NCBI GenBank assembly: GCA_009773415.1
Contig: WSNO01000013.1
Coordinates: 1 to 64,000, forward strand
From: Nitrospirota bacterium
GTDB taxonomy: Bacteria > Nitrospirota > Thermodesulfovibrionia > Thermodesulfovibrionales > Dissulfurispiraceae
DNA: 64,000 bases
Direction: 5' to 3'
Shown here: in pieces, positions 1 through 64,000 of the stretch
Layout: each line of letters begins with the position of its first letter
Numbering within the stretch: the first letter of the stretch is position 1
The notes under the pieces: model-generated
The model's database searches: none
The model's input: only the letters and a program-made list of their open reading frames with translations
What the model was told of the DNA's origin: nothing
Made by a program: the position numbers and the translations under genes

Positions 1-818
1 AAGCCTGACAAATTCATTGGGTGTCAGGTATCCCAGAGCGCTATGCGGTCGCTCCTCATTGTAATCAAGCCGCCACTCTTCAACGACTCTGCGAGCATGC
101 TCCATGCTCATAAACCAGTTCTGATTCAAGCATTCATCTCTGAGCCGTCCGTTGAAGCTTTCAATATGCGCATTATCGACCGGCTTGCCAGGGCGAATGA
201 AGTGCAGCTTCACTCCTCTGGCATAGGCCCATTCGTCCAGAGCATTGCTTATGAACTCCGGACCATGGTCGATGACTATCCGATCCGGAAGCCCTCTGAA
301 TGCTGACACTTGCCCCAGAACCATCGCAACTCTTTTGCCGCCGATTGATGTGTCTACTTCGATGCGAAGACACTCCTTCGTGAAGGTATCAATCAATGTC
401 AGCATCCTCAGCCTTCTACCATTACTGAGTGAGTCAGCAACAAAGTCCATTGCCCACTGCTCTGTCGCCTTCTCCGGCTTGGGCAGATCCACTCTGCTTT
501 GAGCAGCAATCTTCTTTCTTCTGCGTACTCTGAGCGAAAGGTTCTCTTCCTTGTACAACCGTTCCGTCCGCTTATGGTTAACGACCAGTCCCTCTCGTTT
601 CAGAAGAACATGCAGCCGATGACATCCGAATCTCTTGCGTTTCTCCGCTAACTCTTTAATCCGTTTCCGCGCCTCAACATCTCTATCTGGCTGTGCCTCA
701 TACCGGAGTGTATTGCGAGACAATCCGACCAGCTCACATGCTCGCCGCTGACTAAGCCCAAAGCCTTCTACTACGAATGCTACTGCCTGCCGTCGCGCTT
801 TGGGCTTTAGAAGTTTTT
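1..818 (-). CDS. IS3-family transposase orfB (DDE integrase core), partial at window edge
   Basis: The frame with codon ends at positions congruent to 1 mod 3 has no stop from the frameshift site at about 813 down to base 1, ending in ...[11 protein letters not shown]. It carries an HTH_21-like region ([16 protein letters not shown]) and the rve core: first Asp in [10 protein letters not shown], second in VIDHGPEF, and the Glu in [15 protein letters not shown]. It has no obvious own start and is presumably made as an OrfAB fusion by -1 frameshifting at 813-819. The last few residues lie outside the window. Family assignment is firm; the subgroup (IS407/IS51-like) is from recall of typical sequences. 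Confidence 0.88.
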
Positions 819-1073
819 TGAGATCACCGCCTTCAGCGCCTGTTTGTCAAGGGTCAGATCGGCAACGATCTGCTTCAAGCGCCGGTTCTCGTCCTCCAGG
901 TGCCGAAGCCGCTTGATGTCGCTGACGACCATGCCGACATACTTGGCTTTCCAGTTGTAGTAGGTCGCATCACTAACCCCATACTTCCGGCAAATCTCCG
1001 ACACCGTTATCCCCGCCTCGGCTTCCTTCAGTATCTCGACGATCTGCTCCTCGGTGTACCGCGTCTTCTTCAT
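807..1073 (-). CDS. IS3-family transposase orfA (helix-turn-helix)
   Basis: An 88-residue protein of the usual OrfA size. It begins [19 protein letters not shown] and has the HTH signature [19 protein letters not shown]-like at residues 22-42, followed by a leucine-zipper-like helix ([19 protein letters not shown]) at about 54-73. This is the DNA-binding half that recognises the terminal repeats. The last sense codons TCA AAA AAC TTC TAA contain the in-frame heptamer A AAA AAC, the classic -1 slippage signal that fuses it to orfB. It is therefore one of a matched pair and not an independent regulator. Confidence 0.92.
813..819 (-). promoter_or_regulatory. Programmed -1 ribosomal frameshift site A_AAA_AAC
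   Basis: On the minus strand the orfA codons read TCA AAA AAC TTC TAA. Six adenines followed by C in the zero frame form the X_XXY_YYZ heptamer. Slipping back one base enters the open orfB frame (CTT CTA AAG CCC). This is seen directly; its function is known for IS3-family elements. Confidence 0.85.
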
Positions 1074-1117
1074 GCAGGCCTCACTGTTTAGAGTGTTGTA
1101 TCACGACCAACCTCTAA

Positions 1118-1888
1118 TTACAAGTGGCACAGTTTTTCGGGGGGACGTCCCAACCGCAAACAACGCTGAATTGCTGTTTGAAAGGCTGACTCAATTTCAT
1201 GCAGTGCAGCAAAATTAAGCACACGAGTCCCCTCAGGTAATTTATCAAAAGAAAACCATTTCTGTTCAGTTGTTGTTTCTCTAAAAAACATCATAATTGA
1301 ACCAGAAGCAACACGATTGACCCCTTCAATTAGAGTCCGATTGCCATAAACAGATCCGCACTGTAGCAATATTCGTCCTGAGATATAATCAAAATTGTCA
1401 TCGGCAGAAGCAAGAAAACGAGAATTTGTGGAAAATAAAACCAATGAGCCATGCTTTCGATAATACAGAGTCGATATGCCAAAAGCATCACTGATAAAGC
1501 TAAGTTCTCGACCTTTATTTTTAATTATTACCGTCGAAAATACACCATTATATTGACTATTTTTTTTACTCCAGTAGTTCAATATTGTGCTTGAATCTGA
1601 CCACGAATGAACCGGAGGATCAAGAATATATCCACGAAATGCAATAGCATCCAGCACACTATTACTATTATTACTACGCAAGTTAACACCATAAGCTTGA
1701 TGAACTAGGCCTTTGCCTTTTTGCTGAAAAGGAGTACAACTACTTAGAATTATCCAGTTTCTGCCCTTGTTTATAGAAATATTTGAAAATAAAGGCAGTT
1801 GACTTGTATCAAAGTGCAAGTCGACAAATGGATGCCAAGCACCAACAATGAACTCCTCTTGGAAACCCTCTATCGGCATATCTGGCAA
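1118..1888 (-). pseudogene. Asparagine-synthase-like protein, C-terminus removed by IS3 element
   Basis: About 250 residues resemble the N-terminal amidotransferase half of asparagine-synthase-like proteins found in polysaccharide loci: the segments SFISDAFGISTLYYRK, GVNRVASGSIMMFF and FAALHEIESAFQTAIQRCLRLGRP are typical for the end of that domain and the start of the synthetase domain. The canonical nucleophile Met-Cys at residues 1-2 is absent, so the amidotransferase would be inactive in glutaminase terms. The last seven residues (PEKLCHL) come from the IS element, so the whole ATP-binding synthetase domain is missing here. The listed start is TTG at 1888; ATG at 1879 is an alternative. 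The gene is visibly richer in A+T than the polysaccharide genes beside it, suggesting later acquisition. It is last in the operon, 34 bases after the epimerase gene. Confidence 0.7.
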
Positions 1889-1922
1889 TGAAACTTTTAT
1901 ATTTATAAAACCTGCCCTTTCA

Positions 1923-3047
1923 TTAAGCGATCACTGCTGACTTTTTTGATGATAAGATTTCGACAATTCGTTCCGCCGCTTTCCCATCCCACAGTTCCGG
2001 CAGTGTATCCGGTCTCTGCCAGGAGGTGAGAATATGGTTGGCTATTTTGAGAATCGCTTCCGGCTCTACCCCTGCAAGATGATTGGTGCCGTCGGTGACG
2101 GTGACGGGTCGCTCGGTGTTGTTGCGCAGGGTCACGCACGGCACACCGAGAACTGTTGTTTCTTCCTGAATGCCTCCTGAGTCTGTCAGCACAATGCGGG
2201 CCTCTGACACCAGCTTGAGGAAGTCGATATACCCGAGCGGTTCGACAAAGCGAATCGCCTGGGAGCAGGAAATCTGCCACTCGGCAAGACGTTTTTTCGT
2301 GCGGGGATGCACCGGGAAGATGATTGGCAGGGTTCGTGAAATTTCGTTCAGGGCAGTCATAATGCCGCTGAATGTTGCCTCATCGTCCACATTGGACGGG
2401 CGGTGCAGCGTAACGACAGCATACTGCTTCGGCTCGATATGAAGGTCGGTGAGGATAGGCGATTGGGCAGCCCTGGTGCGATGGGTGAGCAGGGTGTCGA
2501 TCATGACATTTCCGACAAAATGAATCTGCTCTTTTGCGATGCCGGCGCGGAGCAGGTTTTCATCGCCCGATGTTTCAGTGGTAAACAGGATGTCCGATAT
2601 GGAGTCGGTCAGGATGCGGTTGATCTCCTCCGGCATTTCCATGTCGAAACTTCTGAGCCCCGCTTCGACATGAATGACTTTTACGCCAAGCTTTTTTGCG
2701 ACAAGGGCGCAGGCGATGGTTGAGTTTACATCGCCGACGACAAGGACGTAGTCGGGCTTCTCTTTCTGGACGATTGGCTCGAAGCTCTTCATGATCTCCG
2801 CAGTCTGCACGGCATGGCTGGCGGAGCCGACTTCGAGGTTGTACTGCGGCTTGGGAATGGCCAGTTCGTCGAAGAAGAGTTTGGACATCTTTTCATCGTA
2901 ATGCTGACCGGTATGCACCAGCACATGGTCGATAGCAGGGTGTTTGCCGCCGGCGTTATGCGCTTCAATCGCCGCACTGATAGGCGCGATTTTCATGAAG
3001 TTTGGCCGGGCTCCGGCAATGGAGAGTATTTTCAGCACATCAGTCAT
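1923..3047 (-). CDS. wecB: UDP-N-acetylglucosamine 2-epimerase (non-hydrolysing)
   Basis: A 374-residue protein that interconverts UDP-GlcNAc and UDP-ManNAc in the cytoplasm, supplying ManNAc-type sugars for surface polysaccharide. Family signatures: GARPNFMKIAPI at residues 12-23, HTGQHYDEKM at 45-54, GDVNST at 105-110, HVEAGLRSFD at 126-135 and the UDP-binding TDSGGIQEE segment near 288-296. Length matches WecB/MnaA. It starts three bases after the stop of the upstream glycosyltransferase gene, so the two are co-transcribed. Family certain; the polysaccharide role is inferred from context. Confidence 0.95.
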   Translation of the reverse strand: MTDVLKILSIAGARPNFMKIAPISAAIEAHNAGGKHPAIDHVLVHTGQHYDEKMSKLFFDELAIPKPQYNLEVGSASHAVQTAEIMKSFEPIVQKEKPDYVLVVGDVNSTIACALVAKKLGVKVIHVEAGLRSFDMEMPEEINRILTDSISDILFTTETSGDENLLRAGIAKEQIHFVGNVMIDTLLTHRTRAAQSPILTDLHIEPKQYAVVTLHRPSNVDDEATFSGIMTALNEISRTLPIIFPVHPRTKKRLAEWQISCSQAIRFVEPLGYIDFLKLVSEARIVLTDSGGIQEETTVLGVPCVTLRNNTERPVTVTDGTNHLAGVEPEAILKIANHILTSWQRPDTLPELWDGKAAERIVEILSSKKSAVIA

Positions 3048-3050
3048 TCT

Positions 3051-4199
3051 CTAGCTTCCTCCCTTATACGCGGCCCGCCAGGTTGCTGCAGAACTCCCCC
3101 TGAGCCATTTCCAGCATCCCGCAACCGCGGCAGTATTCAGCACGGCAAAAAAATAGATGAAGCTGATTCCCTTTGTCTTTTGAAGCGTTGGGCAAAGCGC
3201 CGCGGCGCCTGCCAAAGCATAGCACCCGAGCTGCGCAAAAAATAACGCCTGATAAAACGGCGCGGGCAGCAGCGCTGAACTTGCCATCAGGCACATGAGC
3301 CAGAAGGGAACTTTTACCCGAAAAATTTTATGGCTCATAAAACGCATCCATACCGGGTTCATGCCGGGCACCATGAGCCACGGTGAAATGCTCAGCAGCT
3401 GCCAGTTGCCGGTGAGGGTTCTGACCTTCCGCTTCCACTCCTGTCCTGCGTCTTTGGAAACAACATCATGCGCGGAGGCGGATGAATCGAAAACAACCCG
3501 GTGACCTTGTCGAACTATATTCATCGGGGTAAGCACATCGTCCAAAATGGTTCCGGCAGGAAGGGGTTTGTAGAGCGCACGCCGGACAGCATAGATACAG
3601 CCTGATGCGCCGATGACCGAGCCGGTGACGCTTTCCATGCGGCGAACCGCTTTTTCATACTTCCAGTATGCCCCCATTTCGGCACCGACATCGCTGTCCG
3701 TGCTATTGAGGAAAACCAGCTCGCCCCCGGCACAGCCGACAGAGGGATCGGCAAAATTGGCGGCCAGTTCGCGAATGACCGTGGGATCAAACTGCTGGCG
3801 GGCATCGGCAAACACGACGATCTCGCCCCCGGCAGCCGCAACCCCGGCATTGACCGCAATGGCCTTCCCTGCCGGCGATGCCACCCTGATGAGTTTCACT
3901 CGTCTGTCCGGAAAGGATTCGACAAGCGCGTCGGTGCCGTCATCTGACCCGTCGGACACAACAAGAATCTCCACGTTTTCTGCCGGATAGTCCTGTTGGC
4001 AAAGATTCCGCAGGCGTGCAGCAATATGGTCCGACTCATTGCGCACTGCAAGCACGACTGAAACCGGCGGTTGTATAGGGCTTTTCATAATTGGTCTTTT
4101 TTTCAGTTTTGTGAGAACCAAAAGCAACAACGGATACCCAGCGTAGGTATACAGTATTAATGCTGCAGCAAGCCAGAAGATTAGTTCGATATGAAACAT
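3051..4199 (-). CDS. Membrane-anchored family-2 glycosyltransferase
   Basis: A 382-residue processive-type GT2. There is one membrane segment at about 5-25, then the GT-A domain: SVVLAVRNESDHI at 48-60, LVVSDGSDDGTD at 79-90, the acidic metal-site region FADARQQFDPTVI near 130 (DAR instead of the usual DAD/DxD), the ILDDVLTP acid motif and a QEWKRKVRTLTGNW segment equivalent to QxxRW. Two or three hydrophobic segments follow from residue 290 on. It probably adds a sugar to the lipid-linked repeat unit at the inner membrane. It lies in the exosortase-type polysaccharide operon, tightly linked to wecB. Donor and acceptor cannot be read from sequence. Confidence 0.9.
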   Translation of the reverse strand: MFHIELIFWLAAALILYTYAGYPLLLLVLTKLKKRPIMKSPIQPPVSVVLAVRNESDHIAARLRNLCQQDYPAENVEILVVSDGSDDGTDALVESFPDRRVKLIRVASPAGKAIAVNAGVAAAGGEIVVFADARQQFDPTVIRELAANFADPSVGCAGGELVFLNSTDSDVGAEMGAYWKYEKAVRRMESVTGSVIGASGCIYAVRRALYKPLPAGTILDDVLTPMNIVRQGHRVVFDSSASAHDVVSKDAGQEWKRKVRTLTGNWQLLSISPWLMVPGMNPVWMRFMSHKIFRVKVPFWLMCLMASSALLPAPFYQALFFAQLGCYALAGAAALCPTLQKTKGISFIYFFAVLNTAAVAGCWKWLRGSSAATWRAAYKGGS

Positions 4200-4294
4200 A
4201 GGAACAGGGGTTCAAGCGGCGGAAAAACGGTGATCAGTGATGCACAATGCGAATCGGCAACGGCAAAAGCAGGAACTGACATGAACCTTTTTTA

Positions 4295-5560
4295 TCAGAA
4301 TGCAGCAACTGCGCTCACGACAAAGCGGTTGTTGTGATAATTGTCTGTGGTTGTTTCGGGAGTGCTCAGGTTGGTAAAGCTATAATTCGCAGTCATCGAT
4401 ATCTTCTGCGTCAGCGCATAGGTCAGCGGCAGGGAGATCAGGAATCGCTTCGTCTTGGATTCCAAGCCGAGTCTGCGCTCAATCCTCTCGAGCATGACAT
4501 CACATCCGGCGGTCATCAGCGGAGTAAGTTCGTATTTCAGCCCGGCACGCGCGCCGTATGTCTGGGTGTCGAGACGGTCGACGTCCGTCCGGTAGTTCTT
4601 GTTCAGATATATGCCGCCCGTCAGCACCGTGCGGGGAAATATCTTCTGAAGATTCAGCGCGTAGGCGTTAATGCGACGCGGGGTCGATGACGGATTGTCC
4701 TCGAATTTCTGCTGCGCGGTCAGCATGACCAGAAGCGTATCGAATGCATGCACCAACCCCCCGGACAAAAAGAGGTTGCTTTGGGAACTGCCGTTGTCGT
4801 AATCGACCCACGTATTGCCGAACGCAAAAGAAATATATGAATCCTGCGCATACACGTATTTCGGACCGGCCGTCGCTTCATGACGCCAGAAGTTATAGGT
4901 GGACGCTTCTTCGCGAGTAACGGTGTAATTGCCGTTGAAAAGCAGATTGCTCATGACTTCGTACTGCGCCTGCAGATAGCCGACATGGTCGCGCTTGGGA
5001 ATCGAAGCAGCATCTTTATACCAGATGTCAATAAATTTGTAGCCGGTCGTGAGCGTCAGCAGCGAAGACGGCCTGAGAATAAAATACGGATGAACGGTAA
5101 AAGTATTGCTGTCGGTCTGGTTGACAAACGAGCTTTCCTGCGCATAGTCGCGGGACGTATCGAGGGAAACGCGCTTGTAGACATCGCTGACTTCAAGGTA
5201 GAGAGTGTCTTTGAGCACCTGCAGACGGGTGATTGCATTCAGCGAAAACGGGTTGTCGCTCTGTTTCGTGTTTTTTGCATAGATACGCTGGGTGTAAGCA
5301 CCTGCCACATCCGCGAAAAGCACCGGGTCGTTCAGCGTGAAACGGAGCCCCGGCGTAATCCCGGTAATATAGTCGTCACGGCGATCTGTCCGCGAGAGAA
5401 AAATATTGTCATTGTATTCCTGAGAAAGCGTGAGCGAAGGCTGCAGCTTGTAGTCGGCAGCCGTTGCGGCTCCGGGGCGATCCATGAAGCACAGCGTCGC
5501 AATCATGAGCGCGATTAATGCAAGTCCCTTATAATTCATATTGTTCAATAATATCCTCAC
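4295..5560 (-). CDS. PEP-CTERM-system outer-membrane beta-barrel protein
   Basis: A 421-residue protein with a signal peptide (hydrophobic GLALIALMIATLCFM, cleavage near ATAA-DYK) and then many short alternating hydrophobic strands typical of a porin-like barrel, ending in a strand with terminal Phe (RFVVSAVAAF). Early residues QPSLTLSQEYNDNIFLSR are typical of the exosortase-associated outer-membrane family that sits in these operons (TIGR03016-like/EpsL-like). The likely role is polysaccharide passage or anchoring at the outer membrane. The listed start is GTG at 5560; ATG at 5539 is an alternative and neither has a clean Shine-Dalgarno. 235 bases separate it from the ATPase gene upstream. 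Confidence 0.8.
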   Translation of the reverse strand: MRILLNNMNYKGLALIALMIATLCFMDRPGAATAADYKLQPSLTLSQEYNDNIFLSRTDRRDDYITGITPGLRFTLNDPVLFADVAGAYTQRIYAKNTKQSDNPFSLNAITRLQVLKDTLYLEVSDVYKRVSLDTSRDYAQESSFVNQTDSNTFTVHPYFILRPSSLLTLTTGYKFIDIWYKDAASIPKRDHVGYLQAQYEVMSNLLFNGNYTVTREEASTYNFWRHEATAGPKYVYAQDSYISFAFGNTWVDYDNGSSQSNLFLSGGLVHAFDTLLVMLTAQQKFEDNPSSTPRRINAYALNLQKIFPRTVLTGGIYLNKNYRTDVDRLDTQTYGARAGLKYELTPLMTAGCDVMLERIERRLGLESKTKRFLISLPLTYALTQKISMTANYSFTNLSTPETTTDNYHNNRFVVSAVAAF

Positions 5561-5795
5561 CGTTCTCTGATTTTCAACACCTTTTTTTACTGCTCCGCCC
5601 TCTCAGTCACAAAAAGAGACCGGGAAGGATCACTATCAGAAACTCTACGCGTCACATGCTCGGCGGTTCGGGAGATGCCGGACTCACTGCACAGAGAATT
5701 CCAAGGTTCGGGATCCTCTCGTTTCTGTGCTCCGGGGTCGTCGGTCAGATCATTCTGCAAGCCCTTTGCCCTTGAATCCCCGGATTATGTTTCCT

Positions 5796-6995
5796 TTACC
5801 CAAACAGCCGTTTCATGAGCGACTTTTTTTCCACTTCAGGCAGCGCGGCGCGTTGCTGTTCGACTGCCGGCTGCGGCTTTGACCGCTCTTCTTTTAGTGC
5901 GGCAATCGCCCGGTGCAGTTCAGAGAGTGCGGGCTCGATCTGGTCGGTCTGCCGACGCACGTTCTGCTCAAGCATCTCGAGACGCTGCTCTATTCGTGGC
6001 GACGGGGCTGATTCCGGAATGGGCTGTTTCGCTTTCTCGAGCCGGTTAAATCGCAAGTTGATGTAGTTGATGAGTGTTTGCAGCGACTCGCCTCCGGCTT
6101 CGGCTTTTGCGGAAGCAGAAGCCTCTTTCCCGTTGCCGGGCAGGTGAACTTCAGGCTGAGGGACTTCCGGGTCGACTCCCCAGCACCGGTTTTCGATATC
6201 CATATCCTGTGCGATATCCTTTACCATGCCGGCGGTTATTTCCCGCGACTGTTCGACAAAAGCAGCCAGCAGCAGAAAATCGCACATCGTATTGATGAGG
6301 CGCGGAATGCCCCGGGAATGTTCATAGACATGATCCACGGCTTCATCGGAAAACGCAACACAGTCGCGGTTTCCTGCACGTTCAAGGCGGTGGTAGATAT
6401 ACTCTTCGACCTCTTCGCGGGTAAGCGGATAGAGGTGGCACGAAATACTGATGCGCTGCTGGAGCTGCCGAAGCTCGGGCCGGGCCAGAATGCGCCGCAG
6501 CTCCGGCTGGCCGACCAGAATAATCTGCAGGAGCTTCGTCTTTCCGGTCTCAAGATTGGAGAGCATGCGCAGGTCTTCGAGCAATTCGATGTTAAGATTC
6601 TGTGCTTCGTCGATAATCAGAATGGCATGGCTGCCGGCCGCAAACCGCTGGATCAGAAACTCGTACAGCTCCCGGAGCAGCTGCACCTTGTCTTTCCCCT
6701 GCGAAACAATCCCGAACTCATCATTGATCATGGCGAGAAGCTGCTCAAACGTCACGCGGGTGTTGAAAATGCGGGCAATCGAGACAGAGCGGTTGAGCGA
6801 CTTGAGCATGGTCTGAATGAGCATCGTCTTGCCCGAGCCGACCTCGCCGGTCAGCAGAACGAACCCGAGGCGCTCTCTGATGCCGTAATCCAGATAGGAG
6901 ATAGCGCGCTTGTGCGTTTGGCTCGGATACAGATAATCAGGGTCGGGAACCAGCTCAAACGGCTTGTTGTGAAGACGGAAGAACTCGGTATACAC
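5796..6995 (-). CDS. XrtA-associated AAA ATPase (ExeA/GspA-like)
   Basis: A 399-residue protein. Walker A TGEVGSGKTM is at residues 49-58, Walker B AILIIDEAQNL near 120-130, then a sensor-type Arg region (QQRISISCHLYPLTREE). The typical opening MYTEFFRLHNKPFELVPDP is that of the exosortase-associated ATPase family (TIGR03015-like). The C-terminal third is a predicted coiled coil (EQRLEMLEQNVRRQTDQIE). It likely energises assembly or export of the polysaccharide at the inner membrane; the substrate is not known for the family. It begins two bases after the tyrosine kinase gene stop, so the genes are translationally linked. Confidence 0.9.
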   Translation of the reverse strand: MYTEFFRLHNKPFELVPDPDYLYPSQTHKRAISYLDYGIRERLGFVLLTGEVGSGKTMLIQTMLKSLNRSVSIARIFNTRVTFEQLLAMINDEFGIVSQGKDKVQLLRELYEFLIQRFAAGSHAILIIDEAQNLNIELLEDLRMLSNLETGKTKLLQIILVGQPELRRILARPELRQLQQRISISCHLYPLTREEVEEYIYHRLERAGNRDCVAFSDEAVDHVYEHSRGIPRLINTMCDFLLLAAFVEQSREITAGMVKDIAQDMDIENRCWGVDPEVPQPEVHLPGNGKEASASAKAEAGGESLQTLINYINLRFNRLEKAKQPIPESAPSPRIEQRLEMLEQNVRRQTDQIEPALSELHRAIAALKEERSKPQPAVEQQRAALPEVEKKSLMKRLFG

Positions 6996-6997
6996 GC

Positions 6998-7828
6998 CTA
7001 GGCTTCCCTAGCCGCGTCGCCTTGGGTGTAGTAATAATACCCGTGCTGCGGGCCGAGATTTTCAGGCGATACGTTGCTGAAGACAAACCCGAGAATGCGG
7101 CGGTCATGGAGAAGCTCCAGGGAATCCCGCACACTGCGTTCCGGCACCGCTCCTTCGGCAACCACAAAAACGATGCCGTCGACGAGCGAAGCGAGATTGC
7201 GGGTTTCTGCCACCGGCAGAACCGGCGGGGCGTCGATAATCACATAGCGGTCGCTGTAGCGATTCTTGATCTCATTGAAGAGCACTTTCATCTTCTGGGA
7301 AGCAAGCAGCTCCGTCGGGTTCGGCACGGCGCGACCGGAGGGCAGCAGTGTGAGCTTGCCGATTGTCGTCTTTATGAGGACTTTGCCCATGTCGAGCCCG
7401 TCGGCCAGGCAGTCGGTCAGGCCGGGGCGTTCACCAATATGCAAGTACTGCTGAAGGGACGGACGCCGGAGATCCGCATCGACAAAGAGGACGGTATTGT
7501 CAAACTCCTGGGCAAGGGCGATGGCCAGATTAATGGCGGTAACGCTCTTGCCCTCTCCGCCGCCGGCGCTCGTCACCATCACGGTGTTGCCGTTGTCATG
7601 AAGGCTGAGCTCCCTTATAATCATGGTTTTCAGCTTGCGGTACTCCTCGGCGAAAATATTCCTGTCGGAGTCGCTCGTGATGATATACGGACTGGTAATT
7701 TCTACAGCCTGCGCTCCTGACGCATCATACTCCGGCAGCCGGGCTGCAAAAGGTTCGGCAACACCGGCCGCGCCCTCGCCTTTCCGCATCTGCATCGCCT
7801 TCTGAAGTGCCTCGTCTATTCTGCTCAT
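6998..7828 (-). CDS. XrtA-associated tyrosine autokinase (CpsD/CapB type)
   Basis: A 276-residue bacterial tyrosine kinase domain. Walker A is GGGEGKSVTAINLA near 90-103, Walker A' VLFVDADLRRPSL near 115-127 and Walker B YVIIDAPPV near 200. The C-terminus has the clustered tyrosines HGYYYYTQG that are the usual autophosphorylation sites. It is the cytoplasmic partner of the chain-length protein encoded directly upstream (21-base gap) and controls polymer length and export by phosphorylation cycling. Gene order matches exosortase-type EPS operons. Function is from family knowledge. Confidence 0.93.
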   Translation of the reverse strand: MSRIDEALQKAMQMRKGEGAAGVAEPFAARLPEYDASGAQAVEITSPYIITSDSDRNIFAEEYRKLKTMIIRELSLHDNGNTVMVTSAGGGEGKSVTAINLAIALAQEFDNTVLFVDADLRRPSLQQYLHIGERPGLTDCLADGLDMGKVLIKTTIGKLTLLPSGRAVPNPTELLASQKMKVLFNEIKNRYSDRYVIIDAPPVLPVAETRNLASLVDGIVFVVAEGAVPERSVRDSLELLHDRRILGFVFSNVSPENLGPQHGYYYYTQGDAAREA

Positions 7829-7849
7829 GTTTTGTTGTTCCGAACCTTT

Positions 7850-9244
7850 CTAGAGTACTTTCCTGACCATGCCCCTGATGTCGGCAAGTCCGAAGTTCAT
7901 CTGGTCAAGCGTAAAATCGATCGGCGAATATCCGACCGCTTCGAGTATCAGCATGACGCCGAGAAAAACGCCGAAAACCGCGGAGATCTGATAGACCCGG
8001 AGATCTTTTTTCCGCTGCGCTTCAAGATCGGCGGCAAGCACCATGCGCGGAATTACCGCAAGCACCGGAAGACCGAAGGACTTCAGGGTATCGACCGACC
8101 GGACAGATGAATTCATCTGGTCGCGGAGGACAATAAGTCCCACCCCCCCGGCAATGCCGGACGCAATCCCGAGCAGGATAATAATAACGCGATTCGGACT
8201 TGCCGGTTTGTCGGGAGGAATAGCCGGGTCGATGATACGGAACGTGGCGGACTTATCCTGTATCTGCATCTGCTTGGAGAGCTCCGACTTGTTCAGGCGC
8301 CCGGCAAGCTCATCGAGAGTGGTTTTAAACGACTCGCGCTCACGGTCAAGCGCAATAAGCTTCGCCTTGTCTTCCGGCAAGAGCCCGCGCAGTGAATACC
8401 TGCGGCCATCCCTGCCAGCAGTCGTTTCCTCAATGGAGCTGCTGCCCGATGCCCCTGCTTCGCTGACCAGGAAGCGCTCGGAACTCGGCCGCGACTTCAT
8501 ATCGACTATCTCGGCCTTCAGCCTGACCACGTCAGGATGGGTATCGGTATACCGGAGCTGAAGATCAGCAAGCCTGGATTCAAGGATCTGCGCTTTGTCC
8601 CTGACCGTCCCCGCGCGCCGCTCTCCCTGCCCGGCTGCGCGGACCCCCTTCACCTGCACAAAAGCGGTAAGATCGGTCTCAGCCTTGTCGAGCTTTTCCT
8701 TGAAGTGCGCGATCTGCTCCTCCATGAACCGCGTTGCGCCAAACGACTCTTCCCGCTTGGACGCAACATTCTCTTCGACATAGCGCCGGATGAGAGTATT
8801 GACAAAATCGCTCGCAATCTTCGGGTTTGAACCCTTGTACGAGACGGTAAAAAGATCTGTCTCTCTCCTGTCTTCCTTGGTTTTGACTATTGTTCCCTTC
8901 TGGAACTCAAGCACAAGCTCTTCGGTCTTCCGCGTATCCGCCTTGTTCGGGTTGAGGTCCAGGTCCTCGACTACCTTGGCAAGCAGCGTCCGGCTGAGCA
9001 TGGTGTATTGAAGCACCCGCAGGCGGTCTTCCATGGACGGGGAAATCGCCATGCCCTTGATGAGGTCGTTGATGATGCTGCGCTCGATAAAGACAGTGGA
9101 TTTCGCTTCAAATTTTCTCGGGAGGATGAAGCTCACCACGAGAAACAGCGACATAATCCCGATGGCGGTCGCTGCAAATAGCCGCTTGTTCTTGTTCAGC
9201 AGCAGCAGGTACCGCCTGATGTTGAATTGTTCGTTTGGCTCCAT
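7850..9244 (-). CDS. XrtA-system polysaccharide chain-length determinant (Wzz/PCP family)
   Basis: A 464-residue polysaccharide co-polymerase. The first membrane helix is at about 17-38 (LFAATAIGIMSLFLVVSFIL), followed by a long periplasmic coiled-coil region (FMEEQIAHFKEKLDKAETDL and following). The proline-rich DPAIPPDKPASPNR motif precedes the second membrane helix VIIILLGIASGIAGG near 345-360; a further hydrophobic stretch (FGVFLGVMLILEAV) follows. Architecture and length fit the exosortase-associated chain-length family (TIGR03007-like). It works with the kinase downstream and the export protein upstream (12-base gap). Confidence 0.92.
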   Translation of the reverse strand: MEPNEQFNIRRYLLLLNKNKRLFAATAIGIMSLFLVVSFILPRKFEAKSTVFIERSIINDLIKGMAISPSMEDRLRVLQYTMLSRTLLAKVVEDLDLNPNKADTRKTEELVLEFQKGTIVKTKEDRRETDLFTVSYKGSNPKIASDFVNTLIRRYVEENVASKREESFGATRFMEEQIAHFKEKLDKAETDLTAFVQVKGVRAAGQGERRAGTVRDKAQILESRLADLQLRYTDTHPDVVRLKAEIVDMKSRPSSERFLVSEAGASGSSSIEETTAGRDGRRYSLRGLLPEDKAKLIALDRERESFKTTLDELAGRLNKSELSKQMQIQDKSATFRIIDPAIPPDKPASPNRVIIILLGIASGIAGGVGLIVLRDQMNSSVRSVDTLKSFGLPVLAVIPRMVLAADLEAQRKKDLRVYQISAVFGVFLGVMLILEAVGYSPIDFTLDQMNFGLADIRGMVRKVL

Positions 9245-9256
9245 GCCACGATCCCC

Positions 9257-10063
9257 CTAGAAAAGCCCTTCCCTGACGACAACATAATCACCAGGCTGCA
9301 GCTTCAGATTCTGGCTCAGATCGCCGTTCTTGACAAGATCTTTCAGCCGTACGTTCAGAGTTGTCTCCTTGCCGTTTTCTTTCCGCATGATGACCGTGCT
9401 GTTCTCACGCGCGAATTTGGAAAACCCGCCCGCGTCGAGAATCGCCTCCATCACCGTCATGTTTTCACGCCAGACAATCGGCTTGAAGCTGTTGACCGCA
9501 CCGACCACATAAACGTTTCTGTCCTGCAGCGGCGGGATAAAGAGACTGTCATTCACTTCGATGTCGATGTCTTCGGCAACATCACCCTGCATGAAAAGCT
9601 TATAAAGATTTTCCTTTATCTTCTTTCCGTTCCTCAGAACATATGCACGCTTCAGATCGGCGACCCTTACGTCATCAATGAGGCAGAGCAGTTGCAGCAA
9701 CGTGGTGCGTCTGTCGAGATTGTAGACTCCCGGCTTCATCCCGTTGCCGAAGATATAGACGCGGTTGTTGGTGATGCCCTCAACACTGACGGTGACGGTC
9801 GGGTTCTTCACCAAAGTTGCCATTTTTCCATTCAGTGCTTCACCAAGCGCCGGCGGCGTCATGCCCGCCGCAGCCACATCGCCGATCGCCGGAATGGTTA
9901 TTTTTCCGTCAGGCCTTACCTTTGCGAGAGCAGAGAGTTCCTGATTCCCCCATACCCCAATTCTCAGGGTGTCCCCCTCGCCGATGACATAGTCTCCGCA
10001 GAGCGCTGTCCCCGGCACCATCAGCAGCAGTGCAGCCAGCAGCAAACATAGTTTTGTACCCAT
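9257..10063 (-). CDS. Polysaccharide export protein (Wza/secretin-like), XrtA system
   Basis: A 268-residue protein. Its signal peptide (LLLAALLLMVPGTALC) is followed by the Poly_export domain opening DYVIGEGDTLRIGVWGN and two SLBB-type repeats (VYIFGNGMKPGVYNL near 135; VYVVGAVNSFKPIVW near 188). It forms or feeds the outer-membrane channel for the polymer. The Cys at the end of the signal does not sit in a canonical lipobox, so lipidation is uncertain. It precedes the chain-length gene by 12 bases and follows the glycosylphosphotransferase by 60. Confidence 0.92.
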   Translation of the reverse strand: MGTKLCLLLAALLLMVPGTALCGDYVIGEGDTLRIGVWGNQELSALAKVRPDGKITIPAIGDVAAAGMTPPALGEALNGKMATLVKNPTVTVSVEGITNNRVYIFGNGMKPGVYNLDRRTTLLQLLCLIDDVRVADLKRAYVLRNGKKIKENLYKLFMQGDVAEDIDIEVNDSLFIPPLQDRNVYVVGAVNSFKPIVWRENMTVMEAILDAGGFSKFARENSTVIMRKENGKETTLNVRLKDLVKNGDLSQNLKLQPGDYVVVREGLF

Positions 10064-10123
10064 GCGTCTCCTCCTTTGTATAGAACCATTGTAGAGAACC
10101 GGAATTCAGAACTCTTTCTCTAT

Positions 10124-11494
10124 CTACCTGCTTCCCCGACCAAATAATACCACCCGAATCGTCTCAAGCACAATCATCATGTCGAACACTACGCTGATAT
10201 GCTTTATGTAGTAAAGATCATAACTCAGCTTTTCATACGTGTCTTCGATCGACGCGCCGTAGGCATAGGAGACCTGCGCCCAACCCGTAATCCCCGGCTT
10301 GATGGAGTGGCGCTTGGCATAATACGGAATCTCATCTGCAAGCTCCTTGACAAACTCGGGACGCTCAGGCCGCGGCCCCACAAAACTCATCTCCCCGCGC
10401 AGCACGTTCCAGAGCTGGGGAAGTTCATCCAGTCTGGATTTCCTGAGGAATCGGCCGACTCTGGTGCACCTCGGATCGTCTTTCTTGGCCCAGACCGCAC
10501 CCGAGAGCTTCTCGGCATCCGTGCGCATCGTGCGGAATTTCAGCACGGTAAACTGTCGCCCACCCTCGCCTACACGGCTCTGCCGGAACAGCACCGGGCC
10601 GGCGGAATCCAGCTTCACGAGAAGGGCAATAAGCGGAAGCAACGGCAGAACAACCATAAACAGACCAAGCGCGCAGCATACATCGACAATGCGCTTGAAA
10701 AACTTTCTCGTCTGGTTCACACGAAACCCGTCGGAATAGATAAGGGCGCTCGGTACGAGGTGATCTATCATCAGTTTGCCGTTCATCACCTCGAAAAACG
10801 CGGCGGCATCCATGACATCGATGCCGCTCAGCTTGCACTCCAGCAGCTCTTTCACCGGAATCTTGCCCCGGCGGTCGCTCACCGCAACGACGATTTTGTT
10901 GGCATTCTTTTGCTCCGCGATGCCGCAGATCATAGCGCTGCTGCCGACAATCTCCTCGTCGGAAATAACCCGCCCTTCTGAGCCGCACTCCACAAAGCCG
11001 ACAAGATGGTACTTGTGATTGCGGCTGATGATGAGATTCCCGATTTTCCGCGCCAGGCGGCCGGTTCCGACCACAAGAATTCTCTGGGAAAACTCCGGCG
11101 CATACGTGAAGCGGGAAACCAGAATATGCCAGCCAAACTGACACACGCCAAAAAACAACAGCGCGCTGAAAAGAGTCGTCCGTCCGAAAATGAAGTCCGG
11201 CACAAGAAAGCTAATCGTCGCAAATACCACAAAGGAAACAGACAGGGCCTTTACGACACGCCGGAAGATATGCTTTGCCTGATAGTTCACCTCCGGCACA
11301 TACAGCTCAAACAAATACGCATTGAACGCAAGAATGACCAGCCAGAGAGAGATCGACAAGCCGTCCCAGACGTCAAACGAATTAAGAAAGTCGCTTTCAG
11401 CTGAAGTGACCGCATAGAGGGCAATAGCCGCAAGAAGAATGTCTCCGGCAAGGAGAACCATGGACGCTCGCGGTATCACTCTTCGAAATGGCAC
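10124..11494 (-). CDS. Exopolysaccharide polyprenyl glycosylphosphotransferase (initiating enzyme)
   Basis: A 456-residue WbaP/EpsB-type enzyme. It has about five N-terminal membrane helices, a Rossmann-like CoA-binding middle (RILVVGTGRLARKIGNL near 140) and the C-terminal bacterial sugar transferase domain with FKRIVDVCCALGLFM, VLKFRTMRTDAEK, RKSRLDELPQLWNVLRG, MSFVGPRPERPEF and KPGITGWAQVS. It transfers the first sugar-1-phosphate to undecaprenyl phosphate at the inner membrane. It starts four bases after the prsT stop. The sugar is not predictable. Confidence in the family is high (TIGR03013/03025-like). Confidence 0.94.
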   Translation of the reverse strand: MPFRRVIPRASMVLLAGDILLAAIALYAVTSAESDFLNSFDVWDGLSISLWLVILAFNAYLFELYVPEVNYQAKHIFRRVVKALSVSFVVFATISFLVPDFIFGRTTLFSALLFFGVCQFGWHILVSRFTYAPEFSQRILVVGTGRLARKIGNLIISRNHKYHLVGFVECGSEGRVISDEEIVGSSAMICGIAEQKNANKIVVAVSDRRGKIPVKELLECKLSGIDVMDAAAFFEVMNGKLMIDHLVPSALIYSDGFRVNQTRKFFKRIVDVCCALGLFMVVLPLLPLIALLVKLDSAGPVLFRQSRVGEGGRQFTVLKFRTMRTDAEKLSGAVWAKKDDPRCTRVGRFLRKSRLDELPQLWNVLRGEMSFVGPRPERPEFVKELADEIPYYAKRHSIKPGITGWAQVSYAYGASIEDTYEKLSYDLYYIKHISVVFDMMIVLETIRVVLFGRGSR

Positions 11495-11498
11495 AGGC

Positions 11499-14246
11499 TC
11501 AGCTCCTTTGCAACCGCTCTAATAAAGCTCGTGCATCTTTTGCTTCCGGGAAATCTCCGGCTTTGACGGCGGCTTCAAGCGAAGCAAGCGCCTTGACCTT
11601 CTGTCCCGTCGCGGCATACAGCATGCCGGCATGGTAGAGCACCGACGGATTTTTCGGCAGAAGTTCTACCGCCTTTTCAATGAGCGGCCTGGCATCTTCG
11701 TATCGTCCGTTTTTGATGTAGATGTACCCGAGCGTGTCCATCAGGGCCGGATCGTTCGGCGCGATGCGCAGCGCCTCCGTAGCCAGCCGGATAGCCTCGT
11801 CCTTGCCGCCTCCGCCCGATGCTGCCAGCAGAAAGGCAAGATTGTTCAGCGCGGGAACATAACGAGGGTCTGTCTTGAGCACAGCGCGATAGCCCTTTTC
11901 GGCCTCTTTGCGGTTGCCGGAAAGATCATACAGCGAAGCCTGTCCGAACCGGGCCGCTATGTTTTTGGGGTTCGCCTTGGCAGCGGCGGCATACGCGCTG
12001 TGAGCTGCAGAATAATCACGTTTTTTCGCATACAGCGCAGCGAGCATCATGTGGGCACCGTCGTTTTTCGGTTCCACGGCAACGCCTTTTTTTGCAGAGT
12101 CGATTGCAGCAGCAATATCGTTCTGGCTATCATGCACGCCGGCGAGCAGCACATGGCCTGCTGCCTGCGTCGGCCGCTGGCTGATAATGCGCCGCGCAAA
12201 ATCAGCGGCGAGAGGATAATCCTTTTTCAGCACAGCGACCCGCACCATTTCCGCCTGCAAGTCCAGCCGGTCGGGCTTGGCCTTCAGCGCTGCTTCCAGC
12301 TTGCCAAGCGCAGCCGCATAATCTCCTGCTGCAGCATGGGTATTCACGATGAACGGCAGGGCACGATTCGCATCGACAGCTTCGGCCGCCTCAAAAGTCT
12401 TGAGCGCTTCTTTGAACTTTTTTTCGCTGAGATAAATAAGCCCCTTCATTTCATACAGCGCAAATTCCTTTGCATGCGACTTAATGCTGTCATCGAGCAC
12501 GGAAATCGCCCGATCCGACTGCTGCTTGCGCATATGGTACTCTGCAAGCGCAGCAGCGCCGAACGGCGTTCCAGCCTCCTTCGCCTTCGTATAATAGGAC
12601 AGCGCCTCAGCATCTTTTTTCTGCTGTTCCGCGAGCATGCCGAGACTGAGCAGGGCTTTCAGGTTCTTCGGATCTTTCACAAGAAGCGCCTGGTACTCTG
12701 CAGCGGCCTTTTCCGGCTGCTTCAGCCGGAGATAATACGAAGCGGTGTTTATGTAAGGATCGGGCAAAGCCGGATTCAGCTCCTTCGCCTTCTGGAGATA
12801 CTTCAGTCCATCGTCCGGCTTGTTTCCTGCAAACGCGGTGGCTGCCATGGCGTTATACAGAAACCCGTCATCAGAGGTGCCTTTCAGACCGTCCTTCATC
12901 AATTGCAGTGCCTTGTCATGCTGTTTCTGGCGCATATAATGCGTGAAGAGCATCATGCGGGAATTCAGCAGCTCCGGTGAAAGATTCACAACGGTCTTCA
13001 GCTCGTTCTCGGCCTCCTGCACCTTGCCGAGACTCAGGCTGAGCATGCCCTTCTTCATATGAGCATCGGCATAATTTGGCGCAATCTCTATGGCGCGGCT
13101 AAACGCCCGGGATGCCTCATCCACCTGTCCTTTTGCCATGAGCGCGCTCGCAAGCACGTTATAGGCAACAGCATTCTTCTCATCCTTCTCGATAGCCTTT
13201 TTTGCTTCAGTGATGGCATCATCTGTGCGCCGCTGCTGCAACAGTACAAGGGCAGAGAAGATCCTCGCCTGCACAAAGTTCGGGTTCAGGTCGAGCGCCT
13301 TTTGAAACTGGTTCATCGCTTGCTCTGGCTCATTTTTATAGAAATGGGCCTGCCCGAGGTAAAAATAACCCAGAGGTGAAGGCATGGCGCCGACCCCTCT
13401 CTGGAGCGGCGCTATGGATTCCCCGTATTTCTTCTGATGAAAAAGCGCCAGACCCTCGATAAGGTTGCCAAGCGCTGATTTCGGCGCCTTCTCGAGAAGC
13501 TGCCGGCCGAGTGCCAATGCTTGATCCTCCTGACCGCGGCTCAGATATATCATTGCCTTCCGGTAAGCTGCTTCGGAGTCTGTCGGGTTTTTTGCCAAAA
13601 TCTGATCGTATGTTTTCTGCGCTTCATCAGGCTTGTTTTCAGCCAGCTGCAGTTGGCCAAGCAGATAGAGCGCCTTTGTCTTGCCGGGCGACTTCTCGAG
13701 GACGGTCGCTATCTGGGTCTTTGCATCGGTCATACGGCCTGCGTTTGCATACACCTGCGCGAGAGACAGTCCGGCATCAGATCTCGGGTCACTCGTGGCC
13801 GCGGCTTTCTTAAGAAGCGTAATTGCTTCATCGTAATTGTTCTTTGCGGCATATGCGAGTCCGGCAGTCTCGAGGGCGTCGGCAGATTCATTCATATACG
13901 GCGTTGCTTCCCGGATGGCCTCGTCAGGCTTGCCCAGTAACAGCAAAACGCGCGCAAGTTCAATATGCGCGTCTTTCAGAGCGGGATTCTGCAGGAGAAC
14001 CTTCTGCAGTTCCTTGTCGGCGGCGTCAACCTTCCCGTTCTTGACGTAGGCGCGCGCCAGCTGAAAACGCGCGTCGACAAAGTTGCTGTCTTTTTCAAGA
14101 GCGTTTTTGAGGGCGACGATAGCACCGCCAGGGTTGTTTTCATTCAGCAACCGAACCCCTTCGGCATACAATTCTTCTTTGGTTTTGCCGGAGCATCCCG
14201 TAAGAAGAACAGTTACGAATAGCAGAATCAGCATTTTTTTGAGCAT
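11499..14246 (-). CDS. prsT: PEP-CTERM-system TPR-repeat lipoprotein PrsT
   Basis: A 915-residue protein. The signal peptide ends in lipobox LLTGC (Cys18), so it is a lipoprotein, followed by about 23 tetratricopeptide repeats running to the C-terminus (for example DARFQLARAYVKNGKVDAAD and ALYLLGQLQLAENKPDEAQK). Length and position match PrsT (TIGR02917), a hallmark of exosortase-linked EPS loci. It probably scaffolds polymer or PEP-CTERM protein assembly in the periplasm. It is co-transcribed with the receiver-like gene upstream (21 bases) and the glycosylphosphotransferase downstream (4 bases). Confidence 0.93.
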   Translation of the reverse strand: MLKKMLILLFVTVLLTGCSGKTKEELYAEGVRLLNENNPGGAIVALKNALEKDSNFVDARFQLARAYVKNGKVDAADKELQKVLLQNPALKDAHIELARVLLLLGKPDEAIREATPYMNESADALETAGLAYAAKNNYDEAITLLKKAAATSDPRSDAGLSLAQVYANAGRMTDAKTQIATVLEKSPGKTKALYLLGQLQLAENKPDEAQKTYDQILAKNPTDSEAAYRKAMIYLSRGQEDQALALGRQLLEKAPKSALGNLIEGLALFHQKKYGESIAPLQRGVGAMPSPLGYFYLGQAHFYKNEPEQAMNQFQKALDLNPNFVQARIFSALVLLQQRRTDDAITEAKKAIEKDEKNAVAYNVLASALMAKGQVDEASRAFSRAIEIAPNYADAHMKKGMLSLSLGKVQEAENELKTVVNLSPELLNSRMMLFTHYMRQKQHDKALQLMKDGLKGTSDDGFLYNAMAATAFAGNKPDDGLKYLQKAKELNPALPDPYINTASYYLRLKQPEKAAAEYQALLVKDPKNLKALLSLGMLAEQQKKDAEALSYYTKAKEAGTPFGAAALAEYHMRKQQSDRAISVLDDSIKSHAKEFALYEMKGLIYLSEKKFKEALKTFEAAEAVDANRALPFIVNTHAAAGDYAAALGKLEAALKAKPDRLDLQAEMVRVAVLKKDYPLAADFARRIISQRPTQAAGHVLLAGVHDSQNDIAAAIDSAKKGVAVEPKNDGAHMMLAALYAKKRDYSAAHSAYAAAAKANPKNIAARFGQASLYDLSGNRKEAEKGYRAVLKTDPRYVPALNNLAFLLAASGGGGKDEAIRLATEALRIAPNDPALMDTLGYIYIKNGRYEDARPLIEKAVELLPKNPSVLYHAGMLYAATGQKVKALASLEAAVKAGDFPEAKDARALLERLQRS

Positions 14247-14267
14247 GATAATTTCAAACCTCCCGTA

Positions 14268-14660
14268 TTAATCGAAGAGAATTTCTCCACTCGACCGAAA
14301 CGAACCGCTGACCGCCTGACCCACAAGCCTGCGAAAACGGCGGAAATCGAGCGGCTTAACCATGAAACAGATGTTGCGGAAATGTGACATATCCTGCATA
14401 AACTTGCTTTGCATATAGTCCAAGAGAATAATGACAGGGACGTCGGCATTTCTGATCATTTCAAGCAGGGAAAAATCCGCCGGATAACTCATCACAACCA
14501 ATCCGATGCCGCCGTTGCAACTCCTGCCGAGAGCGATGCGCCGGGAAAGGTCCACCGCATCAGGTGCCACTATTTCTGCAGTATGTCCGTCCAGTTCAAA
14601 AAGGGCCGCACATACCTGCGAAAAAGCACCGTCATTAACGATCACTATGTGCGACATCAA
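14268..14660 (-). CDS. Degenerate receiver-domain protein lacking the phospho-acceptor Asp
   Basis: A 130-residue single domain with the hydrophobic beta-strand/helix rhythm of CheY-like receivers: HIVIVNDGAFSQV at 4-16, GIGLVVMSYPADF at 51-63, VPVIILLDYM at 74-83 and FMVKPLDFRRFRRLV at 99-113. The conserved Lys-Pro at 102-103 is present, but the position that should carry the phosphorylatable Asp is Ser58, and the acidic pocket is reduced to Asn9-Asp10. It would thus be a phosphorylation-independent pseudo-receiver. It lies between prsR and prsT, so a role in tuning the polysaccharide regulon is plausible. It could also be an unrelated alpha/beta protein; confidence in the fold is moderate. 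Confidence 0.6.
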   Translation of the reverse strand: MMSHIVIVNDGAFSQVCAALFELDGHTAEIVAPDAVDLSRRIALGRSCNGGIGLVVMSYPADFSLLEMIRNADVPVIILLDYMQSKFMQDMSHFRNICFMVKPLDFRRFRRLVGQAVSGSFRSSGEILFD

Positions 14661-15042
14661 GAAGGCCCTCCTGATAATACTTGTTCATGCAGAAATGAGC
14701 AAGGCGACCGTTTTCTCTTTCGACCTGCTGGTTCAAGCCAAAACTATGTAGAGAACTTCTTGTTAACCAAGAAGTGTGCCTGACAGAAATTATCGCCCAA
14801 TGGTGCTGATTTTATTGCTTGTTTTCTCATAAAACTCAGATGACTGAGCGATGGATCAGCCTTAACCTCAAGGAAACGTAACCAAAAGATACAACAGTTC
14901 TTTTTCCGGACAGAATTGTGACTCCAAAGGATACACTTCAAGAAAAATACCGGGTAAATCAGTGGGCTCTATTTGATACCTTGCGATACTTGTTTCGCAA
15001 ATGTCGATAGATTTTAAAATACTCCGCCCTGCAAGGGTCTTT
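14661..15042. other. 382-base intergenic region upstream of the pseudo-receiver/prsT operon
   Basis: No convincing gene. It holds the perfect 8-bp inverted repeat ACTTCTTG-TTAAC-CAAGAAGT at 14755-14775 and a Shine-Dalgarno (CAGGAGG) before the 14660 start. The stretch is more A+T-rich than the flanking genes. I found no sigma-54 box with correct spacing. Confidence 0.5.
14755..14775. promoter_or_regulatory. Inverted repeat, possible operator or attenuator hairpin
   Basis: Perfect 8-bp arms ACTTCTTG / CAAGAAGT with a 5-base TTAAC spacer, about 100 bases upstream of the pseudo-receiver start and on the path of the prsT operon transcript. No T-run follows on either strand, so it is not a terminator. 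Function inferred only. Confidence 0.35.
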
Positions 15043-16485
15043 TTAGGAATTGAGTCCGCACCGCAAGGGGTCACTAACGCCAGCACCTTGCAACTGAACC
15101 TCCTGCCCGCCTGCTGCCCCAGCATCGACCGCCTTGATAGAATAGCCCTCGATTTTTTTGTAGAGGGCCTTGCGTGATATGCCGAGCAGGCGGGCAGCCT
15201 CCGACTTGTTTCCTTCGGAACGCTCCAAGGCTTCAATGATTGCCTCTCTTTCAAGGTCACGAAGGCGCAGAGTTCTCCGCTGGGCAGGCTCTAGTTGCAA
15301 TACTCCTGCAGCCACTTCATCAGGCAAATCGCTGAGTTCGATCTGGCTGCCCCGCGCGATGATGACTGCCCTCTCCACGGCATTCTTCAACTGACGCACG
15401 TTGCCGGGCCACAAACAGATCCGGAACAGGTCAAGCACCTCACGGGAAAAAGTAAGAACGCGGTTCTCTCGGGCACACATCTCGCGCAAAAAATGCGATG
15501 CGAGCAGCGGAATATCATGCTTCCGCACCCGCAAAGGCGGAACGTCTATATTGATGACATTGATGCGGTAATAGATATCTTCGCGGAAAGTGCCTTTTGC
15601 AACAGCCATCGCAAGGTCGCGGTTGGATGCGCAGACAAGGCGAAAATCCACCTGAACGTCCCGATTGCTGCCGAGCGGCTGGACGACACGATCCTGCAGC
15701 ACTCTCAGGAGTTTTGCCTGCACATCAATGCCCAGTTCGCCCACCTCGTCAAGAAAAAGTGTGCCGCCCGACGCCTCGACGAATTTGCCGATACGCTTGC
15801 TCATCGCACCCGTAAAAGCACCCTTCTCATGCCCGAACAGCTCGGCCTCCATGAGGCTGTACGGAATCGCCGCGCAGTTCACCGCGACAAAAGGCTCATC
15901 AGCGCGGGTGCTCGAATAATGCAGGGCTTGGGCGATCATATCCTTGCCGCTTCCCGTTTCGCCCGATATGAGAACACTGCCCTGCGAGTTCCTGACCGCA
16001 TCGATGATGTCTCGCACCTTTTTCATTACAGGGCCTTCCCAAATCATCTGGACTCCGGGTCCGGCGGACATTTTCTCCCGCTGGAGCCGCGAAATCTCGC
16101 GTTTCAGTCGACGTCGCTCGACCGCAAGCGCAAGGATGTTTCTAAGCTGCACATAGTCCGGCGGTTTTACGAAATAATAGAACGCCCCCTGCGAGATAGC
16201 ATCCATCGCTGACTGGACCGACCCGTACGCGGTCAGCAGAATGACCGGAATGTCGGGATGATGCCTTCGGCAATAATCCAGAAGGGAAAGCCCGTCGCGC
16301 CCCGGCAATTTAATGTCTGAAATGATCGCGTCAGGTTCGGCATGCTGAAGGAGGCGTATCGCTTGGTCGCCGTCTTCGGCGCATGAGATCCCATAGCCGA
16401 CTTCGCCCAGCAGCGCCGCGAGCACTTTGAGCGATGATGCATCGTCCTCTACCAGCAGTACTGTACCGAGACTGTCGGAAGTCAT
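15043..16485 (-). CDS. prsR: Sigma-54-dependent response regulator PrsR (PEP-CTERM-box regulator)
   Basis: A 480-residue NtrC-family activator. The receiver domain has acidic pair Glu13-Asp14 and phospho-acceptor Asp57 (ISDIKLPGRDG). The AAA+ domain has Walker A GETGSGKDM near 173 and the sigma-54 contact loop GAFTGA near 225. The C-terminal Fis-type HTH is EGNKSEAARLLGISRKALYK, with a 27-residue tail. Its place beside prsT in an exosortase locus matches PrsR (TIGR02915). It very likely drives the sigma-54 promoters found at both PEP-CTERM genes here (18473 and 29048). The start overlaps the kinase gene stop by four bases (ATGA). Confidence 0.92.
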   Translation of the reverse strand: MTSDSLGTVLLVEDDASSLKVLAALLGEVGYGISCAEDGDQAIRLLQHAEPDAIISDIKLPGRDGLSLLDYCRRHHPDIPVILLTAYGSVQSAMDAISQGAFYYFVKPPDYVQLRNILALAVERRRLKREISRLQREKMSAGPGVQMIWEGPVMKKVRDIIDAVRNSQGSVLISGETGSGKDMIAQALHYSSTRADEPFVAVNCAAIPYSLMEAELFGHEKGAFTGAMSKRIGKFVEASGGTLFLDEVGELGIDVQAKLLRVLQDRVVQPLGSNRDVQVDFRLVCASNRDLAMAVAKGTFREDIYYRINVINIDVPPLRVRKHDIPLLASHFLREMCARENRVLTFSREVLDLFRICLWPGNVRQLKNAVERAVIIARGSQIELSDLPDEVAAGVLQLEPAQRRTLRLRDLEREAIIEALERSEGNKSEAARLLGISRKALYKKIEGYSIKAVDAGAAGGQEVQLQGAGVSDPLRCGLNS

Positions 16486-17483
16486 GAGCAGAAAATTCCT
16501 TCCGGTGCGGCAGCGGGAAGCAACAGGCGCACCACCGTGCCTACTCCCCCGGCACTCTGAATCTGGACCTTCCCGCCGAACGAACGCACCACTTCATGCG
16601 TTATGAAAAGTCCGTACCCCCGCCCTTTTGAACGGCGCGTGCCGTCGCTTTCATCAGCGCTCCATGCAGCCACCCTGCCGGAGTCGGCAATCGCTATGAC
16701 GACATAGACCTGGCCGTCGATTGTTTCGCTCAGGCTGCTGACAGATAGCACATCGCCCGGACTGCTCGCCTCGATCGCATTATTCACAATATTGAGGATT
16801 GCCTGCTGCAGATGAAACGGATCAACCGTAATGGGCGGGACCGTTGCGGTGTCGAGAACTATGCTCATGTGCCGCGAACGCACCTGCAGACCCGTCATGC
16901 CAACCACCTTCTGAAGCAATTCATTCACATCCGTCAGCTGACAATCGGACTCCTCATACGCCTGCCCGAGAAAGCCCGATATGAACTGGTTGAGACGATC
17001 AATCTCGCTGTCCATGATCTGAGCAAATTCGACGAGCCTGTCCTCGCCGGCATATTTTTGCTGAATATATGCGAGCGCGCCTTTTATGGCATTCAGAGGA
17101 TTGCGCGTTCCGTGCGCAAGAGTCGATGCGAGTTTTCGTATATCGACAAGCTTCTGCATGTGCCTGTTGCCAATAGAATCGGGACAGACAGAAACCTGCG
17201 CTCCCGACACGACGCCTGTTTCGTCGAAGATCGGCGCAATAGAGATATCGAGCGAGTAAACTCCGCAGAACGACCGAACAAGATAGCTATTCAGAATGAT
17301 CGGCCCGCCGCTCTGCATGGCATTCAGAACCAGATCTTTTCCCTTGTCAGCAAGCGCTGTGACGAAGTCCGCATAATGCGCACCGACGGCCAGCTCTTGA
17401 GAAGTCATGAACGCCTGTTCAAAAGCGCGGTCGCAGCCGGTAATGCGAAGCTGTGCGTCAACAGTGAAGCTATAGCGAACCAT
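16482..17483 (-). CDS. Soluble PAS-type sensor histidine kinase, presumed PrsR partner
   Basis: A 333-residue kinase without membrane segments. It has a PAS-like domain at 1-100, a HisKA H-box STLAHGTRNPLNAIKG at 120-135 (His124) and a HATPase domain with N-box NIVNNAIEAS near 207-216 and G2 box GRGYGLFITHEV near 288. The residue after the phospho-acceptor His is Gly where Glu/Asp is usual, and the G1 box reads IADSGRVAAW instead of D-x-G-x-G, so activity may be altered. It is shorter than the typical membrane PrsK. It heads the operon with prsR; a sigma-70 promoter is visible at 17606-17634. Confidence 0.85.
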   Translation of the reverse strand: MVRYSFTVDAQLRITGCDRAFEQAFMTSQELAVGAHYADFVTALADKGKDLVLNAMQSGGPIILNSYLVRSFCGVYSLDISIAPIFDETGVVSGAQVSVCPDSIGNRHMQKLVDIRKLASTLAHGTRNPLNAIKGALAYIQQKYAGEDRLVEFAQIMDSEIDRLNQFISGFLGQAYEESDCQLTDVNELLQKVVGMTGLQVRSRHMSIVLDTATVPPITVDPFHLQQAILNIVNNAIEASSPGDVLSVSSLSETIDGQVYVVIAIADSGRVAAWSADESDGTRRSKGRGYGLFITHEVVRSFGGKVQIQSAGGVGTVVRLLLPAAAPEGIFCS

Positions 17484-17605
17484 ATAGAAATCCTTTTACT
17501 GCTTCAGTGAAAAACTGCGCTTCCCCGCTTTTTCTTCCGGAAAAGCTGAATGACCAGTATTGCCTGCTCCCAATCCCTCATCGCTCATGGACTGCTTATT
17601 GACAA

Positions 17606-17634
17606 AGTATACTTTCACAGAAGTTTTTTAACAA
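17606..17634 (-). promoter_or_regulatory. Sigma-70-type promoter for the kinase-prsR operon
   Basis: On the minus strand, -35 TTGTTA (17629-17634), a 17-base spacer and -10 TATACT (17606-17611) lie about 115 bases before the kinase ATG at 17483. Consensus match and spacing are good. Inference from sequence only. Confidence 0.55.
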
Positions 17635-17694
17635 GAGCCGTGAGCTTCCGGACCCTCCCGCTTCTTTATTCTTCCAATTTGGACGTTCTGCGGG

Positions 17695-17700
17695 TATAAT
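17695..17700 (+). promoter_or_regulatory. TATAAT box 5 bases before an ATG (leaderless start)
   Basis: TATAAT is followed by CATTC and then the ATG of the CAAX-type protease. A transcript starting the usual 6-7 bases downstream would begin at the start codon. There is no Shine-Dalgarno. The -35 region is poor (TTCCAA). Confidence 0.5.
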
Positions 17701-17705
17701 CATTC

Positions 17706-18362
17706 ATGCTTGCCAGAATTTTGCCGTTTGCCATCTATCTGGGCTTCATAGGAATCGAGGACCTCGCCCGGCTGCTCGGCGCAGCTCCCTCCCTGCTGCT
17801 GCTTCTCTATCCGGTGAAAATCTGCGCTGTGTGCGCGGCCCTTTGGTATTACCGTCAGTCCTATGTCGAACTCGCATGGAAAGATCTTGCCCACGCGGGG
17901 AACCTCGCGTTCAGCGTGCTCATCGGGGCAGTCGTTTTTCTCCTCTGGATTCAGATGACCTGGCCGTTCGCGGTCTTCGGCACGCTGACCGGCTACGACC
18001 CGAGCGGCATTCAGGATGACGCCGCGCGCATGGCAATCATCGCGTCGCGACTGTTCGGCGCAGCCATAATCGTGCCGATTATGGAAGAGATATTCTGGCG
18101 CTCTTTCGTGATTCGGTACATCATAAATCCCGACTTCCTGCGCATCCCGGTAGGTGCCTTCTCCTGGGCATCGTTTGCGCTGGTGTCCGTGCTCTTCGGT
18201 CTTGAGCACAACCTCTGGCTCGCCGGCATCATGGCAGGCGTTGCATTCAATATAGTCCTCTACCGGACGCGGAGTATCGCGCACTGCATTATCGCCCATG
18301 CGGTGACCAACGGCATGCTCGGCGCTTACGTCCTGGCAACGAACTCCTGGCGCTTCTGGTAG
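17706..18362 (+). CDS. Exosortase-associated CAAX (CPBP-type) intramembrane protease
   Basis: A 218-residue polytopic membrane protein with the Abi/CPBP signature: EEIFWRSFVIRY near 124-135 (EExxxR), FGLEHNLWLAGIMAG near 168-182 and HAVTNGMLG near 199-207, which supply the catalytic Glu, His and His. Sequence style and location match the PEP-CTERM-associated CAAX protease family (TIGR03008). It may process lipidated or anchored substrates of the exosortase system; the substrate is unknown. The start ATG lies 5 bases after TATAAT with no Shine-Dalgarno, consistent with a leaderless mRNA. Confidence 0.88.
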   Translation: MLARILPFAIYLGFIGIEDLARLLGAAPSLLLLLYPVKICAVCAALWYYRQSYVELAWKDLAHAGNLAFSVLIGAVVFLLWIQMTWPFAVFGTLTGYDPSGIQDDAARMAIIASRLFGAAIIVPIMEEIFWRSFVIRYIINPDFLRIPVGAFSWASFALVSVLFGLEHNLWLAGIMAGVAFNIVLYRTRSIAHCIIAHAVTNGMLGAYVLATNSWRFW

Positions 18363-18371
18363 CCTCATTTC

Positions 18372-18409
18372 TGTAAAAAAATCCCCTGAAAAGTCGGGTT
18401 TTCTTACAC
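18372..18409. promoter_or_regulatory. Imperfect palindrome upstream of a sigma-54 promoter, candidate PrsR site
   Basis: TGTAAAAAAATCCCC at 18372-18386 faces GGGTTTTCTTACAC at 18396-18409; the arms are TGTAA(A/G)AAA. It sits 65-100 bases before the sigma-54 -24 element at 18473, the usual enhancer distance. GTGTAA-type half sites recur upstream of the second PEP-CTERM promoter (29112, 29314, 29321). It could instead be a weak terminator for the protease gene. Inferred. Confidence 0.4.
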
Positions 18410-18472
18410 TTTTTGGACCTCCTCAGCCCATCACCTTGCCTTAACCGTTTGTTTTTAAATGATTATGAAAAA

Positions 18473-18488
18473 TGGCACGCCAATTGCA
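18473..18488 (+). promoter_or_regulatory. Sigma-54 (-24/-12) promoter of PEP-CTERM gene 1
   Basis: TGGCACGCCAATTGCA matches the TGGCACG-N4-TTGCW consensus at every defined position, with GG (18474-18475) and GC (18486-18487) at the required spacing. Expected transcription start is near 18499, 29 bases before the ATG at 18528. PrsR encoded nearby is the obvious activator. Confidence 0.9.
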
Positions 18489-18527
18489 AAAACATTGCAA
18501 GAATAAAGATCTCTTTGGAGGCTTTCG

Positions 18528-19337
18528 ATGATAAAGATGACAACAAACAAAGTACAAAATGGAAAGGTGGTGAAAAGAATGAAAAGAATGGTAGCTGTTT
18601 TTGTAGTGATGATGATGCTGGCAATCGGCAGTCAGGCGCAGGCGTATACAATCCTTGACAACTGGTCGATGAATCTGAGCACGATCAAACCTGCTTATAG
18701 TAACGCAACCAACATCGACAGGCTGATTGTGCAGGGCACGGCAACTTTGCAGCTGTCCGGAGCGCCTGCCGCAGGCGTAACATTTACTGAAGACGCACGG
18801 CTGCAAATCGCCGCGTACGTCAAGGAAGGCGAGGGTTTCGCAACTCCGTTTTCCATTGGCCCCAACTTTCTGTACATTGAGGCCCTTGGGTTGGCAGGCG
18901 AAATTACAAACTACGGCGCAACATCGTATCAGTATATGTTTTATCCCGGCGTTGGAACCATTAATGTTTACCTCGGAACCGGAGCTCCTGCTACTGACAC
19001 GATTCTCGCCAGCCTGTCGGTAATCCCGGGTTCAGGCGGACAGGGAGCCGTTATGGACGGCGGCGTGGGTCCGTCAGGCACCACCGGCCTCGATGCACTC
19101 TTTCTTAGCGGGTTGCCCGGTCTCTGGACCACGGGAAGCGGTTTTGACTTCGGCACTTACGGAATTGCCCTGCTTGATTCGATCAATACTGTCAAAGCAT
19201 TAGGGCAGAATCAGCTTCAGTTCACCATATCAAGCCAAGGTGAGGTGAACACCGTTGTTCCTGAACCGTCAACCTTCGTGCTTATCGGCGCCGGACTCGT
19301 AGGTTTGGGTCTTGCAGCCAGAAGAAGGATGAAGTAA
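18528..19337 (+). CDS. PEP-CTERM sorting-domain secreted protein 1
   Basis: A 269-residue exported protein. The signal peptide has a long basic n-region, hydrophobic core MVAVFVVMMMLAIGS and cleavage near SQAQA-YT. The mature part is low in charge and rich in Gly/Ala/Thr/Ser. The C-terminus has VPEPSTFVLIGAGLVGLGL followed by an ARRRMK tail, the tripartite sorting signal recognised by exosortase. GGAGG lies 6 bases before ATG 18528, which supports this start, although ATG 18579 also follows a GGTGG. It is controlled by the sigma-54 promoter at 18473 and ended by the terminator at 19355. The biological role of the mature domain is unknown. Confidence 0.93.
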   Translation: MIKMTTNKVQNGKVVKRMKRMVAVFVVMMMLAIGSQAQAYTILDNWSMNLSTIKPAYSNATNIDRLIVQGTATLQLSGAPAAGVTFTEDARLQIAAYVKEGEGFATPFSIGPNFLYIEALGLAGEITNYGATSYQYMFYPGVGTINVYLGTGAPATDTILASLSVIPGSGGQGAVMDGGVGPSGTTGLDALFLSGLPGLWTTGSGFDFGTYGIALLDSINTVKALGQNQLQFTISSQGEVNTVVPEPSTFVLIGAGLVGLGLAARRRMK

Positions 19338-19354
19338 GATTTTCTCCTCTGCAC

Positions 19355-19392
19355 CAAAAAAGGCCAGGATTGGCGTCCTGGTCTTTTTTTTT
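19355..19392 (+). terminator. Rho-independent terminator after PEP-CTERM gene 1
   Basis: Stem CCAGGA (19364-19369) / TCCTGG (19376-19381), extended by AGG/TCT, has a 6-base loop and is followed by a run of nine T. An A-run precedes the stem, so it could act on both strands. Confidence 0.85.
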
Positions 19393-19418
19393 ATTATATT
19401 ATGCGGTAGACTGAGAGC

Positions 19419-20162
19419 ATGAGAATTCTCGAACCTGAAGTGATGATGTCGGAGGAGGAAATCCTCGCCTATGACAAGCTGGTTCTCAAGTATCTCGGTA
19501 TTTTACATGCCGGGGCGGTAGAAACAATTCTCAACATGAGCCCCCGCGAAGGGAGGTTTCTTGACGTGGGAACCGGAACCGGCTGGATATCCATCGGCGT
19601 CGCTGAGAACTGTCCCGGGGCTGAGGTCATCGGCATAGATCTGTCGCCTGCCATGCTGAGCGTTGCCGCAGGCAATGCCCGGCAGCAGGGAGTAAGTGAC
19701 CGGGTTTCTTTTGTTTTAGGAGACGCAAAGAAGATTCACTATGAGGACAATTCATTCGATGCGGTTTTTTGCCACAACATGCTTCACCATATACCGCATC
19801 CCTTGCCAATGGTCAAAGAGATGATACGGGTTTTAAAAAAAGACGGCGCTCTGCTCATCAGGGATCTCAAGCGCATTGCCCACCCCTGGATTGAGTTTCA
19901 TGTAAATGTACTCGGACTGACCTATACGAAGCTGATGAAGAAAGAATACCGCGATTCTATTCAAGCAGCCCTCTCTGAAGAGGAGTGGAAGCAGCTCATT
20001 GATCAGATACAGGTTCCCGGAGCAAAGCTGACGAGGCAGTTTATCACCCATATGAGCATTGAACGACCGTCACTCAGACGCAGGGCTGAGCAGATTCAGG
20101 TGCCGACGCCGCTCCACATGCGGCTGGCGAAGAAAATGTATGTCTCAGGCGGAGGCGCGTAA
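19419..20162 (+). CDS. Class I SAM-dependent methyltransferase
   Basis: A 247-residue Methyltransf_11-type enzyme. Motif I is LDVGTGTGWISIGVAE near 47-62, acidic motif VIGIDLSPAML near 70-80, and motif II/III FDAVFCHNMLHHIPHP near 112-127. The C-terminal 100 residues are basic and probably bind substrate. It is first in a string with the acyltransferase (40 bases downstream), so it may modify the same small molecule. A TATATT box at 19395 and a GAGAG near the ATG suggest a very short leader. The acceptor is unknown. Confidence 0.85.
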   Translation: MRILEPEVMMSEEEILAYDKLVLKYLGILHAGAVETILNMSPREGRFLDVGTGTGWISIGVAENCPGAEVIGIDLSPAMLSVAAGNARQQGVSDRVSFVLGDAKKIHYEDNSFDAVFCHNMLHHIPHPLPMVKEMIRVLKKDGALLIRDLKRIAHPWIEFHVNVLGLTYTKLMKKEYRDSIQAALSEEEWKQLIDQIQVPGAKLTRQFITHMSIERPSLRRRAEQIQVPTPLHMRLAKKMYVSGGGA

Positions 20163-20165
20163 CCG

Positions 20166-20210
20166 ATGGAGCAATTCTTCAGCAGCTTGATGGTCCGGCT
20201 TTATGATTGA
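20166..20210 (+). CDS. Possible 14-residue ORF overlapping the acyltransferase start
   Basis: ATG at 20166 encodes MEQFFSSLMVRLYD and stops 8 bases inside the acyltransferase gene. GGAGG lies 10 bases upstream (20151-20155), within the end of the methyltransferase gene. It may merely couple translation to the next gene, which has no good Shine-Dalgarno of its own. A peptide substrate for the neighbouring ThiF-like enzyme is a remote alternative. Very uncertain. Confidence 0.2.
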   Translation: MEQFFSSLMVRLYD

Positions 20211-20940
20211 AACAGAGTACGGCAGCCATAGATTCTGCTACCGGCCTGCGCTTACTCCTGTGGATCTCCATAGGATATATGAGCTGCGGTATCAGGTGTA
20301 TGTGAATGAATGGCACTACGAACGCAGTGCTGACCACCCCGGCGGTATCGAAAAGGATGTCTATGATCAGCACTCGCTGCACTTTATGGCGTTTTCAGAC
20401 AACGTGCTTATCGGCACGGTTCGCATTATTAAAAATTCGCAGATCGGGTTTCCGCACGAGCGCCACTGCGTAATAACTTCCGACCTGTCAGGGGTTGACC
20501 GTGACAAGATGGGGGAGATTTCGCGGCTTGCAGTCTCAAAAGATTTCCGGCGGCGGTCCTATGACAAAGATCTCTTTGAGGGAGGAAATCCGCCGGAAGA
20601 TATGTTTCTCTCCGACAATGATGTGCGGCGCAAGCGCCACGAAATCATCATCGGCCTTTTCAAGGCCATGTACCGGGAAAGCAAGGCTATCGGGCTGACC
20701 CACTGGATTGTCGTCACTGCCCGGGCGCTGCAGATTCTGCTCAGGCGACTGGGCATTCATTTTGAACAGATTGGTCCCGATGTAGACTACCACGGCACCC
20801 GGACGCCCTATCTTATCTGCATTGCCAACGTTGAGAGACATCTTGCCGAAACAAACTGCGAACTGCTCCAGGAGTTCATCGAAGGACTGCCGGACTCGCT
20901 GAAACCGCATTGCCTTCCATCAAGCAAGAAAATTCTTTAG
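20203..20940 (+). CDS. PEP-CTERM/exosortase-associated acyltransferase (N-acyl amino acid synthase-like)
   Basis: A 245-residue GNAT/LuxI-fold protein with RIYELRYQVYVNEWHYE at about 25-41, the position where LuxI/FeeM-type synthases carry the conserved RYxVY(V) segment. Further matches are LHFMAFSDNVLIGTVRII near 60-77 and GEISRLAVSKDFRRRS near 105-120, the strand that binds the acyl-carrier pantetheine arm. It matches the exosortase-associated acyltransferase family (TIGR03694-like). Members of this group are known as long-chain N-acyl amino acid synthases linked to PEP-CTERM systems. It would transfer a fatty acyl group from ACP to an amino acid or related amine. Product unknown here. Confidence 0.82.
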   Translation: MIETEYGSHRFCYRPALTPVDLHRIYELRYQVYVNEWHYERSADHPGGIEKDVYDQHSLHFMAFSDNVLIGTVRIIKNSQIGFPHERHCVITSDLSGVDRDKMGEISRLAVSKDFRRRSYDKDLFEGGNPPEDMFLSDNDVRRKRHEIIIGLFKAMYRESKAIGLTHWIVVTARALQILLRRLGIHFEQIGPDVDYHGTRTPYLICIANVERHLAETNCELLQEFIEGLPDSLKPHCLPSSKKIL

Positions 20941-20946
20941 CCCGGA

Positions 20947-21831
20947 TTATTCCTTTGCCTGTTTCTCCGCTGCAAGCGCTTTTCTGAGCACTATCAATTT
21001 TTTCAGACGCTGCAGGGGATTTTTCCCGCCCATGAACACGTATCCGCTTTTGAACTTCTTTCGCAGAAGATCGATCTGGGTATAATGAGGCACTGCCAAA
21101 ACCTGCCCTTTGCCGGTTCCGAGCTTGATGACCTCTGTTGCAACGAGCGACGCCGCAAGCGTGCATGCCAGGGCAAGCGCAGGCCCGGTTTTGCGGGTAA
21201 GGCTCACCCTGCTGAGATCCATATAGTTAATATGGTAAGGGTTCGGAGCGAGCCCTACGGCAAAAGCGGCCAGCTTGTCCAGGTGAGGCATGGTGTCGTG
21301 AATGCCGAAATAGTCGTCAAAGGTCATGCCCCGGGGAGAAAAGACCTGAAGCGTTGCGCCGAACCCCAGTGGCGCTGAGGTGATGGCGTAGACGCCTTTT
21401 TCATAGCACCTGCGAAAAATCAGCCGCCGGAAATCGATCTCGAAGAAGTCGACTCCGTCGACAAAAACATCCGCTCCCTCCAGAAACTCGTCGACATTCG
21501 CGCCGGTAATTGCGGATGGCATTGACCGCACCGCCGCTTCCGGGTTGATGTCCTGAAGCATTCCGGCCAGCACCTCAGCCTTGTTTTTGCCGAAGGTGCT
21601 CCTGAAGCATGCATATTGGCGGTTTATATTCGGCGCTTCAAACGTGTCCGGGTCCGCCACGGTAAACCCGCCGATTCCGATGCGCGCAAGTGTCAGGGCA
21701 TGGATGCCTCCAACGCCGCCGGCCCCCGCTATCGCAACTCTCATATTGAGAAGCTTTCGCTGCTGCTCCGCCGTCAGCAGTCCGAGATTTCTATTAAACT
21801 CTTCTTCAATTAATTTATCTGCCCGCATGCG
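20947..21831 (-). CDS. ThiF/MoeB/E1-like adenylyltransferase
   Basis: The best start is ATG 21831 (MRADKLIEEEF), giving 294 residues; the open frame runs back to 21864 but would overlap the upstream gene by 50 bases. Rossmann motif VAIAGAGGVGGIHAL is near residues 28-42, then ADPDTFEAPNINRQYA with the conserved Asp, Asn-x-x-Arg and Gln of E1 enzymes, and TFGKNKAEVL with the catalytic Lys. The paired Cys-x-x-Cys zinc motifs of MoeB/ThiF are absent. It adenylates a carboxylate, typically the C-terminus of a protein or peptide. It is the last gene of the exporter operon and converges with the acyltransferase with only six bases between stops. Confidence 0.82.
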   Translation of the reverse strand, partial: RMRADKLIEEEFNRNLGLLTAEQQRKLLNMRVAIAGAGGVGGIHALTLARIGIGGFTVADPDTFEAPNINRQYACFRSTFGKNKAEVLAGMLQDINPEAAVRSMPSAITGANVDEFLEGADVFVDGVDFFEIDFRRLIFRRCYEKGVYAITSAPLGFGATLQVFSPRGMTFDDYFGIHDTMPHLDKLAAFAVGLAPNPYHINYMDLSRVSLTRKTGPALALACTLAASLVATEVIKLGTGKGQVLAVPHYTQIDLLRKKFKSGYVFMGGKNPLQRLKKLIVLRKALAAEKQAKE

Positions 21832-23764
21832 AAACCCGCACGACCATCGCCTTGCGAATGCCAATCTTGTCAGCCGTCAGTTTCGCTGCTTCAGCGGTGC
21901 TGAACCCGGCAACCCTCACCTTGAACCAGCCATCATGTTCACAAATCGAAACCGGTCGTTTGTCCGACAGTTTTTTGCGGACGGTTGAGGCAACCTTTTC
22001 TGAATTCGACCGCTCCCGGAATGAGACGATCTGCAGATAATATGCTGTTCCCCGCGGAAGCTCGCAGGCTTTCGGTTCGGTTTTGCCCTCTGCATTTGCT
22101 GCAACAGCCGGCGACTGCTCCGCCGCCGCGCCACGCTTTGCGGCGAAATGAGCATCAGCCGCGGCAGAAGATAGAACTGCATCAGGAACATCCTGCTGTC
22201 TGACCGGATCGGCTTTCGGGGGAGGGTTTCCCATTTTCTTCTGACCGGACTGTCGTGCCTCAGCCGCAACAAGCGCATCTGTTGTCAACGCAGTTTCTGC
22301 CGCATTCCGGCCCGGTTCCGTCCGTACGGCCCGAGGCTCGCTTGCCCCCGGGGAGGGCGGCGTCTTCGGGCGCGGCGAGTGCTTCGCCCCGTCAAGAAAC
22401 CCATAGTCGACCGCGCGGACAGGACGCGGCTCAAACCACGCGTCGCGAAGCGATGTAACCGAGACTTCAAGGGCTGCAATGCTGACATTGAGCGCATGCA
22501 GCGCGGCGATATAGTCGTGATGGGCGTTAACAAACTCGCTTTCGGCATGGAGAAGCTCAGAAAGTTTCACAGAGCGTTCACGGTATTTCTGAGCATTCTT
22601 GTGTGCAAAGTATTCCGCTGCCAGCAACCGTTTTTCGAAGAAGCCAATCTCCTGCTCCCTGTCTTTCACGTGGCGCCACGTCCGCTCCACCTCAAGCGAG
22701 ACGCGTTTCAGCAGTTCGCTGTGCTCATGACGAGCTCGTTCTGCGGCAAGCGACGCCTTGCGCACCTGAGCCCCCGTGCGGCCCCATTCAAAAATCGGCC
22801 AGTCAAGCCTGAGCATGAGCGCCCAGACGGTCGGCCTGTCAATATTGGTTTCGCGCTGCGCCGTGTAACTCCCCTGTGCGGTAACTTTCGGTGAGTACTC
22901 GCCTCGCGCAATCGCAATCTCCTGCTCCATGCGCTCCACCTTCTTCAGTGACGTCCTTACATCGTCACGAAGCGAAAAAGCGGCTTCACGCACCACGCGC
23001 AACGACGCGCCGAGTTCGGCATTGCGCTGCTCGCCGCGCACATGAAGAGGATCTGTGCCGTCATGCTCAATGAGATTGGCGAGATGCGTCCGTGCAACCG
23101 CAACCCGGTTTTTGCTCCGGTAGGCCGCGAGGTTGGCTCCTGCTGCATCGGTATCGGTCAGCAGCAGGTCCTCCTTGTCCGCAATCCCCTCTTTGTGCCG
23201 TTCTGCTGTCGCCCGGAGCCTCTCCTGTTTTGCAGCCGCAGCTCGCACGAGCGCGTCATGGTGAATCTGCTCGCGCAGCAGTTCGTAGAATGCCTGCTTC
23301 ACCTCAAAGACCAGCACTGCTTTCTGCCGCGCCAGCATAAATCCCGACTCTTCCTCAAAAAGCCTGGAACGGAGATAGTTACCGTACAGGGAACCGCCTG
23401 CAAAGATCGTCTGCTCAACGATTCCGCTCAGTCCGTACATGCTCCGATTATCGAGCGACGATTCGACAACGGACGGCGGCAGTCCTGGGCCGTACGCATT
23501 CGCAGGGGTGACTATTCGTCCGGGGCGGTCCTGAAAGTTAGCAAATCCACCGAGTTTCAGCCGGGGAAGCAGCCCTGACCGCGCGATGGTCACATCTTCG
23601 CCCGCACCGGCGACTTCAGTCTGGATTGCCAGATACCCCGCGTTTCTCTGTACCGCTCTCTCCACACACTGCTCCAGCGTGAGTTCGGCAGCATGCGCGG
23701 CACCGCAGAAAAACGACGCCGCGCCGCCGAGGAGCACGAGAACGGGAATGAGCAAGCGGTTCAT
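21815..23764 (-). CDS. TolC-family outer-membrane factor with C-terminal SPOR domain
   Basis: A 649-residue protein. Signal peptide LIPVLVLLGGAASFFCGAAHA is followed by an OEP/TolC domain at about 25-440, with long helices and repeats (LTLEQCVERAVQRNAGYLAI at the start). Then comes a disordered Pro/Ala/Lys-rich linker at about 445-560 and a SPOR domain (AYYLQIVSFRERSNSEKVAS to the end, about 565-645). The first domain forms the outer-membrane exit duct of the exporter; SPOR domains bind denuded peptidoglycan. It overlaps the HlyD gene by four bases and the ThiF gene by 17. The TolC-SPOR combination is unusual. Confidence 0.88.
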   Translation of the reverse strand: MNRLLIPVLVLLGGAASFFCGAAHAAELTLEQCVERAVQRNAGYLAIQTEVAGAGEDVTIARSGLLPRLKLGGFANFQDRPGRIVTPANAYGPGLPPSVVESSLDNRSMYGLSGIVEQTIFAGGSLYGNYLRSRLFEEESGFMLARQKAVLVFEVKQAFYELLREQIHHDALVRAAAAKQERLRATAERHKEGIADKEDLLLTDTDAAGANLAAYRSKNRVAVARTHLANLIEHDGTDPLHVRGEQRNAELGASLRVVREAAFSLRDDVRTSLKKVERMEQEIAIARGEYSPKVTAQGSYTAQRETNIDRPTVWALMLRLDWPIFEWGRTGAQVRKASLAAERARHEHSELLKRVSLEVERTWRHVKDREQEIGFFEKRLLAAEYFAHKNAQKYRERSVKLSELLHAESEFVNAHHDYIAALHALNVSIAALEVSVTSLRDAWFEPRPVRAVDYGFLDGAKHSPRPKTPPSPGASEPRAVRTEPGRNAAETALTTDALVAAEARQSGQKKMGNPPPKADPVRQQDVPDAVLSSAAADAHFAAKRGAAAEQSPAVAANAEGKTEPKACELPRGTAYYLQIVSFRERSNSEKVASTVRKKLSDKRPVSICEHDGWFKVRVAGFSTAEAAKLTADKIGIRKAMVVRVSHAGR

Positions 23765-24744
23765 GGTTTCTGCTGCGCCGCATCCGGGCGCGCCCCGAAT
23801 TTCATTGTTACGCTCATGCCGTTCTGCAGGCCGGAATAATCGGTGAGACGAACCTGCACCTCCTGTGTGTTGATATCAAATGACGAGGCCGGGTCAAAGG
23901 TCCGCTGCTGTTTGCGCTTTACTGCGGGAAGCACCCTGACAACCTGACCATTATACTTCCTGTCCGGATACGCATCGGTCCAGACTTCGGCATGTTGCCC
24001 CACGATGACCTTTCCCACATCTGTTTCTTCTATCTCGGCACGCACGCGGAGTTGTTTCGGGTCAAGAACGGTCAGAACAGGGGTTCCGGCATCAACCGAT
24101 TCGCGGCGGTCTTTCAAGCGCTCAATCACCACACCGTCAACCGGCGATGTTATGACATAATCTTTCAGCAGTGCCTGGTAGTAGGCGACTTCTGCGGCAT
24201 GTCGCTCAATCGTTGCTGTCCGGGGAAGCGACTTTTCATGCCCTTCTGCCGGACGGGACCGCATATCCCAAACATCGCCTTCTGCCGCCCGGAACCGCTC
24301 CTCAGCGCGCTCAAGCTCTCCGAGCGTCGTGGCCTCGCGGTCGTACAGGCGCTTCTGCCGTTCATACTCAAGTTTGGCCTGCTCGCGGGCAGCTTCAGAG
24401 CGGTAGCTTTTCCCTTCGGATTCTCGAAGCATCGCCTCGGCCATGCGAAGCTTTGCGCGAGCCTTGCCGCTGTCAAAAACCACCAGTTCCTGCCCAGCCC
24501 TGACCTCATCGCCCTTCTTCACTTTTATATCCTGAATGACGCCCGAGACCTGACTGGAGAGTTCATACTCCCCTTCGCTCTCGACAATCCCCTTGGAGGT
24601 CACGCCTTTTGCAGACAGCTTGCCGCCCTCGGACGGAACCGTATTATTTTTAACCAGCACGGGACCGACGACGGCAAGCAGCAGCGCTATCATGATCAAC
24701 CCGCCCACAATTGCAATCGAAGAGTATTTCTTTCGGAGCTTCAT
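23761..24744 (-). CDS. HlyD-type periplasmic adaptor of the exporter
   Basis: A 327-residue membrane fusion protein. One N-terminal helix (IAIVGGLIMIALLLAVVGPVL, 12-32) is followed by a biotinyl-lipoyl half-domain (VSGVIQDIKVKKGDEVRAGQ near 67-86), a helical hairpin coiled coil at 95-185, the second lipoyl half (ITSPVDGVVIERL near 199) and a beta-barrel. It bridges the ABC permease to the TolC-like protein. Four-base overlaps with both neighbours show strict co-translation. Confidence 0.92.
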   Translation of the reverse strand: MKLRKKYSSIAIVGGLIMIALLLAVVGPVLVKNNTVPSEGGKLSAKGVTSKGIVESEGEYELSSQVSGVIQDIKVKKGDEVRAGQELVVFDSGKARAKLRMAEAMLRESEGKSYRSEAAREQAKLEYERQKRLYDREATTLGELERAEERFRAAEGDVWDMRSRPAEGHEKSLPRTATIERHAAEVAYYQALLKDYVITSPVDGVVIERLKDRRESVDAGTPVLTVLDPKQLRVRAEIEETDVGKVIVGQHAEVWTDAYPDRKYNGQVVRVLPAVKRKQQRTFDPASSFDINTQEVQVRLTDYSGLQNGMSVTMKFGARPDAAQQKP

Positions 24745-25442
24745 TTCACCATCTCCTTCTGACCGAAAATCTCACCGTCTTCCATAAAGAGGATGCGGTC
24801 GAACATGCCCTGCGTCCTGCTGTCATGCGTCGCAACAATAACGGACTTTCTGCGATCCGAAGCGAGCGCCCGCAAAAGCCGCATAATATGCACGCCATTG
24901 CTGTGATCAAGGTTTCCGGTCGGCTCGTCCGCGATAATGATCGGGGAGTCTGCAGCGAGCGCCCGCGCAATGGCCACGCGCTGTTTCTGCCCCCCGCTCA
25001 GGTCGCGCGGCAGAAATGAGCTGCGCTCGGCAAGACCGACTTCTGCGATAAGCTGTTCCGCGCGCCGGGCAGCGTCATCCGGGGGGACCTTCCTGAGTTC
25101 GAGAACAAGCATGACGTTCTCAAATGCGGTCAATGCCGGAAAAAGGTTGAACCCCTGAAAAATAAACGAAATATAGCGTTTCCGGATCCAGGGCATTTCA
25201 TCTTCCGGTATGGCGATCACGTCGTTGCCGAATACTTCCAGCGACCCGCCCGTTGGTCTGAGAATGCACCCGAGCATCGACAGCAGTGTTGTTTTGCCGC
25301 TTCCCGAAGGGCCAAAGAGGCCAATGAGTTCTCCTTCGTTCACCGTAATGTCGACACCTCCGACCGCATGCACCTCAACAGGTCCAACAGGTCCTTCCTT
25401 ATATACCTTTGTCAGTCCGCACGCCACAATAGCCGGCTCCAT
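24741..25442 (-). CDS. ABC transporter ATP-binding protein (LolD/MacB/DevA type)
   Basis: A 233-residue ATPase. Walker A is GLFGPSGSGKTTLL near 36-49, the Q-loop IFQGFNLFP, signature LSGGQKQRVAIARALA near 143-158, Walker B IIIADEPTGNLD near 163-174 and H-loop VIVATHDSR. This subfamily powers FtsX-type permeases that export lipids, peptides or glycolipids instead of importing. It partners with the permease gene three bases upstream. Confidence 0.94.
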   Translation of the reverse strand: MEPAIVACGLTKVYKEGPVGPVEVHAVGGVDITVNEGELIGLFGPSGSGKTTLLSMLGCILRPTGGSLEVFGNDVIAIPEDEMPWIRKRYISFIFQGFNLFPALTAFENVMLVLELRKVPPDDAARRAEQLIAEVGLAERSSFLPRDLSGGQKQRVAIARALAADSPIIIADEPTGNLDHSNGVHIMRLLRALASDRRKSVIVATHDSRTQGMFDRILFMEDGEIFGQKEMVK

Positions 25443-25445
25443 CCG

Positions 25446-26573
25446 CTATCCCCGGAAAAGAATCGCCGGGTCGATTCTTCTGATCTTTCTGATCGAAATC
25501 ACCGCAGCCAGCAGGCACATTACCATGGTCAATACAAGCGTCATCAGGTTCACCTGCCAGCTGACGACCATCGTCATACCGGTCATGTCATACAGCTTGA
25601 CAGAAACAAGGGTGATGACGAGACTTGCCACATAACCGATCAGGGCGTTGAGTATCGCCTGCGCAAAGATGATCTGGTAAATGTCGCGGTTTTCGGCGCC
25701 GAGCGCCTTCATGGTGCCGAACTCTTTGAGATGCTCTACGGTGGAGTTATAAATTGTCTGGCCGACTATCAGCATGCCGACCAGAAAGCTGATGATGATG
25801 GTCAGAAGGAACGAGAAGCCGACCCCCGTCTCAATGGTCCAGTACATGCGCGTCCTGAAGCTGAAGTCCTCCTTCGTGAACACATCAACACCGGAGAGAC
25901 GTTGCTGCAGCGACGCAACAACCTCCCGGACAGAGTAGCCAGGCAATTTTTTTACGATGATAAACACGGTCGAATCAGGACTTATATAGCCTCCAAGCCG
26001 CTGAGCAAGGTTATAGCTGGTGAACACCAGGGGTGCTGTTGTAAAAGATCGCACCCCCTCTGATATGCCGACGATTTGTATGCGTTTGCGGTTGACGTCT
26101 TTGTAGTCGCCGATACCAATTTTGCCCAACCGCCTGGTCGCAGATTCGTCCACGATCGCAAAATTCCCGTTCTTCACCGCGCCGGGTTCTCCGGCCTTCA
26201 TCCGCCACGGTCCTCCAATGCCGGTGTCAGGATTAAAGCCGATCACCTCAATTTGCTCGGTGCTTCCGTCCTTCTGCTGGATAACGTTCCAGGCGACTAT
26301 CAGCTTCTCCGCCCACTCAACGCCTGGAGTACCCAGTGCATGATAATACATGTATTCCGGTATCGGATGGGCGAAGTCGAAATTCCGGCTGTTCTTGGAC
26401 GTCACCCAGATGTCGCCCGGCGTGTTGTCGATCAGGACAGAGGACGCCTGCATCAGCCCGAGATAAATACCAATCTGCGAAAAGATGAGCGTGACCGCAA
26501 AAACGACGCCGAGCAGCGTGATCAGAGATCTCACCTTGTCGTACGTCAGAATGCGCAGTGCTATATGAAACAT
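25446..26573 (-). CDS. ABC transporter permease, FtsX/MacB/DevC type
   Basis: The ATG at 26573 (MFHIALRILTYDKVR) has AAGGAAC 5 bases upstream and is the best start, giving 375 residues; the longer frame to 26687 starts in non-coding-like sequence. Topology is one N-terminal helix (SLITLLGVVFAVTLIFSQIGI), a large periplasmic MacB_PCD domain of about 220 residues and three C-terminal helices (FSFLLTIIISFLVGMLIVG; NALIGYVASLVITLVSV; LMTLVLTMVMCLLAAVISI). It resembles DevC, which exports glycolipid. It heads the exporter operon permease-ATPase-HlyD-TolC-ThiF. Confidence 0.9.
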   Translation of the reverse strand: MFHIALRILTYDKVRSLITLLGVVFAVTLIFSQIGIYLGLMQASSVLIDNTPGDIWVTSKNSRNFDFAHPIPEYMYYHALGTPGVEWAEKLIVAWNVIQQKDGSTEQIEVIGFNPDTGIGGPWRMKAGEPGAVKNGNFAIVDESATRRLGKIGIGDYKDVNRKRIQIVGISEGVRSFTTAPLVFTSYNLAQRLGGYISPDSTVFIIVKKLPGYSVREVVASLQQRLSGVDVFTKEDFSFRTRMYWTIETGVGFSFLLTIIISFLVGMLIVGQTIYNSTVEHLKEFGTMKALGAENRDIYQIIFAQAILNALIGYVASLVITLVSVKLYDMTGMTMVVSWQVNLMTLVLTMVMCLLAAVISIRKIRRIDPAILFRG

Positions 26574-26893
26574 AGCAAGTTCCTTGCACAAAATGTACCA
26601 TTTTTTTGATTCTAACAAGTTATTCGCCATGAACAGGTGAGCCTGTGCATGAGAAAAAGCGCCGGACCGGCGCAACCCTTCGCCCACATTACGTTTGCAG
26701 TGATGCGCCCCTTTTCAGACAGCCCGGTCAGTGCGGGACGGCCGGAACGCTGGTTCTCAGGAAACAGTCTTCTTAAAGATTCTGAAGCGTCAGGGCGCAG
26801 TCAATAGTTCAAAAAAATGACGCGCCGCCTTATGGCGCCTGATTCATATTCAAGGGCAGCTCATGTTTTCATATTCTGCGCGCGGCCCCCTGA
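26574..26893. other. Intergenic region between exporter operon and nitroreductase gene
   Basis: It contains the Shine-Dalgarno of the permease, GC-rich short inverted motifs around 26650-26760 without clear meaning, and a weak terminator at 26811-26840. No gene is supported. Confidence 0.4.
26811..26840 (-). terminator. Weak rho-independent terminator after the nitroreductase gene
   Basis: On the minus strand a short stem CGCC-ATAA-GGCG (26826-26837) is followed after a few bases by seven T. The stem is short and the T-run is offset by eight bases, so strength is doubtful. Confidence 0.4.
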
Positions 26894-27940
26894 CTACTGA
26901 ATCAGGACGTCGTTTACGGGCAGCCGCACAGACCGGGCTGACGGCGGGGGAGCAAAACCGACCCGAAACGTCGTTACCATTGCCTCATCCTTCAGTCCGA
27001 AGGCTTTCCGCATGCCTTCTTCGGCTTTCCGCAGTTGCATGCAGTGGCGCTCGGACAGTCTATCGGTGATGCCGGCGCGAGCGCGCTGAATCAGGCACGC
27101 GATGCCAGCCATTGGATGAAACGCCAGCCCAAGGCGCGTCGCCTCCAGCCAGACCCGCTGAAACAGCCTGCCGGCGGCAAAATAGCTCTCAAGGGAGTCG
27201 TCCGGCATGGCGACGATGCCGATAGCCGAAGACGACATGCCGAGCTTCACCGCGTTCTGCGCGATAATCTTCGGCACCCCGAAGGTGCCGAGAAAGCTGG
27301 CGATCCCCCAGTTCTTCAGAAGCCGGAACCCGATTTTGTCGGGCGCCTTCAGCTCAAGCGTCCCGACAAAAAGGCCGTCACGGGTCCGCTCGGCCTCCTC
27401 GTCGCTCCATCGGATGTGGTCGAACAGAAACTTGTGGATATGTTCATTTTCAAAAGCGATGGCGTCGTTGAGTGCGACAGCGCGGGCAAGCGCCGCGCGC
27501 TCGGTCGGATTCACCACCAGGCGAACGAACCCGCCGCCCTCCGAATGCTTCGAGAGCGAGGATGCCTGCTCATCAGACAGAGGTCTTCTTTCGTACAACC
27601 TGCGGTTCGTCGTCCGCTCCGGAATAGCGGAAAAAAGCAGCTCTGTCTGCGGCTCCGCGGCTGCAAAAGAGACAGAGGCGACATGATTTTCCTTCTGCCG
27701 GTCGGGGAAAACAGAAACCTCGGGACGCAAACCCTGCTTTCGCGCGGCGATGCAGATGTTCTCAATGGCTGCGCCGTGAGCCACGATGGAGGCACGCTGC
27801 CCGAAGTTGAACAGAGATGTGTCGGCATCAGGAACGTTATACAGCTCAATCGAAGATTCGGCGACCCGAAACCGCCATGGCTGGCAGTTGTCGCCGGAAG
27901 GCGCAAGAACAGCATAGTCAAGGAGTGAGCGGATATTCAT
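26894..27940 (-). CDS. Nitroreductase-family (Acg-like) FMN oxidoreductase
   Basis: A 348-residue protein opening RSLLDYAVLAPSGDNCQPWRF, the FMN-phosphate-binding start of nitroreductases (APSxxNxQPW). Later it has GMSSSAIGIVAMPDDSLESYFAAGR and FQRVWLEATRLGLAFHPM, corresponding to the end of the fold. It is longer than classic nitroreductases (about 200 residues) and resembles duplicated or extended Acg-type members. It has its own promoter (TATAAT at 27956-27961) and GGGGG Shine-Dalgarno. Nitroreductase-like, ThiF-like and acyltransferase genes side by side suggest a shared biosynthetic pathway; the substrate is unknown. Confidence 0.8.
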   Translation of the reverse strand: MNIRSLLDYAVLAPSGDNCQPWRFRVAESSIELYNVPDADTSLFNFGQRASIVAHGAAIENICIAARKQGLRPEVSVFPDRQKENHVASVSFAAAEPQTELLFSAIPERTTNRRLYERRPLSDEQASSLSKHSEGGGFVRLVVNPTERAALARAVALNDAIAFENEHIHKFLFDHIRWSDEEAERTRDGLFVGTLELKAPDKIGFRLLKNWGIASFLGTFGVPKIIAQNAVKLGMSSSAIGIVAMPDDSLESYFAAGRLFQRVWLEATRLGLAFHPMAGIACLIQRARAGITDRLSERHCMQLRKAEEGMRKAFGLKDEAMVTTFRVGFAPPPSARSVRLPVNDVLIQ

Positions 27941-27955
27941 GCAGGACCCCCGTTG

Positions 27956-27961
27956 ATTATA
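27956..27961 (-). promoter_or_regulatory. -10 box of the nitroreductase gene
   Basis: TATAAT on the minus strand is 15 bases before ATG 27940, with a GGGGG Shine-Dalgarno between. A TTGACA at 27988-27993 is 26 bases away, too far for a standard -35. Confidence 0.4.
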
Positions 27962-28040
27962 GTTTCGTGCTTATGACAGAACGAACATGTCAACTAACAC
28001 ATTGTACCTGAAAATACAGGCGAATGCTTCCTGAAGACAC

Positions 28041-28078
28041 AAAAAAAGAGAGGGGGGCGGCAGATGCCGCCCCCCTCT
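28041..28078 (-). terminator. Strong rho-independent terminator after PEP-CTERM gene 2
   Basis: A GC-rich stem of about 12 bp (GAGGGGGGCGGC / GCCGCCCCCCTC, 28050-28077) is followed on the minus strand by CTCT and seven T. It ends the PEP-CTERM 2 transcript and separates it from the nitroreductase promoter. Confidence 0.9.
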
Positions 28079-28102
28079 TCCTCAAAGGGTTTTATCGAGT
28101 AC

Positions 28103-28981
28103 TTATTTCATGCGCCTTCTTGCCGCGAGGCCAAGGCCGACCAGGCCCGCGCCGATAAGGACAAACGTTGACGGCTCAGGAACGATGTTGATGGGTTCGC
28201 TCGTGATAAGAAAGCCGAAGCGAATAGAGGTATTCTGTCCTTCCACCGTGGTGAAGCCTACACATCCTGCACCCGCACCGGCTACAGTGCAGACGTTCGG
28301 CGGAAGCAGCGGCAAGGTGCCGGCAACAATCCCAGGCCCATCTGTCGGGAAGATGTTAATGTAATACTTAAAGTCGTCAATGACTATCATCTGGTTGAAG
28401 TTGTCGGCTGCCATAGCGAAAATGTCGTTGCACGGATTCCTTAGCGGACTTGCAGCGGAGCACGGGAGTGAATTCGGGGTTTCTGCAAACCGAACCGTAA
28501 AGTAAATGGCCTGGTCCAACCACGGCGACCCAGGAAAACCAGCTGGCTTGAGCGTCAGTGTAGAGGAAATCTTGCTCGACGTCAGGGTTGCATAACTCGC
28601 GCTGATCGGCTTGTTGTGATGAGTAATCCAGTGCCCCTGACCGATGCCGGCAGCGGAGGAGTCATCAGTGTTTACCACGCCAGCTACAGGCACAACTATT
28701 TGATTTGCCGCTGCGGTCTGCGCAATGGTGATGCCGCTTCGGTTAACGGTTCCGTTCACATTTGGCTGGAAAACAGTGTTCGATCCGCCCCATGAAACCT
28801 GGTTGAGCTGTTGAATTTTAGTGCCGCTGCCGCTGGTAAACGTATTGGTTCCCTCAAATACAGTATACAATGTATAATCCCATTGGCTGATATATGCTGC
28901 ATCAACTGGTGCTCCAGCCCCGAACAAAAGCAGACTGATGGTTACAAGGGTTGCCAGTTTTTTCTTCATTCCTATTCTCAT
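28103..28981 (-). CDS. PEP-CTERM sorting-domain secreted protein 2
   Basis: A 292-residue exported protein. Signal peptide KKKLATLVTISLLLFGAGAP has cleavage near VDA-AY. The mature part is Thr/Ser/Asn/Gly-rich with few charges and two spaced cysteine pairs (CSAASPLRNPC near 180-190; CTVAGAGAGC near 235-245). The sorting signal VPEPSTFVLIGAGLVGLGL plus ARRRMK tail is identical over 26 residues to that of the protein at 18528. GGAGG seven bases upstream supports the start at 28981. A sigma-54 promoter lies at 29034-29048. Mature function unknown. Confidence 0.93.
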   Translation of the reverse strand: MRIGMKKKLATLVTISLLLFGAGAPVDAAYISQWDYTLYTVFEGTNTFTSGSGTKIQQLNQVSWGGSNTVFQPNVNGTVNRSGITIAQTAAANQIVVPVAGVVNTDDSSAAGIGQGHWITHHNKPISASYATLTSSKISSTLTLKPAGFPGSPWLDQAIYFTVRFAETPNSLPCSAASPLRNPCNDIFAMAADNFNQMIVIDDFKYYINIFPTDGPGIVAGTLPLLPPNVCTVAGAGAGCVGFTTVEGQNTSIRFGFLITSEPINIVPEPSTFVLIGAGLVGLGLAARRRMK

Positions 28982-29033
28982 ACAGCACCTCCATTTATTA
29001 ATGCCGGATTATTGACATCTGCCTTATTGAAAA

Positions 29034-29048
29034 GCATAAAACGTGCCA
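29034..29048 (-). promoter_or_regulatory. Sigma-54 (-24/-12) promoter of PEP-CTERM gene 2
   Basis: The minus strand reads TGGCACGTTTTATGC: consensus TGGCACG-N4-TTGC with one mismatch (A for the first T of the -12 box) and exact GG/GC spacing. The -12 GC (29034-29035) lies 53 bases before the ATG at 28981, so the leader is about 40 bases. Confidence 0.85.
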
Positions 29049-29082
29049 AAGATTATTAATTCTTATTTAACAATGAGTTACT

Positions 29083-29189
29083 AAAACGGCTCCAACTGGA
29101 AATTTAATAGTGTGTAAAGAATAGCGACAGTCCTGATTGACCGCGCACCGGACAAACCGCAGGCGCCAAAAACGGTTCCGGCTGGAAAT
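29083..29189. repeat. Two direct repeats of AAAACGGYTCCRRCTGGAAA(T)
   Basis: Copies at 29083-29103 and 29169-29189 start 86 bases apart (about eight helical turns), differ at three positions and each contain a YTCC-N4-GGAA dyad. They lie 35-155 bases upstream of the sigma-54 promoter, the distance typical of activator binding sites. Confidence 0.65.
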
Positions 29190-29384
29190 AGAATTATAAA
29201 TCGCTGCTATTTCAACAAGATACATAAATATATCGGAATGAGCCGACAGTCGCTTCACTACGATTTTTCTGAATGGACCGCTGAAGCGGCATTTCCGACA
29301 TCCGTCGGGAAGGTTTACACTTTTACACGCTTATCGACACCGAATTAAAGAGGGGTTTTTTAGACCTTTCCGCAGGCGCCGCCG

Positions 29385-30065
29385 TCATGAGCCTGAATAA
29401 TAACGTCCGCCAAGCTTATAGAAAAGAATCTTCACCGTCTCCAGCAGCACCTGCCGGGCCGCATCCTGGCTCCGCCACCAGGCAGCGGGCAGCTCTTCGT
29501 CCGGCGCGCCGACTACGGTAACGGCACATTCCGGCATTGCATCGCGGAAAATCATCCGCGCCCTTCGCGTATGAGACGGGGAGGTGACCACCAGCAGGCC
29601 GCACGGTTTGGCGGTGAATATCCGCGCCAGCACATCCGCCTCTTCCGCCGTGCTTGTCGTCGTTCCGTAAAAGCGGATGACGCGCTGCGGCACGCCTTCT
29701 TTCAGCAGCACCTGCGCGGTGAGATCCTCCTCGCGCGGCCACTCGATGCCGGCGGCGCGAATTCTGACGTCTCCTGACGACGGCACCGGCTTGTCTACAT
29801 AGACAACAGGAGCATACCCGTCCCTGTACAGATGGGCTGCATGAAACGCCCTCACCGGGCTGCCGCCCAGCACAACGATGGCGTCTGCGCGCTTCGGAGG
29901 GTCGTGGAGCTGAAGCAGGCCGGAGGCTTTGTAGAGTGCGACGGCGCCGGCAATGAGAAAACCGGCCGCCATAAGAAGCAGAAAGAGAAAAAAACCTCTT
30001 CGCTTCTTGTCACGCCTTTTCGTTTTCGGGGGTCCGGACATGCTGATGCTCTTATGGGCGCTCAA
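29385..30065 (-). CDS. ElyC/SanA/YdcF-family (DUF218) membrane protein
   Basis: A 226-residue protein. A basic N-terminus is followed by one membrane helix (FFLFLLLMAAGFLIAGAVAL, about 25-44) and a periplasmic DUF218 domain with ADAIVVLGGSPVRAFHAAHLY near 60-80, GTTTSTAEEADVLAR near 130-144 and VVTSPSHTRRARMIF near 153-167, the family's conserved Ser-x-His-x-x-Arg. Relatives act in envelope polysaccharide and peptidoglycan precursor homeostasis. It is last in an operon with the LOG-family and methyltransferase genes, with a four-base overlap. Confidence 0.85.
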   Translation of the reverse strand: MSAHKSISMSGPPKTKRRDKKRRGFFLFLLLMAAGFLIAGAVALYKASGLLQLHDPPKRADAIVVLGGSPVRAFHAAHLYRDGYAPVVYVDKPVPSSGDVRIRAAGIEWPREEDLTAQVLLKEGVPQRVIRFYGTTTSTAEEADVLARIFTAKPCGLLVVTSPSHTRRARMIFRDAMPECAVTVVGAPDEELPAAWWRSQDAARQVLLETVKILFYKLGGRYYSGS

Positions 30066-31096
30066 TATTCGTTCAGCGCGCCGATAAAGCTTCTGAGCCT
30101 GCCGAAGTCGCGCTGGTTGAAGTCGAGCGCAAGCCGCGGAAGGTCTGCAAGCTCAGGCTCGTCAGCTTCAAGCGGGTTCAGTCCGACAGCCCGGATGCTG
30201 CCGCCCGGAGTCAGCATGTCGCCGAAGCGGCTCCGGAGGTCCGCGATAACTTCTTCAGGAAGCGGCGTCTGCATGCGCACGACCGGCAGTCCGTCAATGT
30301 AGCGGATGCTGTGGTAGCGGCGGTAATAGGCGCGGATGCGAGAAACCGCGGTTTCCACGCTGTCGACCCGCTCAAAGAGCTCAAAATCGCATTCGCTTAA
30401 ATATCCCTGCGCAAGCAGATCATCGTGTAAGAACTGAATCCATTTTTTCCAGTAGGTGCCGCCCGGCTCATCAATCAGGACGAGCGGCATCGGTGTCGCC
30501 TTGCCGGTCTGCATCAGCGTGAGCGTCTCCATCGCCTCGTCAAGGGTGCCGAAGCCTCCCGGAAAGAGCGCCACGGCGTCCGCCTCCCGGAGAAAAGCGA
30601 CCTTGCGGTTGAAAAAATATTTGTAGTTGATAAGCCGCGGATTGCCCTCCAGGGTATCGTTCGCCTTCTGCTCAAACGGCAGGCGGATGTTGACGCCGAA
30701 CGACATGCCCGGTCCGGCGCCGATGTTTGCCGCCTCCATGATGCCTCCGCCTGCGCCGGTAATCACCATCAGCCCCTCTTCCGCCAGCCGCCTGCCGAAC
30801 TCCACCGCCATACGGTAGACCGGCTCTTCCGGCCTGGTGCGGGCGGAGCCGAAGACCGTCACCTTCCGCACTTGGCGATAGGGACCGAATACTCTCGTGG
30901 TTATGCGCATCTCCTTCAGCGTTGTGTTCATCAGTTTGAGGTCCGAACGCTCCGTGCGGTCCTGCCCCGACTTCAGGGCTGCAATGATCATTTCCCGGAT
31001 CAGGTCCGGAGAGCTGACCGGACCGGCAGTTTCCATCAAATGATCAATCATTTCATCGACTTCGCCGTTTGTTCGGGTAAAGCGGAGTTTCATCAT
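30062..31096 (-). CDS. LOG-family (TIGR00730-like) nucleotide-binding protein with extensions
   Basis: A 344-residue protein. A LOG/lysine-decarboxylase-like Rossmann domain at about 75-260 carries VFGSARTRPEE, VITGAGGGIMEAANIGAG (111-128) and PGGFGTLDEAMETL (179-192), the PGGxGTxxE phosphoribohydrolase motif. An approximately 75-residue N-terminal helical extension and an 85-residue C-terminal part exceed the usual 180-220-residue LOG proteins. It probably cleaves a nucleoside 5'-monophosphate to base and ribose phosphate; the substrate is not assigned. ATGA overlaps tie it to both operon neighbours. Confidence 0.87.
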   Translation of the reverse strand: MMKLRFTRTNGEVDEMIDHLMETAGPVSSPDLIREMIIAALKSGQDRTERSDLKLMNTTLKEMRITTRVFGPYRQVRKVTVFGSARTRPEEPVYRMAVEFGRRLAEEGLMVITGAGGGIMEAANIGAGPGMSFGVNIRLPFEQKANDTLEGNPRLINYKYFFNRKVAFLREADAVALFPGGFGTLDEAMETLTLMQTGKATPMPLVLIDEPGGTYWKKWIQFLHDDLLAQGYLSECDFELFERVDSVETAVSRIRAYYRRYHSIRYIDGLPVVRMQTPLPEEVIADLRSRFGDMLTPGGSIRAVGLNPLEADEPELADLPRLALDFNQRDFGRLRSFIGALNEY

Positions 31097-31731
31097 GCCG
31101 GGGGCCTCGCTTCATTGAAATTTTGCGGTGTTGTCCGATAGACAAAGAGAAAAAAGTCGTGCGGAATGCGGTCGAGCCGGAGCTCACTATGGCAGGAAAG
31201 CTCCTCTGCCGCAAACGCCAGCATCTCTTCAGGATTCAGATAGTTCAGTTCATACTCTTTTTTCGGATTATGCTCTGAGAGCGCGTTGAACGCCAGCCCA
31301 TTCCGGCACCGGGCGAAGAGCTTCTTCAGAACCGCACGGACTGACTCTTCAAGCCCCTGCACTTTCAGATTAAAAACACCGCAGAGCAGAATGTAATCAA
31401 ACTCTTCGGCGAGATCCTGCTCCTCGACGTCGAAAACCTCGAATCGGGTGCCGGGGTATTTCACGCGCGCCTGCTCTATCAGCTTCGGGTTGATGTCGAA
31501 CCCGGTGTAGTCGACCGGCACCCGCCGTTCGCGCAGGAAGCCGCACAGGCCGCCTGTGCCGCATCCGTAATCGAGAACTTTCGCTCCGGAAAGGTCGCCG
31601 ATGTCCAGCAGCGCCCGGTAATGCGCCTGCTGACCGGATGCCGTCCAGCGGACCGCCTCGGGCCGGTCGCCGTGCAGCATGAGCGATCGTTCGAAAAAAG
31701 AGACAACGTACTCTTTTGCAAGATTGTCCAT
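31093..31731 (-). CDS. Class I SAM-dependent methyltransferase
   Basis: A 212-residue protein from ATG 31731 (MDNLAKEYVVSFFERSLM). The frame is open further upstream but lacks a family match there and crosses the promoter. Motif I is VLDYGCGTGGLCGFL near 46-60, then YTGFDINPKLIEQ, then FDYILLCGVFNLK. It is first gene of the LOG/ElyC operon. Start selection is supported by an extended -10 box TGTTATAAT ending 6 bases upstream and no Shine-Dalgarno, hence likely leaderless. Substrate unknown. Confidence 0.8.
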   Translation of the reverse strand: MDNLAKEYVVSFFERSLMLHGDRPEAVRWTASGQQAHYRALLDIGDLSGAKVLDYGCGTGGLCGFLRERRVPVDYTGFDINPKLIEQARVKYPGTRFEVFDVEEQDLAEEFDYILLCGVFNLKVQGLEESVRAVLKKLFARCRNGLAFNALSEHNPKKEYELNYLNPEEMLAFAAEELSCHSELRLDRIPHDFFLFVYRTTPQNFNEARPPA

Positions 31732-31737
31732 GCATCG

Positions 31738-31746
31738 ATTATAACA
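31738..31746 (-). promoter_or_regulatory. Extended -10 (TGTTATAAT) 6 bases before an ATG
   Basis: On the minus strand TGTTATAAT is followed by CGATGC and the methyltransferase ATG at 31731. Transcription would begin at or next to the start codon. There is no clear -35, as expected for extended -10 promoters. Confidence 0.5.
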
Positions 31747-31822
31747 GGGGCGGGCAGCGCAACGCATTTTTCTGCATAATAACAGGAGAAGACTGTTGTT
31801 TTTTGCGTTTGTGGAGGGGTGA

Positions 31823-32257
31823 GTGATAAGGGTTATGTTTCTCTGCACGGCAAACTCCTGCCGGAGTCAGATGGCGGAGGGGCTGGCACGGGAGCTCGGC
31901 AAGGGGCTGATTGAAGCCCGCAGCGCCGGCGTGTTTGCGGTCGACGTGCAGCCGCGGTCGATAGCGGTCATGCAGGAGATCGGCATGGATATTTCGCAGC
32001 AATGGCCTAAAACCATGGACGAAAAACTGATGCGCACGATGGATTATGTCATTACGCTCTGCGACAGGGGAGCGGAATCGTGCCCGACACTGCCCGGAAC
32101 GGTTCGTCGCATGCACTGGTCGATAAAAGATCCTGTCGGCTTTATCGGGACTGAGGAGGAGATTATGAACGACTTCCGGCGCGCCCGCGACGAAATCCGT
32201 GAGCGCATGGAATTATTGCTGCATACAATCAGAAGGCAAATGCCTGCAAGGAGATAA
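31823..32257 (+). CDS. arsC: Arsenate reductase, thioredoxin-coupled LMW-phosphatase type
   Basis: A 144-residue protein with the P-loop CTANSCRS (Cys8-x5-Arg14) and the second redox pair Cys80 and Cys87 (CDRGAESC). The spacing equals that of the Cys10/Cys82/Cys89 triad of thioredoxin-type ArsC. DPVGFIGTEEE carries the general acid Asp. It reduces arsenate to arsenite in the cytoplasm. The start is GTG 31823 behind GGAGGGG. No arsenite pump or ArsR is nearby. A ProC-like gene follows by three bases. Confidence 0.92.
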   Translation: MIRVMFLCTANSCRSQMAEGLARELGKGLIEARSAGVFAVDVQPRSIAVMQEIGMDISQQWPKTMDEKLMRTMDYVITLCDRGAESCPTLPGTVRRMHWSIKDPVGFIGTEEEIMNDFRRARDEIRERMELLLHTIRRQMPARR

Positions 32258-32260
32258 CAG

Positions 32261-33034
32261 ATGAGCGAGAAAAGTGTAGGATTTATTGGTGGCGGAAGGA
32301 TTGTCCGTATTATGCTGCAGATGCTGAAACGTGCCGGATCGCTGCCGGCAACTACTGTCGTAAGTGATCCGAATCTTGATGCAATCGCGGCGTTCCCGCA
32401 GGTGTTCCCCGGCGTCAGGGCAACGACCGACAACCGGGAGGCTGCGGCGCAGGACATCGTTTTTCTGGCGGTGCATCCGACGGTCGTCCCGGTGGTGCTT
32501 CCCGAAATCAGGGATGCGCTCAAGCCGGATGCGATACTCATTTCACTCTCGCCGCAGCCGTCCATAGGCCACTTTAAGGCAATGACGGGCGGGTTCGACC
32601 GCATCGTGCGGCTGCTGCCGAATGCGCCGTCCTTTGTCGGGGCAGGCTACAATCCGGTCGTCTTCTCACCCGCCCTCTCTGAAGAGGAGAAGAAGTGGCT
32701 CAAAGAGCTCTTCGGTTTCTTCGGATCATGCCCGGAAGTGGCGGAGGAAAAGATCCCCGCATACGCACTGCTGACTGCAATGGGACCAACCTATTTCTGG
32801 TTTCAGATTCATGAGCTTCACAAGCTCGCCGAGTCGTTCGGACTCACGTACCAGGACATTCAGGAGGCGATGTTCGGCATGCTCGGCGGCACGCTCAGAA
32901 CGTACTACATGTCGCAGCTTCCTCCGGAGCGTGTCATGGATCTCGTCTCGGTCAAGCCGCTTGCGGATATGGAAGAGTCCGTCAGGGAAGCGTATCGCAC
33001 AAAACTGCCTGCGCTCTATGAAAAAATCAGGTAA
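32261..33034 (+). CDS. Divergent pyrroline-5-carboxylate reductase-family protein
   Basis: A 257-residue protein. Dinucleotide-binding VGFIGGGRIVRIMLQ is at 6-20, followed by IVFLAVHPTVVPVVLPEI near 67-84 and RLLPNAPSFVGAGYNPVVF near 110-128, which parallels the R-x-MPN-x-P motif of ProC. The second half has TAMGPTYFWFQIHELHKLAE in place of the SGSGPAY segment of true ProC. It is NAD(P)-dependent by fold; whether it makes proline is doubtful. It is coupled to arsC upstream and followed after 21 bases by radical SAM. Confidence 0.75.
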   Translation: MSEKSVGFIGGGRIVRIMLQMLKRAGSLPATTVVSDPNLDAIAAFPQVFPGVRATTDNREAAAQDIVFLAVHPTVVPVVLPEIRDALKPDAILISLSPQPSIGHFKAMTGGFDRIVRLLPNAPSFVGAGYNPVVFSPALSEEEKKWLKELFGFFGSCPEVAEEKIPAYALLTAMGPTYFWFQIHELHKLAESFGLTYQDIQEAMFGMLGGTLRTYYMSQLPPERVMDLVSVKPLADMEESVREAYRTKLPALYEKIR

Positions 33035-33055
33035 ACGCTCACTCGAGGATGCCTC

Positions 33056-34108
33056 ATGACCGCTCATGTCCGCAAGCGTGCGTTCGGGGAACGCATTCGG
33101 GCCGGGATTGCGGCGTTCCGCCATCCGGTGCTCGACTGGCTCCAGATAGAGGTGACGTCCCGATGCAACGCCGCATGCAGGTATTGTCCGCGCACGGCCT
33201 ACCGGAATGAGTGGGTCAATGCGGATATGCCGCTTGAGCTCTTCACCACGCTCGCACCGGCACTGGAGAAAGCAAAGCTGGTCCACTTGCAGGGATGGGG
33301 AGAACCGTTTCTCCATCCCGGCTTTCTGGACATGGTGCGCTTTGCAAAAGAGCGCGGATGCAGTGTCAGCACGACAACCAACGGCGTCTGCATGGACGAG
33401 CCGCTGCTTGACGGCGTCATGGCGTCCGGCCTCGACATGATTGCTTTTTCACTGGCAGGCTTCGGCGAAACCAACGCCGCGCTCCGCGCCGGAACAGACA
33501 GCGGGCATATCACCTCGCTCATCAGAAAGCTCCACCTGAAGAAACTTGCCCTCGGCCGGACCACGCCGAAGATTCATGTTGCGTTTATGCTTTTTTCCTC
33601 AACGCTGCGGGAGGTCGAACAGATTCCGTACAAACTGGCCGGCATCGGGGTCGATCAGGTTGTCATCAGCACTCTCGATTTCGTGGCTCAGTCGGAGCTT
33701 GATGCCGAAGCATTGCGTCCGGTTTCGGCTGAAGATCATGCTGACCTGAGCAGGCAAATCGGGCAGACCGTCGAGACCTGCCGCCACGCAGGACTGCCGG
33801 TGCACTTCCGCCTGCCGTCGCCGGTGGGGTACAATCAGTTTTGCACTGAAAACGTTCTTTCTTCGGCAGTAGTTAGAGCAGACGGTTCGGTATCTCCCTG
33901 CGTGTTTTCCGCGCTTCCTGTCGGCGATGTGTCGTACTGCGAAGAGCATTCGGAGAAACGGTATGAACACATTACTTTCGACTCAATCGAGGATATCACC
34001 TTTCCCGAAATATGGGCGGGTTCCGCCGCCAGAGCGTTCAGGGCTTCTTTTGCTGCCGGGCAATACGCTCCGCTCTGCCGCGCATGCCCGAAGCGGAGCG
34101 AACAGTAG
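33056..34108 (+). CDS. Radical SAM protein with C-terminal SPASM-like cysteines
   Basis: A 350-residue protein. The 4Fe-4S motif is CNAACRYC (Cys37, Cys41, Cys44), followed by the TIM-barrel marker [13 protein letters not shown] near 80. The C-terminus has [20 protein letters not shown] and LCRACP, consistent with an auxiliary cluster domain. Such proteins modify peptides, tRNA or small molecules; the substrate is not evident. It is third in an arsC / ProC-like / radical SAM string, which is an uncommon grouping. Confidence 0.85.
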
Positions 34109-34175
34109 CCAGTATTGTCCCGAATGCCGGGCGATTCATGAAGCGGTTCGATTTTCCGCCGTGGTTGCCTTCTGG

Positions 34176-34181
34176 TATAAT
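34176..34181 (+). promoter_or_regulatory. Extended -10 (TGGTATAAT) in front of a leader ORF
   Basis: TGGTATAAT at 34173-34181 lies 7 bases before ATG 34189 of a 15-residue ORF. It would transcribe the glutaredoxin-CcdA-like gene with a leader of about 70 bases. Confidence 0.5.
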
Positions 34182-34188
34182 CAAGACT

Positions 34189-34236
34189 ATGGCACCACTA
34201 CAAATTCTCTGCGACTGCCGCCCGCCGGCTGTATAA
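34189..34236 (+). CDS. Possible 15-residue leader peptide
   Basis: ATG directly downstream of TGGTATAAT encodes MAPLQILCDCRPPAV and stops 22 bases before the next gene. It contains a Cys-Asp-Cys and two adjacent prolines, candidates for cysteine-sensitive or proline-stall control of the downstream redox gene. Speculative; it could be chance. Confidence 0.25.
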   Translation: MAPLQILCDCRPPAV

Positions 34237-34258
34237 AACTGAACCGTTTGCACGCATC

Positions 34259-35701
34259 ATGAAAAAAATGTTCTTGCTGTTCACGTTGTTTTTCTGCTTC
34301 ACGCTCCTGAATGGCCTGCCGGTATATGCGAGCGGGGCAGACGAACCAGCGGTCTGCAAACAGTCGGCTCAGGAGCCGTGCGCAGAAGCGACTCCCCGGA
34401 AGCCCGAGTCGTCGGTTCTGCCGAAGATTCCGGCTTCGCCTGCTCCGGCTGCACCATCACAGAGTCCTCGCGCACATCAGCCCTTCACCGTCTATTTCTT
34501 TGAGGGAGATGGCTGTCCTCACTGCGCTGACGAGAAGAAATTTCTGGACGCAATGAAAAAGAAGTATCCGAAAATGCGCGTCCTCGACTATGAGGTCTGG
34601 CACAGCCGGGAAAATGCGCAGGTGCTCGGAATAATGGCAAAGGCGCATGGTATACAGGCGGGCAGCGTACCGGTCACGTTCATCGGACTGAAAAGTTATG
34701 TCGGCTTCTCGGAGCAGACGAAAGAGTCTCTGGGAAAAGCAATCGAAGAGTGCGCGCAGAAAGGGTGCCCCGACCCTGCCGACCTGTTAAAGAGGAAAGA
34801 ACCGGAAGCGGCCGGAGATTCAGCGCCGCAGGAAACTGCGGTGCCGGAGCCGCAGGAAACCTCGATAGAGGTGCCTTTCTTCGGCAAAGTTGATGCGGCG
34901 TCCCTGTCGTTGCCGGTAATGACCGTTGTAATCGCGGGTCTCGACAGCTTTAATCCCTGCGCATTCTTTGTCCTGCTTTCACTGCTCGGCATCCTTATTC
35001 ATGCGCATTCCCGCGCGAAAATGCTTCTTATCGGCGGGATATTCGTCTTTTTTTCGGGGTTCATTTATTTCCTGTTCATGGCGGCGTGGCTGAATGTTTT
35101 TCTGCTGCTCGGCAGCGTTGCGCTCATAACAACCACCGCCGGCATCGTCTCGATTATCATCGCTGCCGTCAACATCAAGGACTTCTTCTGGTTCAAGGAG
35201 GGTGTTTCTCTCACCATTCCGGATTCTGCACAATCAAAGCTTTTCGACCGGATGCGCAAGCTGCTGAAAGCATCGTCGCTGCCCTCCGTTATCGCGGGAA
35301 CTATTGTGCTTGCAATCGCAGCGAATTCCTACGAACTGCTCTGCACCGCCGGATTCCCGATGGTCTTCACGCGCATACTCACTCTCAACCATTTGCCCTC
35401 AAGCACGTATTATGCGTACCTCGCTCTTTATAACATCGTCTACATCATTCCGCTCGCAACGATTGTCTGCATCTTCAGCATTACGCTCGGCAGGCGGCAG
35501 TTGAGCGAGTGGGAGGGCCGGGTACTCAAGCTGGTATCAGGCATGATGATGCTTGGACTCGGCGTCATGCTCGTATGGAATCCGGCATTGCTGAACAACA
35601 TTTTCGTCTCGTTCAGTGTTCTGGCGGGGGCAGTCGTAATTTCAGCGATACTTGCTGTTCTTGCCAAAAAGGGAGCCCCGGGGGAAAGACGAAAACCGTA
35701 A
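34259..35701 (+). CDS. Glutaredoxin-like domain fused to a CcdA/DsbD-like membrane domain
   Basis: A 480-residue protein. Signal/anchor KKMFLLFTLFFCFTLLNGLP is followed by a Pro/Ala-rich linker, a periplasmic thioredoxin-fold domain at about 75-180 with active site CPHC (Cys86, Cys89), a second linker, and six or seven membrane helices from residue 220. The two membrane cysteines sit in DSFNPCAFFVLL and YELLCTAGFP, the pair that relays electrons in CcdA/DsbD-type transporters. It likely carries reducing power across the inner membrane to the attached periplasmic domain. A leader ORF and extended -10 precede it. Partners unknown. Confidence 0.85.
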   Translation: MKKMFLLFTLFFCFTLLNGLPVYASGADEPAVCKQSAQEPCAEATPRKPESSVLPKIPASPAPAAPSQSPRAHQPFTVYFFEGDGCPHCADEKKFLDAMKKKYPKMRVLDYEVWHSRENAQVLGIMAKAHGIQAGSVPVTFIGLKSYVGFSEQTKESLGKAIEECAQKGCPDPADLLKRKEPEAAGDSAPQETAVPEPQETSIEVPFFGKVDAASLSLPVMTVVIAGLDSFNPCAFFVLLSLLGILIHAHSRAKMLLIGGIFVFFSGFIYFLFMAAWLNVFLLLGSVALITTTAGIVSIIIAAVNIKDFFWFKEGVSLTIPDSAQSKLFDRMRKLLKASSLPSVIAGTIVLAIAANSYELLCTAGFPMVFTRILTLNHLPSSTYYAYLALYNIVYIIPLATIVCIFSITLGRRQLSEWEGRVLKLVSGMMMLGLGVMLVWNPALLNNIFVSFSVLAGAVVISAILAVLAKKGAPGERRKP

Positions 35702-35714
35702 ACCTTCCTCCATC

Positions 35715-35723
35715 TGATATACT
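35715..35723 (+). promoter_or_regulatory. Extended -10 promoter (TGATATACT)
   Basis: TATACT with upstream TG at 35715-35723 gives a start near 35730 and a 26-base leader with a strong AGGAGGT Shine-Dalgarno before ATG 35756. Confidence 0.45.
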
Positions 35724-35755
35724 TCAACAGAAGTTCCGACAGGAGGTATCACCGC

Positions 35756-35986
35756 ATGGGCGAAATTGAAGATCTTTCCATGAACGTTGCAAACGCATAC
35801 GAAGACAGCTATTTCGACAAGCAGAAGCGTCCGGTTTTTGACGCAATTCTGAACCGCTATCTGGCAGCCGTCGACACCGGCCGGGAAGAAGACGTCTATG
35901 AAGTGATTGTTACGCTCGGACGCCGCCATCCTGCAGAATTCCAGCTGTTCATTGCGGAGCTCAGACAAAACAAGCTGCTTGCATAA
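35756..35986 (+). CDS. Small uncharacterised acidic helical protein
   Basis: A 76-residue protein without signal or membrane segment; predicted all-helical (FDAILNRYLAAVDTGREEDV). A strong AGGAGGT lies 8 bases before the ATG and its own extended -10 is present, so it is very likely a real gene. I do not recognise a family. It ends just before the convergent HNH/DUF507/rpsR operon. Confidence 0.65.
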   Translation: MGEIEDLSMNVANAYEDSYFDKQKRPVFDAILNRYLAAVDTGREEDVYEVIVTLGRRHPAEFQLFIAELRQNKLLA

Positions 35987-36035
35987 AAGTGCAGTGAACC
36001 CATCATATACTGCCGTCCGGTCAATCCGCTCTCTT

Positions 36036-36380
36036 TTAAAGACTGCGGAGATATTCTTCCCACTCCAGCGGCAGAAGGTATTTCTTTTTATTGTTGCATT
36101 CCTTGCAGGCGGTTACGATGTTGTTTTTCGCAGATGTGCCGCCGCGGATGAGCGGAACGATGTGGTCCATGGTGAGTTCCGAAGGATGGGTTTTCGCGTT
36201 ACAGTAATAACAGACACCCCGTGCGAGCTTCTGCTTCCACCAGGCGCTCTGCCGCAGCTCACGAGCCTTCTGGCGCCCCCGCTTGACATCCTCGGCGGAG
36301 CTTGCGGGAATAAAGGGCTCTATCTTCGTCCCCTCTTGTTCTCTTCCTCCTCGTAATACTTCTTGTAGACGATCTCCCAC
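36036..36380 (-). CDS. HNH endonuclease-family protein
   Basis: About 114 residues from GTG 36380, though the first 20 overlap the DUF507 gene by 61 bases and the true start may be further in. Zinc pairs CYYC (near 57-60) and CKEC (near 92-95) frame the HNH core ELTMDHIVPLIRGGTSAKNN. Genes of this kind are common as single small HNH nucleases of unknown role. Last gene of the ribosomal operon. Confidence 0.85.
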   Translation of the reverse strand: MGDRLQEVLRGGREQEGTKIEPFIPASSAEDVKRGRQKARELRQSAWWKQKLARGVCYYCNAKTHPSELTMDHIVPLIRGGTSAKNNIVTACKECNNKKKYLLPLEWEEYLRSL

Positions 36381-36598
36381 TCGGGGCTTCCTTCGACCAG
36401 CTTTTTGGAAAGGGTGTCGATTTTTGCGCGCACCGCAGCGTCGAACTCTTCGCCAAGTTTCAGTTCTGCGACGAATACCCGCTTGATTTCCCGACGGATA
36501 TCGCTTTCTTCGACCTTTGCCTCAATCAGTCCCTGCTGGAGCAGTCCTCTGAGAAGCATATGGGTGGTATGGGTGATTTTGTCTTCGGAAAGCATCAT
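36320..36598 (-). CDS. DUF507 family protein, copy 2
   Basis: A 92-residue helical protein with the DUF507 style (MMLSEDKITHTTHMLLRGLL; SPEWEIVYKKYYEEEE). Its start overlaps the first DUF507 gene by four bases. DUF507 pairs are known in Nitrospirota, Aquificota and Desulfobacterota; function unknown. Confidence 0.85.
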   Translation of the reverse strand: MMLSEDKITHTTHMLLRGLLQQGLIEAKVEESDIRREIKRVFVAELKLGEEFDAAVRAKIDTLSKKLVEGSPEWEIVYKKYYEEEENKRGRR

Positions 36599-36876
36599 AG
36601 GATGATGTTCCTCTCTCTGACAAGCTTTAGCTTGGTCATCTCGAAAAGCTTGCGGTAGTCCACGCGACCCTTGTTTATCTCGTCTTCGTACTTCCGGAGT
36701 ACCTGCCGGACCTCTTCGTTGAGGCGGTCTTCAATGGTGAGTTCGTTCATGAGCAGTTTTTCCATCTCGTCTGCAAGCTGCGCAGGCGGAACCGTCGGCT
36801 CAATAAAGTCTTTCTTTATTAGAGCATCGACGATCCGCTGCGAAATTATCGGAACCCATGTTTTCGGGATCCGCAT
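36595..36876 (-). CDS. DUF507 family protein, copy 1
   Basis: A 93-residue helical protein: MRIPKTWVPIISQRIVDALI, then an acidic helix (LADEMEKLLMNELTIEDRLN) and YRKLFEMTKLKLVRE. It is four bases downstream of rpsR and overlaps copy 2, so expression is tied to the ribosomal operon. Function unknown for the family. Confidence 0.85.
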   Translation of the reverse strand: MRIPKTWVPIISQRIVDALIKKDFIEPTVPPAQLADEMEKLLMNELTIEDRLNEEVRQVLRKYEDEINKGRVDYRKLFEMTKLKLVRERNIIL

Positions 36877-36880
36877 CCGT

Positions 36881-37111
36881 CTATCGCTCCATGAACGGCA
36901 GAAGTGCTATTGAGCGGGCGCGCTTGACTGCTTCGGTCAGCTCACGCTGATGAGCGGCACAGGTGCCGGTCATTTTGCGGGAAAGCATCTTGCCGCGCTC
37001 GGTCATATAATTGCGGAGCGTCTTAAGTTCCTTATAATCTATGAACGGGGCCTTGTCTGCGCAGAATCTGCAGAATTTTCTTCTCTGGAATCTTTTCTGC
37101 TGGTATGCCAT
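36881..37111 (-). CDS. rpsR: 30S ribosomal protein S18
   Basis: A 76-residue protein with [13 protein letters not shown], the start of the S18 signature, then [20 protein letters not shown] and the conserved end [13 protein letters not shown]. It binds the 16S rRNA platform with S6. It keeps its CxxC pair (a zinc-binding form). It is in the canonical order rpsF-ssb-rpsR. Confidence 0.97.
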
Positions 37112-37141
37112 ATATAGTTCCTTCCTTCTTTCTGGTGTCGT

Positions 37142-37534
37142 TTAAAAGGGCTCGAGATCAGAGGTTTCGTCCGGCGGCGTCATATCTCCCGACCCCGCCC
37201 CGGAGGACGGAGCGTCCTTCTTTGAGAGAAATCTCAGAGTGTTCGCCACCACTTCCATTTTTGACTTCTTCTGGCCTTCATACTCCCAGCGACGCTCGCG
37301 CAGTCTGCCCTCAACAAGAACCGAACGGCCCTTGCTCAGATACTGGCCGCAGGATTCCGCCTGCTTGCCCCAGACAACGCAATCGATAAAGAGCGTCTCT
37401 TCCTTATTCTCATCTCCGGAGCGGTAACGCGAATTAACCGCAATCGCAACGGTCGCAACGGGCGTGCCGCTTGGCGTGTACCGCACTTCCGGATCCTTGG
37501 TGAGATTGCCGATGAGAATGACGCGGTTGAACAT
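37142..37534 (-). CDS. ssb: Single-stranded DNA-binding protein
   Basis: A 130-residue protein. OB-fold opening MFNRVILIGNLTKDPEVRYT, RYRSGDENKEETLFIDCVVWGKQAE in the core, and an acidic tail ending DLEPF that recruits replication and repair partners (usual end DDDIPF). It overlaps the rpsF stop by one base and belongs to the rpsF-ssb-rpsR operon. Confidence 0.97.
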   Translation of the reverse strand: MFNRVILIGNLTKDPEVRYTPSGTPVATVAIAVNSRYRSGDENKEETLFIDCVVWGKQAESCGQYLSKGRSVLVEGRLRERRWEYEGQKKSKMEVVANTLRFLSKKDAPSSGAGSGDMTPPDETSDLEPF

Positions 37535-37908
37535 TACGCTTTCGCTTTCTGCTCCGCGGGAGCGACTTCTGCTGCAGTTACCGGGACGCCGGTAATATCG
37601 GCCGGAAGCGCTGCAATCTGCTTCTTGCCGAGCCGGATAACCATGAATTTGATAATCTGGTCGTAGACCTTGAAGAATGTTTCGAGCTGGCGGATTGCCG
37701 TGGACGGGGCCTTGAAGATAAACATCACATAGTGGCCCATCTTCTGCTTGTTCATCTCATACGCGAGACGACGCTTGCCCCAGTTGTCTACCTTGAGGAC
37801 TTCTCCTCCGCCCTTGACGACCACGTCCGCAACCTTTTCGAGTGCAGCCTTCAGTTCGTCTTCGGCGAGTGAGGGGTTAATAATGACTACCGTTTCATAA
37901 AAATTCAC
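37534..37908 (-). CDS. rpsF: 30S ribosomal protein S6
   Basis: A 124-residue protein from GTG 37908, chosen because GGAGG lies 6 bases upstream and the family begins at (M)NFYETVVIINPSL. RRLAYEMNKQKMGHYVMF and the short Ala-rich tail are typical. It dimerises with S18 in the small subunit. First gene of the operon. Confidence 0.97.
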   Translation of the reverse strand: MNFYETVVIINPSLAEDELKAALEKVADVVVKGGGEVLKVDNWGKRRLAYEMNKQKMGHYVMFIFKAPSTAIRQLETFFKVYDQIIKFMVIRLGKKQIAALPADITGVPVTAAEVAPAEQKAKA

Positions 37909-37936
37909 CTGACACCTCCATATGGATCTATAGCCC

Positions 37937-38008
37937 TGTCCCAAGGAAGAGCATGGAGGGACACCCTGCGTCTTAAACACGGGATACCCGTAACTCGTTT
38001 TTATACCA
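37937..38008 (-). promoter_or_regulatory. rpsF promoter and structured leader
   Basis: An extended -10 TGGTATAAA (38000-38008, minus strand) gives a start near 37993 and an 85-base leader. The leader can form ACGGG-ATA-CCCGT-type and TGTCCC/GGGACA hairpins (37979-37991 and 37937-37963). S6:S18 autoregulatory leaders are known in many bacteria; whether this one binds S6:S18 is not shown. Confidence 0.4.
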
Positions 38009-38025
38009 CAGCAGGGAGGGGAAAA

Positions 38026-39423
38026 TCAAACCATCCTGTAGATTTTCAGCTTTTTTGCCAGGGTGTTGCGGTTTATCCCGAGAAGTTTTGCTGCCTTGAG
38101 CTGGTTGCCACCCGTCTCTTTGAGCACAATGGCAAACAGGGCCTTTTCTACTTCAACGGTAACGGTATCGTACAGATTCGAGCTTTCGAGCTTTTTCATC
38201 TGCTTCAGAAACCCGTTCAGCTTGCCCTCCAGAAAGTCGCGCATGGAGCAAGCTCCATACGCTTCAGAGAAGAGGTCTTTCCGCTCAATCAGACTGCCGC
38301 GAGAAAGGATACAGGCCTTCTTGATGGCATTTTCGAGTTCGCGGACATTACCCGGCCAGTCAAATTCACGGAGCGCCTTCTGCGCATCCTTCGAAAGATC
38401 CTTCGGGGCAAGATCGAGCGCCCGCAGCGTTTCGTTCAGGAAATGCTCGGCAAGGGAGAGGACATCATCGGGTCGCTCCCGGAGTGGCGGCAGATGAATC
38501 CCGATAACATTAAACCGGTAATACAAATCCTCCCGGAACTGCCCTTTCCGGACAGAATCTTTCAGGTCGCGGTTCGTCGCGCCGACAATTCTGACATCAG
38601 CCTTGATCACTTTGCTGCTGCCGAGCGGACTGTACTCGCGTTCCTGCAGGAAGCGCAGCAGCTTGGCCTGCAGTCCCAGATCCAGTTCTGAAATTTCGTC
38701 AAGGAACAGGGTGCCGCCGTCCGCCGACTGAATTTTGCCGGCTGTTTTTTCATGCGCGCCGGTAAATGCGCCCTTCTCCCAGCCGAAAAGCTCGGCTTCA
38801 AGCAGATCTTTCGGAATCGCCGCCGCGTTCACCGCCATAAACGGGCCGAACTTGCGGTGGCTGTTGTTATGAATGCTGCGGGCAACCAGTTCCTTGCCGG
38901 TCCCGCTCTCGCCGGAAACCAGCACGGTCACATCCTTCGGTGCCACCCGTCCGATTTCCTTGAAGACTTTCAGCATCCCCTTGCTCCGGCCGATCATGAG
39001 CGATGCCTTCTGCTCCTCTTTGCTCTGGCGAAGGGTCAAAAGCTCCTGGCGCAGGGCGATATCGCGGAATGCCTTATCAACAACAATTTTCAGCTCTTCA
39101 ATGTCGAACGGCTTTTCGAGGTAATCATAGGCGCCCTCGCGCATAGCCTCCACCGCACTTTCCATGCGGCCATGCGCGGTTACCATGATGACGAGCGCTT
39201 CGGGACTAAAGACCCTGATGTCTCTCAGCGCATCGAGTCCGCTGCCGTCCGGCAGCATCATATCAAGAAGAACAAGGCGAAAGCCGTCCAGCGCCTTCAT
39301 GCCGGCCTTGAGCGTTGTCTTCGCCTCTATGTCATACCCGGAGGGCTCCAGGGCTTTTCGAATCACCCAGAGTACGCTCTCGTCGTCGTCAATTACCAGT
39401 ATGCGTCTGTCGACCGTTGTCAT
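38026..39423 (-). CDS. NtrC-type sigma-54 response regulator
   Basis: A 465-residue protein with receiver domain (ILVIDDDESVLWVI; acceptor Asp in LVLLDMMLPDGSG near 53), AAA+ domain with [11 protein letters not shown] near 165 and GAFTGAHEKTAGK near 218, and Fis-type HTH ETGGNQLKAAKLLGINRNTL at the end. It activates sigma-54 promoters when phosphorylated by the kinase encoded upstream, whose stop it overlaps by four bases. Target genes are not evident; nitrogen control is the family default. Confidence 0.93.
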   Translation of the reverse strand: MTTVDRRILVIDDDESVLWVIRKALEPSGYDIEAKTTLKAGMKALDGFRLVLLDMMLPDGSGLDALRDIRVFSPEALVIMVTAHGRMESAVEAMREGAYDYLEKPFDIEELKIVVDKAFRDIALRQELLTLRQSKEEQKASLMIGRSKGMLKVFKEIGRVAPKDVTVLVSGESGTGKELVARSIHNNSHRKFGPFMAVNAAAIPKDLLEAELFGWEKGAFTGAHEKTAGKIQSADGGTLFLDEISELDLGLQAKLLRFLQEREYSPLGSSKVIKADVRIVGATNRDLKDSVRKGQFREDLYYRFNVIGIHLPPLRERPDDVLSLAEHFLNETLRALDLAPKDLSKDAQKALREFDWPGNVRELENAIKKACILSRGSLIERKDLFSEAYGACSMRDFLEGKLNGFLKQMKKLESSNLYDTVTVEVEKALFAIVLKETGGNQLKAAKLLGINRNTLAKKLKIYRMV

Positions 39424-40538
39424 CTTTTTTTCTCGGGAATTCGGAGGGTCTCCGTTTGGAATGGTAAGTATACGCTAAACGTGGTCCCGCTGCCAAGTGT
39501 ACTCTTCACCCTGATAATGCCGCCATGGTCCCGGATAATCTTTTTCGAAAGGGCAAGGCCGAGACCGCTTCCGCCTTCTTTCCGGGTGTAATACGGCAAA
39601 AAGATGCGGGCTTGCTCTTCTCGCGGAATGCCGGCTCCGGTGTCCTGAATTCCAATAACCACCCATCGCTGCTTGCGCAGGCAACGGGCACGTCCGGGAT
39701 TTCTCCCCGATGCGCGTCCCGGTGGCTCATGGATAAGAGCATATTCGTGTGAAGGACGGGTTGAAATGGAGAGAATGCGCTCAAACTTCTTCGTCGAAAC
39801 CGCTTCAACTGCGTTTTTGAGGAGATTAATGAGCACCTGCAGAAGTTTGCTCTCATCTCCCGCAATAATCGGAAGACTCGGATCGTACGATTTCTGAACA
39901 GTGATATTCTGTTCTTTGACGGCGGGATCCATAACCTGCAGCGCATACTCGATAATCTCATGAATATTTACGGGGTGAAGAGCGGGCTTGCGGGTAATCG
40001 CAAGATACCCCTGTACAACAGCGTTCAGCCGGTCGGCTTCCTTGAGAATCAGCTGCACCGCTTCCGCTGCCTCTTTATTGGGCAGGGCCGCCTTGAGAAT
40101 CTGCGCAGCTCCCTTGATGCCGCTCAGCGGATTCTTCACTTCATGCGCTATGGTGCCAAGCAGGTAGAGCAGGGAATCGAACTGAAAATCTTCACGCTCG
40201 GGCAGATCCAGATGCTCGCGGAAACAGAGCAGCGCCCCTTCCAGTTTCGCTTCCGGATAAAACGGCACAATGGCGAGATCAACCGTTGCAGGACGGCCGG
40301 CTTCAAGTTGAATGTCCTTGCCGCTGTAAGGCCGGCCTTCAGAAAGGGTCTTCCCGAGAAACAGCGCCAGATCCGGCGCTTTCCCGAAAAGGTCGCTTAT
40401 TTCAGCGCCCTTCAGTTCAGTGCTGTTTCTGCCGAAAAACTCTTCTGCAGCCTTGTTGGCGAATACCAGTTCTCCCTGCGGATCAAAAAGACATATCGCT
40501 TCGTCGAGATTCTGCAGGATTGCTTCGGCAAGTTTCAC
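39420..40538 (-). CDS. NtrB/GlnL-type PAS sensor histidine kinase
   Basis: A 372-residue soluble kinase. The PAS domain is at 1-115 (LFDPQGELVFANKAAEEFFG), the H-box LGTIAHEVKNPLSGIKGAAQ near 137-156 and the HATPase has LINLLKNAVEAVS, IQDTGAGIPREEQ and GGSGLGLALSK. A basic insertion before the G1 box (GRASGRNPGRARCLRK) resembles the variable insert of GlnL proteins. It pairs with the NtrC-type gene downstream. Two bases separate it from nadD. Confidence 0.92.
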   Translation of the reverse strand: MKLAEAILQNLDEAICLFDPQGELVFANKAAEEFFGRNSTELKGAEISDLFGKAPDLALFLGKTLSEGRPYSGKDIQLEAGRPATVDLAIVPFYPEAKLEGALLCFREHLDLPEREDFQFDSLLYLLGTIAHEVKNPLSGIKGAAQILKAALPNKEAAEAVQLILKEADRLNAVVQGYLAITRKPALHPVNIHEIIEYALQVMDPAVKEQNITVQKSYDPSLPIIAGDESKLLQVLINLLKNAVEAVSTKKFERILSISTRPSHEYALIHEPPGRASGRNPGRARCLRKQRWVVIGIQDTGAGIPREEQARIFLPYYTRKEGGSGLGLALSKKIIRDHGGIIRVKSTLGSGTTFSVYLPFQTETLRIPEKKR

Positions 40539-40540
40539 AG

Positions 40541-41170
40541 CTATTCCCGGTAAAGCAGCTTTTTTTCTATATAGTCAGCAACAGAATCCGGGACAAGATA
40601 GCGAATGCTTTTATCCTCGCGAATCAGGCGGCGAATCTGCGTGGAGGAGATGCCGAGCGGCGTTATCTGAAGAAAAACAGCTGTTCTGCCACCTCGCAGC
40701 TGCCAGGTTTCCGGCTCCACGGCTACACGCTCGCCGAGAAACGGCGACTGCAAGACAATCTCCGGGGCAAAGCCCGGGCGAATGACAACAGCAAAGTCGA
40801 TGAGGCTTGTCAGCTCCTCCGGGCGATACCAGTTTGGAAGATCCAGGAATGCGTCGGCGCCGAGAATGAATATCAGGTCGTCCTGGGGATATCGCTCTGC
40901 AAGAGCCCGGGCGGTATCGACGGTGAACGATTTCTGCGCACTCTGCAGTTCAATATCGCACAGTGAGAACATCGGATTGCCGGCAATCGCCAGCTTCGTG
41001 AGAGCAACCCGGTCATGCATATCGGCAAGGTCGGCGTTTTTCAGCGGCGGATTTCCCGACGGAAGGAACTGGATTGCATCGAGCGACAGCAAGGTCCTCG
41101 CCTCTTCGGCTGCACGCAGATGACCATAATGGACAGGATTAAATGTCCCGCCAAAAAATCCAATCCGCAC
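40541..41170 (-). CDS. nadD: Nicotinate-nucleotide adenylyltransferase
   Basis: A 209-residue protein with GGTFNPVHYGHLRAAEEA at 6-23 (the HxGH nucleotidyltransferase motif), FILGADAFLDLPNWYRP near 105-121 and the second motif STQIRRLIRE near 178-187. It makes deamido-NAD from nicotinate mononucleotide and ATP in the cytoplasm. proA-nadD proximity is common. Confidence 0.96.
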   Translation of the reverse strand: MRIGFFGGTFNPVHYGHLRAAEEARTLLSLDAIQFLPSGNPPLKNADLADMHDRVALTKLAIAGNPMFSLCDIELQSAQKSFTVDTARALAERYPQDDLIFILGADAFLDLPNWYRPEELTSLIDFAVVIRPGFAPEIVLQSPFLGERVAVEPETWQLRGGRTAVFLQITPLGISSTQIRRLIREDKSIRYLVPDSVADYIEKKLLYRE

Positions 41171-41182
41171 GGTAGAGGCGTC

Positions 41183-41752
41183 CTAAGGTTCGAGTATTTT
41201 GTCGAGAGCTTCGTCGCCTTTTGTTTGGGCAAGCGGCGCTTCCTCCGGCAGATAGAGCATAACGCCGCCCCGCACCGGACGCACCACGAGTCTCCCCTGT
41301 GCAGCAAGATCGTTCGTTACCTTGATCGGATCTTCATTGTTGTAATACTTCTTGAATGCCTGGTTGAAGCCGGAATAGACCGTATGGATGCCTTTGTAAT
41401 TGTCTTTGCGAAGAGCGGGGATAGCCTTCCTGATAAACTCCTCATAACTCAGCTTCGGAGCGTCATCATAGCCCTGCCCCACAATGGCCGCAAGCGCCTC
41501 GTCTCCCTTGTTCGCGGCGGCTGGCGCTTCCTCCGGCAGATAGAGCATGACGCCGCCCCGCACCGGCCGAATCACGATTTTGCCCTGAGCCGCGAGCTCA
41601 TTGGTTGCCTGAATCGGGTCGACATCTCCGTAATGTTTCTTGAATGCCTGATTGAACCCGGAATAAACCGTATGGATGCCTTTATAGCTATCCTTGCGCA
41701 GTTTGACGATCGCCTTTTTAATAAACTCCTCATAGCTCAGCTTTTCGGACAT
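41183..41752 (-). CDS. Uncharacterised protein of two tandem near-identical wHTH-like units
   Basis: A 189-residue protein built from two approximately 90-residue copies: residues 3-92 and 97-186. Each has KLSYEEFI(K/R)KAI, YKGIHTVYSGFNQAFKK and RPVRGGVMLYLPEEAP. The Arg-rich beta-wing end (VIRPVRGGVMLYLP) after three helices suggests a winged-helix DNA- or RNA-binding fold. Copies are so alike that the duplication is recent. It lies between proA and nadD in one operon. I know no function; single-copy relatives exist in similar lineages by recall only. Confidence 0.7.
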   Translation of the reverse strand: MSEKLSYEEFIKKAIVKLRKDSYKGIHTVYSGFNQAFKKHYGDVDPIQATNELAAQGKIVIRPVRGGVMLYLPEEAPAAANKGDEALAAIVGQGYDDAPKLSYEEFIRKAIPALRKDNYKGIHTVYSGFNQAFKKYYNNEDPIKVTNDLAAQGRLVVRPVRGGVMLYLPEEAPLAQTKGDEALDKILEP

Positions 41753-41770
41753 AGCAGCCTCCCTGTGCGT

Positions 41771-43027
41771 TTATTGCCTTAATTGCCCGTTGCCGAAGAC
41801 AACGAATTTTGTGCAGGTTAACTCCTCAAGGCCCATCGGGCCGCGAGCGTGGATTTTATCGGTTGAGATGCCGATTTCGGCCCCAAGGCCGAACTGAAAC
41901 CCGTCATTCAGGCGCGTTGATGCGTTCACCAGCACCGCGGATGAATCAACCTCGCGCACAAAACGCATCGCTTTTGCATAGTCGCCGGTTACTATCACGT
42001 CAGTATGCAAAGAACCATAGGCGGCAATATGTGCCATTGCCTCATCCATATCCTTTACAACACGAACATTGAGAATCAGGTCCAGATACTCCATGCGGTA
42101 GTCGCCCTCTGCAATTTTCTTCGCTTCGGGAAAGAGCACCCGGGTTGCTGCACAGCCCTTTATCACAACACCGGCCGCAGCAAACCTCTTCAGCATCTTC
42201 GGAAGAAACTTCTTTGCAATCGCTTCATCAACAAGCATCGTCTCCATGGCATTACAGGTTCCCGGACGCTGTACCTTGGCATTGAAACAGATATCCCCGG
42301 CCATTTTCAGCTCAGCCTCCCGGTCAACAAAGACGTGGCACACTCCCTTGTAGTGCTTCAGCACCGGGATGCGGGAGTTTTCGGTTACCGTCCGGATAAG
42401 CCCTTCTCCTCCACGGGGGATAACGAGATCAATCAATCCCTCAAGCTTGATCATCTCCAGCACCGCCTCATGGCCCGGGGCATCAAGATAGGTGACAGCA
42501 CCGGGATGAATGCCGAATTGTTGCAGAACGCCCTGCAAAATCCTGACAACCATGCGATTGGAATTCAGCGCCTCGGAGCCTCCGCGCAGGATTACGGCGT
42601 TGCCGGTTTTCAGGCAGAGGCTCGATGCATCCGCGGTTACATTCGGACGAGATTCATAAATCATCGCTATGACGCCGATAGGGACACGCATACGGCCAAC
42701 CGTCATGCCGTTTGGTCGCTGCCGCATTGTGATGATTTCACCGACAGGATCGGGTAGTTGAGCAACTGCAGCGAGACCGCCTGCCATCTCGTCGATTCTT
42801 TTCCCGGTAAGAGCCAGGCGGTCAATCATCGCACTGGAAAGCCCTTTTTTACGGGCATATTCGAGATCTTTCGCATTTTCTTCAATCAGGTCCGCAGAGT
42901 GCTCCCTGAGGGCTTCGGCCATTGCACCTAGGACATCGTTCTTGAGCTGTGATGATGCGGTTGCAAGGCTGCGCGCACCCGCTCCGGCCTCTTTGGCCTT
43001 CTCCAGAACAAACCGCTTTATATCCAT
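41771..43027 (-). CDS. proA: Gamma-glutamyl phosphate reductase
   Basis: A 418-residue aldehyde-dehydrogenase-fold enzyme of proline synthesis, reducing gamma-glutamyl phosphate with NADPH. Catalytic Cys is in QRPGTCNAMETMLVD near 255; cofactor region KTGNAVILRGGSEALNSN near 140; end ELTCTKFVVFGNGQ. Shine-Dalgarno AAAGGAG is 7 bases before the ATG. It heads proA-wHTH-nadD-ntrB-ntrC. The usual partner proB is not in the window. Confidence 0.97.
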   Translation of the reverse strand: MDIKRFVLEKAKEAGAGARSLATASSQLKNDVLGAMAEALREHSADLIEENAKDLEYARKKGLSSAMIDRLALTGKRIDEMAGGLAAVAQLPDPVGEIITMRQRPNGMTVGRMRVPIGVIAMIYESRPNVTADASSLCLKTGNAVILRGGSEALNSNRMVVRILQGVLQQFGIHPGAVTYLDAPGHEAVLEMIKLEGLIDLVIPRGGEGLIRTVTENSRIPVLKHYKGVCHVFVDREAELKMAGDICFNAKVQRPGTCNAMETMLVDEAIAKKFLPKMLKRFAAAGVVIKGCAATRVLFPEAKKIAEGDYRMEYLDLILNVRVVKDMDEAMAHIAAYGSLHTDVIVTGDYAKAMRFVREVDSSAVLVNASTRLNDGFQFGLGAEIGISTDKIHARGPMGLEELTCTKFVVFGNGQLRQ

Positions 43028-43059
43028 AAGCGTACTCCTTTATATATAGAGCATATAAT

Positions 43060-43078
43060 CAGTATTAAACATATACTG
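43060..43078. promoter_or_regulatory. Inverted repeat upstream of proA, possible operator
   Basis: CAGTAT-TAAACAT-ATACTG (6-bp perfect arms) lies 33-51 bases before the proA start, beside TATA-rich -10 candidates at 43041-43058. Function inferred. Confidence 0.35.
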
Positions 43079-43301
43079 TTTTCTCAGGGAAAATCAATTC
43101 AATTATAACTCTGTTCCGAGAATGAACAGAACGCCCGCCATAAGGGGAAACAAAGCCAGGATGCACATTGACAGAATAGCCGGGATTGCAGGCACAGGGT
43201 TCCTCTGCTATTAGTTTTATGAAAAAAAGAGGGTTTGTTATGGCAACGCAGGAAGGTCATGTGGATCCAGACATAACATATCGGCGGCGGCTCCCGCATC
43301 G

Positions 43302-43309
43302 AAGCCTGT
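43302..43309 (+). repeat. Target-site duplication AAGCCTGT, left copy
   Basis: AAGCCTGT directly abuts the left terminal inverted repeat and recurs at 44669-44676 on the other side of the element. Confidence 0.9.
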
Positions 43310-44668
43310 GGTCAAGTCCCGAAAGTGCTGTAAAAACGATTCGGCATGACGGCGCTCAAAGAGAGCCGACAATAGTTAAAGAGTTGTGCGTTACAGAATC
43401 CCTGTGCTCCAGATAATCCTGCATATCGAGATAACGACGTTCCTGCCATGTTTCATGCTGTTCGGCAAGCAGCGCTCCGATCATCCGTAACGCAGCAGCC
43501 TCATTGGGAAAGATACGGATAACGCGTTCCCGCCGCCGGATCTCTTCAATCAATCGTTCCTGCACATTGGTAGTTCTGAGCCTTACCCGATACTTGCCCG
43601 GCAATGACATGACAGCAATAGCATCGTCAAAACCTGCCTCAAGACAGGAAACGGCCTTGGGCGCCTGCTTTTCAAATCTCTCGCAAAACCGCACCAGCTG
43701 ACGGCGTGCTTCCTGCTCATCCTCAGCATGCAACACCCGTTTGAGCCACGCTGCCATGTCAGCCTTGTACTTCCTTGGTGTATGAGACAAGACGTTCCTC
43801 ATCAAATGCACCTGACACCGTTGCCAGACTGTCCCCTGAAACTGCCTGCGAAGGGCTTTGACAAGGCCACGATGATCGTCTGATACAACATAGTCCACAC
43901 CCTTCAGCCCACGATCCCGAAGCCACCGGAACATCTCCTCCCACGTCGCCTCGTTCTCCGAATCGCCCATCCGGACTCCCAAAACCTCACGAACACCTGC
44001 CTCCGTTACCCCGGAGGCTATCAGGGCAGCTTTGCTGACTACACGGTCGACTTCCCGTGCTTTTGTATACATGGCGTCGATATATACAAACGGATAGGAT
44101 CCTTCCAGTCTCCGTTCGTTGAATGCCCTGACCCGAGCATCAAGCTGTATCGTCAGCTGTGAGACCGTTGATTTTGAAAAGCTTACTCCACAGAGTTGTT
44201 CGGTTATCTCGGTCACTTTCCGCGTGGAGACACCCTGCACAACCATCTCCATCAAGCCTAAAACAAACGCCTGCTCGCTCCGCTGATACCGACGAAATAG
44301 TTCTGCTGAAAAACTGCCGTCTCGCGTCTGCGGCACCAAAAGCGTTATCGTGCCTACCCGTGTGTAGAGCTGCCGTGGCCGATACCCATTGCGGTATCCT
44401 TGCCGCTGTTCTGTCCGTTCGTAGCTCTCTGCCGACAGGTGTTCGGTCATCTGAGCTTCCAGTACCTGGTTTAAGACCTCTTCAATCAGCTTGGACAGTC
44501 CGGCACCCTCGCCAAATAGTCCTTGCATTTGCTCGCCACTTACGGTTACATCATAGTTAGCCATCGTTTCGTCTCCTTCGATAGTTTGTTCTCGCAATGC
44601 AAATCTACCGAATCGAAACGGTGGCTGCAACCCCTCAGCCCTTTTTACAGCATTTTACGGACTTAATC
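43310..44668 (-). mobile_element. IS256-family insertion sequence, complete, 1359 bp
   Basis: Terminal inverted repeats: left 43310-43336 (GGTCAAGTCCCGAAAGTGCT...) and right 44642-44668, which read inward on the opposite strand as GATTAAGTCCGTAAAATGCT..., about 80% identical. An 8-bp target duplication AAGCCTGT flanks it. It contains one intact transposase gene. All parts are present, so insertion is recent and the element may be active. Confidence 0.93.
43356..44564 (-). CDS. IS256-family (mutator-type) transposase
   Basis: A 402-residue protein from ATG 44564 (MANYDVTVSGEQMQGL) with GGAGA upstream. Characteristic segments: LSAESYERTEQRQGYRNGYR, LVPQTRDGSFSAELFRRYQRSE, the first catalytic Asp in VYIDAMYTKAR, the second in YVVSDDHRGLVKAL, CQVHLMRNVLSHTP and the catalytic Glu in TTNVQERLIEEIRRR. 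Full length, no frameshifts. Confidence 0.95.
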   Translation of the reverse strand: MANYDVTVSGEQMQGLFGEGAGLSKLIEEVLNQVLEAQMTEHLSAESYERTEQRQGYRNGYRPRQLYTRVGTITLLVPQTRDGSFSAELFRRYQRSEQAFVLGLMEMVVQGVSTRKVTEITEQLCGVSFSKSTVSQLTIQLDARVRAFNERRLEGSYPFVYIDAMYTKAREVDRVVSKAALIASGVTEAGVREVLGVRMGDSENEATWEEMFRWLRDRGLKGVDYVVSDDHRGLVKALRRQFQGTVWQRCQVHLMRNVLSHTPRKYKADMAAWLKRVLHAEDEQEARRQLVRFCERFEKQAPKAVSCLEAGFDDAIAVMSLPGKYRVRLRTTNVQERLIEEIRRRERVIRIFPNEAAALRMIGALLAEQHETWQERRYLDMQDYLEHRDSVTHNSLTIVGSL

Positions 44669-44676
44669 AAGCCTGT
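44669..44676 (+). repeat. Target-site duplication AAGCCTGT, right copy
   Basis: Identical to 43302-43309; it abuts the right inverted repeat and is followed by the rest of the ferredoxin frame. Confidence 0.9.
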
Positions 44677-44833
44677 CCCGAGGTTTTTCAGATGACTGAC
44701 AACAAGGCTATGGTCATTAGCCCAGACAAGTGCGGGACATGCAACTGCCAGGAAGCAACGGGTATCTGCCCTGCACAGACTATCAAACTAACGTGGCTAT
44801 CAGGGTCGCACGGCAGAAGCCCGGATCTCCACC

Positions 44834-45403
44834 CTATCTGCCGTTTTTTATATGAACCTTCGCCCGCTCAAGAAAGCCGAACATTTTGAGGTCAATGCAG
44901 TCACCTGATGACGTAAACTCCCCGAGTCGCTCAAATGCACGATCCACTGGCACAAGAAATACCTCAATGGCTTCAGACTCATCAGGCCGGTGGTCAGCTT
45001 TCAGATCGTCGGACGCAGGAATCACATCTTTTGCAAGGAAAACCGTCGTAATTTCCGTTGAAAGTCCGGACGACACCGGTCCCTCGGCAAGCAGTTCGAT
45101 GCTGTCGCTCGCATACCCTGTCTCCTCAACCAGTTCGCGAAGCGCCGCGTCACGCAGACTTTCGCCCCGATCATTTAAGCCCGCGGGGAATTCGATGACA
45201 TAACGGTTCAAAACGGGACGGAACTGGCGGATAAAAATAAACTCTTCGTTTTTTGTCACCGGAATGACGATAACGATTCCGTTGCAATTGACCCGCTCGA
45301 CAGCTTCCCATGAGCGCAGCGCCCCCGAAGAGTCCCGGTAGGTCAGCAACACGCAGCGGATAAACCTGCCTTCCCAGACAACCGCGCGGTCAACGATTTC
45401 CAA
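44834..45403 (-). CDS. NUDIX hydrolase (ADP-ribose pyrophosphatase-like)
   Basis: A 189-residue protein. Its Nudix box runs from GLNDRGESLRDAALRELV into EETGYA (near 75-98), matching G-x5-E-x7-REUxEExGU. FIFIRQFRPVLNRYVIEFPAG before the box is typical of ADP-ribose pyrophosphatases. The start is TTG 45403 with AAAGGAG 6 bases upstream. It hydrolyses a nucleoside diphosphate linked to another moiety; exact substrate unknown. Confidence 0.92.
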   Translation of the reverse strand: MEIVDRAVVWEGRFIRCVLLTYRDSSGALRSWEAVERVNCNGIVIVIPVTKNEEFIFIRQFRPVLNRYVIEFPAGLNDRGESLRDAALRELVEETGYASDSIELLAEGPVSSGLSTEITTVFLAKDVIPASDDLKADHRPDESEAIEVFLVPVDRAFERLGEFTSSGDCIDLKMFGFLERAKVHIKNGR

Positions 45404-45445
45404 TAAAACTCCTTTCAGCCGTTATGACGCCCTTTCGGGCCGCTT

Positions 45446-45790
45446 TCATCCCGGCGGCCACTGCATCTGGCGTCCGCCGAGCACATGGAAGTGGAGATGG
45501 TACACCGACTGCCCGCTTTCAGGGTTGCAGTTCGACACAATACGAAAGCCGCGTTCAGCAACCCCCTTTATGCGCGCAACCCCGCGAGCGACCTTCAGCA
45601 TGTGCCACATGAGATCGCTATCCTCCTCCGGCACATCCAGCAGCGTTGCATAATGCTTTTTCGGGATGATAAGGATATGCACCGGCGCTTTCGGATCAAT
45701 GTCATCAAACGCAAGTACGCGATCGTCCTCAAAGACGATACGGGATGCAATTTCACGCTCAACTACTTTGCAGAAAAGACAGTTTTTCAT
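45446..45790 (-). CDS. HIT-family nucleotide-binding protein (HinT-like)
   Basis: A 114-residue protein from ATG 45790 (GGAGGGG 7 bases upstream; the TTG further up is part of that Shine-Dalgarno). It begins MKNCLFCKVVEREIASRIVF and has the histidine triad YHLHFHVLGGRQMQWPPG at the end. The Cys4-x2-Cys7 pair is a zinc site seen in many HinT proteins. Probably a purine nucleoside phosphoramidase. Confidence 0.94.
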   Translation of the reverse strand: MKNCLFCKVVEREIASRIVFEDDRVLAFDDIDPKAPVHILIIPKKHYATLLDVPEEDSDLMWHMLKVARGVARIKGVAERGFRIVSNCNPESGQSVYHLHFHVLGGRQMQWPPG

Positions 45791-45906
45791 GGGGAACCCC
45801 TCCAAATTCAGAATGCAGAGACAGAATCCGGAAAAGAAAAGAAAAACACCACACCGGGAATGCTCTCGTCGCGTTTGTCTTTTCTCTGAATGCTGACTCC
45901 TGGATT

Positions 45907-46236
45907 CTACATTTTTTTTGTTTCCACTGTTCTGTAAAAACAGGTGCGCTCACCGGTATGGCATGCGCCTTTGCCGTGTTGCTTCACTTTTACGAGCAGG
46001 GTGTCTGCATCGCAATCATAAAAAATGTCTTTCACTTCCTGAAGATCGCCGGACGTTTCCCCTTTCTTCCAGAACTTCCGGCGCGAACGCGACCAGAAGT
46101 GCGTAAACCCGGATTCGATCGTCATCCTCAGAGATGCTTCGTTCATATACGCAAGCATCAGGACATCGCCGTTGTCGACATCCTGCACAATAGCGGGAAT
46201 CAACCCGTTGTCGTCATATTTCAGTTCCGGCAACAT
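45907..46236 (-). CDS. hisI: Phosphoribosyl-AMP cyclohydrolase
   Basis: A 109-residue protein from ATG 46236 with GAGGAG 5 bases upstream; the frame is open farther but without homology. [48 protein letters not shown] and [11 protein letters not shown] include the zinc cysteines Cys75, Cys92 and Cys99. Third step of histidine synthesis. It is a stand-alone HisI without a HisE domain; no other his gene is adjacent. Confidence 0.96.
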
Positions 46237-46374
46237 TGCTCCTCCTCTTAAAACACCCGCAGGGTTCAGGATAGATGCTAACAAACTCCCGGCGCTTTTG
46301 CCAACCCTCACGGAGCAAATTGGAAATCTCCTTATTTTACAATTTGTTTTCAGGATGCAATGCAGGCAGTGTGG

Positions 46375-46380
46375 TATAAT
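46375..46380 (+). promoter_or_regulatory. Extended -10 (TGGTATAAT) 7 bases before an ATG
   Basis: GTGGTATAAT is followed by CAACACA and the ATG of the DUF4390 gene. No Shine-Dalgarno is present, consistent with leaderless initiation. Confidence 0.55.
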
Positions 46381-46387
46381 CAACACA

Positions 46388-46990
46388 ATGAAACAATTGC
46401 GTGCCTCTTTGGAAGAATTTTTGCCCGTGTATTTGGTCATGATTACCTTTTTGGTCTCAGCTTTCCTGCTGACGGCTCCTGCCGACGCGTCTGCAGCTGA
46501 GCTCCAGACCATCGAGCTCATGTTCCAGGGGCAGGACCTGTTTGTGTCGACCCAGGTTGTTCCGGACGACTCTTTTATTGAAGAATTGCGGCAGGGACTC
46601 TCAAAAGAACTCCGGCTCTCCTTTGAAATAATGAATATTCGTTCATTTTTCCCGGATGAATACATTCTCGGAAAAAAACTCCGGATTGCGCTTAAGAGCG
46701 ACCCTATCAAGCGCGAATTTTCCGCCCGCGTTTCCGACGGGATGAGCGTTCAGGAAAAGCGGTTCAAGGACATCGAGAGCATGCATGCGTGGGCGCTCCG
46801 CATACAGGATCTGAAAGTCACGAACGTGAAAGAACTGGCCCCGGGCGACTATTATCTGAAAGTGACTGCTGAGTCGCGGATCAGAAAGCTGCCGCCGCTC
46901 ATCAAGTATCTGCTCTTTTTTATTCCGGAGACTGAGTTTGCGGTCTGGCGGTATTCGCGGGCATTTTCCCTCCCTTCTGCTCAGCCATGA
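46388..46990 (+). CDS. DUF4390 family membrane-anchored/periplasmic protein
   Basis: A 200-residue protein from ATG 46388. Its hydrophobic segment [21 protein letters not shown] may be an uncleaved signal. The rest has the DUF4390 pattern ([44 protein letters not shown]). Such genes sit directly before NtrY-like kinases, as here with a four-base overlap. It may sense or deliver an envelope signal to that kinase. Function not established. Confidence 0.85.
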
Positions 46991-49044
46991 ACATACTCCG
47001 ATCATTGGCCATCCTTGCGGTTTTTATTGTGATTATCGGCAGCATTACTGCAGTCATGCTCCACTTCATCAAACTGCCTACGGTGGATATAGCAACGCGC
47101 TTTCTCCTTGTCGGGCTGCTGACGTTCAATATCGTGGCGCTGCTCACCCTGATGTTCTTTGTCGGAAAGAGCGTCTTTAGGCTCTACTCCGAGAGCAGAA
47201 GAGGATTGTTAGGCCACAAGTTCCAGATTAAGCTTGCATCGGTCTTCGTCGTCATGCTTCTTCTGCCCTCAACGCTGCTGTTCATCGTATCCAGCGGCCT
47301 TGCCACGAATTATTTCAACCGCATCTTCTCGCCGCAGATGAAAGAGCCGTTCGTCCGCTCGGTTGAACTTGCCCGTTCTTTTTATGATTTTGGCCGTATG
47401 CGCGTTCTCGCGGTAGCCGAAGACGCGGCGCAGGGAAACACGGCTGTTGCTCACGGGATGGAGGTAAGGCGCATCACTTCCCTGCCGGTCAATGCAAGCG
47501 ACATCATGCGCGACGCATTCCGCGGAAAAAAGGGCACCGAAGTCATCTCGCTTGACGACGGCGACGTCATACGCGCACTAGTTCCTGACAGCCGCAACGG
47601 GTCGCGGGGGATTATTGTCGTTGATTTCAAGCTGCCGAAAACCATCTCCGAAGAAACCGAAAAAATCCGCACTCTCTATGAGGAACATATGAAGCTGGAG
47701 TCGTTCAAAGTCCCTCTCCGGACGACGTATGTGCTGATTCTCGGATTCATCACGCTCATCATGATTTTTGCCGGCATCTGGCTTGCGATGAAACTTTCCC
47801 GCGGCATCACCATTCCGATACAGAAGCTCGCCGAGGCTACGCAGGAGGCCGGTCGCGGCAATCTCGACGTCAGGGTTGAAGAGAAGAGCGAAGACGAGAT
47901 CGGGCTTCTCATTACATCGTTCAATGACATGATCCTGCAGTTAAAAGGAAACAAGGAGCAGCTTGAGCGTGCCATCGGCGACCTTCAGAAACGCGAGCTT
48001 TTCCTTTCAAACATCCTCCAGAACATCAACTCCGGAGTTCTCGTCCTGAACAGCCGGGGACGTATCCGGACCGTCAACAAGAAAGCCTGCTCCATCCTCG
48101 GCATCAGGGCTGAGGAGGTAGAGCATAAAAACTATCATGAGCTCATACAGAATCTCGGCTCTGAAGATCTTGCAGCCATGGCGGCTGCCCTTGCTGCGGG
48201 ACGCATACCGGACACGGTGCAGGAAGTAAAGCTCAGCGTACGCGGAACAATCCTTATTCTCCGCGTCTTTGTAACTGCAATCCGCGACCCGGAGGCGGGG
48301 ACTGTCATCGGGTTCCTCATTGTTTTTGACGACCTCACCGATGTCATCAAGGCGCAGAAAGCTGTTGCCTGGCAGGAAGTCGCCCGACGCATCACGCATG
48401 AGATCAAAAACCCGCTGACGCCGATTAAGCTGTCGGCCGAGCGCCTCATGAAAAAATGGCAGCGGAAAGATGAAGATTTCGACGCAGTGTTTGAACAATC
48501 GACACGCACCATTATAAACGAGGTCGAGAGCCTCCGGCATCTTGTCGATACTTTCACGAAATACGGCAAACTGCCGGAGATAAGCCGTGAGAAGACCAGC
48601 ATTCCGGAATTCATTGAATCAGTCGTTTCGCTGTTCCGCAGCTTCCGTGAACTGACCATGGAGGTTACACTGCCGGAAAACATGCCTCTGGTAAGCATTG
48701 ATCGCAACCAGTGCAAGCGGGTGATCATCAACATCATGGATAATGCCGTAAAGGCCATGCAGGGCTGTGGCAGGCTTTCACTGTCGGTCCGCACCGAAAG
48801 GGACCTGCTGGTGATCGAAATTGCCGATACCGGTCCCGGCATCCCCGATGCTGAAAAAGAGCAGCTCTTTCTGCCGTACTTCTCGCAGCGGAAAGACGGC
48901 ACCGGGCTCGGACTCGCCATCGCCGATAAAATTATCAAGGAACACGGCGGCCGCATCATCGTTTGCGATAACCGGCCCCGTGGAAGCATATTCAGAATAG
49001 AGATTCCGGTGACGCCGGAAAATGAGGAAAGGATGCAGGATTAA
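46987..49044 (+). CDS. NtrY-like membrane sensor histidine kinase
   Basis: A 685-residue protein. Three N-terminal helices (LRSLAILAVFIVIIGSITAV, FLLVGLLTFNIVALLTLMFF, LASVFVVMLLLPSTLLFIV) are followed by an extracytoplasmic region, another helix near 245-265, HAMP, PAS (NINSGVLVLNSRGRIRTVNK), H-box ARRITHEIKNPLTPIKLSAE near 468-487 and HATPase (NIMDNAVKAM; IADTGPGIP; GTGLGLAIADKI). HEIKNPLTPIK is the NtrY hallmark. It pairs with the regulator just downstream. Confidence 0.94.
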   Translation: MNILRSLAILAVFIVIIGSITAVMLHFIKLPTVDIATRFLLVGLLTFNIVALLTLMFFVGKSVFRLYSESRRGLLGHKFQIKLASVFVVMLLLPSTLLFIVSSGLATNYFNRIFSPQMKEPFVRSVELARSFYDFGRMRVLAVAEDAAQGNTAVAHGMEVRRITSLPVNASDIMRDAFRGKKGTEVISLDDGDVIRALVPDSRNGSRGIIVVDFKLPKTISEETEKIRTLYEEHMKLESFKVPLRTTYVLILGFITLIMIFAGIWLAMKLSRGITIPIQKLAEATQEAGRGNLDVRVEEKSEDEIGLLITSFNDMILQLKGNKEQLERAIGDLQKRELFLSNILQNINSGVLVLNSRGRIRTVNKKACSILGIRAEEVEHKNYHELIQNLGSEDLAAMAAALAAGRIPDTVQEVKLSVRGTILILRVFVTAIRDPEAGTVIGFLIVFDDLTDVIKAQKAVAWQEVARRITHEIKNPLTPIKLSAERLMKKWQRKDEDFDAVFEQSTRTIINEVESLRHLVDTFTKYGKLPEISREKTSIPEFIESVVSLFRSFRELTMEVTLPENMPLVSIDRNQCKRVIINIMDNAVKAMQGCGRLSLSVRTERDLLVIEIADTGPGIPDAEKEQLFLPYFSQRKDGTGLGLAIADKIIKEHGGRIIVCDNRPRGSIFRIEIPVTPENEERMQD

Positions 49045-49081
49045 TCGCAAGCCGATTACTGCTTGTTGCGAGGATAAAGGA

Positions 49082-50467
49082 ATGACAAAGAAAACAGTAT
49101 TGATAGTTGATGACGAAGCCGGCATACGCGAAACCATGACCGGCCTGTTTGAAGACGAAGGGTTTGCCGTCATCACGGCGGCCTCAGGCGAAGAAGCGCT
49201 GGAGCGGGCGGCTGAAACAAGTCCCGACATTGTTTTTCTCGATGTCTGGCTGCCAGAAATGGACGGCATCGAAGCGCTCACGCGCCTCAAGGAGCTTCAG
49301 CCCGGGACGCCGGTCGTCATGATGTCCGGCCACGGCACTATCGAGGTTGCCGTCAAAGCTACCAGAAACGGGGCATACGATTTTCTCGAAAAGCCGTTCA
49401 GCTCCATTGAGCGCATCATTCTTGTGGCGCGGCTCGCGATGGAACGGCAGCGGCTGGAAGGCGAGAATGTTTTGTTAAAGGCGGATCTGTCGCGCAGGTG
49501 GCGACTTGTCGGCAACTCCCAGCAGATGCACATTCTGCGCGATCAGATCGCCATGGCTTCTCAGGGCAGTGCACGCGTGCTGATTCTCGGCGAGAGCGGC
49601 ACCGGCAAGGAGCTTGTTGCGCGTCAGCTTCATGAGCAGAGCCTGCGGACTGAAGGCCCCTTCGTCGAAGTAAACTGCGCCGCAATCCCGCAGGAGCTGA
49701 TCGAAAGTGAGCTCTTCGGCCATGAGAAGGGATCGTTCACCGGGGCGTCCGATCGGAAAAACGGCAAGTTTGAACTTGCTCACGAGGGGACGCTGTTTCT
49801 CGATGAGATCGGCGACATGTCGTTGCAGACGCAGGCAAAAGTACTCCGCGTAATTGAGACGCAGGTTTTTCAGCGCGTCGGCGGGAGCAAAAACATTACG
49901 GTCGATGTGCGCATCATCGCGGCGACAAACAAGAACATCCGTGACGAGGTAAAGAAAGGAACCTTCCGGGAAGACCTCTTTTACCGCCTCAACGTCATTC
50001 CCCTGACCATTGCACCGCTCCGTGAGCGTGCGGATGATATCCCGGAACTGGTCGATTTTTTTGCGGAGGCGTTTGTCGCTGAAAACGGCAGCCGTCCGAA
50101 AAAGTTTGAGCCCGACGCGATCGCCGCCCTTCAGTCACATGCATGGCCCGGCAATATCCGCGAACTGAAGAACGCCGTAGAGAGAATAATGATAATGGCT
50201 CCGGGACAATCCGTCACGAGAAAAAGTCTCGAAGCACTTTCGATACTCCGGTCTGCAGATCCCGGTCCGCAGGATTCCTATTTTTCGCATCGGTCGCTGC
50301 GCGACGCAAAAGAAGCCTTTGAACGCGATTTCATCCTCCGGAAACTTCAGGAAAACGATGGAAACGTCTCACGAACAGCTGAAACGATCGGCATTGAACG
50401 CAGCAATCTCCATAAAAAGATTCGTTCCTACGGCATCGCCGATCTGAAAGAGCAGGAAGACAAATGA
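49082..50467 (+). CDS. NtrX-like sigma-54 response regulator
   Basis: A 461-residue protein from ATG 49082 (AAAGGA upstream; the frame continues 60 bases further without homology). Receiver [14 protein letters not shown] with acceptor Asp in [13 protein letters not shown] near 52; AAA+ with [11 protein letters not shown] near 165 and [14 protein letters not shown]. Note GSFTGA instead of GAFTGA, a conservative change known in NtrX-type proteins. Fis-type [23 protein letters not shown] ends it. It overlaps der by four bases. Confidence 0.92.
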
Positions 50468-51855
50468 GTTTTACGGTAGCAATTATCGGCAAGCCGAACG
50501 TCGGCAAATCAACGCTTTTCAACCGCATGCTGAGGCGGACCGGCGGTCTGCGGACTGTTGCGATTGCGGAAAAAATGCCCGGCATCACCCGCGACCGGAA
50601 TTACGGCACGGCTGAGTGGGAGGGGCGGCACTTTACCGTCATCGACACCGGCGGCTTTTACGCGGAGGGACTTCCGTACGAAAAAGAGGACATGGCCCGC
50701 CTGGTGCGGGAACAGTCGCTGCTCGCGGTGGAGGAGGCCGACCTCATCATTCACCTGCTCGACGGAAAGGATGGGCTCAGCCCGACGGATGTCGAAATGG
50801 CGACCATGCTGCGCAATGCGGGCAAGCTGATCTACTGGGCCGTCAATAAAATCGATACGCCCGACAAAGAGATTCGGGCGCTTGAGTTTTACAGCACCGG
50901 AGCGCCTGAGATATTCCCGGTTTCGGCTATGACCGGACTCGGGTACGAAGAGCTCATGGACAAGATCTCCGGGCACATACCGGCTGAAGCCTCTGCTCCG
51001 GAAGAGCCGGATCCATACAGGGGGCTGCCGAAAATAGCGGTCGTCGGAAGGCCGAATGTCGGAAAATCCACGCTGATTAATGAACTGCTCGGCAAGAAAC
51101 GCCTTATCGTAAGCCCCGTTGCAGGAACCACCCGCGATGCGATTGATTCCGTCTGCACATGGTACGGCAATCCCTATCTGTTTATCGACACCGCCGGCAT
51201 CCGCAAAAAAATGGGCGGCTACGCAAAAACATTCCGCACCAGCTCAAAGTCAAAACAGGTTGACGAGTCTGCTGTCGAGCGACTGTCGCTCATGCGCGCC
51301 GTCAAGAGCATCGAGCGCGCCGACATCGCAATTCTGCTGCTCGATGCGACCCATGGCGTTGTTGAGCAGGACCAGCGCATTGCCGGCATGGCGGAAGAAT
51401 TCGGCAAGAGCATGATCGTACTCTTTAACAAGTGGGACCTTGTCGAAAACCCGGAGAAGCGCTTTAAAGAGCTTCGTTCGGAGATTGAGCGTCGCCTCTG
51501 GTTTGCGACGGCAGCGCCGTTTGTGACAACGTCCGGGCTTCAGCGCAAACGCATTACGAATATCTTCCCTCTCATCAACGACCTGATGACCGAACGGAAA
51601 AAACATATCAGCACGGGGGTGTTGAACCGCTTCCTTGCCCGGATACTAAGCGCACAGCCGTTCCCCAGCCATAAAGGGAAGCCGCTGAAATTTTATTATA
51701 TGGCGCAGACCGGCACCGAACCGCCGGTCTTCCACGTTGTGGTGAATTATCCGCAGGCAGTAAAAGACCAGCAGCTCCGATACATTGAGAAAGCCATTCG
51801 CGCAGAATATGGGTTTACCGGCACTCCGATACGGATTTATGCTAAGTCTCGGTAA
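50464..51855 (+). CDS. der: Ribosome-assembly GTPase Der (EngA)
   Basis: A 463-residue tandem GTPase. First G domain: GKPNVGKSTLFN at 9-20, DTGG, NKID. Second: GRPNVGKSTLIN near 196-207, DTAGIRKK, NKWD. A KH-like C-terminal domain follows (KPLKFYYMAQTGTEPPVFHV). It acts in 50S maturation. It sits in an NtrYX operon with a four-base overlap. Confidence 0.97.
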   Translation: MSFTVAIIGKPNVGKSTLFNRMLRRTGGLRTVAIAEKMPGITRDRNYGTAEWEGRHFTVIDTGGFYAEGLPYEKEDMARLVREQSLLAVEEADLIIHLLDGKDGLSPTDVEMATMLRNAGKLIYWAVNKIDTPDKEIRALEFYSTGAPEIFPVSAMTGLGYEELMDKISGHIPAEASAPEEPDPYRGLPKIAVVGRPNVGKSTLINELLGKKRLIVSPVAGTTRDAIDSVCTWYGNPYLFIDTAGIRKKMGGYAKTFRTSSKSKQVDESAVERLSLMRAVKSIERADIAILLLDATHGVVEQDQRIAGMAEEFGKSMIVLFNKWDLVENPEKRFKELRSEIERRLWFATAAPFVTTSGLQRKRITNIFPLINDLMTERKKHISTGVLNRFLARILSAQPFPSHKGKPLKFYYMAQTGTEPPVFHVVVNYPQAVKDQQLRYIEKAIRAEYGFTGTPIRIYAKSR

Positions 51856-51859
51856 AATA

Positions 51860-51868
51860 TGGTAAAAT
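51860..51868 (+). promoter_or_regulatory. Extended -10 promoter of usp
   Basis: TGGTAAAAT follows a second GGTAAAATA ten bases upstream. It places the start near 51875 and leaves a 75-base leader with GGAGGA before ATG 51952. Confidence 0.4.
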
Positions 51869-51951
51869 AGAAAATGCTGCCTGCGGCATCTGCTGATGCG
51901 TGAACACCGCATCGCTTCAGCACGCCGCATTGCACACGAAGGAGGACTTGC

Positions 51952-52371
51952 ATGCAGAAAATTCTTGTTGCTCACGACGGCTCAAAGGCATCGGACAAGG
52001 CACTCAAGAAGGCCATAGAACTCTCCATCAGCCTGAAGAGCTCGCTCACGATTCTGACCGTTGTTCCTGAACTCTATCTGACCGAACTGACCGACAGCGA
52101 CCGGAGCAAGATAGTCGAGTCGCTGACCCGCGAGTCGACCGATTCGATGGAAAAGATACGGAAGATGCTTTCCGGAAAATCCATGGATGTGAAGACGCTG
52201 GTTCGGCAGGGAGATCCGGCTGAAAAGATACTGGAGACCGCCCAGAAGATGAAGGTCGACCTCATCATAACGGGTTCGCACGGTCGCCACGGGACCAAGA
52301 AATTTCTTATCGGCAGCGTCTCTTCAAAGGTCGTGGATTACTCAAAGTGCCCTGTGCTCGTCGTTAAGTAG
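51952..52371 (+). CDS. Universal stress protein (UspA family)
   Basis: A 139-residue protein: KILVAHDGSKASDKALKKAI start and the ATP-binding loop GSHGRHGTKKFLIGSVS near 107-123 (G-x2-G-x9-G-S). Probably an ATP-binding dimer used in stress survival. Strong GAAGGAGGA Shine-Dalgarno. Its 3' end overlaps the fumarase frame on the other strand by 30 bases. Confidence 0.93.
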   Translation: MQKILVAHDGSKASDKALKKAIELSISLKSSLTILTVVPELYLTELTDSDRSKIVESLTRESTDSMEKIRKMLSGKSMDVKTLVRQGDPAEKILETAQKMKVDLIITGSHGRHGTKKFLIGSVSSKVVDYSKCPVLVVK

Positions 52372-53295
52372 CTGTTTTTTTTCTGCAGATGAGAAGGGCG
52401 GAATGCGGCCGCATTCCGCCCTTCTAAATCTGCCCCGCCGATGCGCCCAGCACGAAAAAGAGATGTCAACCAGAAACGACTCCGGATGGCGGTGCGCAAC
52501 GCCCAGCTTCACGCCAAGCGCGATCGTCTTGCCCGGAAAGCCTGTGGCGCCGGGTGCCAGGCGATTGATATCGGCAAGCAACTGCGCCTCGACCTCAGCG
52601 CACCGCGGGTCGGAATTCGTGTCATGGAGCTTGCGCAGGAGCTGCCTGCTCGAAAGCAGCGCAACCTGCTCTTTCGCACCGCCGATGCCGATGCCGATGA
52701 TATAGGGCGGACATCCCTTGCCCTGCGCCCTCAGCACCGCATCAAGCACACATGCCCGCACGCCGTTCAGTGAACGTCCTGCCATGCCGTTTTCAAGCAG
52801 TTCGGAAACCAGTTCGGCACAGCCGATCGACTCGGGCAGGCGATACGTCTTTGAGAGGTGCTCTGTCTGACCTCCGCGGAGCATAAGGTCGATGGAAAGC
52901 GTACTCTGATCTGTCTCCTCCAGAAAAATCATCGGGAACGATGCGCCGACATTGCTGCCGCTGTTTTCGCCGCTCAGACTGTCGACCGCATTCGGCTTGA
53001 GCGGAATTTTCTCGGTAGCAAGTCGGGTTGCGTCGAAAATCACATCACGGACCATCTGGTGGCTCAGCCCTTTCGGGATCCGCGCATAGAAAACAGGCAG
53101 CCCCGAGTCTTCGCAGATGGCGGTGGCCCCTGTCCGCGCAGCAATGCATGCTCCGACCGTATTGGCAAGCGCCTCTCTCACCGTCGGATCGGTCTCGATC
53201 TGAACAGCGTTCTTCAGCGCATCTTCGATGTCCTTCGGAATAGAGGTGGCAACTTTTTTGTAGAGCTCAACAAGACCATCACGAAGCTTTATCAT
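52342..53295 (-). CDS. Class I fumarate hydratase alpha subunit, orphan, with aberrant C-terminus
   Basis: A 317-residue protein. Cys61 in AICEDSGLPVFYARIP, LMLRGGQTEHLSKTYRLP, Cys in GKGCPPYIIGIGIGGAKEQ near 195 and SFSCWAHRRG near 283 are the family landmarks including the three 4Fe-4S ligands. Normal alpha subunits end near here; this frame continues 30 residues through a palindrome (52385-52436) and into usp. The stop was probably lost. No beta subunit lies downstream, since usp occupies that space. It is either encoded elsewhere or the gene is decaying. GGGAG five bases before the ATG. Confidence 0.85.
   Translation of the reverse strand: MIKLRDGLVELYKKVATSIPKDIEDALKNAVQIETDPTVREALANTVGACIAARTGATAICEDSGLPVFYARIPKGLSHQMVRDVIFDATRLATEKIPLKPNAVDSLSGENSGSNVGASFPMIFLEETDQSTLSIDLMLRGGQTEHLSKTYRLPESIGCAELVSELLENGMAGRSLNGVRACVLDAVLRAQGKGCPPYIIGIGIGGAKEQVALLSSRQLLRKLHDTNSDPRCAEVEAQLLADINRLAPGATGFPGKTIALGVKLGVAHRHPESFLVDISFSCWAHRRGRFRRAECGRIPPFSSAEKKQLLNDEHRAL
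52385..52436. repeat. Long near-perfect palindrome between usp and fumarase
   Basis: A perfect 34-bp palindrome (17-bp arms, 52392-52425, centre GCGGCCGC) is extended after a small bulge by GCAGAT/ATCTGC. An eight-T run lies on its usp side and none on the far side, so it is not a classical terminator for usp, though it may stop convergent transcription through its strength. Confidence 0.75.
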
Positions 53296-53590
53296 GTATT
53301 CTCCCGGCAGTGCTCTCGATATGACTGTGTGATTCTGAGATTAGCAGAATCAGGCTGCTTTGGCAAGGCAGGAGCGAGCAAGGGGAAGGCAGGATACAGG
53401 ATTTATAAAAGTCCGCTCCGCCTTATGTGTCGGGCTTATGGGTGGGGATGCCCCCGTGTGGCTGCATGCAGCCACATACAGTCAGCAAGGCATGACGAAA
53501 AAACCTAAAGCAAGGGGAAAAGCCTTGCGGAAAGCCAAACTACAGGACATCCTGGTTGACAATCCCTCGCCCATCCATTAAGGTATTCAT
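53296..53590. other. Upstream region of dppB-like gene with hairpins
   Basis: It contains GGGG-AT-GCCCC near 53444-53455 and the perfect 20-bp palindrome TGTGGCTGCATGCAGCCACA at 53457-53476, then a possible small ORF (53492-53581). No Shine-Dalgarno is clear for the permease. It could be a structured leader. Confidence 0.4.
53492..53581 (+). CDS. Possible 29-residue basic peptide ORF
   Basis: ATG 53492 gives MTKKPKARGKALRKAKLQDI... ending NPSPIH, stopping 9 bases before the permease ATG. It is strongly basic at its N-terminus and has a weak AAGG upstream. It may be a leader peptide for translational coupling or a chance ORF. Confidence 0.3.
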   Translation: MTKKPKARGKALRKAKLQDILVDNPSPIH

Positions 53591-54571
53591 ATGCTTTCCT
53601 ACATAGCAAAGCGGCTGCTCCTCATGATTCCTCTCGTTATCGGCATTACGCTGATTACCTTTATTGTTGTGCATCTGGCGCCGGGCGGGCCGGTCGAGGT
53701 CGAGACCGAGATGTCCATGAAAGCGTCCGCGCAGGCGCGGGAGAACCTGAAGAAACTGTACGGACTCGACAAGCCGCTCCATGAGCAGTACTTCGCATGG
53801 CTCAAGCGCCTGCTGACCTTCGACTTCGGCACGTCGTTCGTTGACGGACGGCCGGTCAGCGGAAAAATTGCGGAACGCATTCCGGTAACGCTTGAGATCA
53901 ACGTGCTGTCGCTCGCGCTCATCTTTGCTCTCGCTGTTCCTATTGGTGTTCTTGCCGCAACCCGCCAGTATTCCCTTTTCGACAAACTGACGACCGTCTT
54001 TGTTTTTCTCGGGTTCTCCACGCCGACCTTCTGGCTGGCGCTGCTCTGCATGATCCTATTCGGGGTAACGCTCGGGATACTCCCGATATCAGGCATCCGG
54101 AGCATCGACGCAGCCGAGATGGGATCTGTTGAACGGCTGTTTGATCATCTGAAGCACCTTGTTCTTCCGGTTGCCCTGAGCGCCTTCGGCGGCATCGCCG
54201 GACTCAGCCGTTACAGCCGCTCCAGCATGCTGGAAGTAATCAGGCAGGATTACATCAGAACCGCACGGGCAAAGGGGCTGCAAGAATCAACCGTGCTGAC
54301 GCGCCATGCGCTCAGAAACGCGCTCATGCCGGTCGTCACTATCCTCGGCCTGTCTGTTCCGGGACTCATCGGCGGCGCTGTCATCTTCGAAACCATTTTT
54401 GCCATCCCCGGCATGGGCCAGCTTTTCTATGCTTCTGCAATGTCGCGCGACTATCCTACCATCATGGGCATTCTTGTCATCGGCGCAGTGCTCACTCTTG
54501 TCGGCAACCTGCTTGCAGACATTTCGTATGCTCTGGTCGACCCGCGCATTCGCGTCAAGGGCGACACATGA
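53591..54571 (+). CDS. Peptide/nickel-type ABC permease (DppB-like)
   Basis: A 326-residue protein with six membrane helices. N-terminal [24 protein letters not shown], the [14 protein letters not shown] loop and the permease motif [23 protein letters not shown] near 216-238 (EAA loop contacting the ATPase). It overlaps the next permease by four bases. No substrate-binding protein or ATPase is adjacent, so partners must be elsewhere. Confidence 0.93.
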
Positions 54572-55431
54572 TAACCGCGGGCACTCTCTCCGGACTCGCA
54601 TGGAAGCGTTTTTCCCGAAACCGCCTTGCAGTCTTCGGGCTGATGACCATTGCTCTGCTCGCTTTGATTGCACTGCTCGCTCCCGTTGTCTCTCCGTCGG
54701 ATCCGACGGCGATTAATGTCTATAAGGTGCTCTCTCCTCCGTCTTCAACGCACCTGTTCGGCACTGACGAGCTTGGGAGGGATGTGCTGGCGCGCATGAT
54801 CTGGGGAAGCCGCATCTCGCTGAAAGTCGGTTTTGTCGCCGTCGGCATCGCCATATCCATCGGAGTTCTGATCGGCGCTGCCGCAGGGTTTTACGGCGGA
54901 AGGGTGGACTCGGTTCTGATGCGTTTTGTCGACGTCATGCTCGCGTTTCCGACGCTGTTTCTCATTCTTGCGGTCATTGCCATTCTGGAACCGAGCATTT
55001 CGACCATTATGATTATCATCGGCCTGACCGGCTGGATGAATGTCGCCCGATTGGTGCGCGCCGAATTTCTCACGCTCAAGGAGCGCGATTTCATCGCCGC
55101 CGCGCGGGCTGCGGGTGCTGCCGATGTGCGGCTTATTTTTCGGCATATTCTGCCAAATGCCCTTGCGCCGGTCTTCGTTTCGGCAACATTCGGCATTGCC
55201 GGTGCGATTCTGACCGAATCAGGGCTCTCATTTCTCGGCCTCGGGGTGCAGCCTCCGGATCCGAGCTGGGGCAACATTCTTACCGCTGGGAAAGACAACA
55301 TCACGGTCGCGTGGTGGCTCTCGGTCTTTCCGGGGATCGCGATACTGATTACCGTACTCAGCTATAACCTCGTCGGCGAGGGACTGCGCGATGCGCTCGA
55401 CCCCCGGCTCTGGCAGGACGGCAAGCGTTAG
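54568..55431 (+). CDS. Peptide/nickel-type ABC permease (DppC-like)
   Basis: A 287-residue protein with N-terminal helix [39 protein letters not shown] near 63-81 (the DppC signature) and EAA loop [21 protein letters not shown] near 190-210. It forms the permease dimer with the DppB-like protein. glnE follows after 39 bases. Confidence 0.93.
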
Positions 55432-55470
55432 CATGCGAACGCGAGAGGGCGTGCGAGGACTCCGGCTTCC

Positions 55471-58311
55471 ATGAAAATCACTCTCACCCGTCCCGTTGCC
55501 GATCAGGAGCGGGCTCTTGCCAATATCGAATCGCTTATCACGGAGCATCCGCATCTGTGCGATCGCGTACTGGAACACCGCGACGCAGTCGCGGCGCTCT
55601 TTTCGTGCAGCCACTTCCTCGCAACCTATGTCATTAAGCACCCCAAATCGCTGCTTGACGAACAGAACGGGGCGCTCGCACAGATCGGTAAGCCGCTGGA
55701 TGAGCGCGCCCTGGCCGCTGAAATAGAGAGTCTTCTGTCGTCCTGCACGAGCCGCGATGCCGGAATGCAGGCGATCAGGCGCTTCCGCAAGGACAAGCAG
55801 CTCATTATCCTTCTGAACGACGTTCTGCACCGGCTTGAACAGCAGGAAGTAATGCTCGACATGAGCAATCTCGCCGACGCTGTTCTGCGCGCGTCTCTTG
55901 CGTTTCTGGACCGAACTCTCCAGGAACGCTTCGGTGCGCCCGAGAACAATGCCTTTCTCGTTGTCGGCATGGGAAAGCTCGGTGCGCAGGAGCTGAATTT
56001 CAGCTCAGACGTTGACCCGGTCTTTGTTTTCCGGACCGAAGGGGAGACGTCGGGAATCTCAACATCGCCTGGAGTAACGCGCAACCGCATCTCTGCCGTC
56101 GAATATTACACAAAACTCGTCGAGGAATTCTCAAAATTTCTCTCTGCAAATACTGCAGACGGCTTTGCGTACCGGGTCGATCTCCGCCTGCGGCCGCAGG
56201 GTACGCGCGGAAGCCTCGCGCTTTCATTGAGCGGGTATGAGGAGTACTACGAATCGTGGGGGCAGCTCTGGGAGCGCGCAGCTCTTCTCCGGGCGCGGCC
56301 GGTTGCGGGAGACGAGGAACTGGGAAGAGAGTTCCTGCATATGATAACCCCGTTCATTTATCGCAAGTACCTGGACATAGACTCAATCGAAGAGATTCGC
56401 CGCATGAAGACACAGGTTGAACAGCTGAAGCCCGGCACCTTCAGCCGGGACATCAAGCGCGGTTTCGGCGGCATCCGGGAGATAGAATTTTTTATCCAGA
56501 TATTCCAGCTCATGTACGGCGGCAAGGAGCCGATGCTGCGCGAACGGAGAACGCTCAAAGCGCTTCACCGGATTCTCCAGAAGGGACTGATCGGCTATGA
56601 AGACAGCTATCATCTGTCTGAAAACTATCTTTTTCTGCGGACGCTGGAGCACCGCATCCAGCAGATGAACGATCTGCAGACCCATGCTTTGCCCGCCCAT
56701 GACCATGACCTCGCAGTGCTTGGCGCAAAGATGGGCTATCGTGACAGGCAGACTTTTCTGGAAGACCTGGAAAGACGACGCCTGCGAGTCCGTGCCATCT
56801 ATGATTCGCTCTTTCAGCAAAAAGAGCCTCAAGTCTCCGCGGGGCGTGGGGTCTGCAATTCCCTGTTTTGCGGCCGCTTCTGGGATATCGACACGCCGGA
56901 CCATGCCGGGCTTTTGGCAGAGCTTCAGGAGCGCGGACTGCGGCAGCCGGACAGGGCGCTGTACCATCTGACGCAGATCCGGAACACAATCTATTCATTT
57001 CAGACTCTGCGGGGCCGGCGGTTGATGGAGGACATCATCCCGCACTTTCTCGATGAATCGCTCACCACGCAGAATCCGGATCGGGCACTGATGCAGCTTG
57101 TCGACTTTTCAAAGCTGCTCGCCACAAGCGAATCGTATCTGGAGCCGATTGTCCGGAATCGCAGTCTTATCAGGCTGATCATCTCTCTTTTTGCGCAGAG
57201 CGATTACCTCGCCAAGCTCATCATGAGCAACCCGGAATACATGGGGTCGCTCGTCGAAGGAGAGATACGCTGGCGGACCCGCTCAGAGATCGTTTATGAA
57301 CTTGCCGTGCTGGCGGAGCGCAAGGACACGATGCAGGCGGTCCGGCTGCTGCGCCGCCTTGAGGAAATCCGCCTCGGGACGCGCTTCCTGAGCGGTGCAA
57401 TCAATGTCATTCAGCTGACACACTCCCTCACCACGATCTCTGAAACGGTCATCACCAGGCTGCTGCGCGCTGAACAGGACCTGTCGCCACCGACCGGCGA
57501 CGAGTTGGTGATTCTCGGCTACGGCAAGCTCGGCGGCAGGGAAATCAGTTTCAACTCTGATCTCGATCTCGTTTTCATGACGGCACAGGGGACAGAAGAG
57601 CTGCACATCCGGCAGGCGGAGAACCTGCTGAAGGCCGCGATGTCGTACACGCGGGACGGCGTTGCCTATAGTATTGATACGCGCCTCAGGCCGGACGGCA
57701 ACAAAGGTCCGCTCGTCATTCCGTTTGCCGGACTGAAAAACTACTATCAGAAGCATGCGCACCCTTGGGAGCTTCAGGCATTGCTGAAGGCCCGCCCGGT
57801 GACCGGAAGCATCGGGGTACGAAGGGCCTTTATCGCGATGCGCACGGAAGTGCTGGCCCGGCGCGGGCAGGAGGTCACGCTCGGCAGCATCCGCCGCATG
57901 CGGCAGAGAATCGGGACAGAGCGGGCTAAAGATGCGCCTTCATCGGGCATCATCGACATCAAGCTGGGAACCGGCGGCATCAACGAGATAGAGTTCATTG
58001 TGCAATATCTGCAATTGCGGCATTGCGCGGTTCACCCGGCAATACTGGTTCCCAACACAGTCGATGCCCTCCGCAGGCTCGCTCTTCACGGCATCCTTTC
58101 CCCCGAGAACTCTGGCATTCTGAAGACTGCCTATCTGTTTTTCCGGATTGTCGACACCATGCTGAGGCTCAGGAACGAAAGTACTTTGCGGGAGGAGGGT
58201 GACGCGCCGGCCAGCATTGCCCGTATCGTCGGCATGACGGAAGCATCATTTCTTGAGCATCTGCACCGGCAGCGCGCAGATGTCTGTGCATTCAGCGAAC
58301 AGCTCGACTGA
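55471..58311 (+). CDS. glnE: Glutamine synthetase adenylyltransferase/adenylyl-removing enzyme
   Basis: A 946-residue bifunctional regulator. The N-terminal adenylyl-removase has GMGKLGAQELNFSSDVDPVF near 169-188; the C-terminal adenylyltransferase has GYGKLGGREISFNSDLDLVF near 684-703. Both keep the two Asp of the nucleotidyltransferase fold. It adjusts glutamine synthetase activity in response to PII and glutamine. It fits the several Ntr-type regulators in the window. glnA and glnB are not nearby. Confidence 0.96.
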   Translation: MKITLTRPVADQERALANIESLITEHPHLCDRVLEHRDAVAALFSCSHFLATYVIKHPKSLLDEQNGALAQIGKPLDERALAAEIESLLSSCTSRDAGMQAIRRFRKDKQLIILLNDVLHRLEQQEVMLDMSNLADAVLRASLAFLDRTLQERFGAPENNAFLVVGMGKLGAQELNFSSDVDPVFVFRTEGETSGISTSPGVTRNRISAVEYYTKLVEEFSKFLSANTADGFAYRVDLRLRPQGTRGSLALSLSGYEEYYESWGQLWERAALLRARPVAGDEELGREFLHMITPFIYRKYLDIDSIEEIRRMKTQVEQLKPGTFSRDIKRGFGGIREIEFFIQIFQLMYGGKEPMLRERRTLKALHRILQKGLIGYEDSYHLSENYLFLRTLEHRIQQMNDLQTHALPAHDHDLAVLGAKMGYRDRQTFLEDLERRRLRVRAIYDSLFQQKEPQVSAGRGVCNSLFCGRFWDIDTPDHAGLLAELQERGLRQPDRALYHLTQIRNTIYSFQTLRGRRLMEDIIPHFLDESLTTQNPDRALMQLVDFSKLLATSESYLEPIVRNRSLIRLIISLFAQSDYLAKLIMSNPEYMGSLVEGEIRWRTRSEIVYELAVLAERKDTMQAVRLLRRLEEIRLGTRFLSGAINVIQLTHSLTTISETVITRLLRAEQDLSPPTGDELVILGYGKLGGREISFNSDLDLVFMTAQGTEELHIRQAENLLKAAMSYTRDGVAYSIDTRLRPDGNKGPLVIPFAGLKNYYQKHAHPWELQALLKARPVTGSIGVRRAFIAMRTEVLARRGQEVTLGSIRRMRQRIGTERAKDAPSSGIIDIKLGTGGINEIEFIVQYLQLRHCAVHPAILVPNTVDALRRLALHGILSPENSGILKTAYLFFRIVDTMLRLRNESTLREEGDAPASIARIVGMTEASFLEHLHRQRADVCAFSEQLD

Positions 58312-58353
58312 TTATTTTCTCCGCTCTTTCTTCCGCCTGATGACGAATACCGC

Positions 58354-59964
58354 TTACACGCTCTTCTCAATCCAGTAAGGACTCGCAATGTCTTCAAATG
58401 CCGCTATTGCCGCAACAGAGCCCTGCCCCACCGCAACAACAATCTGCTTGACCCCGCCGGTCACGTCTCCGGCGGCATACACCAGCGGCAGCGCCGTTCT
58501 CTGCCGGGCATCGGCCACAATATAGCCCGATTCGCTCATGGGCAGCTTCAGCAGATGCGCCATTTCGTTGTTCGGAACATAGCCGATGGCAAGGAATACC
58601 CCGTCGGCGGAAAGCGACGAGATTTCGTCTGTCTGTGTGCTCCTCACGCGAACTCCGGTGACTGAGCGCTCACCAAGAATCTCCAGCACCTCGGTGTTCC
58701 AGAGGATGGCAACATCAGTTTTCAGGAGGCTTTCCTGCAGGCGCTGCTCCGCCCTGAGTCCGGCGCGGCGATGCACAAGCGTCACCTTTGCGCCCAGCCC
58801 GTGCAGATATAGGGCCTCTGTGACCGCCGTATTCCCGCCGCCCACCACAACAACCTGCTTCCCGTCCTTGTAGAAATAGCCGTCACACTCGGCGCAGTAG
58901 CTGACACCCTTGCCGACAAATTCCTCTTCTCCCGGCACACCGAGATGCCTGCTGTCCGCGCCGGATGCGATGATGATTCCTTTTGCCCGATAGAGCATGC
59001 GCGATGTCTGCACCACGTATCGCTCCCCCTGCCGCGTGACAGTGACAACATCCTCCGACGTCCTGATTTTTGTATACTGGAGCGCCTGCTGCACCATAAG
59101 CTCCACCAATGATCGTCCCGCTATGCGTGCAAAGCCAGGATAGTTCTCTACGACCGGCGTAATCATAATCTGCCCGCCTATTGTCCGGCGCTCAATGACT
59201 GTTGCGGAGAGCCCCGAGCGTCCGGCATAGATTGCAGCAGTGAGCCCTGCGGGCCCTGCGCCCACGATAAGCAGGTCTATTGCCTGCTCCCCTTCAGACT
59301 CCCCGGGAATGACCGCCTCAGGTTCCCTGAGCGTTAAGAGCGACTCGACAAAATACTCTTCAGGTTCTGCCCCCTGTGCAACAAGAATACCGTTCACGAA
59401 CGTTTGAGGAACCGAACGCACCCCGCGTGTTGCCGCAATATCCTGATTTTCAAAAATTTCGATAACATCTACAGCGACAAGATCAGGCCGGACAATTGCC
59501 GCCGATACGGCATACAAGACCTGCTGCGGGCAGTAGGGACATGTGGGACTTACAAAGACCTCTACAAAGCGTTTCTCTTTCAATCCGGCAATGCGCTGCA
59601 CCGATTGCGGCGACAGAATGACGCTTTTCGCCGAGAGCATCAGCAGCGACATGAGAAATGAGCGCCCTTCCTCTCCGAGCGGCGCGCCGGTCAGTCGTAT
59701 CGAATACGCATCCGGCGCCAGAAGAACAACAGGACTCCGCTTTACATCGCGTTTTTTCGCCTGCTCGCCGCCGATCTCGAAATAAGACGCCTGTATTTTT
59801 GGTGAGATTTCGGCAAGCGCTTCAACCAGTTCATGCGCGGCATTGCTGTAGTGTTCATTCACCCCCTTCCCGGCAAATACCTCAATGGCGACCTCTGACT
59901 CCAATCCCTTCAGGGTCTCGCGCAACGTTTTCCGGATTTCTTCTGTAATCAATTCTTTTTCCAT
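58354..59964 (-). CDS. AhpF-like flavoprotein: glutaredoxin-like domain fused to thioredoxin reductase
   Basis: A 536-residue protein from ATG 59964. Residues 1-215 form a tandem thioredoxin-fold region (first half lacks cysteines; active pair Cys142-x-x-Cys145 in SPTCPYCPQQ). Residues 228-536 are thioredoxin reductase: FAD loop LLIVGAGPAGLTAA, redox pair Cys357-Ala-Glu-Cys360 followed by DGYFY (usual CATC), NADPH loop VVVGGGNTAV and VYAAGDVTGG. Electrons pass NADPH to FAD to the N-terminal dithiol and then to an unknown peroxidase. A TACAAT box ends 6 bases before the ATG. Confidence 0.92.
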   Translation of the reverse strand: MEKELITEEIRKTLRETLKGLESEVAIEVFAGKGVNEHYSNAAHELVEALAEISPKIQASYFEIGGEQAKKRDVKRSPVVLLAPDAYSIRLTGAPLGEEGRSFLMSLLMLSAKSVILSPQSVQRIAGLKEKRFVEVFVSPTCPYCPQQVLYAVSAAIVRPDLVAVDVIEIFENQDIAATRGVRSVPQTFVNGILVAQGAEPEEYFVESLLTLREPEAVIPGESEGEQAIDLLIVGAGPAGLTAAIYAGRSGLSATVIERRTIGGQIMITPVVENYPGFARIAGRSLVELMVQQALQYTKIRTSEDVVTVTRQGERYVVQTSRMLYRAKGIIIASGADSRHLGVPGEEEFVGKGVSYCAECDGYFYKDGKQVVVVGGGNTAVTEALYLHGLGAKVTLVHRRAGLRAEQRLQESLLKTDVAILWNTEVLEILGERSVTGVRVRSTQTDEISSLSADGVFLAIGYVPNNEMAHLLKLPMSESGYIVADARQRTALPLVYAAGDVTGGVKQIVVAVGQGSVAAIAAFEDIASPYWIEKSV

Positions 59965-59970
59965 ACCACT

Positions 59971-59976
59971 ATTGTA
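59971..59976 (-). promoter_or_regulatory. TACAAT -10 box 6 bases before an ATG
   Basis: The minus strand reads TACAAT, then AGTGGT and the ATG of the AhpF-like gene, without a Shine-Dalgarno; a leaderless start is likely. Confidence 0.45.
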
Positions 59977-60025
59977 GCGCACCGCGCGAAGGAGCGGAAA
60001 CGCTCCCACTCTTCCTTCGCTCCGG

Positions 60026-60031
60026 TATAAT
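60026..60031 (+). promoter_or_regulatory. TATAAT box 6 bases before the mfd GTG
   Basis: GGTATAATACAGGGGTG: the GTG at 60038 follows the -10 by six bases, so the mRNA would begin at the start codon. Divergent to the AhpF-like promoter 50 bases away. Confidence 0.5.
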
Positions 60032-60037
60032 ACAGGG

Positions 60038-63000
60038 GTGCTGAAAACCTGGGAGTTCCAACTCGCCGATCATGCCGGCAAGCTTCTTGCCGTCCTTTCC
60101 GAAAGCTCCGCCCCAGCGCTGAGCGGCTGCACTTCGGCTCATCTTGCGCTGCTCATTGCCGCTTCCGGGCAGCCTGCGATTGCGGTGGAAGAAACTCCCG
60201 AACGCGCCCAGCGCCTCTTCGCCGACCTGCGCTTTTTCCGTTCGCTCATGAGGCATGGTCAGAAAGAAACGACTGATGCCGTTTTGCTGCCTCCTGCCGG
60301 ATCTCCTGAGAGCATCGGTCGGCGGGCAAAAATTGTCCGGAGGATAGCCGAGGGTGAGCCGCTCGCGATTGTCGCCTCCGCTGAAGCGCACATGGTCGGC
60401 TTTGGTTCCGGGCAGCCGCAGCCGCTGACGCTTGCACGCGGACAGTCCATGGAACGATCCTCACTTGCCGCAAACCTGATTCGCATGGGCTACCGGAAAG
60501 TCGAACTTGTGGTCGAGCCCGGAGAGTATGCCGAACGTTCATGGGTCGTCGATATCTTCCCCGTTACCGAAACGGACCCTGTCCGCATCGAGTTCTTTGG
60601 CGACACCATCGAACTGATGCGCCGTTTTGAAGTCGACACCCAGCGATCTATCTCTGAAATCCCTGAAATCACCCTCTACCCCGCCGCCGAAACCGAAACG
60701 ACGCTCAGCATTCTTGAGCTTGCAGAGGCTTTTGGCTCGTACAGATTTTTCGTTGCCGCTTCGGTTGACGCCTGTCCTGAGCATGCTCCTGTCATCTGTT
60801 TTACTCCGCTTGCGGTGGAAGACGGCTCTCTCTCTGCCGGAGCCTTGCCAATTCATGGACTGGGCATCCTGCCGGAAGAAAGAAAGAGCACGGAAGATAT
60901 AGCTCCGGCGCTGCAATCCCTGCAGAAGCGCATTCTCGCGGTGCTGCCCTCGCATGGCCAGGCCGACCGCCTTCACGATCTCTTGACCCAAGCGGGGCTG
61001 ATTGCACCTCTGCTCGAAATTCCTCAGGCTGCCGGATACAAAGGCCTTGCCTGCATCACGACCGGCGAGCTTTCGGGAAGTCTGCACCTTGGAGACCTCA
61101 TGATCGTCACCGGGAGGGAACTCTTCGGAGAGCGGCCCGCATACCGGGCGCTCAAGCGTTCAAAAGTATCCGGACTGCTGCTGACAATTGACGATCTGCA
61201 GGTCGGCGATCTGATAGTCCATAAAGATCACGGCATCGGCAGGTTTGCCGGAATGCAGCACCAGAAAACAGAAGGAATCGAGGAAGACTTTCTTGTGCTT
61301 GAATACGCTGGCGGCGACCGCATCTATCTGCCCTTTTCCGGAGTAGAACGGATTCAGAAATATCGGGGCGGAGAGGAGCAGCACCCGCCGCTCGACAAGC
61401 TCGGCGGCAGGCGTTTCGCATCTGCTAAAAAACGGGTGAAGCAGTCCTTGCAGGATCTGGCGGACAAGCTGCTGAAGCTCTATGCCGAGCGCAAGGCGGC
61501 ACGCGGCTTTGTCTTCAGCCCCGACGAGGCTATGCACCGCGAATTCGATGATTTCTTCCCCTATGAAGAGACAGAGGACCAGCAAAAGGCGACTGAAGCC
61601 ATCAAAAAGCAGATGTACTCCGATGCGCCGATGGACATACTGCTCTGCGGCGATGCGGGCTACGGCAAGACAGAGGTGGCCATAAAGGCTGCCTTCAGGG
61701 CGGTCTTCGACGGCAAACAGGTCGCCATGCTGGTGCCGACCACGCTCCTCGCCGAACAGCACTACCGCACAATCCGTCAGCGCTTTTCCGGCTTCCCGGT
61801 CAGGATTGACTACCTTTCGCGCTTCAGGCCGAAGGCTGATGTTGACCGCTGCCTTGAGGGGCTGCGCCGCGGAGAGATAGATATTGTCATCGGCACCCAT
61901 ATGCTGCTCGGCAAACGAATGGAATTTCACGACATCGGGCTGCTGATTATCGACGAAGAGCACCGCTTCGGCGTTGCGCAGAAGGAACGCCTGAAAGAAC
62001 TGAAAAAGAGCGTCGATGTGCTGAGCATCACCGCCACGCCGATTCCGCGCACCCTTCACATGGCCCTTGCCAATGTGCGCGAACTCTGCACCATCCAGAC
62101 CCCTCCGGAAGACCGCCTTGCGGTGCGCAGCATTGTAACTCCGTGGAACGACCAAACCATACAGGATGCGATACGCCGGGAGCTGCGGCGTGACGGGCAG
62201 GTCTTCTTTCTCCATAACCGCATTCACGACATGGAGCTTATTGTGGAGCATCTGCGCAAACTGGTTCCTGAAGCGCATATCGGCGCGGCGCACGGCCAGA
62301 TGAACGAGCGGCAGCTTGAGCGCATCATGCTCGATTTTCTGGACCGCACGGTGAATGTCCTTGTCTGCACCGCCATCATCGGCTCCGGAATAGACATCCC
62401 ATCCGCAAACACCATCATCATAGACAGGGCCGACACCTTCGGCCTTGCTGATCTCTACCAGCTGCGCGGCCGGGTCGGCAGAAGCGATCAGCAGGCATAC
62501 GCCTATTTTCTGATACCCGGGCATGACGCGCTCCATCCGGACGCGCGCCGGCGGCTCCAGGCGATTCAGGAGATGAGCTACCTCGGCGCCGGATTCCGCC
62601 TCGCAATGCGCGACCTCGAAATCCGCGGCGCCGGCAACCTGCTCGGAGCCGAGCAGTCCGGCCATATTGCCCGCATAGGGTTTGACCTCTATGCAGAACT
62701 CCTTGAACGCACTGTGCGTGAACTGAAAGGCGAGGCGGTCGCCGACGCTGCCGAACCTCAGATTCAGCTCTGCGTTTCAGCGTTTGTGCCTGATGATTAC
62801 GTTGCCGATACATTGCTTCGCCTGAGCCTGTACCGGCGCATTGCTGCAGCGCAGACAAAAGACAAGATTGCCCGGCTGGTTGATGAAGTCCGCGACCGTT
62901 TCGGCCCGGTGCCGCCCGAACTGGCGAACCTCTTTGCCGCGGCCCGCATCAAGGTTCTTGCCCGCTCTCTGCGGCTCTCGCGCATTGCCGCGGCCGGTGA

Positions 63001-63238
63001 GTGGTGCCGCTGCCTCAGTGCGCCTGCGGCAGAGAGCGTTCAGGAACGTGGCGCGTTTCATGAACTGCTTCTCGCACAGCTTCTGTCGCTCCAGAAAGAA
63101 CGCTCTGCGCTGCGGTTGCGGCTCGAGCCTCAGGGCTTCGCCTTTCGCCTCCCCGCCGGCACCCCCGCACGCATTGAGACGATAGAAAAAGTGCTCGCCT
63201 CCCTTGCGCCCGACTCCTCCGGGACCGCTGACCGCTGA
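60038..63238 (+). CDS. mfd: Transcription-repair coupling factor Mfd
   Basis: A 1066-residue DNA translocase that removes stalled RNA polymerase and recruits UvrA. The N-terminal UvrB-like module (1-280) is shorter than in E. coli Mfd (1148 residues). The RNA-polymerase interaction domain has [16 protein letters not shown] near 390; Walker [16 protein letters not shown] near 540; DEEHRFG Walker B near 640; [14 protein letters not shown]; and TRG motif [20 protein letters not shown] near 798. The start is GTG behind a TATAAT. Strong confidence. Confidence 0.97.
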
Positions 63239-63298
63239 TATCTTCCTTCCACCTGTGCGTCCCTCCATTTGACAGGATCAGCGCCTTCGGAATCTTTC

Positions 63299-63326
63299 CC
63301 CGTTCACCCTGAGCTTGTCGAACAGG
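63299..63326. repeat. REP-like intergenic motif (GTTCACCCTGAGCTTGTCGA)
   Basis: The motif at 63302-63321, read on the other strand as TCGACAAGCTCAGGGTGAAC, resembles a dispersed intergenic repeat that I recall from many environmental genomes. Only one copy is in this window, so this rests on recall. Confidence 0.35.
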
Positions 63327-63329
63327 CTT

Positions 63330-63361
63330 TTCTTCCTTCTTCCTTCTTCCTTCTTCCTTCT
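63330..63361 (+). repeat. Heptanucleotide tandem repeat (TTCTTCC)4
   Basis: Four exact copies of TTCTTCC (63330-63357) plus TTCT lie 72-103 bases upstream of the TPR lipoprotein gene. Slippage could change promoter spacing. Confidence 0.85.
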
Positions 63362-63432
63362 GACGTCTGACTCCTTCCGTCTTCGCCCTGCTCCCTTCCC
63401 TTTTCTCCGCAGAATGCGATAAACTCGTGTCT

Positions 63433-64000
63433 ATGAAAAACATCGTGTTGTGCGCCCTGATTGTCGCTTCTCTGATGCTTGCGGGCTGTGCGTCCACGCC
63501 GGCTGATTCGACAAAAACCACCGACTTCCATAAAAAACTCGGCATCGCGTATATGAATGAGGGGAAGAATCAGCTCGCCTTCGTCGAGTTTCAGAAGGCC
63601 CTGAACATTGACTCCTCCGATGCCGAAACGCTCTACTACCTCGGGTTGGTGTATCTGTCGTTTGAAGATTCCGACAATGCTGTTTCCTCGTTCCGACGCG
63701 CTGTCTCGGCGCAGCCGAACTACTCCGAGGCATACAACAGTCTCGGGGTCGCCTACCTGAAAGCCCGGAAATACGCCGAAGCGGTGTCCGCGCTGAAAAG
63801 CGCCGTTGCAAACCCGCTCTACAAAACCCCTGAACTCGCCCTGTACAACCTCGGCACGGCTTACTACCGCATGGGAAAGCTTGATGATGCGCAGACCGCA
63901 TTCAAAACCGCGCTGAGGCGCAATCCCGACCACATTACGCCGTATCTGGGAATAGCTCTGGCATACAATCGCGCCGGTCTGTTCAGTGACGCCGCCAGAG
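63433..64000 (+). CDS. TPR-repeat lipoprotein (PilF/PilW-like), partial at window edge
   Basis: It starts MKNIVLCALIVASLMLAGCA with lipobox LAGC (Cys19). TPR units follow: KLGIAYMNEGKNQLAFVEFQ, TLYYLGLVYLSFEDSDNAVS, AYNSLGVAYLKARKYAEAVS and ALYNLGTAYYRMGKLDDAQT. It resembles PilF/PilW pilus-assembly lipoproteins or general outer-membrane TPR lipoproteins. The 3' end lies beyond the window. The upstream simple repeat may affect expression. Confidence 0.85.
   Translation, partial: MKNIVLCALIVASLMLAGCASTPADSTKTTDFHKKLGIAYMNEGKNQLAFVEFQKALNIDSSDAETLYYLGLVYLSFEDSDNAVSSFRRAVSAQPNYSEAYNSLGVAYLKARKYAEAVSALKSAVANPLYKTPELALYNLGTAYYRMGKLDDAQTAFKTALRRNPDHITPYLGIALAYNRAGLFSDAAR

Follow-up and report, generated by a model that had tools for sequence, protein, structure and literature searches.

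A predicted N-acyl amino acid/acyl-oxazolone lipid locus with a linked exporter beside an exosortase system in a Nitrospirota bacterium

Acyl-oxazolones have only recently been recognized as bacterial natural products, and their fate and role are still open in the published work (PMC10404671, PMC12856293). A 64-kb stretch of a Nitrospirota genome (the window) harbours genes for similar enzymes interleaved with exporter genes, which raises the questions of what this locus makes and where the product goes. We infer, with reasonable though not strong confidence, that its product is a secreted N-acyl amino acid lipid, of the acyl-oxazolone or N-acyl dehydro-amino-acid type, made beside the exosortase/exopolysaccharide (EPS) system. 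The methyltransferase, acyltransferase, E1-like enzyme, exporter and nitroreductase that a previous, sequence-only reading had placed between two PEP-CTERM genes are all intact in the ORF list of the window, and could be assigned to families:

4295..14246, minus strand: neighbouring XrtA/PEP-CTERM exopolysaccharide genes (TIGR03016, TIGR03015, TIGR03018, TIGR03007, TIGR03027, TIGR03013; PrsT, TIGR02917)
15043..17483, minus strand: PrsR-like sigma-54 response regulator (TIGR02915, 382 bits, cut-off 502.6) and histidine kinase
18473..18487, plus strand: sigma-54 (-24/-12) box TGGCACGCCAATTGC, exact match to TGGCAC-N5-TTGC, 41 bp upstream of PEP1
18528..19337, plus strand: PEP-CTERM protein 1 (PEP1; PF07589, 28 bits; TIGR02595 above cut-off)
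19356..19389, plus strand: terminator-like hairpin in the PEP1/MT gap (hairpin scan)
19419..20162, plus strand: class I SAM methyltransferase (MT), UbiE-like (Methyltransf_11/25/31)
20203..20940, plus strand: N-acyl amino acid synthase (NAS)-like acyltransferase (AT), FeeM/LuxI fold (TIGR03694, 180 bits, cut-off 112; FeeM Pfam)
20947..21864, minus strand: predicted ThiF/E1-like adenylating cyclase of the TyzB/OxzB-ThiF type (NF006077/PRK08223, 384 bits, cut-off 266)
21815..23764, minus strand: TolC-family outer-membrane channel with a C-terminal SPOR domain (PF02321, PF05036)
23761..24744, minus strand: periplasmic adaptor (MFP), HlyD/MacA-like (profile matches)
24741..25442, minus strand: ABC ATPase, DevA/LolD/MacB-like (profile matches)
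25446..26687, minus strand: MacB/DevC-type permease, MacB_PCD/FtsX (PF12704, PF02687)
26659..26673, minus strand: terminator-like hairpin separating the exporter operon from FDO (hairpin scan)
26894..27940, minus strand: Acg-like flavin-dependent oxidase (FDO), nitroreductase superfamily, TyzC/TrzS-FDO type (profile and fold)
28049..28078, minus strand: strong terminator-like hairpin in the PEP2/FDO gap (13 pairs, 11 GC)
28103..28981, minus strand: PEP-CTERM protein 2 (PEP2), THxN family (NF038125, 206 bits, cut-off 85)
29034..29048, minus strand: sigma-54 box upstream of PEP2, one mismatch to TGGCAC-N5-TTGC

The AlphaFold model of the AT (pLDDT 86.6) has TofI, LasI and FeeM as its top PDB folds. 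The ThiF-like protein probably starts internally, at Met13 (21828), judging from its relatives. Its alignment contains no CxxC and thus none of the zinc-binding CxxC pairs of the ThiF/MoeB sulfur-carrier E1 enzymes, in agreement with the sequence-only reading, and its Asp139 aligns with the Asp of the DCTDN motif of Escherichia coli ThiF and is 96% conserved in 82 sequences. We rejected a function as an E1 for ubiquitin- or ThiS-like protein conjugation or for a sulfur carrier, which seems highly improbable: E1 superfamily members do appear among its relatives of solved structure, but its best family is the FDO-linked PRK08223/PRK14851 group, the zinc cysteines are missing, and no ubiquitin-like partner gene is found among the ORFs listed in the window. 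The FDO gives a C-terminal match to PRK07877/PRK14851, and its AlphaFold model (pLDDT 94.8) has Acg as its top fold (2YMV, E 4.5e-16). PRK14851 and PRK07877 are NCBIfam families of ThiF-nitroreductase proteins, matched by both the ThiF-like protein and the FDO of the window.

This set of genes resembles the published acyl-oxazolone systems, OxzAB of Pseudoalteromonas rubra and TyzACB and TrzAS of Mycobacterium tuberculosis and relatives, in which TyzA/B/C and TrzA/S perform N-acylation, ATP-dependent cyclization (ThiF) and O2-dependent desaturation (FDO) (PMC10404671, PMC12856293). An NAS-type acyltransferase beside the other genes, a ThiF-like protein with the ATP-binding Asp and an Acg-like FDO are all present here. 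Unlike in the Oxz, Tyz and Trz systems, where the three functions are adjacent or fused, they are encoded by separate genes, interleaved with those of the MT and a TolC-MFP-ABC exporter and flanked by PEP-CTERM genes. Judged from sequence, the enzymatic core is a further case of the published acyl-oxazolone/N-acyl dehydro-amino-acid pathway; what is new here is the exporter linkage.

By analogy, and as its family and fold suggest, the AT would N-acylate an amino acid, probably an aromatic one, with a fatty acyl chain donated by ACP or CoA. Like TyzB and TrzS, the ThiF-like enzyme would then use ATP to adenylate the free carboxylate, allowing attack by the amide oxygen and formation of a 5(4H)-oxazolone ring. 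The 'carboxyl-activated' product of the sequence-only reading thus most likely corresponds to ring closure to an oxazolone. The nitroreductase-like FDO is probably a desaturase, which might introduce an alpha-beta double bond by removing two hydrogens, either ahead of ring closure or following it; this is the least certain step. Finally, the MT may cap the product, as an optional step. The MT gene is absent from the two closest relatives, and a related gene lies within 6 kb of ThiF at 8 of 81 loci.

For the desaturation step, it is possible, if rather doubtful, that the FDO of this locus catalyses a different reaction, as a reductase or as an O2-independent dehydrogenase with another acceptor, and yields a saturated oxazolone or another derivative. 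Unlike in the Oxz, Tyz and Trz systems, two FMN-site residues are apparently substituted, Ala162 and His275 occupying the columns of Arg540 and Gln651 of TrzS, a mapping made by profile offset and numbering only rather than by alignment to TrzS itself. In TrzS, the Arg540Ala substitution weakens both FMN binding and desaturation (PMC10404671, PMC12856293). The Arg540 column is also non-Arg in related deltaproteobacterial proteins. The host also differs in carrying dissimilatory sulfite reductase, and an O2-dependent oxidase is unexpected because its genome contains dsrA and, although it has cytochrome bd, gave no match to a ccoN-type oxidase in profile searches. Nevertheless, the fold is clearly that of Acg/FDO proteins, and O2 exposure is plausible because cytochrome bd is present.

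The same four enzyme classes are found in the clusters for stieleriacine, thalassotalic acid and kyonggic acid, which combine NAS (NasY), ThiF and nitroreductase genes, with a UbiE-like MT in S. neptunia (PMC12479983, PMC7293339). A PEP-CTERM gene lies near the stieleriacine-type cluster of S. maiorica, as here (PMC12479983, PMC7293339). In the main text of a 2025 comparison of stieleriacine-type clusters, genes for exporters or transporters go unmentioned (PMC12479983), whereas an exporter is present in our locus. No oxazolone was observed in the producers of these three compounds despite their ThiF and nitroreductase genes (PMC12479983, PMC7293339). It is therefore a serious possibility, somewhat short of an even chance, that the exporter carries an N-acyl amino acid or a stieleriacine-like N-acyl dehydro-amino acid and that no oxazolone accumulates, ThiF activation serving desaturation or preceding hydrolysis. 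In keeping with this, acyl-Trp intermediates build up in the supernatant while tryptazolones are found in cells (PMC10404671, PMC12856293). On the other hand, ThiF is strongly conserved, and its gene adjoins the exporter in type-A operons. The absence of oxazolones in stieleriacine-type producers may also be an artefact, because these compounds are readily hydrolysed on extraction (PMC10404671, PMC12856293).

The exporter genes make up a full tripartite set, with ATPase, MacB_PCD/FtsX permease, HlyD-type adaptor and TolC channel whose domains match those of MacAB-TolC and DevBCA-TolC. Unlike in those systems, the TolC protein carries a SPOR domain, the permease belongs to its own clade, and the curated cut-offs for DevA and DevC (DevBCA proper) are not reached (201 versus 296 and 160 versus 290 bits). 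From comparison with relatives, the permease probably starts internally, at about 26570. It has relatives at 67-69% identity. All AT/ThiF-linked type-A exporters with readable flanks fall in one permease clade (support 100/100); generic exporters, often adjoined by genes for TetR-type regulators, fall outside.

The gene order FDO-permease-ATPase-MFP-TolC-ThiF, convergent with an AT gene behind a PEP-CTERM gene, is kept in two MAGs of a different genus (L015 and L016). Among 31 genomes of the family, ThiF and a close permease (69% identity) occur in exactly the same three. At 81 ThiF loci, we found a MacB-type permease within 6 kb in 23 cases and an MMPL/RND pump in 10; the two were never found together, and both are rare beyond 6 kb. 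Permease ORFs number 35 in 708 kb (<5 kb from ThiF) versus 3 in 573 kb (5-10 kb; P=8e-7), and PEP-CTERM genes 59 versus 11 in the same survey. Loci linked to an exporter also occur in cultivable bacteria such as Thauera terpenica (L065) and Azoarcus sp. (L072). A coincidental clustering, i.e. a generic multidrug or lipid exporter beside a lipid-modification island, is thus improbable: MacB-type exporters are common and generic relatives (40-54% identity) often lie next to TetR-type regulators, but the gene order is kept in another genus, ThiF and the permease co-occur within the family, the permease clade is supported, and permeases are enriched near ThiF across phyla or replaced by MMPL pumps, all of which disfavours it. 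In L145, a 96%-complete genome, two acyltransferases, the same exporter with its SPOR-TolC fusion and a PEP-CTERM gene are present, and ThiF and FDO were not found. This combination points to an N-acyl amino acid scaffold as the cargo, and it also suits a product that is not cyclized.

According to the sequence-only reading, independent scattering of these genes, or an exporter tied to other cargo, would speak against a single pathway; linkage, co-presence and the permease clade show neither. Two permease contigs (G007 and G084) had seemed to separate a close permease from ThiF, but they end within or beside the exporter, and the neighbours on that side are unreadable. G284, which has no ThiF or FDO matches, was likewise discarded as a counterexample, as two acyltransferase genes adjoin its exporter. 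Counted against the acyl-oxazolone/N-acyl dehydro-amino-acid reading are, besides the apparent FDO substitutions and the unexpected O2-dependent oxidase, an acyltransferase without ThiF or exporter (G128), the 46 of 81 ThiF loci at which no export parts were seen, several of them on short contigs, and the terminators between transcription units.

The genomic comparisons thus show a dedicated linkage. The existence of a conserved exporter, with an MMPL pump in its place in other lineages, suggests that the product is destined to move out of the inner membrane. The TolC(SPOR)-MFP-ATPase-permease assembly would carry the scaffold from the inner membrane through the periplasm and past the outer membrane, and might deliver it to the cell surface or to the EPS matrix made by the neighbouring exosortase system. 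For M. tuberculosis, only a possible role of the neighbouring MmpL9 has been suggested (PMC10404671, PMC12856293). If true, a conserved exporter would answer where acyl-oxazolone lipids go. We consider the chances about evenly balanced that N-acyl amino acid/oxazolone lipids are, in many phyla including probable anaerobes, secreted products placed in the outer membrane or an exosortase-built EPS matrix by dedicated, exchangeable machines, either MacB-type ABC with TolC or LolA-like/DUF1302 proteins, or MMPL/RND with LolA-like/DUF1302 proteins.

The locus also offers a chemical partner for an unexplained association. According to the account in PMC7293339, Craig, Cherry and Brady (2011) linked NAS genes to PEP-CTERM/exosortase loci. 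As far as that account goes, our locus is similar in having an acyltransferase gene beside exosortase targets and adds the exporter linkage and the positions of sigma-54 boxes. In the profile searches, PrsT scored above its cut-off, the PrsR-like regulator scored below its own, and the kinase had no TIGR02916 match; an exosortase (TIGR02602, 211 bits) is encoded on a different contig of the same genome. The GC content of the cluster (0.559 versus 0.547 for the window) gives no clear signature of horizontal transfer.

Both PEP-CTERM genes are preceded by sigma-54 boxes, as the sequence-only reading had proposed, of the type described in PMC1569441, and sigma-54 would thus turn on the PEP-CTERM genes of the exosortase system. 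However, no box with up to one mismatch was found upstream of the MT, AT or FDO genes or the exporter operon, and the cluster is not one operon because terminator-like hairpins separate PEP1 from MT, PEP2 from FDO, and FDO from the permease. A single pathway for an N-acylated, carboxyl-activated product with its own exporter is supported, but the ideas that its biosynthetic operons lie within the sigma-54 regulon and that the product serves as a surface anchor or a cue are not. The number of boxes in the window is not above chance (3 seen versus 5.7 expected with up to one mismatch), and only their position and conservation argue for them. In L015 and L016, the AT gene follows a PEP-CTERM gene with an exact box 86 and 85 bp upstream of it, respectively, and a hairpin is likewise present in the gap between the two genes.

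ORF calling and family profile searches bore out the genes and families named in the sequence-only reading of the cluster at 19419-27940. The forward strand encodes a methyltransferase resembling UbiE and an acyltransferase of family TIGR03694; these two genes converge on a reverse-strand series coding for a ThiF-like protein, TolC with a SPOR domain, an adaptor (MFP), an ATPase, a MacB/DevC-type permease and an Acg-like protein of the nitroreductase superfamily (FDO, flavin-dependent oxidase). PEP-CTERM genes flank the cluster on both sides. Left of it lie an exopolysaccharide operon of the XrtA type, accompanied by PrsT and a PrsR-like regulator, and a relative of the TIGR03008 CAAX proteases; the exosortase gene of this 2.46 Mb genome is on a different contig. 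The window also encodes a radical SAM/SPASM protein similar to maturases of tungsten-cofactor oxidoreductases (33056-34108; score under the family cut-off) and, approximately 15 kb right of the cluster, an IS256-family transposase (43356-44630).

The biosynthetic core is another representative of an already known pathway. In the NCBIfam models PRK14851 and Rv1355c/PRK07877, the ThiF and nitroreductase parts of the window are joined as one protein, and TyzA/B/C, which yield C12-tyrazolone, are the separate-gene version (PMC12856293, PMC10404671). The same three enzymes occur in the stieleriacine, thalassotalic acid and kyonggic acid clusters, with an additional UbiE-like methyltransferase in Stieleria neptunia (PMC12479983). 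Comparisons of predicted structures placed the acyltransferase nearest to AHL synthases and FeeM, and the FDO nearest to Acg. In alignments, the ThiF-like protein retains the ATP-site Asp (Asp139) and lacks the zinc cysteines.

What is new here is a dedicated tripartite exporter tied to this core, with apparent functional replacements elsewhere. The genomic linkage between exporter and pathway is real, as borne out by conserved gene order, co-presence in the family and a permease clade. The order FDO-permease-ATPase-MFP-TolC-ThiF recurs unchanged in L015 and L016, two MAGs from a different genus of the family, where the series also converges with an acyltransferase gene placed after a PEP-CTERM gene. 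Among 31 family genomes, three have ThiF orthologues, exactly those three have a close permease, and the acyltransferase occurs in the same three and one more; G182, of the same genus as the window, has none of them. In a tree of 49 permeases, that of the window falls inside a clade of eight (support 100/100). Six members have flanks that can be read, and each of these is linked to an acyltransferase or ThiF; of the other two, L144 adjoins a PEP-CTERM gene and L146 lies on a truncated contig. The nearest relatives outside the clade lack these partners and are often beside TetR-type regulators.

Across 396 Nitrospirota genomes, five besides that of the window encode permeases at 67-69% identity. 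Three of them gave no ThiF match, and in two of these the contig ends in the exporter. The third, at locus L145, harbours two acyltransferases, a PEP-CTERM gene and an exporter whose TolC is likewise fused to SPOR; TolC is not followed by any ThiF sequence, and neither FDO nor ThiF was found in the genome. A CapK/PaaK-like adenylate-forming protein with weak NCBIfam matches is encoded beside the two acyltransferases (L145, 7244-8650) and may stand in for the carboxylate activator.

A scan with the ThiF alignment detected 80 loci across many phyla, the closest relatives of the window locus being Nitrospirota MAGs, from which the phylum of the window is inferred. The 81 loci analysed were picked by similarity to the window ThiF and are not a census. 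The 708 kb lying no more than 5 kb from ThiF contain 35 permease ORFs, against 3 in the 573 kb at a distance of 5-10 kb (one-sided binomial p 8e-7, uncorrected for relatedness); for PEP-CTERM ORFs the counts are 59 nearer ThiF and 11 further out (p 3e-7). LolA-like proteins (14 loci) and MMPL/RND pumps (10 strong cases) never occur beyond 6 kb of ThiF, and DUF1302 (12 loci) does so once. No locus combines a MacB permease (23 loci) with MMPL (10), and in 46 of the 81 no export part was seen, several of these being on short contigs. Four layouts were seen:

Layout 1: permease-ATPase-MFP-TolC
Layout 2: ATPase-permease-LolA-like-AMIN/DUF1302
Layout 3: paired permeases, divergent from ThiF-FDO, in Rhodocyclales and Nitrosovibrio
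Layout 4: LolA-like-DUF1302-MMPL-ThiF-FDO

LolA-like, DUF1302 and MMPL/RND proteins are encoded near or directly before ThiF at L027 (5612-10023), L025, L034, L062, L074 and L092; this pump set is analogous to MmpL9, which is encoded next to tyz in M. tuberculosis. A glycosyltransferase of the GT1/GT28 type is encoded beside ThiF-FDO, no more than 6 kb from ThiF, in 13 of the 81 loci (among them L024, L030, L031, L053, L055, L064, L067, L069, L077, L080, L083 and L095), which suggests glycosylated forms of the lipid.

The cluster had also been placed inside an exosortase regulon. This holds for the neighbouring PEP-CTERM genes: exact sigma-54 boxes, matching an element reported for such genes (PMC1569441), lie 41 (window), 86 (L015) and 85 bp (L016) before the PEP-CTERM gene leading towards the acyltransferase, and an RpoN-dependent promoter is reported for pepA (PMC9850573). 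For the pathway itself it is unproven, because no sigma-54 box precedes the enzyme genes and, in each of the three loci, the PEP-CTERM gene is followed by a hairpin with a T-tract. Therefore, the enzymes are at most transcribed by readthrough from there. The hairpins between the PEP-CTERM and acyltransferase genes of L015 (11260-11285) and L016 (9884-9909) differ by a compensatory stem change.

Lastly, the window FDO (26894-27940) has Ala162 and His275 at columns where most of the family carries Arg and Gln, based on an offset to the PRK07877 profile that places Arg540 and Gln651 of TrzS, the reference from a published acyl-oxazolone pathway, on columns 162 and 275. The Arg column is likewise non-Arg in FDO relatives from deltaproteobacterial MAGs. 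The TrzS Arg540Ala substitution causes loss of most FMN and impairs desaturation (PMC12856293, PMC10404671). The searched genome harbours dsrA and cydA, with no ccoN-type match. Because of these genes and the two substitutions, the last step may be altered or may use another acceptor.
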